Of a DNA stretch of 64,000 nt, positions 1 to 64,000 are shown piece after piece. Location of the stretch: NCBI GenBank assembly GCA_963422465.1, contig OY730173.1, forward strand, positions 3,844,001 through 3,908,000. The letters are read 5' to 3'. Within the stretch, counting starts at the first letter, position 1. Each line of letters opens with the position of its first letter. This DNA comes from Lichina pygmaea. Lineage: Eukaryota; Ascomycota; Lichinomycetes; Lichinales; Lichinaceae. Position numbers and translations under genes: made by a program. The notes below the pieces were generated by a model that saw only the letters and a program-made list of their open reading frames with translations, ran no database searches and was not told the origin of the DNA.

Positions 1-735
1 TGCAGTCAATGAAGCTGTTATCCTGTGCCTCGAAGTGCCACCCCAGCATCCCTGACCGATCATCCGGAAACCATTGCTTCTGTACAGATTTCCCCTTGAA
101 AATAACAAGGGGATCAATGCACTGCCCGGTGGCATTGATGCACTTGACAATTGTAGTCCATGTATGACACGCAGGAGTACTCAGACACTCAGTCTTCTTC
201 TCCCGCCCTGTCAAGATCTTCCCAGAGTAGGACATGCCTTCCATAAGGTCTGTCTCATCCATATTGTACTGGAATTGTGGTGCAATACTCAAGATCTTTG
301 GATGTGCCATCATATCAAAGAATAGCTTTATATTAGCCTCTGAGGCACCATTCTTTCTAATCTGATCAAGTGGAACTGCTTTCAGGGACTTAACCTCTGG
401 GTTCCGTCGCAAAAAGTTCTCAATCCAATGCTTCCCCAGAGGTTTATCATCCCCTCCAGCTTTAAGCAGTTTCTCGGCGAAATGAGCAAGCTGTTGATGC
501 CGGGGTGCAAAGCCTAGCGAGGCTCGGAGGAGGACCCAGTCTTGCAGACTGGATTCCTGGTCTGGGGAGAGTCTTTGGCGACTCTGGTTGAAGACTGGTC
601 GTACGTTTCGCCCATGTGATCAGGCACAGAGGGTGGTAGGGGGGATAACCCAGGTTTTTGCAGCGGTACAGATTGGCATTCCATCGGAGATAGCTTCCAG
701 CGTGTTCTGGAGGTCCTCAGTCGTGTACGAAGGCA
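1..735 (-). pseudogene. pogo/Fot1-type DDE transposase, N-terminal part, broken
   Basis: Read on the minus strand from an ATG at about 735, one frame gives an N-terminus (MPSYTTEDLQNTLEA...), a CENP-B-like region (SPDQESSLQDWVLL, KHWIENFLRRNPE) and the start of a DDE domain: YNMDET with the first catalytic Asp, GREKKTECLS, then INATGQCIDPLVIFKGKS and QWFPDD. This order is that of Fot1/pogo (Tc1/mariner superfamily) transposases, which cut and paste the element. The frame is interrupted once, by TGA at 620-622 (probably CGA to TGA); the surrounding residues continue in the same frame. The rest of the DDE domain lies left of the window. It is therefore an inactive or at least nonsense-mutated copy. 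Family assignment is firm; the extent of the element is not known. Confidence 0.85.
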
Positions 736-887
736 TGATGAATCAATTAAGCCACTTAGAAGTCTGGATACTTGATTGTGGGAGGTGCTGCGACATGTTG
801 TTGATGCAAGAGTCGTGCAGATTTATCGCTTAGGAGGTGGCCGTGAAGGGGGGTGGGCCGCGAAGGGGGGTACGACCTTAGGCCTTA
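736..887. other. 5' flank of the pogo-like transposase, up to LINE A
   Basis: About 150 bases between the transposase ATG and the first recognisable LINE codons. The part at 835-885 is G-rich with repeated runs of G and probably holds the terminal inverted repeat of the pogo element, but the partner end is outside the window, so the exact terminus cannot be fixed. Confidence 0.4.
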
Positions 888-1395
888 ACATCCCACCTCT
901 AACAAGCAAGAAAGAAGTGGACAATTACCTGGAAAGACTGGACAAAACTCTTCAAGAAATTCTAAACAAAACAACTTAACCTTGCAAAGAGTCCAGGTAT
1001 GCAGTACTATGGTGGAACCAGGAAATCAAAGAAACTATCCAGGAGGAGAGAAAAGTATGAAGAAAAGTACCCAGGGCCAAGAGGAAACCACCAGACTGGA
1101 GAAGATAACCAAAAAGAAAAAGAGTCTGATCAGACAAGCTAAAAGAAAAGTATTCAGAACACATCTCCAACAGCTAGCAGGAACCCAGGGCTACTGGAGA
1201 ATTGCCAAATAGGGAAAAGAAAAAGCTGGCAAAGTTCCTGACCTACCAATAGTCCCAGAACTTATAGGACAACAAGGACAGCTGGCAAAGTTTTTTGAAG
1301 AAAAAACAGAAGCTTTCAGAACTTAATTCTTCCCTCTTCCTCTACAGCCAGAGGCAGAAGAACAGGATCTGCCAGAAGAAATCCAGGAATAGCAA
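888..1395 (+). mobile_element. LINE A, fragment 1 (ORF2 linker between endonuclease and RT)
   Basis: Plus-strand translation gives a decayed version of the ORF2 segment seen intact in LINE B: IPPLTSKKEVDNYLERLDKT..., WWNQEIKETIQEE..., and a lysine-rich stretch. Several stops and frameshifts are present. The copy is cut at 1395 by gypsy element A and resumes at 7711, where the reading continues QEVSEE...KKKKPFSAPG. The first recognisable LINE bases abut the pogo remnant, so the 5' part (ORF1, endonuclease) is missing. Confidence 0.8.
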
Positions 1396-1474
1396 TGTTA
1401 AGGCCCAGGCCGGAACGGCTGAGCCGACCGAAGCGAGTGTACAGAGGTACACGGAACAATGTTCACCCGACCCG

Positions 1475-1567
1475 GTGGACAAGGTGGACGATGTGTAACC
1501 AGCTCGTCCAGCTTGTCCACGGTGGACGAGGTGGACAACGTGTAACCAGCTTGTCCAGCTCGTCCAC
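1475..1567. repeat. Two tandem inverted-repeat units in U3 of the gypsy A LTR
   Basis: Unit 1 pairs an arm at 1475-1491 with 1504-1520. Unit 2 pairs 1522-1538 with 1551-1567. Each arm is 17 nt made of two GTGGAC boxes, with one mismatch per stem and a 12-nt loop ending TGTAACCAGC. Arm order is swapped between the units, yet each pairs with its own partner. They lie about 50-140 bp upstream of the TATA box. Possible roles are transcription factor sites or a structured element; neither is shown. Confidence 0.8.
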
Positions 1568-1615
1568 GCAGAAAGCTGATACCCCTCGGGAGGACCCCCC
1601 CCCCTCAGGCTCCTG

Positions 1616-1623
1616 TATATAAG
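1616..1623 (+). promoter_or_regulatory. TATA box of the gypsy A 5' LTR
   Basis: TATATAAG lies inside the LTR downstream of a C-rich run and is repeated at 7540-7547 in the 3' LTR. It is the likely core promoter for the genomic RNA; the start site is inferred to lie 25-35 bp downstream. Confidence 0.6.
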
Positions 1624-1824
1624 AACCCAGATAGCCGGAGAGAATAGCTCTCCAGGCTGAACGCACATTACAAGCGACAATAGCAAGAGAGTTACCCCAC
1701 TTGCTATTCATCTATTGAGTCCCTGCCCTCCTCAGTCGAAGACAGGACCACCCACATTCTGTGTGAACGTGGACTGGCTGTTAACAGTTTCAGCCTCTAA
1801 CACATAGGACACCGGCTCAATACG

Positions 1825-3369
1825 ATGGCAGATCCACGCAGCCCTACCCCTTCGCAGGCAGGCCAAGCTCGGGCTGCGCCTCAGGCGCAAGCCCAGGAAC
1901 CACCTGTCCCTACCACCCTCACCTTACCTCCAAAGCCGTTGAAGGTGGGTATGCCGAAGAGGTACGATGGATCACAAGGGGGATTGGAATTATTCTTCTC
2001 TCAGCTTGAGCTTTACTACAGATTCAACACCGCACAATTCCCTACGGAACAGGAGAAGGTGCTGTTCGCAGCTTCCTACCTGGACGGACCGATGTTTGCC
2101 TGGTTCAATGTCTACCTACGAGACTTCCTCGACAACAAGGAAGATCCCTCTAGCATGGAGACCACAACACGGCAGATCATTGGGAGATTCTCTACCTTCA
2201 AGACCCAGATGAAGAAGACCTTCGGGGTTATTGATGAAGAACAAGATGCGGAACGAAAGCTCCAAGCACTACGGCAGACAGGGTCAGCATCAGACTTTGC
2301 GGCGAAGTTCCAACAGTTGTCAGTGAGGACACAATGGGGAGACAGTGCCTTGACGGCACTATTCTACCAAGCTCTCAAGGAACAAGTCAAGGATGACATC
2401 GCACGAGGAGACTGACCCACCGACCTCAAGGATATGATCGACACAGTGGTACACATCAACGACCGACAGTTCGAACAAGAACTTGAGAAGCGAGGCAAGC
2501 ATGCAAGGCCATAGGGCAAAAAGACAGCGCCAGCACAAGACAAGTACGGCTTGACACCCATGGAGATTGATGCAACAACACCACAGGCAACAAAGAAGAA
2601 AGAAACACGGAAGTGTTACAATTGCCAGAAGGTAGGACACCTCGCAGCCAACTGCCAAAGCAAGAAGAAGAAGGAAGGCAAGGGTAAGCAGTTGAATGCC
2701 ACTGGTGCCTGGAAAGGCAAGGGCATTCAGGAGCCACCGAGGGCTCCCAGAGGCACGCTACCCATGAACCGGTCAGAAGCAACACTCCTCGGGCAGGAGG
2801 ACAATCTCAGACAGCACATCGAAAGACTGGAGAACGATCTGCAGAGGTCACTGGAGGACCTGCACGCAACCCAAGACCAGATCGATAAGGTTCATTGGGA
2901 GGATGACCTGATCTCCGAATTTGACACAACAGACTACGAGATTGATATAACCGGCATGCCACCAGTTCCCGAGACACCACTACTCCGACGACAGGATGCG
3001 ACCTTGTCGGAGGACGGTGAAGCAAGAGTGACGCGATGGGTGGACGACACCATCAGCATCTCACAGCCCCGAGACATCGCAGTGCAAGTGGACCTTCACC
3101 AGGCTACGACACCAGCCTGCGGACATCCTTATTGGAAAGGATGTGAGGACCACCACTGCAAGGAACATCTCCTAGAGAAAAGGAGAAGGCACTACTTCCC
3201 TGGCCCAGAATACCACAAGAAAGCCTGGAGCATCAAGCACCAGCTAAGCCAGCAAGGGAAAGAACACGATGATTGTGGAGAAGACGCATGGGAGCTATGC
3301 TTCACCGAAAAATGCGAAAGACACGCGGCAGAACACCAGGCTCAGGGCCTTGGTTGTTCAAAAAACTAG
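1825..3369 (+). pseudogene. gypsy A gag (capsid-nucleocapsid), two in-frame stops
   Basis: Starts MADPRSPTPSQAGQ and runs in one frame to 3369, with stops at 2413-2415 (TGA) and about 2512-2514 (TAG). The first 196 codons hold the retrotransposon gag capsid core (RYDGSQGGLELFFSQLELYY, FAAKFQQLSVRTQWGD). A zinc knuckle follows, CYNCQKVGHLAANC (C-x2-C-x4-H-x4-C), after a lysine-rich stretch. Downstream is a second Cys/His-rich module (CGHPYWKGCEDHHCKEH). Gag forms the particle that packages element RNA. The two stops replace a likely CGA and CAG, that is C-to-T changes, so intact source copies probably encoded one continuous Gag of about 515 residues. The C-terminal part overlaps the start of pol in another frame. 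Confidence 0.9.
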
Positions 3370-6300
3370 CAGTGCTCTTCAAATCCGGAGTCGGAAGAGC
3401 AGGCAAGACAACACTCCGGAGAGAAGGGGTCAAGCAGAGCCTTGACGCGACAGCCTGCAGTCTGCATTTTCGCATCAAGATGAGAGTCAACAGGCATCTG
3501 ACAAACACCATGATCGACTCTGGAGCTACTGGCAACTTCATGTCAGAAAGTTTTGCCAGGAAGCACAAGATCCCGACTCAGGAAAAGAGGAATCCATACC
3601 AACTAACAGTAGTGGACGGGACACCACTCTCCAACAACCAAGGACGAGTGACGAAGGAGACCAAGAACCTACGACTGTGTGTCGACGGTACGACAATCGG
3701 ATCAGAAGAATTCAACTTAGTCCAGATACCACATGAAGTTATATTGGGTCTTCCGTGGTTGGAAAGTCAAAACCCAAGGATCGACTGGAAAAGAAGGCAC
3801 CTAGTCTTTCCGAAGAGGAGTCTGGCAACTCGAGCAGAGCCAGAGAAAGTGAGAATCAAAGAGATCTCATATGCAGGGTGGAAGAAGCACCACCGGCGAG
3901 GGCGAGCCTATGTGGCTTGGATGAAGCTCCGAAACCATCAACTTTGCACCACGCATGACGCCGTGGGCGAGACTCAGGCACCGCAGCTGCCAAGTGAGTA
4001 TAAAGACTACCAGGAGATGTTTGGTGAGGAAGCAGTCGCGACGCTACCAGAACACCAAGAGTGGGATCACGAAATTCTGCTGGAAGACAGAAAGAAACCT
4101 ACACACAGCCCTATTTACACTCTATCAGCAAAGGAGCTTGAGGCCTTAAGAGATTACCTGGACGAGAACCTAGCGAAAGGGTTCATAAGACCTTCAACAT
4201 CACCGGCCGGATACCTGATATTGTTTGTGCCAAAGAAGGACAGCAAATTACGACTGTGTGTTGACTACCGGCAGCTTAATGCGATCACAATTAAGAATCG
4301 CTACCCACTACCATTAATATCGGAAATCCAGGACTGAATCCAAGGAGCCAAGTGGTTTACCAAGTTCAACATCCGAGGCGCTTTCAACCTGGTTAGGATG
4401 AAAGATGGTGAAGAATGGAAGACAGTCTTTCGTACGAGGTACGGGCATTACGAGTATACTGTTATGCCATTCGGCCTTACGAATACACCGGCGATGTTCC
4501 AATCGCTCATTAACGCCATCCTCCGACAATACCTGGATATATTTGTTACCGCTTATATCGACGATGTCTTGGTTTACACCAATGGAACCCTGGAGGAGCA
4601 CAGACAGCATGTCAAGAAGATCCTACATACGCTCCAAAAAGCAGGAATGAGGTTACGCTTTGATAAGAGCGTCTTCCACGTGAAAGAAGTGGAATATTTG
4701 GGATTGATCCTGACGACAGAAGGAATCTGTATGGACGATACAAAGACAGCAGCAGTACAAGACTGGCCAACACCCAAAAACCTCAAAGAAGTCTAATCCT
4801 TTCTGGGATTTGCGAACTTCTACCGACAATTCATCAAGGAGTACTCAAGGACAGCAGCACCCTTGACTGAACTAACAAAGAAGGAAGAAACCTTCACATG
4901 GGGGAACAGCCAAGAGAGAGTGTTCCAGGAGCTGAAAGAGAAGTTCACCTCCGCACCCATACTGGCATTATTTGATCCTGGACAGTGGATCATCATGGAG
5001 ACGGATGCCTCGGACCAAGCACTTGGATCTTGCTTGTGTCAACCAGACGCCGAAAAACCGCCTACACTCTGTCGCATACTGATCAAGAAAGTTCTCTGGC
5101 CCAGAACTCAGGTACGATGTTCACGACAAGGAGTTGTTAGCGATTGTCGATGTATTCCAGGAGTGGAGACCTTACCTGGAAGAAGCAAAGTACACAGTGG
5201 ACGTGTACTCAGACCACAAGAATTTGGCTTACTTCACAACGACAAAGAAGCTAAACAGACGACAAGTCCGATGGGCAGAGCTTTTAGCTTCATACAACTT
5301 CCAGATCTTCTATCGAAAAGAATCAGAAAACACACGAGCGGACGCGCTTAGCAGGCGGCCTGATATGACGACAGACAACACGACAGAAGAGCGCCCAATC
5401 CTTGTGACAAAAGGACAAACTCTGGTCTATGCTCAACCTCAGTTAGCGAAAACTGAAGAAATGGGTGCACTCCTGACCCTAGGCCACAACATTGCGGCCA
5501 CGAACAAGGAAGAAGTGCCAGAGAGTGCACAAGAGGACATGATTTGACAACATCACGATAGACCTCTACACGGACATCCTGGGCAAGACAAGACCCTGGA
5601 AAAGATCTGGAGACGTTACCACTTCAACGGAATGAAGTGGAAAGTGATGGAATTTATTCGCAACTGCGAAGAGTGTGCGAAAAACAAACTGTCACGCCAC
5701 AAACCCTATGGAGAGAGTCAACAAATAGACCTCCCAGAAGCGGCTTGGGATACCATCACAATGGATTTTGTGGTGAAGCTGCCGAGGTCAGAGGACCCAG
5801 TAACAAAGGTGAAATATGACAGTATCTTGGTGGTTGTTGACAAACTCACCAAATACGCTCACCTGATCCTGTGGCGAGAGACAGGAACAGCGAGTGAACT
5901 CGCCAATGTCCTGCTCAAAGAATTGGTTAGCCAGCGAGGGCTACCCACGAAGATTATCTCGGATCAAGACAAACTCTTCACCTCGAAATTCTGGAACACG
6001 TGGACAAAACAGCTAGGGATAGACACGAGGATGTCTACTGCCTACCATCCACAAACAGACAGACAAACTGAGAGAACAAACCAAACGATGGAACAGTACC
6101 TACGCCACTACGTCAACCACTGACAGGACGATTGGGTAGAACTACTACCAATAGCTCAGTTTGCGTACAACGATCAGCAACACAGCGTGACAGGCATGAC
6201 ACTGTTCTTTGCGAACTACGGCAGAAACCCCCGCTGGGAAGCGATGGCGGCTGAAAGTGGCACTTCAACAAACATTGAAAAACTCACTGCTATGCATGAG

Positions 6301-6882
6301 GAAATGAAGACTGCAATTGAATCCGCACAAAAGACAACAAGCCACCACCTAAACAGCAAAAGGTTGAAGGGACCAACCCTGGAGAGGGGGGATAAGGTCT
6401 ATTTGTCAACAAAAAACCTGCGCTCGAAGCGACCGAGCAAAAAGCTGGATCATGTACGAATCGGACTGTTTGAGATTGAGAAGCGCACTGGAGAAGTCAA
6501 CTACCGACTAAGACTGCCAAAAAAGGCACGGATACACCGAGTATTCCATGTCTCGCTGCTTGAGCCAGCACCCAGCAACGCAGCAATCAAAACAGAATAG
6601 CACTTCGAGGATGACAAAGAAGAGTACGATGTTGAAAGGATCCTAGACAGCTGGAGAAGCGGACGGAAAATCGAATACCTGGTCAAGTGGTTAGGGTACG
6701 ACAATAAGGAGAACTCGTGGGAACCCACTGAGAACTTCAGCCCTGCGACGAACAAGAAACTGCGGAGTTTTCACCAACAAAACCCGCAGAAGCCAGGATC
6801 GATGGAGACAAAGGCCCGAGAGAAGCCAAAGCCTCCGAAGAGAAGAAGTCCTCCAAAGGCGGCGGGGACTCCACACACGTAG
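3273..6882 (+). pseudogene. gypsy A pol: protease, RT, RNase H, integrase, chromodomain; broken
   Basis: Begins overlapping the end of gag. Protease shows [10 protein letters not shown] (Asp-Ser-Gly). RT shows [28 protein letters not shown] and the catalytic YIDDVLVYT. RNase H follows (METDASDQALGS, YSDHKNLAYF, TRADALSRRPD). Integrase has a zinc-binding segment ending CEECAKNK and a core with TMDFVVKLP, IISDQDKLFTSKFW and YHPQTDRQTERTNQ. The C-terminus is a chromodomain (EYDVERILDS, YLVKWLGYD, SWEPTENF), expected to target chromatin. Defects are stops at 4335, 4794, about 5081, 5545, 6121 and 6598 and one frameshift near 5055 in an A-run. Everything else aligns as a single polyprotein ending with TAG at 6880. 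Confidence 0.92.
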
Positions 6883-7267
6883 CCTCCTGCTCGAGATCCT
6901 CCTGATCCTTGATCGCAGCAAGCTCACGCTTGATGGCCTCACCCTCCTTCTTGGACAACACACCCAACTGACGACAGAGACGAAGTTTGCGAGGAAGGAG
7001 AACAGACTCCTGCTCCTCGATCTCCTTCAGTTGAGCCTCGAGCTGAGTGCGCTCAAGCTCCATCTTCTCCCACTCTGACTCCGCGAGATGGAGATCGCAA
7101 CGGCAACCCTTCTCAAGGCACCGACCGCAAAATGTGGACTCTGAACTGACGACACACTTGGCACAGTCACGACGACATGCGCTGCATGAAACTTTGGATA
7201 CCTTGCCCATCTTGCCAACACGAGAACCGAGGACTCCACGACAATTAACACAAGATGTCCGGGTCAT
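6737..7267 (-). CDS. Antisense Cys-rich/coiled-coil ORF in gypsy A, function unknown
   Basis: An uninterrupted 176-codon frame on the strand opposite to gag-pol, between the end of pol and the 3' LTR; its last 50 codons overlap the chromodomain end antisense. The N-terminal 60 residues carry paired cysteines (SCVNC, SCSACRRDCAKC, FCGRCLEKGCRC), a zinc-binding look. Residues about 65-130 are rich in Glu, Lys, Leu and Gln in heptad-like spacing (SEWEKMELERTQLEAQ) and should form a coiled coil. The tail is Ser/Pro/Leu-rich. While sense gag-pol has about eight stops, this frame has none. Recognisable decayed versions lie in two other copies at 60170-60640 and 61031-61200. I do not recognise a named family; chance openness opposite pol is the alternative. 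Confidence 0.5.
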   Translation of the reverse strand: MTRTSCVNCRGVLGSRVGKMGKVSKVSCSACRRDCAKCVVSSESTFCGRCLEKGCRCDLHLAESEWEKMELERTQLEAQLKEIEEQESVLLPRKLRLCRQLGVLSKKEGEAIKRELAAIKDQEDLEQEATCVESPPPLEDFFSSEALASLGPLSPSILASAGFVGENSAVSCSSQG

Positions 7268-7304
7268 GGTAAGAGAAGCGAGAGGATCTGGGGACAGAAC
7301 CTTT

Positions 7305-7318
7305 GGAGGGAGGGGATA
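7305..7318 (+). other. Polypurine tract of gypsy A
   Basis: GGAGGGAGGGGATA directly precedes the 3' LTR at 7320. This is the expected position for the primer of plus-strand DNA synthesis. The same tract is kept before the LTRs at 60683 and 61224. Confidence 0.75.
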
Positions 7319-7319
7319 G

Positions 7320-7710
7320 TGTTAAGGCCCAGGCCAGAATGGCTGAGCCGACTGAAGCGAGTGTACAGAGGTACACAGAACAATGTTCACCTGACCCGGT
7401 GGACAAGGTGGATGATGTGTAACCAGCTCGTCCAGCTTGTCCACGGTGGACGAGGTGGATGATGTGTAACCAGCTTGTCCAGCTCGTCCACGCAGAAAGC
7501 TGATACCCCTCGGGAGGACCCCCCCCCCTCAGGCTTCTGTATATAAGAACCCAGATAGCCGGAGAGAATAGCTCTCCAGGCTGAACGCACATTACGAGCG
7601 ACAATAGCAAGAGAGTTACCCCACTTGCTATTCATCTATTGAGTCCCTGCCCTCCTCGGTCGAAGACAGGACCACCCACATTCTGTGTGAACGTGGACTG
7701 GCTGTTAACA
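7320..7710 (+). repeat. 3' LTR of gypsy A
   Basis: Same 391-bp length as the 5' LTR. Differences include CCGG/CCAG, ACGG/ATGG, CCGA/CTGA and ACAACG/ATGATG; the last is most simply explained by loss of two CpGs from an ancestral ACGACG. It is followed by the target duplication AGCAA and then by LINE A. Confidence 0.95.
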
Positions 7711-8423
7711 AGCAACTACCCCAAGAAGTTTCTGAGGAATAAGTACAAGAGGTTCTAAAGAAGAAAAAACCTTTTTCAGCACCAGGCCAACACACTCTGC
7801 CAAATGGATTTCTAAGAGCATTGGGAAACCCCTTCAATAAAAGAATTGCCAAGAATCTGGAGACTTGCTGGAAACTGGCATACTTCCCAGACAGGTACAA
7901 ATCAGCCAAGACAATCTGCTTAAGGAAATCTGGCAAGAGATCTTACTGTCAAGTAAAAGCATAGTGTTCTATAGCTTTTCTGAACACAATTGGGAAGCTA
8001 ATAGAAGCTATCACAGCTGCAAGACTAAGTGAACTAGCTGAGAAAGAAAACCTCTTACAAGAAATCCACATAGGTTTCAGAAAAGAAAGATCAACAGAAT
8101 CAGCACTTTTTCTTCTGATCTTCCAGGTAGAAAAGATCTGGAAAGAAGGAATAGTTGCCAGTCTTCTCTTTCTGGACATCTCTGGAGCCTATAACAGAGT
8201 CTTATCAGAAGTTCTCAGAAAGATCCTGATTAAGAAAAAGATTTCTAAGTGGTTTGTATCCTAGATTTTTTCTTTCACTACTGCATGCACTACCTCCCTT
8301 GTGTTTGATGACTCAGAGTCTTCCCAGTTCTCTATACATTGTGGAGTCCTTCAAGGATCACCTCTTTCTCCTATTCTATTTCTTTTCTATATCTCAGAAC
8401 TTCACAACACAGTACATACCCCT
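7711..8423 (+). mobile_element. LINE A, fragment 2 (RT N-terminal half)
   Basis: Plus-strand reading KKKKPFSAPGQHTLPNGF, WKLAYFPDRYKSAKTICLRK, GFRKERSTESALFLL, LLFLDISGAYNRV and HCGVLQGSPLSPILFLFYIS is the fingers/palm of a non-LTR reverse transcriptase, with several stops. It ends ELHNTVHTP at 8423, where gypsy B enters, and the very next RT residues (EKEVSALSFADDTN) appear at 13747. Confidence 0.9.
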
Positions 8424-8694
8424 TGTGACGAGGCAATAGCAGAGCAGAACTCAAGCCTAACTGATTTGGTAACCTTGACCTGACTTGGCTTGAGACTTGA
8501 GACTTGGATTGATGTACAAGGCGAAAGACGAGGAAGGAAAAGAGAAAAGAAGAGAAGAAGCTGGGGGAGCAGGAGAAGTTCTTATAGGCAGGGGATCAGG
8601 CAACAGCGGAGCAAACAGGCAAACAGTGCAGATGGGACTTCCCAGCAAGGTGCGTGGCTTGTGCCAGATATGCAACTGGGCCAGAACCGTGACA
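8424..8694 (-). repeat. LTR of gypsy B copy 1 (3' LTR in element orientation)
   Basis: A 271-bp direct repeat of 13471-13741. On the minus strand it carries CCTATAAGAAC, a TATA-like promoter box at about 8582-8592. The pol stop codon (TAA, 8695-8697) touches the LTR border, and the purine tract AAGGAGGGGGG lies within the last pol codons. Confidence 0.95.
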
Positions 8695-11600
8695 TTACCC
8701 CCCTCCTTCACATGGTGAACTCCTGTGAGCCTCAGGCCGCTCGTGGGTGTAGTTCCGTGGCTGTGGTTTCCTTGGGTATTTCTCATGGAAGTTGTAGATG
8801 GCGTCTTTGGTGTTGTCAAGATGCTCAATAGGCTCTTCAGTGGTATCTTCGATTGGCCATCCAGACTATTTGACCAGGTACTTGAACTTCTGTTGAGATG
8901 TTGCTGGCTTGGAGTCAAGGATTTCTTCAACCTGGAACTCTTTATCTGTGTCTTGACCAATGACAGGGCCAGGGTGTTCATTTGATTGGCCAGGGATAGG
9001 ATTAGCAGGTGTCAGACGTAGAAGGGAAACATGAAAGACAGGGTGGATCTTGAGAGTGTGTGGAAGCTCCAGATGGCAGGCACAGCTTCCGACTGTCTTC
9101 AACACCTTGAATGGTCCAATCCACTTGTTGTCAAGCTTTTTGCATAGGCGGCGTGTCCTGATGTTCTTGGTATTCAGCCAAACAAGATCTCCAGTTTGAT
9201 AGGATGGTGACGGGACTTGATGCAAATTGGCGGTGTGAGCTTGAGCTTCCTGGGATAGTCGGAGTTCAGCTTGCAACTGTTCCAGAATCTGCGTCATTTC
9301 TCCAGAGATTTCCATAGCATCTTGGTTGCAGGCTTCACCCATGGGTGTGATGCTGAGCTGTGGATGGAACCCTTTGTTGGCAAAGAACAGTGACATGCCA
9401 GAGGAATCAGACTGGGAGTTGTTCTGCGTGAACTCTGCCAGAGGAAGCCATTGGACCCAGTCATCTTGGAGATAGTTGACATAGGATCTCAGGTAGCGTT
9501 CAAGCTCCTGATTCTCTTGTTCTGTCTGACCATCTGTCTCTGGGTGGTGTCCTGAGGATAGTCGTAGCATGACGTCGAGATAGGCACAGAGTGCTTTCCA
9601 GAATAAGCTGACAAACTGACCTCCTCTGTCTGAGACAATACTCCTGGGCAAGCCATGGGTACGGACAACAAACTGGATGAACATCCAGACAAGATGCGAG
9701 GTTGTCATCTCAGCACATGGCACAAAGTGGTGTTCTTTGGTGAGACAGTCAGTGATGACCCAGATGTGCTTGGCACCAGGGAAGCAGGCATCTCTTGACT
9801 TGGGCAAGTCAGTAATGAAATCCATAGCCAGATCCTGCCAACATTGCTGAGGCATGGGAAGAGACAGCAGCTCTCCTTGGCGATCACGGGCAGGCTTTGC
9901 TCGAGAGCAGACATGACAATTCCTGATGTACTGCCGTATGATGTTCACCATCTTTGGCCAATAGTACCAACAAGACAGAAGATTGTGGGTCTTGGCAATC
10001 CCAGTGTGGCCAGCCATTGCTTGGTCATGGGCTTCTTGGAACAGGCGTAGGCGTAGCTCATCGTTCTCAGGGATCCAGAGTCAGTTCTTGTAGAAGAGAC
10101 AGTCATTTTCCAAGCTGCAGTCTGAGAGAGACACTTCTCGACTGTGCCTGACACTATCCCTTAGCATCTGTGACACTGTTACCACTGGATCACCTTCAGC
10201 AAGGTTGTTATAGGCAGCTTGGATAACGTCTGAAAGAGGTGTAGCATCAGGTTCAGTGTCAACTGGTACAGCTTCTGAACGTCTCAGGATCTGGATAGGC
10301 TTGACTTGAACCTCTGAATGTGCAAGATTCTTGGGCTTGAGGATGACTTGCTCCATGAAGTCTTGACAGAGATCACTGTCTGACAGGAGGTCTTGGGAAT
10401 GTTGAGTGAGGGCGTCAGCCTTGCACTGACTGCCTGGACAGTAGCTGATCTTGAAATTGAAGTGTGACAAGAACTCGCTCCAACGGGCTTGACAGCGGGA
10501 AAGGTGTTTTGACATCATAAAGTACTCCAAGTTCTTGTGATCAGAGATCACTTTGACAGGTTCTGGAGATCCTTCAAGCTCTGCTCACCATTCTTCAAAG
10601 GCACAGACAATTGCCAGCAACTCTTTGTTGTAGATCTTGTAGTTGCATTCTGCTGGCAGGTGGCGGCGTGACAAGAAGGCAACAGGGCGTAGAACTCCTT
10701 CATGGTCTGGCTGTGACAGGACAGCACCAGAGATGTAGTCAGAAGTGTCAGTCTCAACAACACACTCCTTCTCCGGATCAAAGTGCTGCAGGATGGGTGC
10801 AGTGCTGAACGCCTTCTTGATACTTTCAAACAAGCGCTGCTCTGGGGTTTCCCACTTGAAGGCAACATTCTTCTTGGTCAGAGCTGTGAGTGGGGATGCA
10901 AGCTTGGCAAAGTCTTTGATGAACCAGCGGTAGAAGTTTGCAAAGGCAATGAAGCTCTGCACTTCCTTGAGACTGGCAGGAGGCTTCCACTCCTTGATGG
11001 TGTCAGTCTTGGCTGGGTCCATACTCACAGATCCAGGTCAGCCGTCTTCAGTGGCAGACTAAATGATGAGGCCAAGGTACTTGACTTGATGGACTTCAAA
11101 GTCACACTTGGAGATGTCAACTTGCAGGCTTGCATCTCGTAGTCGACTGAGAACAAGCTTGACATGCTTCCGGTGTTCCTTGAGTGTCTGACTGTAGATA
11201 AGGATGTCATCCACATAGGCAGTGCCAAAGACGTCAAGGATGTCAGGTCCCAAAACATCATTGATGTAGTTCTGGAACGTGCTTGGAGTATTGGCAAGAC
11301 CAAAGGGCATGACAAGGTATTCGTAGAGGCCTGAGCGTGTGCAGAACACAGTCTTCCATTCTTCACCTTCCTTCATCCGGATACAGTTGAAGGCACCAAC
11401 AATGTCAAGCTTGGTGTACCACACAGCTTTGCAAAGCTGGTCCAACATCTCCTGGATCAGTGGTAGGGGGTAACAGTTCTTGATGGTGATAGTGTTGAGT
11501 GCTCTGTAGTCTACACAGAAATACAATCCACCTCCTGGCTTCTTGACAAAGAGGACTGGTGCAGCAGCAGGTGATGAAGATGCTTGAATGAAGCCCTTGT

Positions 11601-12384
11601 TCAGGTTCTCTGTCAGGTATTTCTTGAGAACTTCAAGTTCTTCTCTGCTTATGCTGTACAGAGGTCCAGAGGGTGCCTGGGTTCCTGGTTCCATCTTGAT
11701 CTTGTGGTCAACTCCTGGGTGTAGAGGAGGAAGCTTGTCAGCGTCATCCTTGCTGAAGACATCCAGGAACTTGTGGTACTGAGCAGGGAGAAGTGTGGCA
11801 GAGTCCACACACTTCTTTGGCTTCAACGCCTGCTCAATGTCTCTCAGAGAAACACTGAACACCTGGTGATCTGGCTTGGCAGCAAGGAGAGAAAATGCGG
11901 CAGCATTGATGGGGATTGGCGTGGCAGAAAGAGGCTTGGGATCCTGAGGCTTTCCAGCAGACGTCTTGGCTTCAAGATCCAAAGAGATTGGATAGCCATT
12001 GTTTGACTTGAGGCATGCGGATCGGCAGTGATCTGACTTGAACATGATTGAGGTGTTTGCCCAATCAATGTGTGGCCCGTGCTTCTGGAGCCATGGCATC
12101 CTCAGAATCACATCATAGTGAAGACCAGGAGACACAAAGAGAGAGACTTCTTCCTGGTGCACACCATGTGCTGTGGTCATGATTGTCTTGGTGAGATGCG
12201 TGGTTTGTGACGTCTTGCCATCGAACAATCGCAATGTGCGTGGGTAGGGGAGAGGTTCTTGGTGAAGAGATTGCGCAAAGGAAGCACCAATGCAGCCAAA
12301 TGCTGAACAGCCAGAGTCAATAAGAGCATTGCACTTGAATTTCCCATCTAGGATACAAGGAAGAAACAAGCACTTGCTGTCCAA
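8695..12384 (-). pseudogene. gypsy B pol: protease, RT, RNase H, integrase, chromodomain; broken
   Basis: Minus-strand frames give protease (ALIDSGCSAFG), RT (FCVDYRALNTITIKN, MPFGLANTPSTFQ, AYVDDILIYS), RNase H (VVETDTSDYISGAVLS, VISDHKNLEYFM), an HHCC integrase finger (HTGIAKTHN...CHVCSRAKP), the integrase core (MDFITDLPKS, IVSDRGGQFVSLFW, GHHPETDGQTEQEN) and a chromodomain (FQVEEILDSKPA, KYLVK then stop then SGWPIEDTTEEP). Breaks lie near 11029-11058, near 10552-10584, at about 10018-10080, and at 8866-8868 where a TGG of the chromodomain became a stop. The final TAA abuts the LTR. Upstream, one TAG separates this frame from the linker after gag. Confidence 0.92.
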
Positions 12385-12455
12385 TTGCTAGTCTGGAGAC
12401 AGATAGCCAACATGGAGATCCTTTTCATGTCCTTGAGTGCGACGATGACCAAGGA

Positions 12456-13412
12456 CTACTTGTTTTCCGACTCTGGAGTAGTCTCAACAGTGGCAGACTT
12501 GGTGGTGGTCGTGGTGGTGGCAACAACAGGCATGCTTTTCACTGGACAGAAGGTTGAGACGTGACCTTGGTTCCCACAGTAGAAGCAGAGGCCTTTGCTT
12601 CGGCAACATTCTCGCTCTTCTGGCGTCAGCTTAGAGTGGCTGAGATCCATAGTAGGACTTGGTGGCTGTGGCGTGAAGACTGGCTTGATGAACCCTGGAC
12701 GCAGAACTGAAGCTCCTGACCGTGGAACTGAGGCTTGGGTGGGAGGTGCTTGACGTGGACGGCGAGAGTTGGCAGAAGTGGCACGCAACTGGTTGTCCTG
12801 CAGCTGGCATTCCTCAACAAGCTTCTGATAGCTGATGTCCTTGAGGTTGATGCTGACAAGCTGCTTGGCAAGCTCTTCAGAGACAGCGCATCGAAGATGG
12901 CACTTCAAGACCTTGTCGTTGAAGCCTGTGCGTGGAGTATACTGATTGAACTCTGTGAAGAACTCAGCAAAGGAACAGTTGGCCTGACGTAAGGTGATGA
13001 GCTTTCTCTGAGCTAGGAACTCTGGGTCTGGGTCGGAGAAGGTGTTCCGGAGATCTTGGATGATGTCGTGCCAGTCAATGTACTGGCCAGCCGTGATCTT
13101 AGCTGAGATGTAGGACTGCGCAGTGCCAGTCGTGCGTGAAAAGACGTATGTAATCCGTGATGTTTCTGTGGGGTACCGGTCAGCGTTGAGCGTCATCTTG
13201 AGTGACAGTGACGTGATGAAGCTCTCAAGCTTCTCATGCGTGATTTCCGTGTTTCCGCCATCGCCACTGAAGATCTCTGGGTCAGCAGTGCGTTCGGACT
13301 TGGACTTGGGAGTAGTGTTAGTAGCTTGAATTCGCATGAACTCTGCAAACATGTTGTGAAGGAACTTGTCATTTCCAGCAACTAGCATGGCTTGGTCTGG
13401 TTGTTGAGACAT
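12456..13412 (-). CDS. gypsy B gag, intact frame
   Basis: A 318-residue uninterrupted frame, MSQQPDQAMLVAGND..., containing a capsid core (DPEIFSGDGGNTEITHEKLE, FAEFFTEFNQYTPRTGFND) and one zinc knuckle CFYCGNQGHVSTFC (C-x2-C-x4-H-x4-C) near residue 270. It starts 59 bases inside the element from the 5' LTR. The tail is Thr/Lys-rich. Gag would assemble the particle and bind element RNA. It is the only intact major frame of this copy, so it might still act in trans. Confidence 0.88.
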   Translation of the reverse strand: MSQQPDQAMLVAGNDKFLHNMFAEFMRIQATNTTPKSKSERTADPEIFSGDGGNTEITHEKLESFITSLSLKMTLNADRYPTETSRITYVFSRTTGTAQSYISAKITAGQYIDWHDIIQDLRNTFSDPDPEFLAQRKLITLRQANCSFAEFFTEFNQYTPRTGFNDKVLKCHLRCAVSEELAKQLVSINLKDISYQKLVEECQLQDNQLRATSANSRRPRQAPPTQASVPRSGASVLRPGFIKPVFTPQPPSPTMDLSHSKLTPEERECCRSKGLCFYCGNQGHVSTFCPVKSMPVVATTTTTTKSATVETTPESENK

Positions 13413-13470
13413 GACAAGGACGTGAACATGGCTTGGTGAAGTGTGTTATGGTTGGGTAGGTCTTTCGCAG

Positions 13471-13741
13471 TGTGACAAGGCAATAGCAGAGCAGAACTCA
13501 AGCCTAACTGATTTGGTAACCTTGACCTGACTTGGCTTGAGACTTGAGACTTGGATTGATGTACAAGGTGAAAGACGAGGAAGGAAAAGAGAAAAGAAGA
13601 GAAGAAGCTGGGGGAGCAGGAGAAGTTCTTATAGGCAGGGGATCAGGCAACGGCGGAGCAAACAGGCAAACAGTGCAGATGGGACTTCCCGGCAAGGTGC
13701 GTGGCTTGTGCCAGATATGCAACTGGGCCAGAACCGTGACA
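13471..13741 (-). repeat. LTR of gypsy B copy 1 (5' LTR in element orientation)
   Basis: Matches 8424-8694 except at four CpG sites: CGAGG/CAAGG, GCGAAAG/GTGAAAG, AACAGCGG/AACGGCGG and CCCAGC/CCCGGC. It ends next to the second CCCCT duplication at 13742. Confidence 0.95.
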
Positions 13742-15190
13742 CCCCTGAGAAAGAAGTTTCTGCACTTAGTTTTGCAGATGACACTAATCTTCTAGCATTC
13801 TCCTCTTCCCTGAAAAGCAACCTTCTCAAGTTGAAGTCTACACTCTCCAAATGTCAGGACTGGGTAAGAAAACATGGAATGAAGTTTACACCTGAAAAGT
13901 ATAAACTTCTCTATTTCTCTAGAAAAAGAATAGACAGTCTTCAGCTTAGTCTAAGACTTGGAGAAGTGGTACTTCAACCAAGAGAAGAAGTGCGTATTTT
14001 GGGACTTTACTTTGACTCAAAACTTGCCTGGAAAAAACACCAAAAAATCATGGCACAGAAAGCTTCTAAATATTCTCAGCTTTATCCAGAACAACCTACT
14101 CCACTTGGGGACTACCAGTCTTAACAGCACGTCATGTCTACACTGCTATACTAAGATCTTTTCTTAGCTATGTAGTAGGAGTCTGGTTTAATCCTCAAAA
14201 GAAACCTTCCAATATTATTTCACTATCTACTTTCCAAAACAAATATCTAAGAACTATAGGAGGTGTCTTTAAAGCCACTACTATTTTCCTACTTGAATCA
14301 GAACTATTTCTACTCTCTCTAGACTTATACTTCAAGCTGAGAACAGCATGTTTTCTTTTATCTTTCTACTCTTCAAATACACTACCCAACTCCTCTCCTA
14401 CACTTCTCTAAAAACTACACAGCCAAATTTCCTTCTATATCTCTTCTCTCAGAACTGCACCAAAGCCTCTGACAACTGTTTCTCTAAACTGGAGAACAGT
14501 CTGGCTGGAACAACTGACCACTAGCCAAGACTTTTCAAAGGAGAGTCTAAAGGAAGTTTTCCACAAAGAATAGGAAGCCAGATAGCAGGTAAGCAGAGGA
14601 AAGTGTTGTTCTATTTGGGACATGTTCACCAGAAGCCCAGAGAAGAAAAACCTCAATATCTTCAAAGATTTGAGAAAGGCCAAGTCTAGTCTATTCCTTC
14701 AAATTCTGTCAGCAAGAATAGGACTGGCCAGTTTTCTTTTCAGAGCAAATGTCCCAGATTTTAACTCCCCTCTATGCACCTGTGGTTTTGGAGAAGAAAC
14801 AGCTCAACACATCATCTTTTTCTGCAACAAATTTTCAAACCAAAGACAACAAGCTCAATTCCCTCTACAAGATTTCCCATCTATCTTATTCTCATCCAAG
14901 TTATGTCCTAAACTTCTTTTCTAGTTTATGTCTTTGAAAAGACTTGACCAGTCTAATCTAGCCCACTCACTCTCTCTCTGAGCTTACCAAGTCAACTATT
15001 TGTTTAAACAAATAGCTACATGTACAAATCTCCTTACCTACAGTATATTTCCCAAGATTTTCTCTAGTCTCTCCCAAGCTCTAGTTTTTATTCCTTCAAA
15101 GGTTTTCTGGAGAAACAAACATGTACTTAGAAGTTCTGCATGGCTCTACAGCTAAATCAGTGTAAGAATAAAATAAAATAAAATAAAATA
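13742..15190 (+). mobile_element. LINE A, fragment 3 (RT palm to 3' tail)
   Basis: Resumes the RT with the catalytic FADDTNLLAFSSSLKS (13770-13815), then GMKFTPEKYKLLYFSRK, the thumb, and the C-terminal zinc-like motif CTCGFGEETAQHIIFFC near 14780-14830. Stops and shifts interrupt it. The 3' UTR ends with the family signature ...CTAAATCAGTGTAAGAAT and a tail of AAAAT repeats (15170-15190). No matching target duplication could be found because the 5' side abuts the pogo remnant. Confidence 0.9.
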
Positions 15191-15229
15191 CATAGCAAAC
15201 AGCACAGGACTCCAAGCAAAAAGCTGTCT

Positions 15230-18042
15230 GAAAGAGCCGGGAACATCTGGAGCTAGTCCACACCAACATCAGAGGATCCATCACCCCAGCTAGTCCAGGC
15301 AGATCAAGGTTCTGCATCATGTTCACAGATGACTATTCACAGACCTCATGGATCTACTTATTGAAGACTAAGGATGAAGTCTTGGTCAAGCTTCAAGAGT
15401 TTGTCTGGTGGATTGAGAAGTAGACTGGCCTGGAGGTCAAGAGGCTACATTCTGACAATAGTGGAGAATACAACAATAGGAAGACCAATCAATAGTTCAA
15501 GAGTACTGGAACTCAGTGGAAGTCTACTGTGGCATACACACCTGAGCAGAATAGAGTTAGCAAACACCTGAATAGGACTCTGATGAATAGAGTCAGAGTG
15601 ATCCTCCATGACAGCCAGTTGGACAAGAAGCTCTGGTCTGAGATTGCCAACATGGTGATCTACATCAAGAACTGGACATCTACCCAAGGACTAGCCCGAG
15701 GATCTACACCTCACAAGGCCTGGTTTGGAGAAGAGGAGTGGCCTGATCTGAGCTATCTACAGCTTCTAGGATGCAATGCCTATGTCCACATGCCTAAGGA
15801 GAAAAGAAAGAAGCTGGACAATCACTCAATGGATTGCAGGCTGGTTGGCTATAACATTTCTAACATCGATAGACTTTGGGATCCAAACAAGAAGATCATT
15901 GTACAGGCTAGAGATGTGGTCTTTGACAAGAACAGGCAAGGCACAGGTGATACCTCAGTGCAGCCAGAGGAGGATAAGGAGGATGTTGTGATGTTGCCAG
16001 TGATGTTGCCCCAAGGCATCAGCAGCACCAATCCAATCAAAGAGTATCTGATCCTAGCTGAAGAGATTAGCAGTGATCATCAAGAGCGACTGATGATGGA
16101 GCGACTGACTGTGGAGCCTGTTGCTGCTCCTCCAGGATGCCCTCACTGTGTCGACTGTGCTCCTTCAATGATTTCTAGCTGTCGTGACCGTGCAAATGTC
16201 GAGGACTCAGCTGTTGCTGATGCTCCTGCTCCTGCTCCAAATCCCGGCAATTCCGACTGTCCAAATCCCATCAATTCCGACCGTGCAAATCGGCAGGGCT
16301 CTGCAGCTGCAGCCCCGGCTCCAAATCACCATTCCACTCGCCGTTCCGATCAATCTGTTGATGCAGCAGTTGCTGCTCCGGCTCCTTGTTGTTCCGATCA
16401 AATCAACAAAGGACGACCACCTGCCAGAGGATTATTGGCTATCTCTGAGAGGGGACGGAGCCTAGGACTTACCAGGAAGCCAAAAAGGATCTGAATTGGA
16501 TGAAATGGAACGAAGGAATGGAACGAGAGATTGCCTCTCATAAGGAGAATAACACCTGGGATCTAGTTCAGCTGCCACCTGATCGGAAAGCCCTACCTGG
16601 AAGATGGGTTTATTGTCTGAAGCCAAGAGACGGAGAAGAGCCAGTGTTCAAGGCACGCTGGGTAGCCAAAGGCTACATGCAATGTCCAGGGCTGGATTTC
16701 GAGGACATGTTTGTGTCTGTTGTGAAGATAGTGTCTCTGAGAACTCTTTTTGCTATAGCTGCTGTTGAAGATCAAGAGATAGAGCAAATGGATGTCGTGA
16801 CCACTTTCCTCCATGGTGATTTGGCAGAAGACGTGTATGTTGTGCAGCCAGAAGGCTTCCAGAGCAACATCCCTGGCATGGTATGCCATCTCAACAAGTC
16901 ACTTTACAGGCTGAAGCAATCCCCGAGAGCCTGGTTCAGAATGTTAGCTAGCTTCCTGAATGAGCAAGGCTATTCCCAGGACTCAGCGGAGTACGATCAG
17001 AATCTGTACGCGACAGACGTGGATCATGCAGTCTACACCAACGGGTGAGTCACAATCATGATCTACGTGGACGACATGCTGTTTTTTGGTTCAAACACTG
17101 ACAAGATCATCCAGCCGAAGAGGCATTTCAGCCAACGTTTCAAGATGAAGGATCTAGGACCATGCAAGAAGTTCCTAGGAATCCAGGTCACCCGTGACAG
17201 AGAAAGACAGACGTTGCGCCTGGATCAGACTGAGTATCTCCGCAAAGTGCTAGAGGACCACCACATGGACGACAGCAAGCCTGTTGCAACTCCGATGGAA
17301 CAAGGCCTGCACCTTCCACCTCCAGATCCTGGACTGCCTGATCAGCTAGCCAAGCTGTACCAATCAGCAATTGGATCTCTGATGTACGTGATGCTCAACA
17401 CCCGCCCAGATCTAGCCTACACCCTCTCTAGGCTGAGCCAGTACTTGACGAACCCAACCGACATGCATTGGAGGGCGCTCAAGAGAGTCTTGCACTATGT
17501 TAAGGGGACACTGCACTACAGCATCACTTACGGAGGACTCAGCACCGGAGATCTACACGGCTACACTGATTCAGATTGGGCAGGCAACAAGGAGACAAGG
17601 AGATCTACCAGAGGCTATGTTTTTCAGCTGGGCAACGGGCCAATCAGCTGGAAGTCAAAGCTGCAGCCAACTGTCGCTCTCTCGTCCTGTGAAGCCGAGT
17701 ACATGGCAGCCACACAAGCTACTAAAGAAGTAGTGTGGCTACGAAGACTTCTTGCTCACCTGGGACAGCTAAACTCAGATCCGACTGAGGACGTTGCTTT
17801 ATTGTGACAATCAGGGAGCTATCCAAGTGTCGCAAAACCCGATGCACCACGAACGGATGAAGCACATCGACATTCAGTATCACTGTGTTCGGGAGAAGGC
17901 TGAGGACAACGAGATCTTGCTAACGTATGTTCCTACAGCAGACATGATGGCAGACGGCCTAACGAAGCCTTTGGGGCCGATCAAATTCAGGAGGTTTGTC
18001 CAACAGCTGGGGCTTGGTGGTATTGTGGCAGGTCAAGATTGA
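15230..18042 (+). pseudogene. copia pol: integrase, RT, RNase H; frameshifted
   Basis: Integrase core: MFTDDYSQTSWIYLLKTKDE, RLHSDNSGEYNN, AYTPEQNRVSKHLNRTLMNR, with two early stops. A long Ala/Pro/Ser-rich linker follows (16100-16480). RT: WDLVQLPPDRKALPGRWVY, KARWVAKGYMQ, IEQMDVVTTFLHGDL, SLYRLKQSPRAWF and the catalytic MIYVDDMLFFG at 17058. RNase H: YTDSDWAGNKETRRSTRGY, SSCEAEYMA, and YCDNQGAIQVSQNPMHHERMK at 17795. Breaks: a frame change near 16490, a stop (TGA) at 17046-17048, and another frame change near 17800. Domains otherwise read through, so this is a recently broken gene. Confidence 0.9.
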
Positions 18043-18075
18043 TCTTGCATGACGTTGCAGCAGATCAAGTGGGAG

Positions 18076-18352
18076 TGTTTGACGTTGATCCTGCTGCTGC
18101 CGCATAGCGCTGCCGATGCCGTTGATCCCGCATGGAACCGCCTGATGCCGTCTCCGCTGTCTCCCGTCAACGTTGTCTCCCGTCGATCCTGCATGGATCC
18201 ACATCGTGCCTTCTAGAGCCTTCTGTTGCTCTAAGGCAAACATCAGCTTCGTGTCTGCATATAGATGATTAGCTAGTTCCCTCTAATCAATCTATCAGTC
18301 GTGACACTCATCTTCTTCTCCCGCTGCTCGCTGTAACGTTCACAGTCGAACA
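18076..18352 (+). repeat. 3' LTR of the copia element
   Basis: Preceded by the purine tract AAGTGGGAG, it starts TGTTTGACG and ends AGTCGAACA (277 bp, TGTT...AACA ends). A diverged, CpG-poor relative lies at 54223-54452, which supports the right boundary. Confidence 0.8.
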
Positions 18353-18912
18353 TAATGGGTGTTACCGGAGCAATTGTCCGATAGATAAATCAATGATGAT
18401 GGCAGTCTAGCTAGCAAGGGATCTATATACATGAATCTAGCAAGCTGTCCTGTGGGGTCGCAAGGCAAATGGCGAGAGCTATAGCTGTGATCTGGCCATC
18501 TAACAGCTGTTATGTGGCTCCGCCGAGGGGAGTCCTAACACTGATAGCAAGCGGCGCAGCCACAAATATCACAAAACACACAAGTGGTGAACAACATCAG
18601 AGGCCCTACAAGGGCATTGTCGGGTGTGGTCGGTCAGGGAAGCTGACATCGTCAACTCCAGTCAGTTAGGAGAGCTGGCATTGTCAGGTGTGGTCAGTCA
18701 GGGAAGTTGGCATTGTCAGGTCCGGTTGGTTAGGAATTGTGTAATTCATAAAGCCTTAAGGCTCCAGATATCGTCGAGCTACGACCGGTTCACCTTCCAG
18801 TTTTAGCCAGCGCTCAGTGCCTGCCTGCTGGAGTTGTGCCAGGAAAGAAACTACGGATCAGTACAGTTTCTACTTCTAGTTTATATAGTGACCGGTCTCT
18901 TTGTAAGACTCA
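18353..18912. other. Intergenic, with a 64-bp tandem repeat
   Basis: No convincing gene. Between about 18616 and 18735 a unit of about 64 bp (CATTGTCGGGTGTGGTCGG...) is repeated almost twice. The rest is unremarkable sequence upstream of the next gene. Confidence 0.6.
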
Positions 18913-19850
18913 ATGAACATACCAACTTCACGACTTCGACATCCAAAATGCCGGTATTACCAACAATGCCTGTCCCCCCCCTGCACCGTCTCAAGCACGG
19001 ATAAATGCCATCAGGGACTCGAAAAAGCCTACTTTATCACTGCTATCATTTTCGGCTTTGTGGTCGCAACCTGCACCATCATTGGGACTGTCGTTGCGGT
19101 GTATGACCGGCAGATGCATGCTATATTTGGGAACTTCCAAGCTAACTTATATAATTGTGTAGGAAGAACCGACCAGCCCAACCGACGCCGGCGCCAACCG
19201 CCACAGCGCCGCCACAGCCAGCCCCGGCGTCGGGAACACCGACCGGTCCGGTGGGGGTATCGGGCCCCCAATTGCCGCCCCCAGTCTTCGCGGCATGGAG
19301 CATGGGGGAATTGGCCGACGCTAGTTGGGCCAGGGGTGGTGCGCAAAGCGTTTGTGAGTACAGTACTGACAAGCCCTCCAGACTGGCAGTGTCTGATCTT
19401 TGCCAGAAACTATCGTACATACTTTGTACATATTTTAGGGGACAATTACTCCGACGGACAATTACTCCGATGGCCCCTCTATGCACGTTTCTATCTACGT
19501 ATAGGTACCATGCCCCCCTTCTTTCTTCCTTAGTCCCCTCTGTGCCGTGTGTCACTAAGCTAAGCAAGGTACCTGTTCTACCACGACATTACTCATATAA
19601 ACCAAGGTACTACTCAAACCTTGACCTGTGCTAAATGCCGGAACGAGCGTCTGAGATCTTCAAGGCGGGTGTGTCACAGCTTTCACAAGGGAGTTTCAAG
19701 TTCAAGCCGCCGGAGATGGCGATCGACGATCGGAGTCATGATGTGTCGTCCGCATTACCCGCATACCCGCACATGCGAAAGGGTCCGGGCCCGGTCGCGC
19801 ATGTCGATGCCGGTCTCTCTATTCCTCTCGTCGGCAGTCCAGGGCAGTGA
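18913..19850 (+). CDS. Putative single-pass membrane protein with proline-rich domain (spliced, 3' end uncertain)
   Basis: Exon 1 from ATG 18913 encodes a short Cys-containing segment and one strong membrane span (AYFITAIIFGFVVATCTIIG, about residues 39-58). An intron is supported by a donor GTATGA near 19100, a consensus GCTAAC branch site and acceptor GTGTAG at 19162. Exon 2 then reads in frame as a Pro/Ala/Thr-rich domain (PAQPTPAPTATAPPQ, GPVGVSGPQLPPPVF). A GTGAGT donor near 19351 opens a second, AT-richer intron; candidate last exons before 19850 include one ending PLVGSPGQ, but the acceptor is not settled (19647, 19679 or 19689). I do not recognise the family. The base composition shift between exons and introns supports a real gene. 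Function unknown. Confidence 0.5.
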
Positions 19851-20037
19851 GGACTCGTCAACCTCACGAGGCCCGCTAATCTTCGTCTGAACGCATCATC
19901 ATCACCACCGCCGGACGGGTCCCCAATCTTTTTCTTCTCTCATGCGCATCTTTTGATCCTTGTCGACTGATATTGTCGGTCGGCCCGGGGCCACTTCAGC
20001 CGATCGAAGCACGATATCGTCAGCCGAAGGAAAACAC

Positions 20038-21045
20038 ATGGCGAGGCGCACCGCCGGTCGGTCTCTCGCTGCCTCGCTCCTGTTCGGCCTCTTGGTAGGC
20101 TCGGTGCTCGGCCAAGATGGTCCGCCTCAGAGCACCGGCTCGCCCGCTGGTCGGGATGACCCACCGCCCTGGGCCGGTGGCCGTGATTCCGGTCCACCGC
20201 CGTGGGTGAGGGAGAAGTCGTCGCAGCGGCAAGGCCGAGGCGAAGGCGGCGATCGTCCGCCAAGTTGGGTCATCTCGTCGTGGGTGCAGGAGCAGCAGGC
20301 TTCGAGCCCGACGCCGTTCTCGTCGGTGGCTCAGTCCTCGACGTCGCGCACGACGCCAGAGGCGACTCCGAAGGCGACCGACACCGCCGGCGGCCGGACT
20401 ACCCCGATCTCGCGCAACCAAGACAGCGCGACGACGCCGCGGGCGTCGAGCACGTCGAGCCAGACCAAACGCAACGTCCAGATCATCATCGCCGTCCTGC
20501 TTTCCGTCACCGTTCTCACGCTGTTTGTCCTGGGCGGCATCGTCTTCATGGATCGCAAGCATCAACGGCGTATGGGGTTCTTTCGACGCAAGGGCTCGAG
20601 GAGGGGCGACGCGGACGAGATCGAGCCCCTCAAGCAAGCCGAGGACGGGCGAGGACTCTGGGTGCGTGCCGGGCGCTGGACTGGCTGCCGCACCCCCGTC
20701 AGTGGCGGCGGCGGCGGCGGCGGCGGTGGCGCTCGAGGCGGCAAGTCTCTGTCGCGGCTGTGGTACGGCAACCGAGGACGGACGGAGGACGACGGCGGTC
20801 AAGGGCGAGACCCTGCCGTTCGACGGTCGTGGCCGTGGCCGAGCCGATCAAGCCAGATCTGGTCGCCTCACGAACAAGACCTGGAAAAGCATCCGCACGA
20901 CGGTCACACGGCGCACTCGAGTCTTGACATCAGGCCTCGCAACCCGGCTCTCGCGTGTTCTTACACGTCCGAGGAAGAAAAGCCGCTGCCACGATCTCTT
21001 TCGACACGGAGCTCCGTCAGCGTCGATCAGTCCTCTCGCCGGTGA
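20038..21045 (+). CDS. Secretory-pathway single-TM protein with Ser/Thr/Pro-rich ectodomain
   Basis: ATG 20038 is preferred over the in-frame ATG 19960 because it begins a clean signal peptide (MARRTAGRSLAASLLFGLL...GSVLG). The ectodomain (residues about 25-145) is rich in Pro, Ser, Thr and Gly with repeated PPPW/PPSW boxes, typical of O-glycosylated fungal wall-sensor-like proteins. A single membrane span follows (QIIIAVLLSVTVLTLFVLGG) with basic residues after it (KHQRR), giving an N-out, C-in topology. The cytoplasmic tail is basic and Ser-rich with a Gly run at about 20705-20730. Because the other two plus-strand frames are also open after 20640, and a GTGCGT donor lies at 20662, the tail may be altered by an intron. 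No named family recognised. Confidence 0.6.
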   Translation: MARRTAGRSLAASLLFGLLVGSVLGQDGPPQSTGSPAGRDDPPPWAGGRDSGPPPWVREKSSQRQGRGEGGDRPPSWVISSWVQEQQASSPTPFSSVAQSSTSRTTPEATPKATDTAGGRTTPISRNQDSATTPRASSTSSQTKRNVQIIIAVLLSVTVLTLFVLGGIVFMDRKHQRRMGFFRRKGSRRGDADEIEPLKQAEDGRGLWVRAGRWTGCRTPVSGGGGGGGGGARGGKSLSRLWYGNRGRTEDDGGQGRDPAVRRSWPWPSRSSQIWSPHEQDLEKHPHDGHTAHSSLDIRPRNPALACSYTSEEEKPLPRSLSTRSSVSVDQSSRR

Positions 21046-22043
21046 GCTGCGGAGGCATGCTGCTCGGGCGAGCCATCAGCAGGCCTGCCTGTGACGGGGA
21101 TGGTGCCGCCGCCTGGACGACCGGTCGCGCAAGGTACAGCCCGAGCAGTCTACCGGGGGGAGAGGTCAACATTTGCAGCGTTCAACCAGCTTGGGTCTCC
21201 ATGATCCTCTTCCCCGTTCCGATCTTTTTTCTGTTTCAAAAGCTGCTTCCCTCCTTTACTCCTCTTACCTTTGATGAAGGGTTGTCTCTAGCATGATAGG
21301 CGGGCATCGAACGTCAGCGAAGGACCCGGGATCCTTGGAGATCCTTCGAGAATCGATCATCTCAGGGCCCCCGACAACTTTGTCTCAGAGTAACACAATG
21401 GCGCTTTCTGTAGAGTATTATTCCACCATGTTTCCTACCACCACCACCACCAGATCCCTGCAGACACCCCCTCTCCAACTCCCTCTACGACTTTTCTCTC
21501 CGTCCAGCCCTCGTCGTCCAGGTCTATCAGCACACATCCACACAGGCTGCTGTCATTCGCGTCGACAGTTGCATCAGCATCGACATCCACGAGCCACTCG
21601 GCTCGGATCCACATCTCCTTCTGTTTTTGTGGGGCATTCATCGGCGTGGAGCTGTCGAGCACGGTGTCGTGAGAGTGGTGGGAGTGGTGATGCTCGACGG
21701 TGATGTGTATATGTGTAGTCAGCAGTCTTATGGAGGTGTGAGGGCTTCTGGAACGATGCCCTGCTGCTGGTGCTGGTGCTGGTACGTAACGTACGTACAT
21801 ACGTACTGTACTTGTGGCGGCCGTTCAGCCCTGCCTGGCCATACAGGGTTCGGACGAACGTTGAACTTCAATAGCGAGACACGGCAGATCGGTGCCCGGT
21901 TAGTTACGTAAGATGCTTCTCCGCCGAAACCCCTGTACCTCGTAAGCCAGCGCATATTCGTACTGTACGTACTTGCACCGCGGGCGAGCGTGGTCGATGA
22001 CTCGATCTGCGTAGGCCGCAACGTGGGTCGGCTCGAGCACAGG
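21046..22043. other. Intergenic between the TM-protein gene and the TIR element
   Basis: No frame here looks like a conserved protein. Alternating TACGTAC motifs cluster at 21780-21810 and 21955-21975. A CCACCA run lies at 21437-21452. Confidence 0.55.
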
Positions 22044-22045
22044 TA

Positions 22046-23059
22046 CCCATACCTTGGAGGTACTTCGTACCTCCCACTCCCTCGCAAGCGAGGTCGGGAC
22101 ACCCTTACGGAGTAAGGGTGTCCGACAGCGCAACAGTGTGGACAGCGCAACGGTCATCTTCCAGAAAATCAGCTTTGCAGTTCTATAACTTCACAACGTA
22201 ACAACTAAATTAAAATCTGATTTGCTTATCTGATTTCCTTACTTCTCTAGTATAATCCCTGAGGTTTTATAACTCTCGTAAATTTTATAGTATTGCTGAG
22301 AAACTGTAGTAGCTACTAGACCAATAACAGATCCTTGACAGATCAAATTTACAACAGTAATAACTTTACAACAGAGTGATAAAACTGTAGATTTTATGGA
22401 CCTATCTGATTCTATATCAGATATTCTATCAGTACCCTAGGTGTCGCCTTGTCCGGAGATTCGTGGTGTTGTTGAAAGACTGTGGTGATTGCTGGCTCTA
22501 CCATCGCTGGCTTTGCTGTCGCTTACTCCTCTATCACCGGCTCCACTAATGTTACCCCACCATGTCCCACCATCATCATCTGCATTGCTTTCTTTGCTGT
22601 CTTTACTATCTCTTTTACTATCTTTGCATCTTCCTTCACTTTAGCTGCTACTGCTTTCTCTACTTCTTTCACTGCCTTTACTTCCTCCTTTGCTCTAGCC
22701 ACTACTGCCTTGTCAGCTGGACAAAGCTTCCTGTTGGCCGAAATCTTACCACTTCGAGAAGGAGTTCCCTTGAGGTGACTTTCAAGATATCGTGCAGGAA
22801 CATTGAATCTGCTAGCTATTCTGGGATAAGAACTCTGTGTCAGGAAGAATAGAACCAAGAGCTTCCTAGATATGATCCTCGGCCTCAGTGTATGATTTGA
22901 CCATGTTGTTGAGAAGTTATGGTGGTTTGAAGATGGTCGACACCAATTCAGCTTAATTGTGTGTGGGACCGTTGCGCTGTCGGACACCCTTACTCCGTAA
23001 GGGTGTCCCGACCGAGCTAGCGAGGGGAGGGAAGGTACGAAGTACCTCCGAGGCACGGG
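22046..23059. mobile_element. 1014-bp TIR transposon, pogo/Fot1-like, non-autonomous
   Basis: Two 89-bp imperfect inverted repeats (22046-22134 and 22971-23059) start CCC(A/G)T(A/G)CCT and are flanked on both sides by TA (22044-22045, 23060-23061), the target duplication of Tc1/mariner/pogo elements. Each TIR contains two self-complementary hairpins: GGTACTTCGTACC and a 12-bp-arm palindrome (left copy at 22097-22123). The interior is AT-rich on the left and holds a minus-strand remnant with a pogo-type helix-turn-helix on the right. There is no DDE domain, so mobility would need a transposase supplied in trans. Confidence 0.85.
22523..22900 (-). pseudogene. HTH (psq/CENP-B-like) transposase fragment in the TIR element
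   Basis: The minus-strand frame carries RIASRFNVPARYLESHLKG...ISANRKLCPADKAVV (about 22712-22831), the pattern of the psq-type HTH in pogo transposases. After it comes a low-complexity Lys/Ala/Glu/Val stretch (KEEVKAVKEVEKAVAAKV) instead of the CENP-B and DDE domains. The frame extends into the TIR at its 5' side, so the true start is unknown. This looks like a deletion derivative. Confidence 0.65.
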
Positions 23060-23122
23060 TAACTTGATTGTCATACCACACTCTCTTGATTCGTCTAGCA
23101 CCGTCCGATCCCGCCCGGGGCC

Positions 23123-24673
23123 TTATCGATCCCAGTGCCGGCGTAGGACGGGCCTGGCAGGATCCCACGGTCCGTGTATCTCGTTTTTATATTTCTGCAG
23201 GCCGATCAACCACCAGCTGCACACGCCCATGCCCAAGCCCGTCAGGACGCAGCCGAGGACGAGCCCGACGGCAGCGGCCTTCCAACCGCCACCGGAGACG
23301 GTGATGCCGACGCCGCCGCCAGCGCTGGCCACCAGGGCCAAGGTCAGCAGAAGATGGCCTCGCCACGAGTTGAGCCGCAGATGACGACGGAAGATGGGGA
23401 ACAGCCCAAAGACCTCGATCGAGAAGAGCGTCAGGGAGAAGACATGGTTGGTTGAGGGCAGCCGCGAGGCCAGCATGGTCGATGCCATCAAGGCCGCGTT
23501 TGTCGACAGCGACGCCGGGAGCCTGTTCGCGCACCACGGTCAGCCAGGGCGATCGGCTCGAGGGCAGGACGGGCGTAGGCGGCGTACTTGGCCCCGACCG
23601 CACCTCCGTAGTCGAAGAAGAAGATGTTGATGCACATGAGCCACGTGCTCATGGCCCATATTGAGTCGCTCGAGGTCGACTTGGTCAGGGACTTCAGGAT
23701 GGGGCTGAGGCCGAGCAGGGCGCCGTAGATGAGACAGGCCGACTTGGCCGTGGCGATCCTTTGCTGGTTCTTGGCCGAGAAGAGCGAAGACGAGCCCCCG
23801 TAAGGAGCGTAGTAGGTGTAGGTAGCGGATCTCTCCGCACCTGTCGGATGGCTGGACATCGTCGGCGACGGGAGGGGAGCGCTCGAGCGGTAAGCCTTGT
23901 CGTCGCCGCGGTGTCTTGTCGTACCCGCATGCGAATCGGGCATCATCAGACCAAGACGTCGTACGGAGCGATCCGGCGGGTGCTCCGACTTCTTGTGGTC
24001 GGTCGAGCTGGCCGGCGAGCTCACGGCCGAGATTCCGTCGCTGTCTTCGTTGGTGTCGGCGGGTGCCGCGGCAGCATCCTCGTGGGCAACCCATCGATCC
24101 CAGAGGAACCAGCCCAGCACCGTCGCCACGCTTCCCCAGCCGACGACGGCGACGGGCGAGATTCGGTCCTGGAAGATGCCGACGAAACAGCAGACAAAGA
24201 CGGCGACGGAAGCGACGTGCTGGACGATCACGGTCGAGTCGGCAACAAGCGGCCAGAACTCGTAGGGCTGGAGTCGCGGGTTCCGCTGCAGATGATCAAG
24301 GAACGTCGCGGCGTCGGTGTAGTTGTCCGGATCTACTCGGTCGACGTCAGCGGTCACCTTTACGACACGGAGGTCTGTTTGGTGGCGCCCCACAGGACTG
24401 CTTGACCCACAACAGCTTCTTCCATATCGGCCGCGCCTTCCTCCTGGCGCTCCTGTCACGATTCCGCTCTCTTCTTCGTCGCTCGATCGACGTCACCTGG
24501 GATGTGTAAGCCGGCGGCAGGCACGCCGGAGCCTGGATGGCGTCTTCGGGGGACAGATAGTTCGGGTCTGAGCTGGTGGCACGATGGAGTCGCGCCGGCT
24601 GTCCTCCTGCTTCGGCGTGTGCAGGAGGCTGCCGATTGGCTTTTCCCGGGGCGTTGGCCGGGGAGGGCGTCAT
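23123..24673 (-). CDS. GPI2: GPI2/PIG-C, subunit of GPI-GlcNAc transferase
   Basis: Three exons on the minus strand: 24673-24394, 24332-23588 and 23522-23123 (474 codons plus TAA). Intron 1 (61 nt, GTGGGG...GAGTAG) restores WKKLLWVKQS-YPDNYTD, the family's N-terminal motif. Intron 2 (65 nt, GTACGC...AACAG, branch CTGAC) restores DYGGAVGAK-LPASLSTNAALMAS. Further hallmarks are LSPILKSLTKSTSSDSIWAM, INIFFFDYG, ASRLPSTNHVFSLTLFSIE and, near the end, KYKNEIHGPWD. Several membrane spans are evident. GPI2 is part of the ER complex that transfers GlcNAc from UDP-GlcNAc to phosphatidylinositol, the first step of GPI-anchor synthesis. The N-terminal 80 residues and the loop at about residues 170-240 are Ser/Pro-rich and variable. 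It converges with the TM-protein gene across the TIR element. Confidence 0.93.
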
Positions 24674-25389
24674 GCAGACTGATCATCGTCGGGGGATATG
24701 GAGTTGATATGGCCGCGGAGTGGAAACTTTGCCACAGTGACACTAATCGTTGCAGCTGCACAGCCTACGGTCTAGCGGTTCATATGCCTACGAATAGCGG
24801 CCAAACAGTGAAGCGTCCACTGACAGTGTGGTGAAGGATGGGAGCGTGGGCTATCAGAACTCTCAAGAAAGAGATGAGACGAATAGGCCGGACTTCTTGA
24901 CGATGTCACGTCGTCGCTGTCAAGGAGCATTTGTCTTCCACAGATCACCAAATCGCAGGAGATTTCTAAATCCTGTGTCAGCTGTTCCGACACACTGGTG
25001 ACTGCGTATAGGGTCGTGCACAGACGCGAGAGAATTCTCTGATTGTCAACAGTGTCGATGATCCGACTTTGTCCGGTCACACCAAGCCTGATATGCCTCA
25101 TCAATGTTCTGAACCCCACAACCAAGCCCTCCATTTGTTGCTCTCTCGCCTTCTTCCAGATGTCTGTTGCGATGTGCTCATGAGAGATGACACCAGCTCT
25201 CACCACTTGCCACTATGATATCGCGATGGTGGTACGTACAGTAAGTTCGTTGGCAATGTATTGCCGGGTCGGTAATTTTGCGTGTCTTATTACTTTTGAC
25301 ACCATCCAGCTATTTGGAGTCCTGACAGCAGCGACACTCGAGGTCTGCCAGGAGATCACACTACTCACTGATACCTTGAAGTCTCCAGA
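24674..25389. other. Intergenic, GPI2 upstream region and Tc1 flank
   Basis: Holds the presumed GPI2 promoter. A 144-codon minus-strand frame (24772-25206) is open, but I see no recognisable domain and its C-terminal part has the composition of non-coding sequence, so I do not call it a gene. Confidence 0.5.
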
Positions 25390-25916
25390 TACTTGTTCTC
25401 TCCCTCCAGCTTGATGATCTACTGGATGGCGTGGGGGATCCACTTAATCCAACACTGGATCTCACTTTGTGGGAGCTTATCGCAGCACTTGAGCCATGCT
25501 TCTTCTGCTGGGCCTTGATGTTTCAGAGAACTACTCTTTGTTGTCACCCACTTCATCCATGGCCAGCATAGCTTAATGGTGTTCAGATCTGGTGAGTTGC
25601 CTGGCCAGTCCAAGCACTCAAGGCTATACTCTCCAAAAAGAGCAAGGTTATACAGGGAAACATGAGGTGTTGCTCTGTCCTCTTGCACAATTGTCTTGGG
25701 TTGATCCTTCTGGCACTCCTGAGTGAAGGGTAGGAGCTTCTGGTATAGGATGATCTTGCTGTATTGATATCAATCAATTCCTTCTTTGCCTTGTTGTACA
25801 ACCTTACTTTTTGGGCTGTGAAGCACTATTGGGATATCTGTCCTGCAGGCTTTCATCAGAGATTCAACTGTGACATCTGCACATCAGCAAAAACAGAATT
25901 TACATCTGTGGCATAG
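25390..25916 (-). pseudogene. Tc1/mariner-type transposase, C-terminal remnant
   Basis: The minus strand gives QEDRATPHVSLYNLALF, then CLDWPGNSPDLNTIKLCWPW and KWIPHAIQ-stop-IIKLEG. The WPGNSPDLNxIxxxW block with the catalytic Asp is the signature of Tc1/mariner DDE transposases, and the preceding QEDxAxxH holds another catalytic Asp. The N-terminal half is degraded or absent and at least one stop interrupts the tail. The gag-only LTR element abuts it at 25917. Confidence 0.8.
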
Positions 25917-26089
25917 TGTCAAGGGCTAGACGTCGATGATGATCAATAGATTCCTATTGTACAAGAAGGTAAAGCTGCAGAAGAGAAAATGCAGCACAGA
26001 CAGGTAAAAACACGAAAAAGCGACACGAAGTCAGCTGACTTGCCGCGTGGCCACGTGACTTGGCGGTGCTCACGGTCTGCCCTGTGACA
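25917..26089 (-). repeat. LTR of gag-only element (3' in element orientation)
   Basis: Direct repeat of 27679-27851. Ends are TGTCA/TGACA. Differences between the copies are transitions, such as GACGTCGATG/GACATTGATG, CGACACG/CAACATG and CCGCGTGG/CCACGTGG, again mostly CpG. Confidence 0.9.
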
Positions 26090-26092
26090 GCA

Positions 26093-26113
26093 CCCCCCCC
26101 CCCCCCCCCCCCC
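26093..26113 (-). other. Polypurine tract with 21-G homopolymer
   Basis: A run of 21 C on the plus strand just inside the LTR is, in element orientation, GAAGAAG plus G21 before the 3' LTR. It is in the polypurine tract position; its length may be inexact because of sequencing slippage. Confidence 0.6.
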
Positions 26114-26165
26114 TTCTTCATCGCTGAGCTCCTGCGAGGCTTGCGTACATCAGCCTGTGGTAGCC

Positions 26166-27404
26166 TCACCACTTCGCCAAATACTTCTGTTGGGGCTGCC
26201 CCCGGCCGCGCCTTTCCCATTTCGAGTCTGTGATCTTGTCTACTTGCCATTCGTTATCTTCCACTTCAGCGTCTTCGGGGACTTGGGCCCGAGCTGTGGC
26301 AATCTGCGGACGGCGGGTGGGGAGCAGCATGCATTGACTGACAAAGTGCTGCTTCGACCCGCACCATACACACAAGTCTTTGGCTCTGTGTTCTGAAAGC
26401 ACATCGGGGGTCACCCATTTTGCTCTGAGCTTTCCTGCTGACGTATCCATGGGGCCAGGGTGTGTACCGGTAGCTGTTGAGGTGGCTGGGGAGCTGGCAG
26501 GGCTAGCCGGGTGACTGAAGGTGACCGGAGGGCTAGCCAGGTGTGACTGTTGGCGATGTTGTTCCGCTTGTTGACAATTATCCAGTGACTGGCACAGGTG
26601 CACCAGTTCATCCATCGTTGTCAGCTTGGTAGCCTGGTACAAGAGAGCTGTCCCTAGCTCTTGCGAGAGCTGCAGCCACAGCATGTGCAGCAGAGAGTTC
26701 TCATCATACCCTGTTTTGGGCACGTACCGCATGAACTCTGTGTAGTGCTTCGCGAAAGTCTTCTTGCCCTGGCTGAGCTTTGCCAGCTTTGTCCAAGCTG
26801 TGTTCACTTGATCCAGATCTCCAAAAGCATTGTCCAGAATCCTGAACATGGATCTGAACACTGAGTCACCAGGGTGTTTGTTGACAAGTCTCAGAGCTCT
26901 GGTGTAGCTCTCTTCTGTGAACAGCTCCAATTGGGCCTGTGCGGCTCCTCCAACCTGTGAGAAGACATAGCAAAGCTGAGCTAGTGCATCTGGGTAACAA
27001 ATCCCCTCCTGCCCAATCTTATCAGCCATCTTAATCTTCCAAACATCCAGAGAGATCTCATCTGTCTGTGTGTCTCCTGTGAAAACAGGAGGATTCAGGA
27101 GCTTCGCCGGCTTAGGGGAGCTGGCTTGTTGGGTGGTGGTGGCAGTGGCTAGCTGGGTCTGGAGAGTGTCTTGTTCCAGCTTGAAGGCATCATGTTCTGC
27201 CTTGTAGTAGCCAGCTTGCCCTATCACTTCTTGGTACTGCTGCTGGAGTGCAGCAAGTTGCTTGTTAATAAAGCCTAGCTCCACCTGCGAGGATTGGAGC
27301 CGTGCCTCCACATCCCTGCCCAAGGCCACCTTCTTGTCCCAGTCCTGCTGGGTAAGTTCCAACTTGTCCACAACACACTGCAGCTCATCTTGCAGCGCTG
27401 TCAT
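26166..27404 (-). CDS. gag of the non-autonomous LTR element, intact
   Basis: A 412-residue open frame. Residues 1-90 form a Gln/Glu/Leu-rich coiled coil (LQDELQCVVDKLELTQQDW). The capsid region follows (PVFTGDTQTDEISLDVWKIK, FAKHYTEFMRYVPKTGYDEN). A zinc knuckle CVWCGSKQHFVSQC (C-x2-C-x4-H-x4-C) lies near residue 350, and the tail is acidic then basic. Its layout resembles the gag of gypsy B (Y-x-P-x-T-G-x-x), so the element may depend on a Ty3/gypsy partner. The frame has no stops although the LTRs have diverged, which hints at selection on Gag or a recent origin. Confidence 0.85.
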   Translation of the reverse strand: MTALQDELQCVVDKLELTQQDWDKKVALGRDVEARLQSSQVELGFINKQLAALQQQYQEVIGQAGYYKAEHDAFKLEQDTLQTQLATATTTQQASSPKPAKLLNPPVFTGDTQTDEISLDVWKIKMADKIGQEGICYPDALAQLCYVFSQVGGAAQAQLELFTEESYTRALRLVNKHPGDSVFRSMFRILDNAFGDLDQVNTAWTKLAKLSQGKKTFAKHYTEFMRYVPKTGYDENSLLHMLWLQLSQELGTALLYQATKLTTMDELVHLCQSLDNCQQAEQHRQQSHLASPPVTFSHPASPASSPATSTATGTHPGPMDTSAGKLRAKWVTPDVLSEHRAKDLCVWCGSKQHFVSQCMLLPTRRPQIATARAQVPEDAEVEDNEWQVDKITDSKWERRGRGQPQQKYLAKW

Positions 27405-27678
27405 GTGTTCTGCATTGGCACCCTCCGTAACTGCCTGTTCTGTTATTCTGTTTGATGGTGAAGGCTATCCAGCCAAGTGTTCTGTCTGTTCTGTTCTGCT
27501 GATGGGGGCTATCCAGCCAAGTGCTTGGGTCCTTGACTCAAGCCTGTGTGCGCGGTAGCTATCCAGCTAAGCATGTCTGTCTGTCCTGTTCTGTTGTTCT
27601 ATTCTGATGGTGAGGCTATCCAGCCAAATCTGTCTGTTCTGTTGATAGGCTATCCAGCTGAGGGAGAGCTTTACCTAA
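27405..27678 (-). repeat. Leader of gag-only element with five repeats of a GCTATCCAGC motif
   Basis: Five copies of (G/A)GCTATCCAGC(C/T) at about 27463, 27507, 27556, 27614 and 27648 (plus strand), separated by CTGTCTGTTCTGTT-like spacers. They lie between the 5' LTR and gag of the element, the usual place for packaging and dimerisation signals. Confidence 0.75.
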
Positions 27679-27851
27679 TGTCAAGGGCTAGACATTGATG
27701 ATGATCAATAGATTCCTATTGTACAAGAAGGTAAAGCTGCAGAAGAGAAAATGCAGCACAGACAGGTAAAAACACGAAAAAACAACATGAAGTCAGCTGA
27801 CTTGCCACGTGGCCACGTGACTTGGCAGTGCTCACAGTCTGCCCTGTGACA
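27679..27851 (-). repeat. LTR of gag-only element (5' in element orientation)
   Basis: 173-bp partner of 25917-26089. It ends at 27851 directly against LINE J coding sequence. Confidence 0.9.
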
Positions 27852-28274
27852 CTCACAGATAATCAAAGACTAGAGCTGGCAATAGCACTCTTCACACACA
27901 CAAGAGCAAGAACACTGGCAGAGCCCCCCTCCTCTGCTATTGACCTATCTTCAACTTCTATTTCACTTCTTAATTCTTTTATTTCTTCCCAGATTAACCT
28001 GGACTTCCACAAAGGTTCAGACTGCAGACTAGTACAGACAATACTGAGTCTGGGGACACCAAAGAAGTCCAGAACCTGCCAGAGAAATTGGAGAACACTA
28101 AACCCAAGCCAAGCTAGAGAGAAAGTGAAAACTCTACCTGCAGTACCATCTTTACTTAGCAGAGAGGAAGTGGACAACTACCTGGAGAATCTGGATAAAG
28201 CTCTGCAAGACTTGGCAGACAAGACAACAAAACCTCTGAGAGACTCAAAGTACACTGTTCTCTGGTGGAACCAG
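27852..28274 (+). mobile_element. LINE J, fragment 1 (endonuclease C-terminus and linker)
   Basis: Plus-strand reading LTDNQRLELAIALFTHTRAR, AIDLSSTSISLL, KGSDCRLVQTILSL, REEVDNYLENLDKALQDL and YTVLWWNQ is the end of an AP endonuclease-like domain and the linker of family-1 LINE ORF2. No stops occur in this piece. It is cut by a solo LTR (duplication ACCAG at 28270-28274 and 28549-28553). Confidence 0.88.
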
Positions 28275-28548
28275 TGTGACGAGGCAATGGCAGAGCAGAA
28301 CTCGAGCCTAACTGATCCAGTAACCTTGTCCTGACTTGGCTTGAGACTTGAGACTTGGATTGATGTACAAGACGAAAGACAAGGAAGGAAAAGAGAAAAG
28401 AAGAAGAGAAGAAGCTGGGGGAGCAGGAGAAGTTCTTATAGGCAGGGGATCAGGCAACGGCGGAGCAAACAGGCAAACAGTGCAGATGGGACTTCCCGGC
28501 AAGGTGCGTGACTTGTGCCAGATATGCAACTGGGCCAGAACCGTGACA
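28275..28548 (-). repeat. Solo LTR of the gypsy B family
   Basis: 274 bp, TGTGACGAGG...CCGTGACA, matching the gypsy B LTRs and flanked by a perfect 5-bp duplication ACCAG. A solo LTR arises by recombination between the two LTRs of a full element. It sits between WWNQ and EIKDKIKKK of LINE J. Confidence 0.95.
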
Positions 28549-28708
28549 ACCAGGAGATCAAAGACAAGATCAAAAAGAAGAGACAGCTAAGAAGAAAAGT
28601 TCTTCAGAACCAAGAGTCTGTGCAGAAACTTGAAAAGGTGATAAAAGAAAAGAAGTCCCTGATCAAGAATACTAAAAGAAAAACTTTCAGAACACAGCGC
28701 CAGAACAT
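28549..28708 (+). mobile_element. LINE J, fragment 2
   Basis: Continues the ORF2 linker: EIKDKIKKKRQLRRKVLQNQ, KVIKEKKSLIKNTKRKTFR. It ends at the insertion of LINE B (target duplication AGC(G/T)CCAGAACAT at 28696-28708 and 31918-31930) and resumes at 31931. Confidence 0.88.
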
Positions 28709-29166
28709 TTTTTATTTTATTTTATTCTTACTCTGATTTGGCTGGTGAGCCATGCAGAACTTCTAGATACATACTTTTTTTTCCCAGAAAACCTTTGAAG
28801 GAATAAAAACTGAGACTTGGGTAAGACTAGGGAATTATCTCGGAGAATATGCAGTGTCTGGAGAAAATAAAATCACAGAGATGATAGGTTTTCTGGTAAG
28901 AGTTGGTGTGCTAAGTTAAACTGGTCTAGTCTTTTCAAAGACATCAACCAGAGAAGAAATTCTTTAAGCACTTTAGGCTTTTGAAGTAAAGTAGAGAAAT
29001 TGTAGGAAAGAAAAGTGGCTTGCTGTCTTTGAGTAAGAAACTTGTTACAAGAGAAAGTGATATGTTGAGCAGTCTCTTCTCCAAAACCACAGGAATATAG
29101 AGGGGATTGGAAGTCTGGAACATTTGCTCTGAAAAGAAAGCTGGCTAGTCCTATCCTTGCTGATAG

Positions 29167-29599
29167 GGGTGGCATGGTGTAGCGGGAAGCTGGTGAGAGT
29201 TTCCCACTACGTGGCACCCATGACCCGGAACTAGTGGTGTCAGGCCTGGAGAACCTGACTAAACTAGTCGTCAGTTCAAATCTGACCCACCCCACATTCT
29301 GCCACAAAAACCCCGAGATTCATAGAACTTGTCTAAGATGTACTCCTCGCAAGATGTATGAAAACCCCCAAGAAATAGCTCACCCAATATCTGTCAAGAT
29401 CCACAAAACCCTCATTACTGTGGTTTTCCTATTTCCCCTACGGGGTTTGGGGTTTTCCCACAGTACGTACACTACAAACCACAGGGTGTACAGTAAATGC
29501 GTGAGGTCCCCGAGCCAAGTCTACCAGAGACAAAAATTCTTCAAGAAGTTCTGCATAGCTTAACAGCCAAATCAGTGTAAGAATCAAATCAAAATCAAA
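29167..29599 (+). mobile_element. tRNA-derived SINE with LINE-type 3' end
   Basis: The head folds like tRNA. A 7-bp acceptor stem GGGGTGG (29166-29172) pairs with CCACCCC (29287-29293). An A-box-like TGGTGTAGCGGG lies at 29175-29186. A perfect T arm, GTCAG-TTCAAAT-CTGAC (29270-29286), contains the B box and is directly followed by the acceptor strand. The A-to-B distance (87 nt) is longer than in a normal tRNA. The 3' end (29545-29599) reads AGTTCTGCATAGCT...AAATCAGTGTAAGAAT plus (CAAAAT)n, shared with the 3' end of family-1 LINEs. The target duplication is ATCCTTGCTGATAG (29153-29166 and 29600-29613). The element should be transcribed by RNA polymerase III and copied by the LINE reverse transcriptase. 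Confidence 0.9.
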
Positions 29600-29645
29600 A
29601 TCCTTGCTGATAGAATCTGCAAGTAAAGACTAGCTTCAGCTTTTC

Positions 29646-31917
29646 TCAAGTCTTTGAAAACTTTGACATTTTTCCTTTGGGGTAGTCTGCAAAATAGCTC
29701 CCAGACTGGAGAACACTTCTGTCTGTTTGCCTGCCATCTGGCTTCCCACTCTTTCTGAAACACTTCTTCAATTGTTTCTTAGAGTAATCTTGGTTAGTGG
29801 TTAGTTCTTCTAGCCATCTTGCTTTCCAGTTAGGTGTGACAGTAGACAGAGACTTTGGAGGTGTTCTCAGATTCGAAACAAAAACAGTGATCTGGGAAAA
29901 GAGCTTATAGAGAAGTGAGGAGAGAGGATTAGAAGAAGTATTAGAAAAATAGAAAGATTGTAGGAAAGTTGCTGTTCTGAATTTGAAATAAATATCAAGA
30001 GGTGGTAGGAATAGTTCTCCTTCAATAAGAAATGTAGGAGTAGCTTTGAAGACACCTCCTATAGTTTTTAGACACTTAGTCTGGAAAAGATTTAGAGAAG
30101 AAATATTAGAAGGTTTTTTGTGGGGATTGAACCAGACTCCTACTGCATAGCTGAGAAGTGATCTCAGTATTGCAGTGTAGACAAGTCTAGCAGAGAGAAC
30201 AGGTAGACCCCATGTAGAAAAAGTAGTTCTGGAAAGTGCTGAGAAAAACTTGGAAGCTTTCTGTAACATGATTTTCTGGTGTTTTTTCCAGAGAAGCTTG
30301 GAATCATAGTGTAGTCCCAGAATACGCACTTCTTCCTTAGGCTGTAGTACCACTTCTCCAAGTCTTAGACTGAGCTGAAGATTATCTGTTCTTCTTCTAG
30401 AAAGATGGAGAAGTTCATACTTTTCAGGTGCAAACTTCATTCCATGTTTTCTTGCCCAGTCTAAACACTTGGAGTGAGTAGACTTTAGCTTCAGGAGATT
30501 ACTTTTAAGAGAAGGGGAAAATGCCAGAAGGTTTGTATCATCTGCAAAGCCCAGAGCTGATACACCTTTCTCTGGTGTATGAACAATATTATGAAGATCT
30601 GAAATATAGAAAAGAAATAAAATAGGAGAGAGAGGTGAACCTTGAGAGACTCCACAGTGTACTGGAAACAAAGAAGACTCTGAATCGTCAAAAACAAGAG
30701 AGGTTTTTCTTTGAGTAGTGAAAGAAAAGATCCAGTTAACAAACCAGCTGGGGATTCCTTTTCTCTCCAGGATTTTCTTGAGAATTTCTGGCAGAACTCT
30801 ATCATAAGCTCCTGAAATATCCAGAGAAAGAAGACTGGCTACCATTCCTTCCTTCCAGACTTTTTCAACTTGGGAAGTGAGTAGAAATAGTGCAGACTCA
30901 GTTGATCTTCCTTTTCTGAAGCCCATCTGGATTTCTGGTAGTAGGTTTTCTTTCTCAGCCAGTTCACTTAGCTTTGTGGCTGCCAGAGCTTCCATCAGCT
31001 TCCCAATTATGTTGAGAAGTGCTATTGGCCTCCAAGCTTTGGCATAGCAATAGGATCCTTTGCTAGGCTTTCTCAAGCATATTGTTCTGGCTGCTTTGTA
31101 TCTGTCAGGGAAATATTCTAGCTTCCAGCAGGCTTCCAGAACTTTGGCTATCTTTTCATTGAAAGAGTCTCCTAATACCTTTAGAAATCCATTGGGTAGA
31201 GTGTCTTTTCCAGGAGCTGTAAAAGGTTTTTTCTTTTTCAGAATATTGTGAATATCTTCTTTGGAGATTTCCTGAGATAGCTGGTGTTGTTGGTGGTTGG
31301 CTGGCTGGTCCTGGGATTCTGGTACTGGCTGGAGAGGTAGAGGGAAGAACTGGGTTTTGAATACTTCTACCTTTTCTGTGAAAGTTCTGGCAGTTTCTCT
31401 ATCTTGCTTTGTGAGCTCTGGAACAATTGGAAGTTCTGATGGTTTGCCAGCTTTTTCTTTACCCCACTTGGCTATTTTCCAGTGCTTTTGTGTTTCAGCC
31501 AGGTTCTGGAGTTGTTCTCTGAATGTTTTTCTTTTAGCATTCTTGATCAGGTGTTTCTTTTCCTTTATTACCTTTTCAAGTTTGTAGACTGGTTCTTGGT
31601 TTTGGAAGACTTTTCTTCTTAGTTTTCTTTCCTCTTTAATTTTCTCTTTAATCTCTTGGTTCCACCAGGGAACAGTGTACTTTGAGTCTCTCAGAGGTCT
31701 TGTTGTCTTGTCAGCCAGTTCTTGAGAAGCTTTGTCCAGGTTCTCCAGATAGTTGTCCACTTTCTCTCTGTTAAGTAGTGGTGGAATAGGGGGAAGATTC
31801 TTAGCTTCTTTCTTGACTTGGTCCAGATCTAGTGTTCTCCAGTTTCTTTGGTGGGTTCTGGCTTTCTTTGGTGTTTCCAGACTTAGAATTGTCTGAACTG
31901 GTCTGTGGTCTGAACCT
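29646..31917 (-). pseudogene. LINE B ORF2: linker, reverse transcriptase; frameshifted at the C-terminus
   Basis: The minus-strand RT domain is uninterrupted: GFRKGRSTESALFLLTSQVE, LLSLDISGAYDRVLPE, CGVSQGSPLSPILFLFYIS, the catalytic GFADDTNLLAFS, then GMKFAPEKYELLHLSRRR and thumb. A frameshift near 29750 (CFRKSGKPDGRQ) ends the frame early, and the SINE separates the C-terminal zinc-like motif CGFGEETAQHITFSC, found at 29040-29110. In the long open frame extending to 32120, the first codons are not LINE B but antisense host LINE J; the element begins at 31917. Confidence 0.88.
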
Positions 31918-31930
31918 AGCTCCAGAACAT

Positions 31931-32337
31931 AGCAGAGATCCAGAAGTACTGGAAGATTGCCAGATAGGGAAAAGAATAAGCTGGCAAGCCACCAGAACTT
32001 CCTATTGTTCCAGAGCTCACAAAGCATAATAGAGGAATTACTACAACTTTTGCTGAGAAAGCAAAAGTCTTTAAGACCCAGTTCTTCCCTCTTTCTCTGC
32101 AACCAGAACCAGAACCTCAAGAACAGTCAGCCAACTACCAACAACACCAGCTATCCCAGGAAATCTCCAAAGAAGAAGTTCAAGAAATTCTGAAAAGAAA
32201 GAAACCTTACACAGCCCCTGGAAAAAACACTCTACCTAATAGGTTTCTGAAGGTACTTGGAGACTTCTTTAATAACAAGATAGCCAAAGTGCTGGAGGCC
32301 TGCTGGAAGCTGGGTTATCTCCCAATAAGATACAAAC
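31931..32337 (+). mobile_element. LINE J, fragment 3
   Basis: Resumes LINE J after LINE B: AEIQKYWKIA, PPELPIVPELTKHNRG, TQFFPLSLQPEPEPQEQ, QEISKEEVQEILKRKKPYTAPGK and WKLGYLPIRYK, with several stops. It is cut off before the RT palm, where the 5' region of LINE C begins. Confidence 0.85.
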
Positions 32338-32845
32338 CTACCTCAACTCTTCCCAGAACCACGCTGTTCAAGGACCATCACCTTTGGTAAAGACAGCAAT
32401 TTGTCATATGTTCTGGAAAACAGCCGACATCCTGTCCCGACCCACCCAAACCTTAAGGTGAAAACCCATCACCTTTGAGAATCACACCTGATTTTCAAAA
32501 GTTGTGGTTTTGGAATCCACGATCTGTTTCTTCAACAACCAGCAATCCAGCCACAACCAGAGAGAGAGAGTCTCAGGATAAGAGGAATGGTTAGAGTCTG
32601 ACTGACTCTGGAGCTAGCAGAGTCCTTGACTCAAGGAAAGTCTAGACAGGGAGTCTGGTCCCTAGTCTAGGCAAATACTCCTAGCTTTACCCAGAGCTTA
32701 GTTGGAGTAAGCTGCCCAGGAAAGTCTAGTCTTGGGGTCTGGTCCCAGGACTAGATTATTACTGCTGGGAAACCAGGTGACTCCTCTCTCTCTGGCACTA
32801 CTTCACAGACTGGAAACAGTTGACCTGTGCCAAGCAAGCTCCACT
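32338..32845 (+). other. 5' UTR of LINE C with repeated sub-units
   Basis: CCATCACCTTTG occurs twice (about 32379 and 32467). A longer block starting GGAAAGTCTAG and containing GTCTGGTCCC occurs twice, near 32635 and 32717, with an 82-bp period. Such repeats often hold internal LINE promoters. The exact 5' end of the element is not certain. Confidence 0.6.
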
Positions 32846-34240
32846 ATGGCACTAAAAAAGAAAAAACCCACTTCTTTAGAAACCAATCCCAGAGCACCAC
32901 TAGCCACACCAGCTTCCAGTCTCTCTAACACTCAAGCTAGTTCTCCCACCACTGAAAGTACTATACAGAAAGACTGGGAACTTCTTAACTCCTGGCTAAA
33001 AACCCAAACAGTTCCAGAACCAGTCAGAAAAAGCTGGGAGAACCTCAAGCAAAAACTCTCTGCAGAGCTGCAGACTAGCACTGTCCAGCCTCTACCCTCT
33101 GGCATTACCAACAAGATTATCCAGGAACTTGAAAACCTCAACAAACATCTAGATAGACAAGAGGCAAAACCATCTTATGCACAGGCAGCTGCAAAAACTT
33201 CCTCTGCTCAAATTCCACTAGCTTCCAGAATTCTCAAAGAGGTTCTGGTACACCCTGGGCACCAGACTCCAGACATGGCCAACAGAACCCATGTCCAGCT
33301 CTTCCAAGCCCTCCAAGACAGACTCCCAAGCCCTTATAACAAACAGATCAGGGCAGTGAGAAAACTCCCATCAGGGGATATTCTTATTCACACAGAGAGC
33401 CAGGAAACTAAGCTTTTTCTGGAAAAGGATTCCTCCTGGACTGCAACTATCTTCAACACAAAGGCAATAGTCCAGCCCAAGAGATTCCCAGTTCTGGTTC
33501 ATGGAGTCAGAACAGCAGATATCCAGCCAGAGAATCTGGAGAACACCTGCAAAAAAATCCAGACTAGCAACCCTTCTCTTGGCAAACAGATCACTATTCT
33601 GAGAGTATATTGGTCCAAGAAATCCATAGCTCAAAAGAAACAGGTCACCTCTCTCCACCTGGATCTCTCTACTCCCCAACAGGCCAATCTTCTTATTGAG
33701 AATGGACTAGTGCTAGGACACAGACTACATGAAGTGGAACCCTTCCTGGCAAACACAGTTATTGCACAATACTTCAAGTGCTTTGGCTATAGCCCCCAAG
33801 CTCATGCCTGCAGGAACAGAACTGCCTGTGGAGCATGTGGTGGACAACATGAGAGGAGAGCATGACCAATTCCTGAAAACTTGCTGAAACCAAAATGCTG
33901 CAATTGCCAGGGATCTCACCCAGCCTGGGCTAGCACATGCCCAGTACGCCAGGAAGCAGCCAAGAGAGCCAGGGAAGCTTGGATTTCACGCCCAGGGAAG
34001 TATGAGATCCCAATCTCTACATCTCTGACACCAGTACCCCAATCTCCAGCTACATCTTTCTCTTTCTCCCAGCCACTCCCAGGGGGGAAAAAACATAAAA
34101 CAGCTGAGCCAACCAGAAGCTCAGAGAGAATCAGGGGAAGCTGTCCAGAAGTTCAAACTCATGGGGCAAGATCAACAAATAATAAGGGAAAAGTATCAGC
34201 CAACCCTTTCAAGATCTTTGAAGATGAGATGTCTACATGA
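32846..34240 (+). pseudogene. LINE C ORF1 (gag-like RNA-binding protein), one nonsense codon
   Basis: From ATG 32846 (MALKKKKPTSLETN) to TGA 34238-34240 in one frame, interrupted only by TGA at 33863-33865. The N-terminal third is Pro/Ser/Thr-rich and the middle has an RRM-like fold pattern (LPSGDILIHTESQETKLFLE...). The C-terminus has three zinc-knuckle-like units: one with its first Cys replaced by Tyr (YFKCFGYSPQAHAC), CGACGGQHERR with its last Cys lost at the stop, and CCNCQGSHPAWASTC. ORF1 proteins bind LINE RNA. An upstream in-frame ATG (32732) is less likely. The stop codon overlaps the ORF2 start as ATGA. Confidence 0.85.
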
Positions 34241-37200
34241 AAGACTCAAAGCTCACACTTCTCCAGTATAATGTGCAAAAAAGCCAATCAGTCCAAGAGC
34301 TACTTCTAGCAACCTCAGCTCTTCAAGAGGTGGACATTATTGCACTTCAAGAACTCTGGAAAAACCCTCACCTGGAGACCAGCACCTCTACTGTTTTCTC
34401 TTCTTTTCTTCCTCTTTACTGTTCAGAGATTGGTAGAACACTTTTTCTTATTAACAAAAACCTGAAACTCTCTTCTCTTCATCCTACTTTCTGGAGTAAA
34501 GATTTTATTTCTCTTGAAATCTACTTAGAAAACTCTTCTACTTCTCTTTGGGTGCATAATCTTTACTTTACCCCATCAAGTCAAGAAAACTATACAGAAG
34601 CATCAGAAGCTCTTCTCTGTTTACTCCAAAATGCTTTACAAGCACAAGGACAACATATTCTTCTCACAGATTCAAACCTCCACCACCCAGACTGGTCAAA
34701 GAAAAGAAGACTGTACTCTGACACTGCAAACAAGTTCCAAGGTCTAATGAAAGATTTAAATCTGGATTTAGCTATTGCACCTTTTACTCCCACCAGAGCA
34801 AGATCTCTTTCAGAAAAACCATGTTCTGCAATTGATCTGTCTTTTATTTCTTCTTCTCTTTCTAACTCCCTGATTTTCTCTAAAGTGGCTCTCCAGTTCT
34901 TTCATGGGTCTGACCACAAACCTATACTAACTAGCCTGGACCTGGACCCTCCAAGGAAAACCTGGAAGCCAGAAAGGAACTGGAAGACACTGGACTCAAA
35001 CCTTGCAAGAGTAGAGTGTGAGAAGCTACAGCTACCTTCCCACTTTCAAGACAAAAATAAAGTGGATAAGTACTTGGAGTACCTGGACAACTTTCTCCAA
35101 GAAGTGGCAAGCAAATGTACACAGCTCCAGAAGCAATCTGGTCACTCAGTTCCCTGGTGGAACCAAGACATCCAAAACAAGGTTAGAGAGGAAAGAAGAG
35201 TAAGAAGACAAGTTCTCAGAGGACAGGCATCCCAAGAAGACCTTGAGCAAGCAACTAAGAACAAGAAAAAAGCAGTCAGAGAGGGAAAGCAGACCACCTT
35301 CAGACAACAAGTCCATGAGCTAGCCAGTTCTTCAAAATTCTGGAAGCTTGCAAAGTGAGGAAAAACAAAAGCCAACAGGACTCCTGATCTTCCCCTGGTC
35401 CCAGACTTGGAAACTCAAGAAGGACTAGCTAAAACCTTTGAGGAGAAGACAAAAGCATTCTCAGCCCAGTTCTTCCCCAAAGCACTTGTTCCAGAACCAA
35501 GTACAGAGAGCTCCCAGAGTACTCCAGAGATCCAGCTTTCTCAGGAAGTTACTGCTGAAGAAGTGGAACAAATCCTGAACAAAAAGAAACCTTTCACAGC
35601 AGGGGGAAAAGATAAGCTGCCAAATGGATTTCTGAAAGCTCTGGGTTCCAAGTTCTGCCAAGCTATAGCTGTTCTCACATCAACATGCTGGAGACTGGAA
35701 TACTTTCCAGAGAGGTTCAAGAATGCAAAGACAGTCTGTCTAAGAAAACCTGGTAAAGGATGCTATAACCAAGCTAAAGCCTGGCGCTCTATAGCTTTGC
35801 TAAACACAACTGGCAAGCTGATGGAAGCTATTACAGCAACCAGGCTAAGCAAGGTAGCAGAAGAAGCTAGACTTTTGCCAGAAATCCAGATGGGCTTCAG
35901 GAAAGGGAGATCAACTGAATCAGCACTCTTCCTACTAACTTCCCAAGTGGAAAAAGTCTGGAAGGAAGGCATGGTTGCATCTCTACTTTCTCTGGATATC
36001 TCAGGAGCCTATGACAGAGTTCTACCTAAGATCCTCCAACAAATCCTAGAGAGAAAAGGAATTCCTCTCTGGCTATCTTCCTGGATTCTCTCTTTCTGCA
36101 CCAGTTGTTCTACCACTCTTGTGTTTGATGACTCTGAGTCTTCTGCTATTCCTATTCACTGTGGAGTTCCCCAAGGTTCCCCTTTATCTCCTATTCTGTT
36201 TCTATTTTATATTTCTGAACTTCATGAAACTGTACACTCTCCTTCCACTGGTGTTTCTGCTCTGGGATTTGCAGATGATACAAATCTGCTTGCATTTGGA
36301 CACTCTCTAAAAAGCAACCTTCTGAAGTTAAAGAACACACACCTCAAGTGTCTATCATGGGCTGCAAGACATGGAATAGTCTTCTCTCCTGAGAAATATG
36401 AAATACTTCATTTTTCCAGAAGAAGATCAGACAATCTTCAGCTTAAGCTCAGACTGGGGAATGTGATTCTAAGACCAAAAGAAGAAGTGCGAGTATTAGG
36501 AGTGTACCTGGATGCAAAACTCCACTGGCATAAGCACCAGAGAACTATTCTTCAAAAAGCCCAGAAAGCACTTTCCTCTCTTTCTAGAACTTCATATTCT
36601 ACTTGGGGTTTCCCAGTCCTCACATCACGTCTTGTGTACACTGCAATACTCAGATCTCTACTGAGTTATGCTGTGGGGATCTGGTTCAATCCTCTAAGAA
36701 AATCTTCTAATATCTCTTCTCTTAGCACATTCCAGAACAAATGCCTGAGACTTATTGGAGGTGCCTTCAAAGCCACTCCATCTTTCTTATTAGAGAGTGA
36801 GCTTTTTCTTTTACCTCTAGATCTCTATTTCAAATTTCGCACAGCCTGTTTTCTCTCTTCTATTCAAACCTCCTCTCTGAAAACACTTCTGGACAATATC
36901 TTTTCCAATATCTCCCACTATGCCTCTTCTGTGAAGAAACCTTTAAAGGAATCCTCAACTATCTCCCCCTATTGGAAGTTCACTTGGTTAAACCAATTAA
37001 CTACTAACCAGGCGAGTTCAAAGAAAGAACTACAGAAACTCTTTGTTAAAGAGTGGGAAAACCAATGGGAGGAGAAGAAAAGAAAAAGCTACTCTGAGTG
37101 GCAGGTGTTTTGTCAAAAGCCTCACCACAAAAACCTGAAGCTCTACAAAGAGCTACAGAAAGCTGAGGCAAGTCTACTACTACAAACCAGAACTGGGAGA

Positions 37201-37482
37201 ATTGGCCTGGCAAGTTTTCTATTCAGAGCTGGAGTTCCAGACTTTCCTACCCCTTTATGTGTCTGTGGTCAAGCAGAAGAGACAGTGAAACATATCACCT
37301 CTTCATGCTCTCTTTATTCAAGTCAAAGATAGCAAGCTCCTTTTAATTCTCAAGATTTCACTTCTATTATTTCAAACCCAGAGCTTCTACAGAAGTTTCT
37401 ATACTGGTTCATGTCTTTGAAAAGACTGAACCAGTTTAATCTAGCTTTCAAACTCCACTATTCACACTCTAATATCTAGAAG
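34237..37482 (+). pseudogene. LINE C ORF2: endonuclease, reverse transcriptase, zinc motif; two nonsense codons
   Basis: Starts at ATG 34237, overlapping the ORF1 stop. Endonuclease: LLQYNVQKSQ, IIALQELWKNPH (catalytic Glu), LLTDSNLHHPDWS, AIDLSFISSS and GSDHKPI. RT: KKKPFTAGGKDKLPNGFLKA, GFRKGRSTESALFLL, SLDISGAYDRV, CGVPQGSPLSPILFLFYIS, GFADDTNLLAFG (catalytic Asp pair). C-terminus: RIGLASFLFRAGVPDF and CVCGQAEETVKHITSSC. Stops are TGA at 35356-35358 (from TGG in KWGK) and TAG at 37330-37332 (from a Gln codon); the family frame otherwise continues to TAG 37480. The protein would nick DNA and prime reverse transcription at the target. Confidence 0.9.
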
Positions 37483-37650
37483 TCTTCTTTCTACCAGTCA
37501 CTACAAGATTTCCTTTTGCTACATCCTCTAGTCACCCCCAGTCCTCAGTTTTTATTCCTCTAAAGGTTTTCTGAAGAAAATCACTCTTAGCTAGAAGATC
37601 TGCATGGCTGAAAAGCTACTATCAGTGTAAGAATCAAATAAAAAAAAAAC

Positions 37651-37904
37651 ATGAACTTGTATGCCTCACGCTCTGTTGCATCAAGATCAATGTACGTCTC
37701 TGCATCAGCGTTGATTGCTGAGAATGCAGGCTCTGCAGGCTTGATCAGCTTTGCACGACTATCCTCAGGGGTCTTGGGGTTGATGTAGTCCCAAATCAGC
37801 TTCCCTTTGGCCACTATCTTAATGACTGTGTACCACATGTCCCAATCCGTGGTGCCTGTCAGAACAGTGGTGACTTTCATCATTGTCGTCATCAGTTGAG
37901 ACAT
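37651..37904 (-). pseudogene. Copia-type gag, N-terminal fragment
   Basis: MSQLMTTMMKVTTVLTGTTD, WDMWYTVIKIVAKGKLIWDYI and DLDATEREAYKFM on the minus strand. The W...W...I..A....WDYINP pattern is that of the gag N-terminus of fungal Ty1/copia elements. It is cut at the 3' side by LINE C. Confidence 0.65.
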
Positions 37905-38260
37905 CTTTGTTGCGTTCCTGGTAGTCCGTAAGTACAGTAACAGCTGGTTACTGTGATCATTCTTAGCGGGTAGGAAGCAGCTCCGGGCTCATAACTGTGA
38001 ACCGGCGCCTGGCCGGGGAATGAGTGTCTTGATTCTGATCTCTCTCTAACTAAGAATCTAGGAGCGACGACCAAGGAGAAATCTCTGCACACCGTCACGT
38101 GCAGACAAACAATTTAGCCGTCACTCAGGGGGAGACTGATCTCTGAACCCCTGCAAATCCTCGGGCTATCGACTCCCTGTCAAGTCCCTGGTTGACACCA
38201 ATATAGAGTGAGAATTCTCTTCTCTCATGTGAACTTGGCTCTAGCAGCAAGCGAGGACTG
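37905..38260 (-). other. Possible leader/LTR remnant upstream of the copia gag
   Basis: Lies directly upstream of the gag fragment on the minus strand. A TGTCAGCCGG start on the minus strand near 38263 could be an LTR terminus, but the second LTR is absent, so this is a guess from position only. Confidence 0.3.
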
Positions 38261-39188
38261 GTCTTCTCACTCCTCCGGCTGACATTATCGTATCATCATT
38301 TGTAGAGCATGCACTGACTACCTTCGTACTGACTTCATTGTCAACTTAATTTTTCGTCCCAAAACCAAGCCTTTTTGGTTTTATATGTAATCGAAAGGAC
38401 TCTTGTACACTTCTCTACATGAGGTACGTATATTATGTCTCTGCACTTGTGGGTTTGGTTTGAGGGGGGGGGGGGGGTGGGCGCGAGGCTCTCTGAGATC
38501 TTCATTACGTACTCCTTGAATCAATCAAGTATTTTGATTGTTAGTGGTCGGTGGTTGGTGGTCGGTGGTGGTGGTTCTGGACCAGTTACTGTTATTGTTT
38601 TGTACGTAGGGGAGTGAGTGGGGACGGACGTAGGGGGAAGTGGGCACGGAGGCGGACATGAGCCGGATTGGAGGGATGGACGTGAGGGGTTGCCATGTAC
38701 GTATATGTAAAGAGCGAGCATAGCACGGAGGCACTACTTACTGTAGGAGTAGGCACGGTGAAGAGGCACGGTGAGAAAAAGACCAGCTAACTATGTAACC
38801 CAGGGCAAAACTGGCAACTGGCAACTGTATTGTATTGGATTCTTTCGCCGTCCCAAAGCTCGCTAGCTAGGCTAGATTATGCCGGGATAAAGCTGTTGAA
38901 TGCAAATGGAAGGATAAAAACCGTCTACAGGGTAAACCCCTTCTCTTCTCGTCCACCTACTGACGACTGTAAGTTAAGTACCGAGATACTGTAGCGGTAC
39001 TAGGAATAGGCATGTGCAATGTGATTCCATATTTTTTCTTTCCTGGGATGTTTGAGCATGCCTGGCCGTGTCACATGCTGCTTGAAAGTGTTCTTATCTA
39101 CAGCAAACGATAGGATACGTACGGTCTCACGACATGGAGCTTTTTTAAAAAACCCCCGATCCACAGATCCATCACATCCACAGACCCA
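38261..39188. other. Intergenic, downstream of ERB1
   Basis: No gene recognised. It holds a run of 14 G at about 38464-38478, a GGTGGT-type simple repeat at 38545-38575 and scattered TACGTA motifs. Confidence 0.55.
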
Positions 39189-41649
39189 TCACATCCACAA
39201 CCGACACGTCCCGTCGGCGCCGGCGCTGACGCACCATGGCCGCGTCGGATGCCAGTCGAGGTCGAGCACGCCGAGCTGATCGAGCACTGCGTGGCCGCGG
39301 AGCACCTTGAGCGGCACGATCGTGGCGTTCTCCATGAGGTCGCCGACGACCTTGCCGTGGAAGATCTGGAGGCTGCCGTCGTCGCTGGCGTCGGCGAAGA
39401 GCGGGAGGCCGCCGTGGTGGAAGCGCACGGCGCGGATGGCCTTGGCGTGGTAGCGCAGCGTCTTGTACGGGCGGGCTGACAGGTCGAGGTCGTGCCACAG
39501 CAGGCGTCGGTCGTACGATCCGACGATCAGGTTGTCGCCACTCGGATGCACGTCGAAGGACGAGATCCACCGCGCCCCCGGCTGCAGGATGCGCACGAGC
39601 TCCTGCCGCACGAGGTCGTAGCTGCGGATCGTCCGCTGCGTCGCGACGAAGAGGATCGGCCGCGACGGGTGGAACTGCGCCGACTGCGCCAGACCCTTGA
39701 GACGGCGGAACGGAATCTGCGTCAGGTGCTTGGACAGCGTGTGCACTGCCATGGACTGGTGTTGCCCCTGCGGAGCCACCGTCGCGAAGTAGTCGCCCCG
39801 TCGATGCCACGAGATCACCTTGACCGCGTTGCGCAGCTCGATGCGAACGAGCACGCCGTCGGCTTCCAGCCGGGAGCCAGGACGCGCCCAGGTTGCCACC
39901 GAGGCCTTCTTGGTCACGTCCGTTGTCGTCGAGGCCGCATGGCCCCAACTGGCGTCTAGCAGCGCTCGGCTGGACGCTTCAGCCTCCGGATCAAGCACTG
40001 GCGGGACCATCATGTAGACGTGCACGCCAGCCGCGGCCGCGATGACCGACGCATCTTTGCCCGGTCGCCACCGAACGACGTGCACCGCGTCTTCGCTGCT
40101 GAGCTTGACGTGCCACAACTGGCGCCCTGTCATCAGCTCCCACACCCTCACGGTACCGTCGTCACCACCGCTGGCCACCCATATCCCCGCCGGGTCCACG
40201 GACAGTGTCCGCACCCGACCTTCGTGGCCGTCGTAGGTCGTCGAGCACATGGTTGGGAACGGCCGGAGCTCGTCTGGGTTGGGTAGCTTGGGCAGGAGTG
40301 TTTCCGGGTCGATGTTGAGCTTGCTTCGCCGCACCCGTGGCGCGAGGTAGAGATCCAAGCTCCGCTCAAAGCGTTCCTTGACAAACCTGTTGTACCCCGG
40401 CACTTTTCTAAGGGCATCGTATCGCTGGGGCAAGTAGTCCGTTCCACGGTCCACCACATCGGTCTCCTCCCATGCTCGCCGTTCCGCGTTAGTTGGCAGG
40501 TACTCTGGAGGTGGGTTATAGCTCTCCTCGTAGCCCGGTGGGGATGCCTTCGGTGCTGGGATGCTCATCGGATGATCCGCTTTTGGCTTCTCGTCGGCCC
40601 AAATGTCGTAGCGAACCACTTCTGGGTCTTCCTGCTCTCGCTCCTCTGGCGGCTTGTATGGCAGTATCTTCCCTTGCCGGATGGCACGCACAATCTTCAG
40701 AACCTGTACGGGGTTAACGTGACGTTTCGTCGAGGGGAGCTTGGACAACGCACTCGTTTTGCTTCGTGCTTCGACGGCACGAATCTCCGCTTCGGCTCTG
40801 GTGCGGCACTCAACGGCATATGCTCCGTGATGCTGGTGAAATACTCAATCATTGACTACATCACAATGATTAGCCACGTTCAATGGTAGCCAACAAGCTT
40901 CGGCCATGGCGTACTGGATAGGGATCATAGCCATGTTCGGGAATCTCATCCATCTGAATCCTCCTCAAGACCTCAAGCTCTTCCTCACTCAGCTTCAATG
41001 GCTGTCCTGTCGCTGGGTCCGTCAACCCGGTCCAGCCTTTGGGGAGGTCGACGGTATCCAAGAGCGCATCCAAGGCGTCACCCTTGGCGGGTCGCATGAT
41101 CTTCTTGCCATTGATGTCATATCCGATATGTGGGTAAGATTCGTAGAAGGACAGGGGAATGTTTCCAATCGTATTCTCATTGGCAGGCGTATCAGAATCA
41201 TCGGAATCGTAGACGGGATCAATTTCGTTGTAGACGTAACGAGGGTTGCCATTGGCGTCTGTCGCCACGGTATAAGTTGGCTCTGCATCATCTTGGTCCT
41301 GATGTGGCCGGTCGTCTGCTCGTCTTCCCAAGGCTTCCTTCCCACGTATTTCGTCCTCCGACGGGATCTCGTCGCTGTCCAGTTCGTCGTTGCTCTGTCT
41401 GGCCTTGCTCTCCTCGAAGATGTCGACATCGTCTTCGTCAGACGCATCGCCCTCGCCATCCGATGCGCTTTCGCCCTCTAATCCTAGCTTGCTCAAGTCG
41501 CCAAGTTCGAAATCCTCTTCAGAGGAAGCTCTATCCGGCGAGTCTGGCCGTCCAGGCGTGAGCTTCCGCTTTCTGTTTGTGCCCGGCAAAGCCATTGCAC
41601 CTTCCTGTGTTGATTTGTTGCTCTGTGACTGGGATGTGCGATTCATCAC
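39189..41649 (-). CDS. ERB1: ERB1/BOP1, 60S ribosome biogenesis WD40 protein
   Basis: Three minus-strand exons: 41649-40915, 40855-40754 and 40703-39189. Intron 1 (59 nt, GTACGC...GATGTAG, branch CTAAT) joins YDPYP to [16 protein letters not shown]; intron 2 (50 nt, GTGCGT...GTACAG) joins HEAKR to [12 protein letters not shown]. Total is 783 codons; starting at the second in-frame ATG, 41595 ([11 protein letters not shown]), gives 765. The N-terminus is acidic and Ser-rich with [23 protein letters not shown]. The BOP1NT domain carries [10 protein letters not shown] and [17 protein letters not shown]40 repeats follow ([32 protein letters not shown]) and the protein ends [12 protein letters not shown]. 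Erb1 works with Nop7 and Ytm1 (PeBoW complex) in 27S pre-rRNA processing in the nucleolus. Length is close to the yeast protein. Confidence 0.96.
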
Positions 41650-42013
41650 AGCTCGGTTATTAGCCTCGGCCGTCTCTGAGCCTGGTTTTTAGGCGTTGTG
41701 GCGCCGATATTGGCACGATGGGCAACTTTACAGTAGGCTACAGAAGCCTACAGAAGCCTAGCCTACGGTCAGCTAGATGGTCGTGGTGACCTGGCTGGGT
41801 ACAAGAGCACGGAGCAAACAGAGTCTATATTCCCTCACAGGCTGATAGCAATTGGTGATAAACTACTCCGTACTTGAGTACTGTATACCCGTGCCGAGGA
41901 GGCACTGCTGTACCTTCTCTTTCCTTGTACAGTGGATGATAGCTGAGACCAACAAAACTCCGACTGAAAAATTTTCCTGTAGAGTAGAGGATCTGTCGAT
42001 TATGTCACACTAT
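41650..42013. other. Intergenic, ERB1 promoter side
   Basis: No frame of note. Repeated (A/G)GCCTACAG(A)AGCCTA units lie at 41736-41765. The left edge of the nested LINE block follows at 42014. Confidence 0.55.
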
Positions 42014-43080
42014 CTATCCACCAACAATTTTTTATTTTATTTTATTTTATTCTTACACTGATTTAGCTGTAGAGCCATGCAGAACTTCTAGGTACATGTT
42101 TGTTTCTCCAAAAAACCTTTGAAAAGATAAAAAACTGGAGCTTGGGAAAGACTAGAGAAAATCTTGAGGAATATGCAGTAGCTAAGGAAATTTGTACATG
42201 TAGCTATTTGTTAAAACAAATAATTAACTTGGTAAAGGTCAGAGAGAGAGTTGGTGGGCAAGGTTGAACTGGTCAAGACTTTTCAAGAACATAAACCAGA
42301 AGAGAAGTTTGGGAAGTAGCTTAGTTGAGAATAAGATAGATAAGAAATCTTCTAAAGGGAATTGAGCTTGTTGTCTTTGATTTGAAAATTTGCTACAGAA
42401 AAAGGTAATATGTTGGGCTGTTTCTTCTCCAAAACCACAAGTGCATAGAGGGGAGTTGAAATCTGGGATATTTGCTCTGAAAAGAAAACTGGCCAGTTCT
42501 ATTCTTGCTGACAGAATTTGGAGGAATAGACTAGACTCAGTCTTCCTCAAATCTTTGGAGATATTGAGGTTTTTCTTCTGTGGGCTTCTGGTGAATATAT
42601 CCCAAATAGGAGAATATTTTCTTCTACTTACCTGCCATCTGGCTTCCCATTCTTTGTGGAAAACTTCCTGTACTCTTCTTTGAGAAGTCTTGGTTGGTGG
42701 TTTTTATTTATTTGTTTATTTGATTCTTACACTAGTAGTAGCTTTACAGCCATGCAGATCTTCTAGCTAATAGTAAATTCCTTCAGAAAACCTTTAAAGA
42801 AATAAAAACTGAAGGCAGGGTGTGACTAGAAGCTGTAACAAAAAGAATCTTGAAGTGTCTGGTAGAGAGGCAAGATCTAGGTGTTGGGGTGGGAATAGTG
42901 GAGTTTGAATACTAGATTAAACTAGTTCAGTCTTTTCAAAAACATAAACCAGTGTAGGAGCTTCTGTAGAAGCTCTGGGTTTGAAATAATCATAGTGAAG
43001 TCTTGGGGATTGAAGGGAGCTTGTTGTCTTTGTCTTGAATAGAGAGAACATGAAGAGGTGATATGTTTTGCAGTTTCTTC

Positions 43081-45116
43081 TGCTTGGCCACACATTTTGA
43101 TTTTTTTGATTTGATTCTTACACTGTTTGTAGCTTTACAGCCATGCAGATCTTCCAGCTAATAGTGAACTTCTTCAGAAAACCTTTAAAGGAATAAAAAC
43201 TGAAGACAGGGAGGTGACTAGAAAGTGTAGCAAAAGGAAATCTTGTAGTGTCTGGTAGGAAAAGCTTCTAGATGTTGGAGTGTGAATAGTGAAGTTTGAA
43301 AGCCAGATTAAATTGGTTTAGTCTTTTCAAAGACATAAACCAGTACAGAAACTTCTGTAGAAGCTCTGGGTTTGAAATAATAGTAGTGAAATCTTGGGGG
43401 TTAAAGAGAGCATGTTGTCTTTGACTTGAGTAGAGAGAGCATGAAGAGGTGATATGCTTTACTGTCTCTTCTGCTTGACCACACATGCATAGGGGGGTAG
43501 GAAAGTCAGGGACTCCAGCTCTGAAAAGAAAACTTGCTAGACCAATTCTCCCAGTTCTGGTTTGCAGTAGTAGACTTGCCTCAGCTTTCTGTAGCTCTTT
43601 GTAGAGCTTTAGGTTGTTGTAGTGAGGTTTTTGGCAAAACACCTGCCATCCAGCATAGCCTTTTCTTTTCTTCTCCTCCCATTGGTTTTCCCACTCTTTA
43701 GTAAAGAGTATTTGTAGTTCTTTCTTTGAACTAGCCTGGTTAGTAGTTATTTGACTTAACCAAGTGAACTTCCAATTAGGAGAGATAGTTGAGCATTTCT
43801 TTAAAGGTTTCCTCAGTGAAGAAGCATAGGAAGAAATAGTAGAAAAGGTACTGTCAAGAAAGTCTTTCAGAGAGGAGGTTTGGATAGAAGATAGAAAACA
43901 AGCTGTGCGAAATTTAAAATAGAGATCTAGAGGTAAAAGAAAAAGCTCACTCTCTAATAGAAAAGAAGGAGTGGCTTTGAAAGCACCCCCAATAAGTCTC
44001 AGACATTTGTTTTGGAATATGATAAGAGAGGAAATATTAGAGGATTTTCTGAGTGGGTTGAACCAAATTCCCACTGCATAGCTCAGTACAGATCTGAGTA
44101 TTGCAGTGTACACAAGGCGTGCTGTGAGAACTGGAAAGCCCCAGGTGGAGTAAGAGGTTCTAGAGAGAGAAGATAGTGCTTTTTGTGCTTTTTGAAGAAT
44201 AATTCTCTGGTGTTTGTGCCAGTGGAGTTTGGCATCCAGGTACACTCCCAATACTCGCACTTCTTCTTTTGGTTTTAGAATCACATTCCCCAGTCTAAGC
44301 TTGAGCTGCAGATTGTCTGATCTTCTTCTGGAAAAATGAAGTATTTCATATTTCTCAGGAGAGAAGACCATTCCATGTCTTGCAGCCCAAGATAGACATT
44401 TAAGATGTGTATTCTTCAACTTCAGAAGGTTGCTTTTAAGAGAGTGTCCAAATGCAAGCAGATTTGTATCATCTGCAAATCCCAGAGCAGAAACACCAGT
44501 AGTAGGAGAATGTACAGTCTCATGAAGTTCAGAAATATAGAATAGAAAAAGAATAGGAGACAAAGGGGAACCTTGGGGAACTCCACAGTGAATAGGAATA
44601 GAAGAGGACTCAGAGTCATCAAAAACTAGGGTGGTGGTACGTCTGGTACAGAAAGAGAAGATCCAAGAAGTTAGCCAGAGAGGGATTCCTTTTCTCTCCA
44701 GAATCTTTTGAAGAATCTCTGGAAGAACTCTGTCATATGCTCCTGAGATGTCCAGAGAAAGTAGAGATGCAACCATGCCTTCTTTCCAGACTTTTTCCAC
44801 TTGGGAAGTTAGAAGGAAAAGTGCTGATTCAGTTGATCTGCCTTTCCTGAACCCCATCTGGATTTCTGGCAAGAGTTTAGCCTCTTCTGCTACCTTGCTT
44901 AGTCTGGCTGCTGTAATAGCTTCCATCAGCTTGCCAGTTGTGTTTAGCAGAGCTATAGGGCGCCAGGCTTTAGCTTGGTTATAGATTCCCTTGCCAGGTT
45001 TTCTTAGACAGACTGTTTTTGCATTCTTGAATTTCTCTGGAAAGTATTCCAGTCTCCAGCATGTTGATGTGAGAACAGCTATAGCTTGGCAGAACTTGGG
45101 ATGCTTGGCCACACAT
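43081..45116 (-). mobile_element. Inner LINE (family 2) inserted in the middle LINE
   Basis: Occupies 43096-45101, flanked by the 15-bp duplication TGCTTGGCCACACAT (43081-43095 and 45102-45116). The target lies in the zinc-motif codons of the middle LINE. It is 5'-truncated before KFCQAIAVLTSTCW, and the 3' tail is AATCAAATCAAAAAAATC-like. Confidence 0.95.
43268..45100 (-). CDS. Inner LINE ORF2 C-terminal 609 codons: RT and zinc motif, intact frame
   Basis: From the truncation point (KFCQAIAVL...) to the normal family stop (HYSHSNI-TAG) with no interruption: AKAWRPIALLNTTGKLMEAI, GFRKGRSTESALFLL, SLDISGAYDRVLPEI, CGVPQGSPLSPILFLFYIS, GFADDTNLLAFGHSLK, CMCGQAEETVKHITSSC. The open frame seems to begin at 45133, but its first 12 codons come from the host LINE and duplication. 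Without endonuclease and ORF1 the copy cannot move by itself. The clean frame marks it as the youngest of the nest. Confidence 0.9.
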   Translation of the reverse strand, partial: PKFCQAIAVLTSTCWRLEYFPEKFKNAKTVCLRKPGKGIYNQAKAWRPIALLNTTGKLMEAITAARLSKVAEEAKLLPEIQMGFRKGRSTESALFLLTSQVEKVWKEGMVASLLSLDISGAYDRVLPEILQKILERKGIPLWLTSWIFSFCTRRTTTLVFDDSESSSIPIHCGVPQGSPLSPILFLFYISELHETVHSPTTGVSALGFADDTNLLAFGHSLKSNLLKLKNTHLKCLSWAARHGMVFSPEKYEILHFSRRRSDNLQLKLRLGNVILKPKEEVRVLGVYLDAKLHWHKHQRIILQKAQKALSSLSRTSYSTWGFPVLTARLVYTAILRSVLSYAVGIWFNPLRKSSNISSLIIFQNKCLRLIGGAFKATPSFLLESELFLLPLDLYFKFRTACFLSSIQTSSLKDFLDSTFSTISSYASSLRKPLKKCSTISPNWKFTWLSQITTNQASSKKELQILFTKEWENQWEEKKRKGYAGWQVFCQKPHYNNLKLYKELQKAEASLLLQTRTGRIGLASFLFRAGVPDFPTPLCMCGQAEETVKHITSSCSLYSSQRQHALFNPQDFTTIISNPELLQKFLYWFMSLKRLNQFNLAFKLHYSHSNI

Positions 45117-48100
45117 ACATAAAGGAGTAACAAAATCAGAAACTCCAGCTCTGAATAGAAAACTTGCTAAACCAATTCTCCCAGTTCTGATTTGTAGTAG
45201 CAGACTTGCCTCAGCTTTCTGTAGCTTTTTGTAGAGCTTCAGGTTGTTTTTGTGTGGCTTTGGGCAGAAAGTCTGCCAACCTGGGTAGCTTCTTCTTTTC
45301 TTCTTCTTCCATTGGTCTTCCCACTCTTTGGTAAAGAGTTTTTGTAGTTCCTTCTTTGAACTAGTCTGGTTAGTACTTATTTGGCTTAACCAAGTGAATT
45401 TCCAATTAGGAGAGATAGTTGAAGATTCCTTTAAAGGTTTTTTCAGTGAAGAAGTACAGAAAGAAATAGTAGAAAAGATACTGTCAAGAAAGCTTTTCAG
45501 AGGGGAGGTTTGGATAGAAGAAAGAAAACAGACTGTGCGAAATTTGAAGTAGAGATCTAGAGGTAAAAGAAAAAGCTCACTCTCTAATAGAAAAGAAGGA
45601 GTGGCTTTAAAGACACCCCCAATAAGTCTTAGGCATCTGTTTTGAAATAAGGTAAGAGAAGAGATATTAGAAGATTTTCTTAGAGGATTGAACCAGATCC
45701 CCACTGCATAGCTTAAAAGAGATCTGAGCATGGCAGTGTACACAAGACATGATGTGAGAACTGGGAAGCCCCAAGTTGAATAAGAAGTTCTAGAAAGAGA
45801 AGAAAGTGCTTTCTGTGCTTTTTGCAGAATAATTCTCTGGTGTTTATGCCAGTGGAGCTTTGCATCCAGATACACTCCTAGTACTCACACTTGTTCTTTT
45901 GGTTTTAGAACCACATCCCCTAGTCTTAGCTGAAGCTGAAGATTGTCTGATCTTCTTCTGGAAAAATGAAGTATTGTATATTTCTCAGAAGAGAAGACTA
46001 TCCCATGTCTTGCAGTCCAGGATAAACATTTGAGATGTGTGTTCTTCAACTTCAGAAGGTTACTTTTCAGATAGTGGCCAAAAGCAAGCAGATTTGTGTC
46101 ATCTGCAAATCCCAGAGCAGAAACACCAGAAGAAGAAGTGTGCACTGTTTCATGCAGTTCAGAAATATAAAATAGAAAAAGAATAGGGGAAAGAGAAGAA
46201 TCTTGGGAAACTCCACAGTCAATAGAAACAGGGAAAGACTTAGAGTCATCAAAAACAAGAGTGGTTGAGCACTTGGTGCAGAAGTTGTAGATCCAGGAAG
46301 GTAGCCAGGAAGGGATGTCTTTTCTTCTAAGAATTTGCTGTAGGATCTTGGGTAGAACTCTGTCATAGACTTCTGAGATGTCCAGGGAGAGAAGAGATGC
46401 AACCATGCCTTTCTTCCAGACTTTCTCCACTTGAGAGGTCAGAAGGAAAAGTGCTGACTCTGTTGATCTTCCTTTTCTGAAGTCCATCTGGATGTCTGGC
46501 AATAGACTAGCTTCTTCTGCTATCTTGCTTAGTCTGGCTGCTGCAATAGCTTCCATCAGTTTGCCTGTTGTGTTCAGCAGAGCTATAGAGCACCAGACTT
46601 TAGCTTGGTTGTAGACCTTTTTTCCAGGTTTTCTTAGGCAGACTGTTTTTGCACTCTTGGTTGGTGGTTAGTTGTTCCAGCCAGACTGTTCTCTAATTTG
46701 GAGAAATAGTTGTCAGAGACTTTGGTGTAGTTCTGAGAGAAGAAACATAGAAGGAAATTTGACTGTGTAGTTTGTAGAGAAGTGTAGAAAAGAAGCTGGG
46801 TAGTGTATTTGTGGAATAGAAAGATAAAAGAAAACATACTGTTCTCAACTTGAAGTATAAGTCTAGAGGGAGGTAAAATAGTTCTGATTCAAGTAGGAAA
46901 ATAGGAGTGGCTTTAAAGACATCTTCTATAGTTTTTAGATATTTATTTTAGAAAGTAGATAATGAAATAATATTAGAAGGTTTCTTTTGGATATTGAACC
47001 AGACTTCTACTGTATAGCTAAGAAGAGATCTTAGTATAGCAGTGTAAACAAAACATGCTGTTAGGACTGGTAGTCCCCAAGTAGAGTGAGTTGTTCTGGA
47101 TAAAGCTGAGAAATATTTGGAGATTTTCTGTGACATGATTTTTTGGTGTTTTTTCCAGACCAGTTTTGAGTTAAAGTAAAGTCCCAAGATGTGAACTTCT
47201 TCTTTTGGTTGAAGTACCACTTCTTCAAGCCTTAGACTGAGCTGAAGATTGTCTCTTCTTCTAGAAAAATAGAGAAGTTTATACTTTTCAGGTGCAAACT
47301 TCATACCATGTTTTCTTGCCCAGTCCTGACATTAGGAGTATGTAGACTTCAACTTGAGAAGGTTGTTTTTCAAGGAAGAGGAGAATGCAAGAAGATTGGT
47401 GTTATCTACAAAACCAAGTGCTGAAACTTCTTTCTCAGAGGTGTGTACAGTGTTGTACAGTTCTGAGATATAGAAAAGAAATAGAATACAAGAGAAAGGT
47501 GATTCTTGAGAGACTCCACACTATATAGAAAACTGGGGGGACTCTGAGTTATCCAACACAAGAGAGAGTGTGTGAAGTACTGAAAGAAAAAATCCAGGAT
47601 ACAAACTACTTAGGAATCTTTCTCTTAATCAGGATCTTTCTGAGAACTTCTGGCAAGACTCTGTTATAGGCTCCAGAGATGTCCAGAGAGAGAAGACTAG
47701 CAACTATTGCTTCTTTCCAGTTCTTTTCTACCTGGAAAGTCAGAAGAAAAAATGCTGATTCTGTTGATTTTTCTTTTCTGAATCCTATCTGGATTTCTGG
47801 CAAGAGATTTTCTTTCTCAGCTAGTTCACTTAGTCTTGCAGCTGTGATAGCTTCCATTAGCTTCCCAATTGTATTCAGAGAAGCTATAGGGCACTATACT
47901 TTTGCTTGACAGTAGAATTCTTTGCCAGGTTTCCTTAAGCAGATTGTCTTGGCTGACTTGTATCTGTCTGGGAAGTATTCCAGTCTCCAGCAAGTCTCCA
48001 AAACGTTGGCATTTCTTTTGTTGAAGAGGTCTCCCAGTGCTCTTAGAAATCTATTTGGCAGAGTGTCTTGGCCTGGTGCTGAGAAAGGTTTTTCTTCTTT

Positions 48101-48548
48101 AGAACCTCTTGTACTTCTTCCTTGGAGACTTTTTGGGATAGTTGCTATTTCTGGGTTTCTTCTAGCAGGTCCTGTTTCTCTGACTCTGGCTGTAGAGAAA
48201 GAGAGAAGAATTGAGTTCTGAAAGCTTCTGTTTTCTCTTCAAAAAACTTTGCCAACTGTCCTTGTTGTTCTATAAGTTCTGGGACTATTGGTAGGTCAGG
48301 AACTTTGCCAGTTTTTTCTTTTCTCTATTTGGCAATTCTCCAGTAGCTCTGGGTTTCTGCTAGTTGGTCAAGATATATTCTGAATATTTTTCTTTTAGCT
48401 TGTCTGATCAGACTCTTTTTCTTTTTAGTTATCTCCTACAGTCTGGTGGTTTTCTCTTGGTCTTGGAGTACTTTTCTTCTTTCTTTTCTTTTCTTCTGGA
48501 TTATTTCTTTGATTTCCTGGGTCCACTATAGTACTATCCACCAACAAT

Positions 48549-48818
48549 ACCTTGACTGAGAGTGGATCTTGACCTATACAGAGCTCAGATCACTGAGCTC
48601 TATCAGCAGAGCTAATCTTCAAGTAATCTTGTGATATACCTTACCCAGAACCACAATGTAACAGTTATGTCTTGCATGATTCAACAACAACTTCAAGAAT
48701 AAAGTCAGTAAAAGCAAACCTGGACTAAAGATACTTTTTTTCTTTTTGTATGTATTGCTATTCTTATCTTTAAATTCTACCTTAATGATAAGAAAGTGTT
48801 AGAGGTTCCCCAAGATGA
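48549..48818. other. Unassigned sequence between nested LINEs and gypsy B copy 2
   Basis: No gene or element recognised. It has an AT-rich stretch at 48731-48790. It was the target of the outer LINE, so it is continuous with 41650-42013. Confidence 0.5.
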
Positions 48819-49092
48819 TGTGACAAGGCAATAGCAGAGCAGAACTCAAGCCTAACTGATTCAGTAACCTTGACCTGACTTGGCTTGAGACTTGAGACTC
48901 GGATTGATGTACAAGACAAAAGACAAGGAAGGAAGAAAAAGAGAAAAGAAGAGAAGAAGCTGGGGGAGCAGGAGAAGTTCTTATAGGCAGGGGATCAGGC
49001 AACAGCGGAGCAAACAGACAACAGTGCAGATAGAACTTCCCGGCAAGGTGTGTGACTTGTGCCAGATATGCAACTGGGCCAGAACTGTGACA
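48819..49092 (-). repeat. LTR of gypsy B copy 2, left
   Basis: 274 bp, TGTGACAAGG...CTGTGACA, matching the copy 1 LTRs with additional transitions and a few small indels. Confidence 0.92.
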
Positions 49093-51436
49093 TTACCCCC
49101 CTCCTTCACATGGCGAACTCCTGTGAGCCTCAGGCCACTTGTGGCTGTAGTTCCATGGCTGTGGTTTCCTTGGGTATTTCTCATGGAAGTTGTAGATGGC
49201 ATCTTTGGTGTTGTCAAGATGCTCAATAGGCTCTTCAGTGGCATCTTCAATTGGCCATCCGGACTATTTGACCAGGTACTTGAACTTCTGTCAAGACATT
49301 GCTGGCTTGGAGTCAAGGATTTCTTCAACCTGGAACTCTTCATCTGTGTCTTGACCAATGACAGGGCCAGGGTGTTCATTTGATTGGCCAGGGATAGGAT
49401 TAGCAGCTGTCAGACGTAGAAGGGAAACATGAAAGACAGGGTGGATCTTGAGAGTGTGTGGAAGCTCCAGATGGCAGGCATAGCTTCTGACTGTCTTCAA
49501 CACCTTGAATGGTCTAATCCACTTGTCGTCAAGCTTTTTTGCATAGGTGGCGTGTCCTGATGTTCTTGGTATTCAGCCAAACAAGATCTCCAGTTTGATA
49601 GGATGGTGACAGGACTTGATGCAAATTGGTGGTGTGAGCTTGAGCTTCCTGGGATAGTCGGAGTTCAGCTTGCAACTGTTCCAGAATCTGCATCATTTCT
49701 CCAGAGATTTCCATAGCATCTTGGTTGCAGGCTTCACTCGTGGGTGTGATGCTGAGCTGTGGATGGAACCTTTTGTTGGCAAAGAATGGTGACATGCCAG
49801 AGGAATCAGACTGGGAGTTGTTCTGCGTGAACTCTGCCAGAGGAAGCTATTAGACCCAGTCATCTTGGAGATAGTTGACATAGGATCTCAGGTAGTGTTC
49901 AAGCTCCTGATTCTCTTGTTCTGTCTGACCATCTGTCTCTGGGTGGTGTCCTGAGGATAGTTGTAGCATGACATCAAGATGGGCACAGAGTGCTTTCCAG
50001 AATAAGCTGACAAACTGACCTTCTTTGTCTGAGACAATACTCCTGGGCAAGCTATGGGTACAGACAACAAACTGGATGAACATGCGGACAAGATGTGAGG
50101 TTGTTATCTCAGCACATGGCACAAAGTGGTGTTCTTTGGTGAGACAGTCAGTGATGACCCAGATGTGCTTGGCACCAGGGAAGCAGGCATCTCTTGACTT
50201 GGGCAAGTCAGTAATGAAATCTATAGCCAGATCCTGCCAACATTGCTGAGGTATGGGAAGAGACAGCAGCTCTCCTTGGTGATCACAGGCAGGCTTTGCT
50301 TGAGAGCAGACATGACAATTCCTGATGTACTGCTGTATGATGTTCACCATCTTTGGCCAATAGTACCAACAAGACAGAAGATTGTGGGTCTTGGCAATCT
50401 CAGTGTGGCTAGCTATTGCTTGGTCATGGGCTTCTTGGAACAGGTGTAGGTGTAGCTCATCGTTCTCACGGATCCAGAGTCAGTTCTTGTAGAAGAGATA
50501 GTCATTTTCCAAGCTGCAGTCTGAGAAAGACACTTCTTGACTGTGCCTGACACTATCCCTTAGTATCTGTGACACTGTTGCCACTGAATCACCTTCAGCA
50601 AGGTTGTTATAGACAGCTTGGATGACATCTGAAAGAGGTGCAGTGCCAGGTTCAGTGTCAACTGGTACAGCTTCTGAACATCTCAGGATCTAGATGGGCT
50701 TGACTTGAACCTCTGAATGTGCAAGATTCTTGGGCTTGAGGATGACTTGCTCCATGAAGTCTTGACAGGGATCACTGTCTGACAGGAGGTCTTGGGAACA
50801 TTGAGTGAGGGTGTCAGCCTTGCACTGACTGCCTGGACGGTAGCTGATCTTGAAATTGAAGTGTGACAAGAACTTGCTCCAACAGGCTTGACAGCGGGAA
50901 AGGTGTTTTGACAACATGAAGTACTCCAAGTTCTTGTGATCAGAGATCACTTCGACAGGTTCTGGAGATCCTTCAAGCTCTGCTCACCATTCTTCAAAGG
51001 CATGGACAATTGCCAGCAACTCTTTGTCGTAGATCTCGTAGTTGCATTCTGCCAGCAGGTGGTGGTGTGACAAGAAGGCAACAGGGCGTAGAACTCCTTC
51101 AGGGTCTGGCTGTGACAGGACAGCACCAGAGACATAGTCAGAAGTGTCAGTCTTAACAACACACTCCTTCTCTAGATCAAAGTGCTGCAGGATGGGTGCA
51201 GTGCTGAACACCTTCTTGATACTTTTAAACAAGTGCTGCTCTGGGGTTTCCCACTTGAAGGCAACATTCTTCTTGGTCAGAGCTGTGAGCAGGGATGCAA
51301 GCTTGGCAAAGTCTTTGATGAACCAGCGGTAGAAGTTTGCAAAGGCAATGAAGCTCTGCACTTCCTTGAGACTGGTAGGAGGCTTCCACTCCTTGATAGT
51401 GTCAGTCTTGGCTGGGTCCATACTCACAGATCTGGG

Positions 51437-52627
51437 TCAGCCATCTTCAGTGGCAGACTGAAGGATAAAGCTAAGGTACTTGACTTGATGGACTTCAAAG
51501 TTGCACTTGGAGATGTCAACTTGCAGGCTTGCATCTTGTAGTTGACTGAGAACAAGCTTGACGTGCTTCTGGTGTTCCTTGAGTGTCTGACTGTAGACAA
51601 GGATGTCATCCACATAGGCAGTGCTAAAGACGTCAAGGATGTCAGGTCCCAAAACATCATTGATGTAGTTCTGGAACATGCTTGGAGCATTAGCAAGACC
51701 AAAGGGCATGACAAGGTATTCGTAGAGGCCTGAGCGTGTGCAGAACGCAGTCTTCCATTCTTCACCTTCCTTCATCCAGATACAGTTGAAGGCACCAACA
51801 ATGTCAAGCTTGGTGTACCACACAGCTTTGCAAAGCTGGTCCAACATCTCCTGGATCAGTGGTAGGGGGTAACAGTTCTTGATGGTGATGGTGTTGAGTG
51901 CTCTGTAGTCTACACAGAAACATAATCCACCTCCTGGCTTCTTGACAAAGAGGACTGGTGCAGTAGTAGGTGATGAAGATACTCGAATAAAGCCCTTGTT
52001 CAGGTTCTCTGTCAGGTACTTCTTGAGAACTTCAAGTTCTTCTCTGCTCATGCTGTACAGAGGTCCAGAGGGTGCCTGGGTTCCTGGTTCCATCTTGATC
52101 TTGTGGTCAACTCCTGGGTGTAGAGGAGGAAGCTTGTCAGTGTTATCCTTGCTGAAGACGTCCAGGAACTTGTGGTACTGAGCAGGGAGAAGTGTGGCAG
52201 GATCCACGTGCTTCTTTGGCTTCAACACCTGCTCAATATCTCTCAGAGAAACACTGAACACCTGGTGATCTGGCTTGGCAGTAAGGAGAGAAAATACAGC
52301 AGCATTGATGGGGATTGGCGTGGCAGAAAAGGGCTTGGGATCCTGAGACTTTCCAGCAGATGTCTTGGCTTCAAGATCCAAAGAGATTGGATAGCCATTG
52401 TTTGACTTGAGGCATGCGGATCGGCAGTGATCTGACTTGAACATGATTGAGGTGTTTGTCCAATCAATGTGTGGCCTGTACTTCTGGAGCCATGGCATCC
52501 CCAGAATCACATCATAGTGAAGACTAGGAGACACAAAGAGAGAGACTTCCTCCTGGTGCACACCATGTGCCATAGTCATGATTGTCTTGGCAAGATGCGT
52601 GGTTTGTGATGTCTTGCCATTGAACAA
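51437..52627 (-). pseudogene. gypsy B copy 2 protease/RT region
   Basis: A 396-codon open stretch: VILGMPWLQKYRPHIDW, YSMSREELEVLKKYLTENLN, FCVDYRALNTITIKN, MPFGLANAPSMFQ, AYVDDILVYS. The protease active site falls upstream, past a stop at 52628-52630. Further pol pieces follow downstream in broken frames (51427-50984, 50950-50690, 50350-49850, 49795-49291). Confidence 0.88.
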
Positions 52628-52849
52628 TCACAATATGTGTGGGTAGGGGAGAGGTTCTTGGTGAAGAGATTGCGCAAAGTAAGCACCAATGCAGCCAAAT
52701 ACTGAACAGCCAGAGTCAATAAGAGTATTGCACTTGAATTTCCCATCTAGGATACAAGGAAGAAACAAGCACTTGCTGTCCAATTGCTGGTCTGGAGACA
52801 GATAGCCAACATGGAGATCCTTTTCATGTCCTTGGGTGTGACGATGACC

Positions 52850-53811
52850 AAGGACTACTTGTTTTCTGACTCTGGAGTAGTCTCAACAGTGGCAGACTTG
52901 GTGGTGGTTGTGCTGGTGGCAACAACAGGCATGCTTTTCACTGGACAGAAGGTTGAGACATGACCTTGGTTCCCACAGTAGAAGTAGAGGCCTTTGCTTC
53001 AGCGACATTCTCACTCTTCTGGTGTCAGCTTAGAGTGGCTGAGATCCATGGTAGGACTTGGTGGCTGTGGTGTGAAGACTGGCTTGATAAACCCTGGATG
53101 TGGAACTGAAGCTCCTGACTGTGGAACTGAGGCTTGGGTGGAAGGTGCTTGACGTGGACAGTGAGAGTTGGCAGAAGTGGCACGCAACTGGTTGTCCTGC
53201 AGCTGGCATTCCTCAACAAGCTTCTGATAGCTGATGTCCTTGAGGTTGATGCTGACAAGCTGTTTGGCAAGCTCTTCAGAGACAGTGCATCAAAGATGGC
53301 ACTTCAAAGCCTTGTTGTTGAAGCCTGTGTGTGGAGCATACTGATTGAACTCTGTGAAGAACTCGGCAAAGGAACAGTTGGCCTGACGCAAGGTGATAAG
53401 CTTTCTCTGAGCTAGGAACTCTGAGTCTGGGTCAGAGAAGGTGTTCCGGAGATCTTAGACAATGTCATGCCAGTCAATGTACTGGCCAGCTGTGATCTTA
53501 GCTGAGATGTAGGACTGCGCAGTGCCAGTCGTGTGTGAAAAGACGTACACAATCCGCAATGTTTCCGTGGGGTACCAGTCAGTGTTGAGCGTCATCTTGA
53601 GTGACAGTGATGTGATGAAGCTCTCAAGCTTCTCATGTGTGATTTCTGTGTTTCCGCCATCACCACTGAAGATCTCTGGGTCAGCAGTGTGTTCGGACTT
53701 AGACTTGGGAGTGGTGTTGGTAGCTTGAATTCGCATGAACTCTGCAAACATGTTGTGAAGGAACTTGTTGTTTCCAGTAACTGGCATGGCTTGGTCTGGT
53801 TGTTGAGACAT
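52850..53811 (-). pseudogene. gypsy B copy 2 gag, broken
   Basis: Starts MSQQPDQAMPVTGNNKFLHN at 53811 and matches copy 1 gag until a stop near 53455. Matching pieces follow in the same order, including the zinc-knuckle region, where the first Cys codon is changed to Tyr (FYFYCG region near 52980). Confidence 0.8.
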
Positions 53812-53869
53812 GACAAGGACGTGAACGTGGCTTGGTGAAGTGTGTTATGGTTGGGTTGGTCTTTCGTAG

Positions 53870-54222
53870 TGTTACAAGGCAATGGCAGAGCAGAACTCAA
53901 GCCTAACTGATTCAGTAACCTTGACCTGACTTGGCTTGAGACTTGAGACTTGGATTGATGTACAAGATGAAAGACAAGGAAGGAAGAAAAAGAGAAAAGA
54001 AGAGAAGAAGCTGGGGGAGCAGGAGAAGTTCTTATAGGCAGGGGATCAGGCAACAGCAGAGCAAACAGGCAACAGTGCAGATGGAACTTCCCGGCAAGGT
54101 GTGTGACTTGTGCCAGATATGCAACAAGGCAATAGCAGAGCAAACAGGCAACAGTGCAGATAGAACTTCCCGGCAAGATGCGTGACTTGTGCCAGATATG
54201 CAACTGGGCCAGAACTGTGACA
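53870..54222 (-). repeat. LTR of gypsy B copy 2, right, with internal tandem duplication
   Basis: 353 bp instead of about 273, because a segment of about 79 bp (GGCAA(C/T)AGCAGAGCAAACAGG...) occurs twice in tandem (about 54049-54126 and 54127-54204). The terminus is mutated (TGTTACAAGG instead of TGTGAC). Confidence 0.85.
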
Positions 54223-54452
54223 CTGATCTGTCATAGAGCGGCCCAGTGCTGTCTCTGCTGTCTCCTATCAATATTGTTTTCTGTCTATTCTACATGGATC
54301 TGCCTTATGCCTTCTAGAGACATCTGTCACTCTAAGGCAAACATCAGCTTTGTGTCTACATATAGATGATTAGCTAGCTCTCCTTAATCAATCAATCAGT
54401 CATAACACTCAGCTTCTTCTTCCCACTGCTTGCTGTAGTGTTCACAGTTGAA
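54223..54452 (+). repeat. Diverged copia LTR fragment
   Basis: Aligns with 18100-18352: TGCCTTCTAGAG, CTAAGGCAAACATCAGCTT, ATATAGATGATTAGCTAG and the end GTTGAACA. CpGs of the other copy appear here as TG or CA. The first about 50 bases are missing at the gypsy B border. Confidence 0.8.
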
Positions 54453-54692
54453 CAGTTGCATCTCTGGAGGTAGCTGTGCAGCTGGTTCATGCTCTTACCA
54501 CTATACTCCAGAGAATTCTTTGTCTTCCAATGTTCAGTCAGCTTCTGATAGATCATGTCTGTTCTGAAGCTGGTGCTTAATAATGTATCAGTGTGTTCTA
54601 GATGGAAACTTTGGTTAGCAGCTTGATCAACTACTTTCTCAACTTTGCAGTGTAGAGTCTTGATGCACTCACACCACTTGATAATATCCAGC
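54453..54692 (-). pseudogene. Copia-like gag fragment
   Basis: An 80-codon minus-strand stretch without stops: KLDIIKWCECIKTLHCKVEK, DTLLSTSFRTDMIYQKLTEH, SMNQLHSYLQRCN. The pattern fits the middle of a Ty1/copia gag. It has the opposite orientation to the adjoining LTR, so the two are not one simple element. Confidence 0.45.
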
Positions 54693-54746
54693 TTTTTTCA
54701 CAGTTTCTGTTCTTGCTTTTTGAGGTCTAAGACTTTTTTCTCTATT

Positions 54747-55217
54747 TTATTTTTTATTTTTTATTTTTATTCTTACTCAGATTTGGCTGGTGAGCCATAC
54801 AGAACTTCTAGATATATACTTGTTTTCTCAGAAAAGTTTTAAACAAATAAAAACTAAGACTTGGGTAAGACTAGAGAAATATCTGAAAGAATATGTAGTG
54901 TCTGAAGAGAATAGAAATCACAGAGATAGAAGACTTTCTGGTAAGAGTTTGTGTGCTAAGTTGAACTGCTCTAGTCTTTTCAAAGACATAAACCAGAGAA
55001 GAAATTCTTTAAGCACTTTGGGCTTTTGAAGTAAAAAAAAAGAAATTCTAGGAAAGAAAAGTGGCTTGCTGTCTTTGAGTAAGAAACTTTTTACAAAAGA
55101 AAGTGATTTGTTGGGCAGTCTCTTCTCTAAAACCACAGGAATAAAGAGAAGATTAGAAGTCTGGAATATTTACTCTGAAAAGCAAGCTGGCTAGTCCTAT
55201 TCTCACTGATAGAATCT
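54747..55217 (-). mobile_element. LINE L (family 1), 3' end
   Basis: A (TAAAAA)n tail at 54747-54775 in element orientation, then the family end AAATCTGAGTAAGAAT, then LLWFMSLKRLEQFNLAHKLL and the C-terminal motif remnants. It is cut at 55217 where LINE K's A-tail begins and does not resume. Confidence 0.85.
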
Positions 55218-58200
55218 ACAAGTTTTTTTTTTTTTTTTTTTTTTTTGATTCTTACACTGATAGTAGCTTTTCAGCCATGCAGATCTTCTAGCTAAGAGTG
55301 ATTTTCTTCAGAAAACCTTTAGAGGAATAAAAACTGAAGACTAGGGGTGACTAGAGAATGTAGTAAAAGGAAATCTTGTAGTGACTGGTAGAAAGAAAAC
55401 TTCTAGATATTAGAGTGTGAATAGTGGAGTTTGAAAGCCAGATTAAACTGGTTCAGTCTTTTCAAAGACATGAACCAGTATAGAAACTTCTGTAGAAGCT
55501 CTGGGTTTGAAATAATAGAAGTGAAATCTTGAGAATTAAAAGGAGCTTGCTGTCTTTGACTTGAATAAAGAGAGCATGAAGAGGTGATATATTTCACTGT
55601 CTCTTCCGCTTGACCACAGACACATAAAGGGGTAGGAAAATCTGGAACTCCAGCTCTGAATAGAAAACTTGCCAGGCCAATTCTCCCAGTTCTGGTTTGT
55701 AGTAGTAGACTTGCCTCAGCTTTCTGTAGCTTTTTGTAGAGCTTCACGTTGTTGTGGTGAGGCTTTTGACAAAACACCTGCCACCCAGAGTAGCTTTTTC
55801 TTTTCTTCTCCTCCCATTGGTTTTCCCACTCTTTAACAAAGAGTTTCTGTAGTTCTTTCTTTGAACTTGCCTGGTTAGTAGTTAATTGGTTTAACCAAGT
55901 GAACTTCCAATAGGGGGAGATAGTTGAGGATTCCTTTAAAGGTTTCTTCACAGAAGAGGCATAGTGGGAGATATTGGAAAAGATATTGTCCAGAAGTGTT
56001 TTCAGAGAGGAGGTTTGAATAGAAGAGAGAAAACAGGCTGTGCGAAATTTGAAATAGAGATCTAGAGGTAAAAGAAAAAGCTCACTCTCTAATAAGAAAG
56101 ATGGAGTGGCTTTGAAGGCACCTCCAATAAGTCTCAGGCATTTGTTCTGGAATGTGCTAAGAGAAGAGATATTAGAAGATTTTCTTAGAGGATTGAACCA
56201 GATCCCCACAGTATAACTCAGTAAAGATCTGAGTATTGCAGTGTACACAAGACGTGATGTGAGGACTGGGAAACCCCAAGTAGAATATGAAGTTCTAGAA
56301 AGAGAGGAAAGTGCTTTCTGAGCTTTTTGAAGAATAATTCTCTGGTGCTTATGCCAGTGGAGTTTTGCATCCAGGTACACTCCTAAAACTCGCACTTCTT
56401 CTTTTGGTCTTAGAATCATATTCCCCAGTCTGAGCTTAAGCTGAAGATTGTCTGATCTTCTTCTGGAAAAATGAAGTATTTCATATTTCTCAGAAGAGAA
56501 GACTATTCCATGTCTTGCAGCCCATGATAGACATTTGAGGTGTGTGTTCTTCAACTTCAGAAGGTTGCTTTTTAGAGAGTGTCCAAATGCAAGCAGATTT
56601 GTATCATCTGCAAATCCCAGAGCAGAAACACCAGTGGAAGGAGAGTGTACAGTTTCATGAAGTTCAGAAATATAAAATAGAAACAGAATAGGAGATAAAG
56701 GGGAACCTTGGGGAACTCCACAGTGAATAGGAATAGCAGAAGACTCAGAGTCATCAAACACAAGAGTGGTAGAACAACTGGTGCAGAAAGAGAGAATCCA
56801 GGAAGATAGCCAGAGAGGAATTCCTTTTCTCTCTAGGATTTGTTGGAGGATCTTAGGTAGAACTCTGTCATAGGCTCCTGAGATATCCAGAGAAAGTAGA
56901 GATGCAACCATGCCTTCCTTCCAGACTTTTTCCACTTGGGAAGTTAGTAGGAAGAGTGCTGATTCAGTTGATCTCCCTTTCCTGAAGCCCATCTGGATTT
57001 CTGGCAAAAGTCTAGCTTCTTCTGCTACCTTGCTTAGCCTGGTTGCTGTAATAGCTTCCATCAGCTTGCCAGTTGTGTTTAGCAAAGCTATAGGGCGCCA
57101 GGCTTTAGCTTGGTTATAGCATCCTTTACCAGGTTTTCTTAGACAGACTGTCTTTGCATTCTTGAACCTCTCTGGAAAGTATTCCAGTCTCCAGCATGTT
57201 GATGTGAGAACAGCTATAGCTTGGCAGAACTTGGAACCCAGAGCTTTCAGAAATCCATTTGGCAGCTTATCTTTTCCCCCTGCTGTGAAAGGTTTCTTTT
57301 TGTTCAGGATTTGTTCCACTTCTTCAGCAGTAACTTCCTGAGAAAGCTGGATCTCTGGAGTACTCTGGGAACTCTCTGTACTTGGTTCTGGAATAAGTGC
57401 TTTGAGGAAGAACTGGGCTGAGAATGCTTTTGTCTTCTCCTCAAAGGTTTTAGCTAGTCCTTCTTGAGTTTCCAAATCTGGGACCAGGGGAAGATCAGAA
57501 GTCCTGTTGGCTTTTGTTTTTCCCCACTTTGCAAGCTTCCAGAATTTTGAAGAACTGGCTAGCTCATGGACTTGTTATCTGAAGGTGGTCTGCTTTCCCT
57601 CTCTGACTGCTTTTTTCTTATTCTTAGTTGCTTGCTCAAGGTCTTCTTGGGATGCCTGTTCTCTGAGAACTTGTCTTCTTACTCATATTTCCTCTCTAAC
57701 CTTGTTTTGGATGTCTTGGTTCCACCAGAGAACTGAGTGACCAGATTGCTTCTGGAGCTGTGTACATTTGCTTGCCACTTCTTGGAGAAAGTTGTCCAGA
57801 TACTCCAAGTACTTATCCACTTCATCTTTGTCTTGAAAGTGGGAAGGTAGCTGTAGCTTCTCACACTCTACTCTTGCAAGGTTTGAGTCCAGTGTCTTCC
57901 AGTTCCTTTCTGGCTTCCAGGTTTTCCTTGGAGGATCCAGGTCCAGGCTAGTTAGTATAGGTCTGTGGTCAGACCTATGAAAGAACTGGAGAGCTACTTT
58001 AGAGAAAATCAGGGAGTTAGAAAGAGAAGAAGAAATAAAAGACAGATCAATTGCAGAACATGGTTTTTCTGAAAGAGATCTTGCTCTGGTGGGAGTAAAA
58101 GGTGCAATAGCTAAATCCAGATTTAAATCTTTCATTAGATCTTGGAACTTGTTTGCAGTGTCAGAGTACAATCTTCTTTTCTTTGACCAGTCTGGGTGGT

Positions 58201-58601
58201 GGAGGTTTGAATCTGTGAGAAGAATATGTTGTCCTTGTACTTGTAAAGCATTTTGAAGTAAACAGAGAAGAGCTTCTGTTGCCTCTGTATAGTTTTCTTG
58301 ACTTGATGGGGTAAAGTAAAGATTATGCACCCAAAGAGAAGTAGAAGAGTTTTCTAAGTAGATTTCAAGAGAAATAAAGTCTTTACTCCAGAAAGTAGGA
58401 TGAAGAGAAGAGAGTTTCAGGTTTTTGTTAATAAGAAAAAGTGTTCTACCAATCTCTGAACAGTAAAGAGGAAGAAAAGAAGAGAAAACAGTAGAGGTGC
58501 TTGTCTCCAGGTGAGGGTTTTTCCAGGGTTCTTGAAGTGCAATAATGTCCACCTCTTGAAGAGCTGAGGTTGCTAGAAGTAGCTCTTGGACTGATTGGCT
58601 T
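55218..58601 (-). mobile_element. LINE K (family 2), 5'-truncated at ORF2 codon ~15
   Basis: The minus-strand LINE has a tail of 23 A (55219-55246 region) and a 3' UTR ending CTATCAGTGTAAGAATC. It starts within the first ORF2 codons (SQSVQELLLATSALQEVDII). The 5' junction with gypsy A copy 2 shares TTGGCTT, a microhomology. No target duplication is visible. Confidence 0.92.
55403..58601 (-). pseudogene. LINE K ORF2: endonuclease, RT, zinc motif; two nonsense codons
   Basis: Endonuclease section (58552-57683): IIALQEPWKNPH, LLTDSNLHHPDW, AIDLSFISSS, RSDHRPILTSL. Two stops follow, TGA in the VREEI-VRRQ segment near 57680 (from CGA) and TAA near 57574 (from CAA). From 57475 a clean 690-codon frame holds RT (GFRKGRSTESALFLL, SLDISGAYDRV, CGVPQGSPLSPILFLFYIS, GFADDTNLLAFG) and CVCGQAEETVKYITSSC, ending HYSHSNI. 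It is very close to LINE C, so both are recent copies of one source. Confidence 0.9.
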
Positions 58602-61030
58602 TACTTCACAGCAATAAAGAAGTGAAACAGATGACAAGTCTGATAGGCAGAGCTATTAGCTTTATATAACTTCCAGATCTTCTATCAAAAAGAATCAGAA
58701 AACACACAAGCAGACACACTTAGCAGGTGGCCTGATATAATAACAGACAACATGACAGAAGAACACCTAATCCTTGTGACAAAAAGATAAACTCTGGTCT
58801 ACACTCAACCTTAGTGGAAACTGAAGAAACAGGTGTACTCCTAACTCTAGGCCACAACATCACAGCCACAAACAAAGAAGTGCCAGAAAGTGCACAAGAG
58901 GACATGATTCAACAATATCATGATAGACCTCTACACAGACATCCTGGGTGAGACAAGACTAGAGAAAATTTGGAGATACTACCACTTCAACAGAATGAAG
59001 TGGAAAGTGATAGAATTTATTCACAACTGTGAAGAGTGTGCAAAAAACAAACTGTCACACCACAAACTCTATGGAGAGAGTCAACAAATAGACCTCCCAG
59101 AAGTGGCTTGGGATACTATCACAATAGATTTTGTAGTGAAGCTGCCAAGGTCAGAGAACCTGGTAACAAAGGTGAATTATAACACTATTTTGGTGGTTGT
59201 GGACAAACTCACTAAATACACTCACCTGATCCTGTGGCAAGAGACAGGAACAGTGAGCAAACTTGCCAATGTCCTACTCAGAGAATTGGTTAGCCAGTGA
59301 TAGCTACCCACAAATATTATCTCAGATCAAGACAAACTCTTCACCTTGAAATTCTAGAACATGTGGACAAGACAGCTAGGGATAGACACAAGAATATCCA
59401 CCACCTGCCATCCACAGACAGACAGACAAACTGAGAGAACAAACTAAACAATAGAACAGTACCTACACCACTACATCAACTATCAACAGGAGAATTGAGT
59501 GGAACTGTTACCAATAGCTTAGTTTGTGTACAACAATCAGCAGCACAGTGTGACAGGCACAACACTGTTCTTTGTGAACTACAGCAGAAACTCTCACTGG
59601 GAAGTAATAGTGGCTGGAAGTGGCACTTCAACAAATATTGAAAAACTCACTACTATGCATAAGAAAATGAAGACTGCAATTGAATCTACACAAAAAACAA
59701 CAAGCCACTGCCTAAACAGCAAAAGGTTGAAGGGACTAACTCTGGAGAGGGGGGATAAGGTCTATTTATCAACAAAAAACCTGTACTTGAAGTGACTGAG
59801 CAAAAAGCTGGATCATGTATGAGTCAGACTGTTTGAGATTGAGAAGTGTACTGGAGAAATCAACTACTGACTGAGACTGCCAAAGAAAGCACAGATACAC
59901 TGAGTATTCCATGTCTTGCTGCTTGAGCCAGCACCCAGCAACACAGAAATCAAAACAGAATAGCACTTCAAGAATAATAAAGAAGAGTACAATATCAAAA
60001 GGATCCTAGACAGTTAAAGAAGTGGACAGAAAATTGAATACCTGGTCAAATAGTTAGGGTACAATGATAAGGAGAACTCATGGAAACCCACTGAAAACTT
60101 CAGCCCTGTGACTGGTGAGAAGCTGCAGAGCTTTCACCAAGAAAATCTGTAGAAACCAGGACTGACAGAGACAAAAGCCTGATGGAAGCCAAAGTCTCTG
60201 AAGAGAAAAGATTATCCAAAGATAGTGGAGACACCACACACAAAGCCTTCTGCTCAAGAGTCTCTTGGTCCTTGATCACAGCAAGTTCACACCTGATGGT
60301 GTCACCCTTCTTCTTGGATAACAGGCCCAGCTGCCAACAAAGACAAACTTTGCAAGGAAGAAGATGTGACTCCTACTCCTTAATCTCCTTCAGCTGAGCC
60401 TTGAGCTGAGTGCACTCAAGCTCCATCTTTTCCCACTCTGACTCTGCAAGATAAAGATTATAGTGGTGACTCTTCTTGATACACTGACTGCAAGATGTAG
60501 ACTCTGAGCTGATGACACACTTGGTGTGGTCATGACAATATACACTGCATGAAATTTTGGACACCTTACCCATCTTACCAACATAAGAACTGAGGACTCT
60601 ATAACAGTTATTGTGAGATGTCTGGGGTATAGCAAGAGAAGTGAGAGGATCTGGGGACAGAACCTTTGGAGGGAGAGGATAGTGTTAAGGCCCAGGCCAG
60701 AATAGCTGAGCTGACCTAAGCAAGTGTACAAAGGTACACAGAACAATGTTCACCCAACCTGGTGGCAGAGGTGGCAGAGATGTAACAAGCTCTGCCAACT
60801 CTGCCACACAGAAAGCTGATACCCCTTTGGGAGGACCCCCCCCCTCAGGCTTCTGTATATAAGAGAACCCAGATAGCTGGAGAGAATAGCTCTCCAGGCT
60901 GAATGCACATTACAAGTGATAATAACAAGAGAGTTACCCCACTTGTTATTCATCTATTGAGTGCCTGCCCTTCTCAGTCAAGACAAACAGACCACCCACA
61001 TTCTGTGTGAACATAGACTGGCCCTTAACA
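58602..61030 (+). mobile_element. gypsy A copy 2, 5'-truncated, heavily CpG-depleted
   Basis: Aligns with gypsy A from about 5230 (RNase H) to the 3' LTR. Integrase pieces: RNCEECAKN equivalent HNCEECAKNKLSHHK, TIDFVVKLPRSENL, QETGTVSKLANVLL. The chromodomain is decayed near 60000. Wherever copy 1 has CG, this copy usually has TG or CA. The antisense Cys-rich frame remnant is at 60170-60640, the purine tract at 60667-60680, and the LTR at 60683-61030. There are many stops. Confidence 0.9.
60683..61030 (+). repeat. LTR of gypsy A copy 2
   Basis: About 348 bp, TGTTAAGGCC...CCCTTAACA. It has one hairpin unit instead of two: arm 60762-60778 (GTGGCAGAGGTGGCAGA) pairs with 60791-60807. The arm sequence differs from copy 1 but remains complementary. 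A TATATAAG box is at about 60856-60863. Confidence 0.88.
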
Positions 61031-61316
61031 CACAGAATGTTAACTCTGTGCTGACAACACACTTGGTGTGGTTGCAACAACATGCACTGCATGAAACTTT
61101 AGACTTCTTGCCTATTTTGCCAACACAGAAACTGAGAGTACTACAACAATTATTGCAAGACATCTTGGGCATGGCAGAAGAGGTAAGAGAATCTGGAGAC
61201 AGAACTCTTAGAGGGAGAGGATAGTGTTAAGGCCCAGGCTGGAACAGCTGGACTAACCAAAGTGAGTGTACAGAGGTACACAGAACAACATTCACCTGAT
61301 CTGGTGGTGGAGATGG
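61031..61316 (+). mobile_element. gypsy A copy 3: 3' internal end and partial LTR
   Basis: Directly after the copy 2 LTR, 61031-61223 repeats the region upstream of a 3' LTR, including the antisense Cys-rich N-terminus (MSCNNC..., KVSCSAC...) and a GAGGGAGAGGATAG purine tract. An LTR starts at 61224 and is broken at 61316 by the SINE. Confidence 0.85.
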
Positions 61317-61421
61317 TTTTTTGATTTGATTCTTACACTGATTCAGCTGTTAAGCTATGCAGAAATTCTTGAAGGAATCTTTGTCTCTGGTAGACTTGAC
61401 TCAGAAACCTCACATATTTAC
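61317..61421 (-). mobile_element. SINE copy 2, 3' part
   Basis: Reverse complement of the SINE at 29167-29599: tail AATCAAATC, TCAGTGTAAGAATC, CTATGCAGAA-type LINE end, then AAGTCTACCAGAGAC. It is interrupted by LINE M and resumes at 63913. It is inserted in the LTR of gypsy A copy 3. Confidence 0.88.
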
Positions 61422-63896
61422 TATTTTTTATTTTTTATTTTTTTTTGATTCTTACACTGGTAGTAGCTTTACAGCCATGCAGATCTTCTAGCTAATAGTG
61501 AACTCCTTCAGAAAACCTTTGAAGAGATAAAAACTAAAGGCAGGGTGTGACTAGGGAATGTAACAAAAGGAATCTTGAAGTTTCTGGTAAGAGAAGAGAA
61601 TCTAGGTATTGGATTGGGAATAGTGGAGTTTGAAAGCTAGATTAAACTGGTTTAGTCTTTTCAAAGACATAAACCAGTACAAGAACTTCTGTAGTAGCTC
61701 TGGGTTTGAAATAATAGTGGTGAAGTCTTGGGGATTAAAAGAGACTTGTTGTCTTTGTCTTGAATAAAGAGAGCATGAAGAGGTGATATATTTTGCAGTT
61801 TCTTCTGCTTGGCCACACACACATAGTGGGGTAGGGAAGTCAGGAACTCCAGCTCTGAAAAGAAAACTTGCCAGACCAATTCTTCCAGTCCTGATTTGCA
61901 GTAGCAGACTTGCCTCAGCTTTCTGTAACTCTTTGTAGAGCTTCAGATTGTTTTTGTGTGGCTTTTGACAGAAAGTCTGCCAGCCTGGATAGCTTCTTCT
62001 TTTCTTCTCTTCCTATTGGTCTTCCCACTCTTTAGTAAAGAGCTTTTGTAGTTCTTTCTTTGAACTAGCCTGGTTAGTAGTTATTTGACTTAACCAAGTG
62101 AATTTCCACTTAGGAGAGATAGTTGGGGATTCCTTTAAAGGTTTCTTCAAGAGAGAGGCATAGCTGGAAATAGTGGAAAAGATACTGTCAAGAAAGTATT
62201 TGAGAGGGGAGTTTTGAATAGAAGAAAGAAAACAGGCAGTGTGAAATTTAAAGTAGAGGTCTAGAGGTAGAAGAAAAAGCTCACTCTCTAATAGAAAAGA
62301 AGGAGTGGCTTTGAAAGCACCCCCAATAAGTCTTAGGCATCTGTTTTGAAATGAAACAAGAGAAGAGATATTGGAGGATTTTCTTAGAGGGTTAAACCAG
62401 ATCCCCACTGCATAGCTCAGTAGAGATCTCAGTATAGCAGTGTACACCAGACATGATGTGTGAACTGGAAAGCCCCAAGTAGAATAGGAAGTTCTAGAAA
62501 GAGAAGAGAGTGCTTTCTGTGCTTTTTGAAGAATAATCCTCTGGTGTTTGTGCCAGTGGAGCTTTGCATCTAGGTACACTCCAAGTACTCACACTTCTTC
62601 TTTTGGTTTGAGAATCACATTCCCCAGTCTGAGCTTGAGCTGAAGATTGTCTGATCTTCTTCTGGAAAAATGAAGTATTTCATATTTCTCAGGTGAGAAG
62701 ACTATTCCATGTCTTGCAGCCCAGGATAGACATTTGTGGTGTGTGTTCTTTAACTTCAGAAGGTTACTTTTCAAGGAGTGACCAAAAGCAAGCAGATTTG
62801 TATCATCTGCAAACCCCAGGGCAGATACACCAGAAGAGGGAGTATGCACAGTCTCATGCAATTCAGAAATGTAGAATAGAAAAAGAATAGAGGATAATGG
62901 AGAACCTTGAGAAACTCCACAATGAATGGGAATAGAATAAGACTCAGAATCATCAAAGACAAGAGTGGTAGAGCGCTTATCACAGAAGGAGTAGATCCAG
63001 GAAGCTAGCCAGGCAGGTATTCCTTTTCTTTTCAGAATTTGCTGTAGTATCTTGGGGAGAACTCTGTCATAGGCTTCTGAGATATCCAGTGAGAGTAGGG
63101 ATGCAACCATGCCTTCCTTCCAGACTTTTTCCACTTGGGAGGTTAGAAGGAAAAGTGCTGCTTCTGTGGATCTTCCTTTCCTAAAGCCCATCTGGATATC
63201 TGGCAATAGTCCAGCTTCTTCTGCTATCTTGCTTAGTCTGGCTGCAGCAATAGCTTCCATCAGCTTGCCTGTTGTGTTTAGCAGAGCTATAGGGCGCCAG
63301 GCTTTAGCTTGATTGTAGGTTCCCTTGCCAGGTTTCCTCAAGCAGACTGTTTTTGCACTCTTAAATCTTTCAGAGAAGTACTCCAGTTTCCAGCATGTTG
63401 AAGTCAGAATAGCTAGAGCTTGGCAGAACCTAGGCCCCAGAGCTCTCAGAAATCCATTTGGCAGCTTATCTCTCCCTCCTGCTGTGAAAGGTTTCTTCTT
63501 GGCCAGAATTTGCTCCACTTCTTCACATGTTACCTCCTGGGAGAGCTGTATCTCAGAGATAGTCTGGGAGCTTTCTGAGCCTGGTTCTGGAACTAGAGCT
63601 TTTGGAAAGAACTGTTGTGAGAAGACTTTAGTCTTTTCCTCAAAGGTTTTGGCTATTCCTTCTTGTGTTTCCAGGTCAGGAACCAGAGGAAGATCAGGAG
63701 TCTTGTTGGCTTTGGACTTTCCCCACTTTGCAAGCTTCCAGAACTTTGAAGAGCTGGCCAGCTCATGGATTTGGTGTCTGAAAGTGTTCTGTTTTCCATC
63801 TCTGACTGCCTTTTTCTTGAGCTTAGTTGCTTGCTCAAGTTCCTCTTGACTTGCTTGCCTTTTTTGCACTTTTCTTCTTACTCTTCTTTCCTCTTT
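61422..63896 (-). mobile_element. LINE M (family 2), 5'-truncated, inserted in SINE copy 2
   Basis: Flanked by the 16-bp duplication AACCTCACATATTTAC (61406-61421 and 63897-63912), with the tail at 61422-61450. The minus-strand ORF2 starts at the linker (KEERRVRRKVQKRQASQEEL). RT: RKGRSTEAALFLL, SLDISEAYDRVLPK, CGVSQGSPLSSILFLFYIS, GFADDTNLLAFGHSLK. It has a TGA near 62586 (KEEV-VLGVYL, from CGA), a TAG near 62010 (from TGG) and the zinc motif CVCGQAEETAKYITSSC. Confidence 0.93.
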
Positions 63897-63912
63897 AACC
63901 TCACATATTTAC

Positions 63913-64000
63913 CATACACCCTGTGGTTTGTAGTGTACGTACTGTGGGAAAACCCCAAACCCTGTAGGGGAAATAGGAAAACCACAGTAATAAGAGTTTG
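63913..64000 (-). mobile_element. SINE copy 2, continuation to the window edge
   Basis: Reverse complement of the SINE body (about 29395-29490): CACCCTGTGGTTTGTAGTG, GTACGTACTGTGGG, CCTGTAGGGGAAATAGG, ACCACAGTAATAA. The tRNA-like head lies outside the window. Confidence 0.9.

Follow-up and report, generated by a model that had tools for sequence, protein, structure and literature searches.

Mutation in the Gypsy elements of Lichina pygmaea falls mainly on CpG rather than on CpA. The best explanation, to which a probability of a little under 60% is given, is methylation-coupled CpG mutation, with a LINE family already purged of CpG persisting under it. The analysis covers a stretch of 64,000 nucleotides (the window) together with related copies elsewhere in the genome.

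CpG transitions in Gypsy elements

Gypsy A copy 1, on the plus strand, is bounded by LTRs of 391 bp each (1396-1786 and 7320-7710) and by a 5-bp target-site duplication (TSD), AGCAA, at 1391-1395 and 7711-7715. Its zinc-knuckle and protease ORFs (2515-3369 and 3273-4337; PF00098, PF08284) have an observed/expected (o/e) CpG ratio of 0.56-0.72. The LTR mates align without gaps and differ at 12 positions, every one a transition: nine are direct CG/TG or CG/CA differences, two form one TG/CA pair, which represents a single CG lost both ways, and one lies at CpC. Eleven of the 12 thus fall within CpG (chance 6e-10, or 3e-7 if C/G positions only are considered), three CpGs having been lost from the first LTR and eight from the second, each relative to its mate. 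Gypsy B copy 1 (8424-13741, coding on the minus strand) is inserted within a LINE; its LTRs (8424-8694 and 13471-13741; TSD CCCCT) show four differences, all at CpG (chance 1e-5, or 2e-4 with C/G positions only). The first-pass annotation had arrived at the same counts for both pairs.

That annotation had also described Gypsy A copy 2 as depleted of CpG relative to copy 1, LINE bodies as almost without CpG and host exons as rich in it, and all three descriptions held. The partial copy 2 (58595-61030, plus strand) has no CpG, against 117 in 5224-7710 of copy 1; the CpG o/e is 0.00-0.09 in 20 LINE-dominated 1-kb bins, with no CpG in 36001-36060; and five host ORFs have values of 0.99-1.21. The host gene ERB1 (39189-41688, minus strand), whose protein points to Lichina, serves as control, with 1.17 in the matched segment (39189-40844) and 0.99 in what is probably its first part (40870-41688). 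Gypsy B copy 2 (48819-54222, minus strand) is CpG-poorer than copy 1, with 50 internal CpGs against 106, and an apparently solo Gypsy B LTR lies at 28275-28548 on the plus strand.

Genome-wide, 26 LTR pairs were taken from the best 40 of 558 and the best 40 of 551 candidates, picked by spacing, a sample biased toward copies close to the window's Gypsy copies. Exact 5-bp TSDs flank 24 of them; one pair with no TSD (L056/L057) and one with a single TSD mismatch (L036/L037) are included in every 26-pair figure. CpG transitions make up 162 of the 203 substitutions (148 CpG transitions and 7 TG/CA doubles), the remainder being 20 changes at CpA, 17 at CpC, none at CpT and 4 transversions. Per site and pair, the rates are 0.243 at CpG, 0.017 at CpA, 0.014 at CpC and 0/1322 at CpT, a deficit of CpA relative to CpG of about 15-fold, and the per-site ratio of CpG changes to transversions is about 520 (204-1919, a range derived from the transversion count alone). 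The secondary CpA and CpC changes, with CpT spared, would fit a context-graded mark or deamination. Internal segments from 11 Gypsy A copies hold 208 CpG C-to-T changes and no transversions; no rates were derived from the CpA and T-to-C counts of Gypsy internal segments, which CpG doubles inflate. The internal CpG rate is 0.146 in Gypsy A, where CpG is dense, and no lower (0.176) in Gypsy B, where it is sparser. C-to-T transitions are concentrated in this repeated DNA (LTR pairs and Gypsy internal segments), in contrast to the five CpG-rich host ORFs.

CpG events occur equally on both strands (78 top, 82 bottom), and no strand runs were found within copies (uniformity p=0.49; neighbouring events on the same strand in 54 cases and on different strands in 67). 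The mutated C of a CpG dyad is mostly followed by GT or GA (142 of 170), the preference for a 3' T or A being 67:13 in LTRs and 75:15 in internal segments. Plain decay would be expected to strike either C of a dyad irrespective of context, which is not what is seen, and a symmetric mark followed by context-free deamination does not predict such a choice. Mate LTRs, although equal in age, are unevenly affected (simulation p=0.001, chi-square p=0.006; p=0.0009 in the 24 pairs left without L056/L057 and L036/L037), and this unevenness looks episodic.

A LINE family poor in CpG

The LINEs of the window have both endonuclease and reverse transcriptase domains (PF14529, PF00078). Subfamily A is represented by an ORF2 with in-frame stops (34228-37332, plus strand; endonuclease 34228-35358, reverse transcriptase 35359-37332) and by a reverse transcriptase ORF of 723 aa (55403-57574, minus strand; 6 CpG in 2166 bp). 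Three further ORFs lie on the minus strand: an 826-aa reverse transcriptase (29646-32126; RVT_1) with 3 CpG in 825 codons, a CpG-poor reverse transcriptase of 632 aa (43268-45166), and a CpG-poor LINE ORF of 439 aa (62589-63908) with 2 CpG. A 384-aa ORF on the plus strand (32711-33865), with zero CpG and no Pfam match, is a possible LINE ORF1, assigned by position alone. Within the window, DNA without a LINE match beside LINE ends has a CpG o/e of 0.41-0.70, and two stretches to which no element is assigned (25501-25913 and 54481-54744) have zero CpG.

The first-pass annotation had read the LINE bodies as copies decaying by CpG loss; they appear instead to belong to an active family that was already purged of CpG. 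The pair at 34272-37649 and 55233-58610 is 98.3% identical, and only 2 of its 57 differing sites are CpG, so the loss of CpG predates those insertions. Post-insertion decay as its source is ruled out by the scarcity of TG/CA double differences, 0-2 per pair in eight LINE pairs against 19 and 22 in two Gypsy pairs. In two copies examined, 0-1 CpGs span codon boundaries, where about 32 are expected, and NCG makes up 0-1 of 189; in four pairs between CpG-poor subfamilies, dN/dS is 0.10-0.12. The LINEs are a live family under purifying selection, with silent CpGs already purged.

Genome-wide copies were sought with the 55403-57574 ORF as query and comprise the best 62 of 1,796 candidates, in a ranking that favours intact copies. 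Subfamily B accounts for 43 of the 62 matches listed, and 12 of its copies are 99.4-100% identical over 2166 bp. At equal transversion age, CpG loss affects 5 of 264 cytosines in LINEs and 160 of 1620 in Gypsy, about five times less. Low CpG density as the sole cause of this weak effect is unsupported, the Gypsy A and B rates showing no fall, and density alone may not explain it.

Methylation genes and competing mechanisms

Homologues of the kind that the first-pass annotation proposed looking for were found: the genome is predicted to encode DIM-2-type, RID-type and DNMT5-type proteins, with two SRA-domain matches. The DIM-2-type protein best matches 9baq (2e-172) and the DNMT5-type protein 7r76 (9e-263), and the predicted RID-type gene has a PPCQPFS motif and a plausible short intron. 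DNMT5-type and SRA-domain sequences together would constitute maintenance-type CpG machinery. The presence of these genes makes CpG methylation plausible in this genome; the gene set by itself does not predict it, given that 11 Ascomycota with RID and Dim-2, some also with DNMT5, are reported in a review (PMC7862722) to have methylation without CG preference.

A pathway can be proposed in which transposable elements (TEs) are marked by cytosine methylation with a strong CpG preference. The mark, presumably 5-methylcytosine (5mC), would be set by the DIM-2-type enzyme, the RID-type enzyme or both, and its maintenance may fall to the DNMT5-type enzyme together with partners that carry an SRA domain. 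Marked C would then change to T far faster than other sites change, probably by deamination, with inefficient repair of T:G or an enzyme perhaps contributing, and Gypsy insertions would thus be stripped of their CpGs within a short time. The LINE family, resident throughout, would have shed those CpGs that could be lost silently and retained mostly those in arginine codons, where loss would alter the protein; it still multiplies and is now less affected. The mechanism of the first-pass annotation, CpG methylation plus deamination or a CpG-targeted RIP, is upheld as to the CpG target and the methylation genes, and fails as to the LINEs as decaying copies.

Canonical CpA-type RIP, as in Neurospora, would draw on the RID-type gene and could claim the minor CpA changes, the 10 CG/TA double losses in aged Gypsy A copy 2 and part of the index values. 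Against the cut-offs quoted in PMC3828140 (TpA/ApT 0.89, (CpA+TpG)/(ApC+GpT) 1.03; 36 TE bins), TpA/ApT is at least 0.89 in 16 of 20 LINE bins, both Gypsy A copy 2 bins and 1 of 8 host bins, but the younger Gypsy copies (Gypsy A copy 1, Gypsy B copies 1 and 2) stay below it in all of their 14 bins. The substrate index exceeds 1.03 in all 36 TE bins, which speaks against CpA RIP, and TpA o/e across them is 0.28-0.76. Thus, high TpA/ApT, which the first-pass annotation had said would count against its reading if found genome-wide and with no CpG methylation in TEs, is absent from the younger Gypsy elements and present in most LINE bins. Despite those raised LINE values, the LTR-pair spectrum, with its rarity of CpA change, and the substrate index exclude CpA RIP as the main process, as that annotation had held; a minor share may be its doing, and as the explanation it is very improbable. 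RIP in Neurospora leaves strand-asymmetric runs, which are not the main pattern here. Editing of reverse-transcribed cDNA by a cytidine deaminase before integration would produce C-to-T clusters confined to retroelements. Such editing acts mostly on one strand, and the equality of strands largely contradicts it; the absence of CpG from Gypsy A copy 2 suggests loss after integration, and this explanation is scarcely credible. If gene conversion involving other, older copies had produced most of the LTR differences, in place of new mutation, mate unevenness could reflect converted tracts, and the likely recombinant L056/L057, without matching TSD, would be accounted for, as would two non-CpG sites (Gypsy A column 231, Gypsy B column 14) at which both alleles are mate-shared in some pairs and discordant elsewhere. 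The exact TSDs of most pairs, the recurrence of the dyad rule in internal segments and the three commonest discordant non-CpG variants (Gypsy B 210 and 32, Gypsy A 285), which are never common to both mates, make this improbable.

A CpG-targeted RIP, in which duplicated DNA is detected during the sexual cycle by a RID-type enzyme that attacks CpG instead of CpA, in bursts, is a stronger contender, if on balance an unlikely one. The RID-type gene with its plausible intron, the very high CpG rate, the uneven mates and the context preference within dyads all favour it, but strand uniformity within copies is lacking, no single-strand bursts being found, and LINE subfamily B, which should be a prime target for homology recognition, is affected five times less than Gypsy at equal transversion age. 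A homology trigger in the sexual cycle is indirectly disfavoured by these weakly affected copies, and together with the missing strand runs they strain homology-triggered RIP. Passive 5mC decay in mammals yields an excess of tens-fold, and the roughly 500-fold excess seen here lies above that; with the dyad context and the uneven mates, it strains purely passive deamination. The choice between passive deamination and CpG-targeted RIP is therefore left open, and methylation-coupled CpG mutation remains the preferred reading.

Relation to other fungal systems

Surveys of RIP in ascomycetes rely mostly on indices of CpA loss and TpA gain; here such indices give a mixed answer, whereas LTR pairs give a clear CpG target. 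Neurospora RIP resembles the present case in C-to-T change in repeats and in a RID-type gene, and differs in its CpA target (PMC12543289, PMC4352252), which is not the main pattern here. Also close is Tuber melanosporum, an ascomycete with RID- and DIM-2-type genes and a CpG preference in TEs, not genes (PMC4165359). The same study measured methylation by bisulfite sequencing, where mutations alone are seen here, and reports no TpA/ApT RIP signal for its MIP-like process, whereas LINE stretches here exceed the cut-off; the Lichina genome, at 32 Mb, additionally has a DNMT5-type gene. Zymoseptoria tritici shares the trio Dim2, Dnmt5 and Rid and C-to-T change in TE regions, but according to PMC8016269 most methylated sites are CG and the Dim2-dependent mutations CA, whereas here the mutations are at CG.

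CpG-restricted TE transitions with persistence of active elements are also described for Microbotryum and other basidiomycetes (PMC5381629, PMC4352252). The latter source reports basidiomycetes to lack both RID and Dim-2, and ties CpG signatures to Masc2-like genes. In the Microbotryum CpG/TpCpG motif a T on the 5' side is decisive, whereas the choice here follows the 3' base (CGT and CGA over CGG and CGC) or, equally, avoidance of a 5' A. The expanding clade described there was founded by an element without target-site mutations; here, the LINE that is live no longer has silent targets to lose.

Lichina thus offers a RID, DIM-2 and DNMT5 fungus with CpG as mutation target, a context rule that can be measured within CpG dyads, and a TE family apparently persisting by exhausting its targets. 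It allows tests of whether fungal TE mutation is driven by methylation or by recognition of repeats, and of whether elements can escape it. A tentative extension, possible but doubtful, is that the LINE family is a poor target of the CpG mutator and outlasts the CpG-bearing Gypsy elements, that the mutator is a strand-choosing enzyme reading the base after CpG, and that family CpG o/e (LINE 0.00-0.09, Gypsy B about 0.2-0.3, Gypsy A about 0.7) is a residence clock. If so, neither CpG methylation nor CpG mutation could act efficiently on a LINE with few CpGs, and the CpG content of an active TE family would date its stay in the genome.

LTR pairs and internal segments of the Gypsy elements

The two LTRs of Gypsy A copy 1 (1396-1786 and 7320-7710), when aligned, bear out the count in the first-pass annotation: they differ at 12 sites, by transitions only, and CpG loss explains 11. 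Also as described there, the LTRs of Gypsy B copy 1 (8424-8694 and 13471-13741) differ at 4 sites, all 4 of them CpG. Gypsy A copy 2, a partial copy at 58595-61030 said there to have lost most CpG, has 0, vs 117 in the corresponding part of copy 1. Further LTR copies came from 40 scored among 558 candidates in the Gypsy A search and 40 among 551 in the Gypsy B search; pairing by spacing added 24 pairs to the 2 of the window. An exact 5-bp target-site duplication (TSD) accompanies 24 of these 26 pairs, with a mismatch in one and none in another. The Gypsy B pair L056/L057, with full-element spacing and no matching TSD, is likely a recombinant between Gypsy B copies.

The 26 pairs hold 203 substitutions. 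The CpG class comprises 148 single transitions and seven TG/CA doubles (14 transitions), and the remainder are CpA (20), CpC (17) and transversions (4), with no CpT change and 4 gap columns. Per site and pair, the CpG rate is 0.243 (162/666), and the non-CpG rates are 0.017 for CpA, 0.014 for CpC and 0/1322 for CpT, a CpT shortfall relative to CpA and CpC of p=2e-7. CpG change per site runs at ~520 times the transversion rate, with an interval of 204-1919 taken from the 4 transversions alone. In 1.2-kb internal segments, CpG C>T changes number 208 with 0 transversions among 11 Gypsy A copies, and 76 with 4 transversions among 12 Gypsy B copies; at least one stop interrupts the best frame in 10/11 copies of Gypsy A and 10/11 of Gypsy B. 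Three non-CpG cytosines, at Gypsy B LTR columns 32 and 210 and Gypsy A column 285, are recurrent hot spots: each has changed in 4-5 pairs, and in every case just one of the two mates is affected. In Gypsy B copy 2, the second LTR (53870-54222) contains a 79-bp internal duplication that its mate lacks.

CpG events fall equally on the two strands (78 top, 82 bottom). Neighbouring events within a copy lie on the same strand in 54 cases and on opposite strands in 67, and strand uniformity within copies is not above that of shuffles (p=0.49), so that there are no strand runs. At a given dyad, that is, one palindromic CpG, strand choice is nevertheless biased, 0 of 5,000 simulated draws reaching the observed value. 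The rate goes by the 3' base (CGT 83/506, CGA 49/470, CGG 24/460, CGC 4/184), and in LTR dyads where T/A comes after one cytosine and G/C after the other, mutation falls on the cytosine followed by T/A by 67:13, a preference that within the dyad is indistinguishable from avoidance of a 5' A. The bias recurs in two further internal comparisons (75:15) and when each LTR site is counted once (17:3, p=0.003), a count in which no single base pairing is significant. Mate LTRs, which are of equal age, are unevenly mutated (simulation p=0.001, chi-square p=0.006; p=0.0009 in the 24 exact-TSD pairs), as if mutation were episodic; gene conversion could contribute to the unevenness.

A CpG-poor LINE family

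LINE open reading frames are, as the annotation held of LINE bodies, nearly without CpG, yet they are long. A genome-wide ORF2 search with the subfamily A reverse transcriptase frame (55403-57574) yielded 62 scored matches among 1,796 candidates, in a ranking that favours intact copies; 41 of the 62 are stop-free over the 722 matched codons, and a 1083-aa frame is listed for 28 of these, the counting of stops outside the match being unspecified. Twelve fetched LINE B copies share 99.4-100% identity and carry 5-7 CpG per 2166 bp, exclusively in arginine CGN codons. The two LINE copies examined have 0-1 codon-boundary CpG, vs ~32 expected, and 0-1 NCG codons in 189; no comparable deficit of either kind is found in host ORFs. 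Subfamilies A and B are separated by dS ~0.39 with dN/dS of 0.10-0.12 (four pairs), and three within-subfamily pairs give 0.79-0.97. The family has thus existed in a CpG-poor condition while under purifying selection, with near-neutral decay once inserted.

LINE B copies are of the same transversion age as the Gypsy LTRs (6/25,944 vs 4/17,212, p=1.0). Changed CpG cytosines are nonetheless fewer in LINE B (12 long copies plus 20 short fragments), 5/264 vs 160/1620 (p=1.7e-6), in a comparison imperfectly matched, by majority base for LINE and by mates for LTRs, and with few LINE CpG events. The 12 long copies show 2 CpG changes vs 13.7 predicted from LTR context rates, and CpA and CpC change is also lower in LINE B (14/5748 vs 37/4914, p=2e-4). 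In LINE A, 5/56 CpG cytosines are changed, at a ~8-fold higher transversion rate.

One minus-strand LINE copy, at 1003-15188, appears to be split by two elements, Gypsy A with TSD AGCAA and Gypsy B with TSD CCCCT; its matches to 42030-48535 suggest a nested insertion. Copia-like remains at 15496-17807, with an SH3_retrovirus match at 15496-16494, have CpG o/e of 0.34-0.50, higher than the LINEs but lower than Gypsy A, and two stretches of the window without TE assignment (25501-25913 and 54481-54744) contain zero CpG. Elsewhere in the genome (32.47 Mb in 8 contigs, the window lying on C5 at 3844001-3908000), CpG o/e is 0.02-0.16 in 10/10 1-kb bins of G000:C4:2500001-2510000, which may be centromeric or filled with TEs; of 19 further 10-kb stretches sampled, none has more than one bin below 0.3. 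The host ERB1 protein (39189-40844) is 94% identical to a Lichina confinis protein over 94% of the query, which, with the relatives of the RID-type protein described below, points to a Lichina-like lichen fungus.

Candidate methyltransferases and the proposed mutator

The homologue search proposed in the annotation found candidates of three types, PF00145 matching the genome at three places: DIM-2-type (contig C4), RID-type (C7) and DNMT5-type (C6). The C4 candidate, a 1317-aa open frame with a DNA methylase domain and a sub-threshold BAH match, best matches 9baq (2e-172), annotated DNA (cytosine-5-)-methyltransferase and which we take to be the Neurospora DIM-2 structure; in its C-terminal tail an acidic serine-rich segment occurs as three near-identical repeats. 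The RID-type protein has a PPCQPFS motif, and a short GT-AG stretch before its last part is read as a putative intron; the relatives that carry a name belong for the most part to lichen-forming fungi or fungi akin to them, most rows of the relative listing being without a name. The C6 candidate combines DNA methylase and SNF2 and best matches 7r76 (residues 5-1325, 9e-263), deposited as Rad8 and presumably Cryptococcus Dnmt5. SRA-domain matches occur at two places in the genome. In one review, two ascomycetes with high CG methylation have DNMT1 or DNMT5 together with RID and Dim-2, and 11 Ascomycota with RID and Dim-2, some also with DNMT5, have no CG preference (PMC7862722).

RIP indices, at the usual cut-offs as given in PMC3828140 (TpA/ApT 0.89; (CpA+TpG)/(ApC+GpT) 1.03), yield mixed results on CpA-type RIP. 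TpA/ApT is below 0.89 in 14/14 bins of the younger Gypsy copies, as the annotation's reading would have it, but at least 0.89 in 16/20 LINE bins, as also in 2/2 bins of the aged Gypsy A copy 2 and 1/8 host bins. The second index exceeds 1.03 in 36/36 TE bins, which argues against CpA RIP, and TpA o/e of 0.28-0.76 in TE bins gives no TpA excess. A CpA component, minor or old, may exist beside the CpG change. Homology-triggered RIP is spoken against by the absence of strand runs and by the LINE family, highly repeated yet weakly mutated.

Mutation or methylation with a CpG signature is already known in fungal TEs (PMC4352252, PMC4165359, PMC5381629); no report for Lichina or Lichinomycetes was found among the papers listed in a limited literature search. 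The CpG change could come about by passive decay of 5mC or by an active process acting in episodes; its high rate, like the dyad rule, favours a step that is active or is poorly repaired. The best reading of these sequences is a TE mutator that would be directed at CpG and coupled to methylation.
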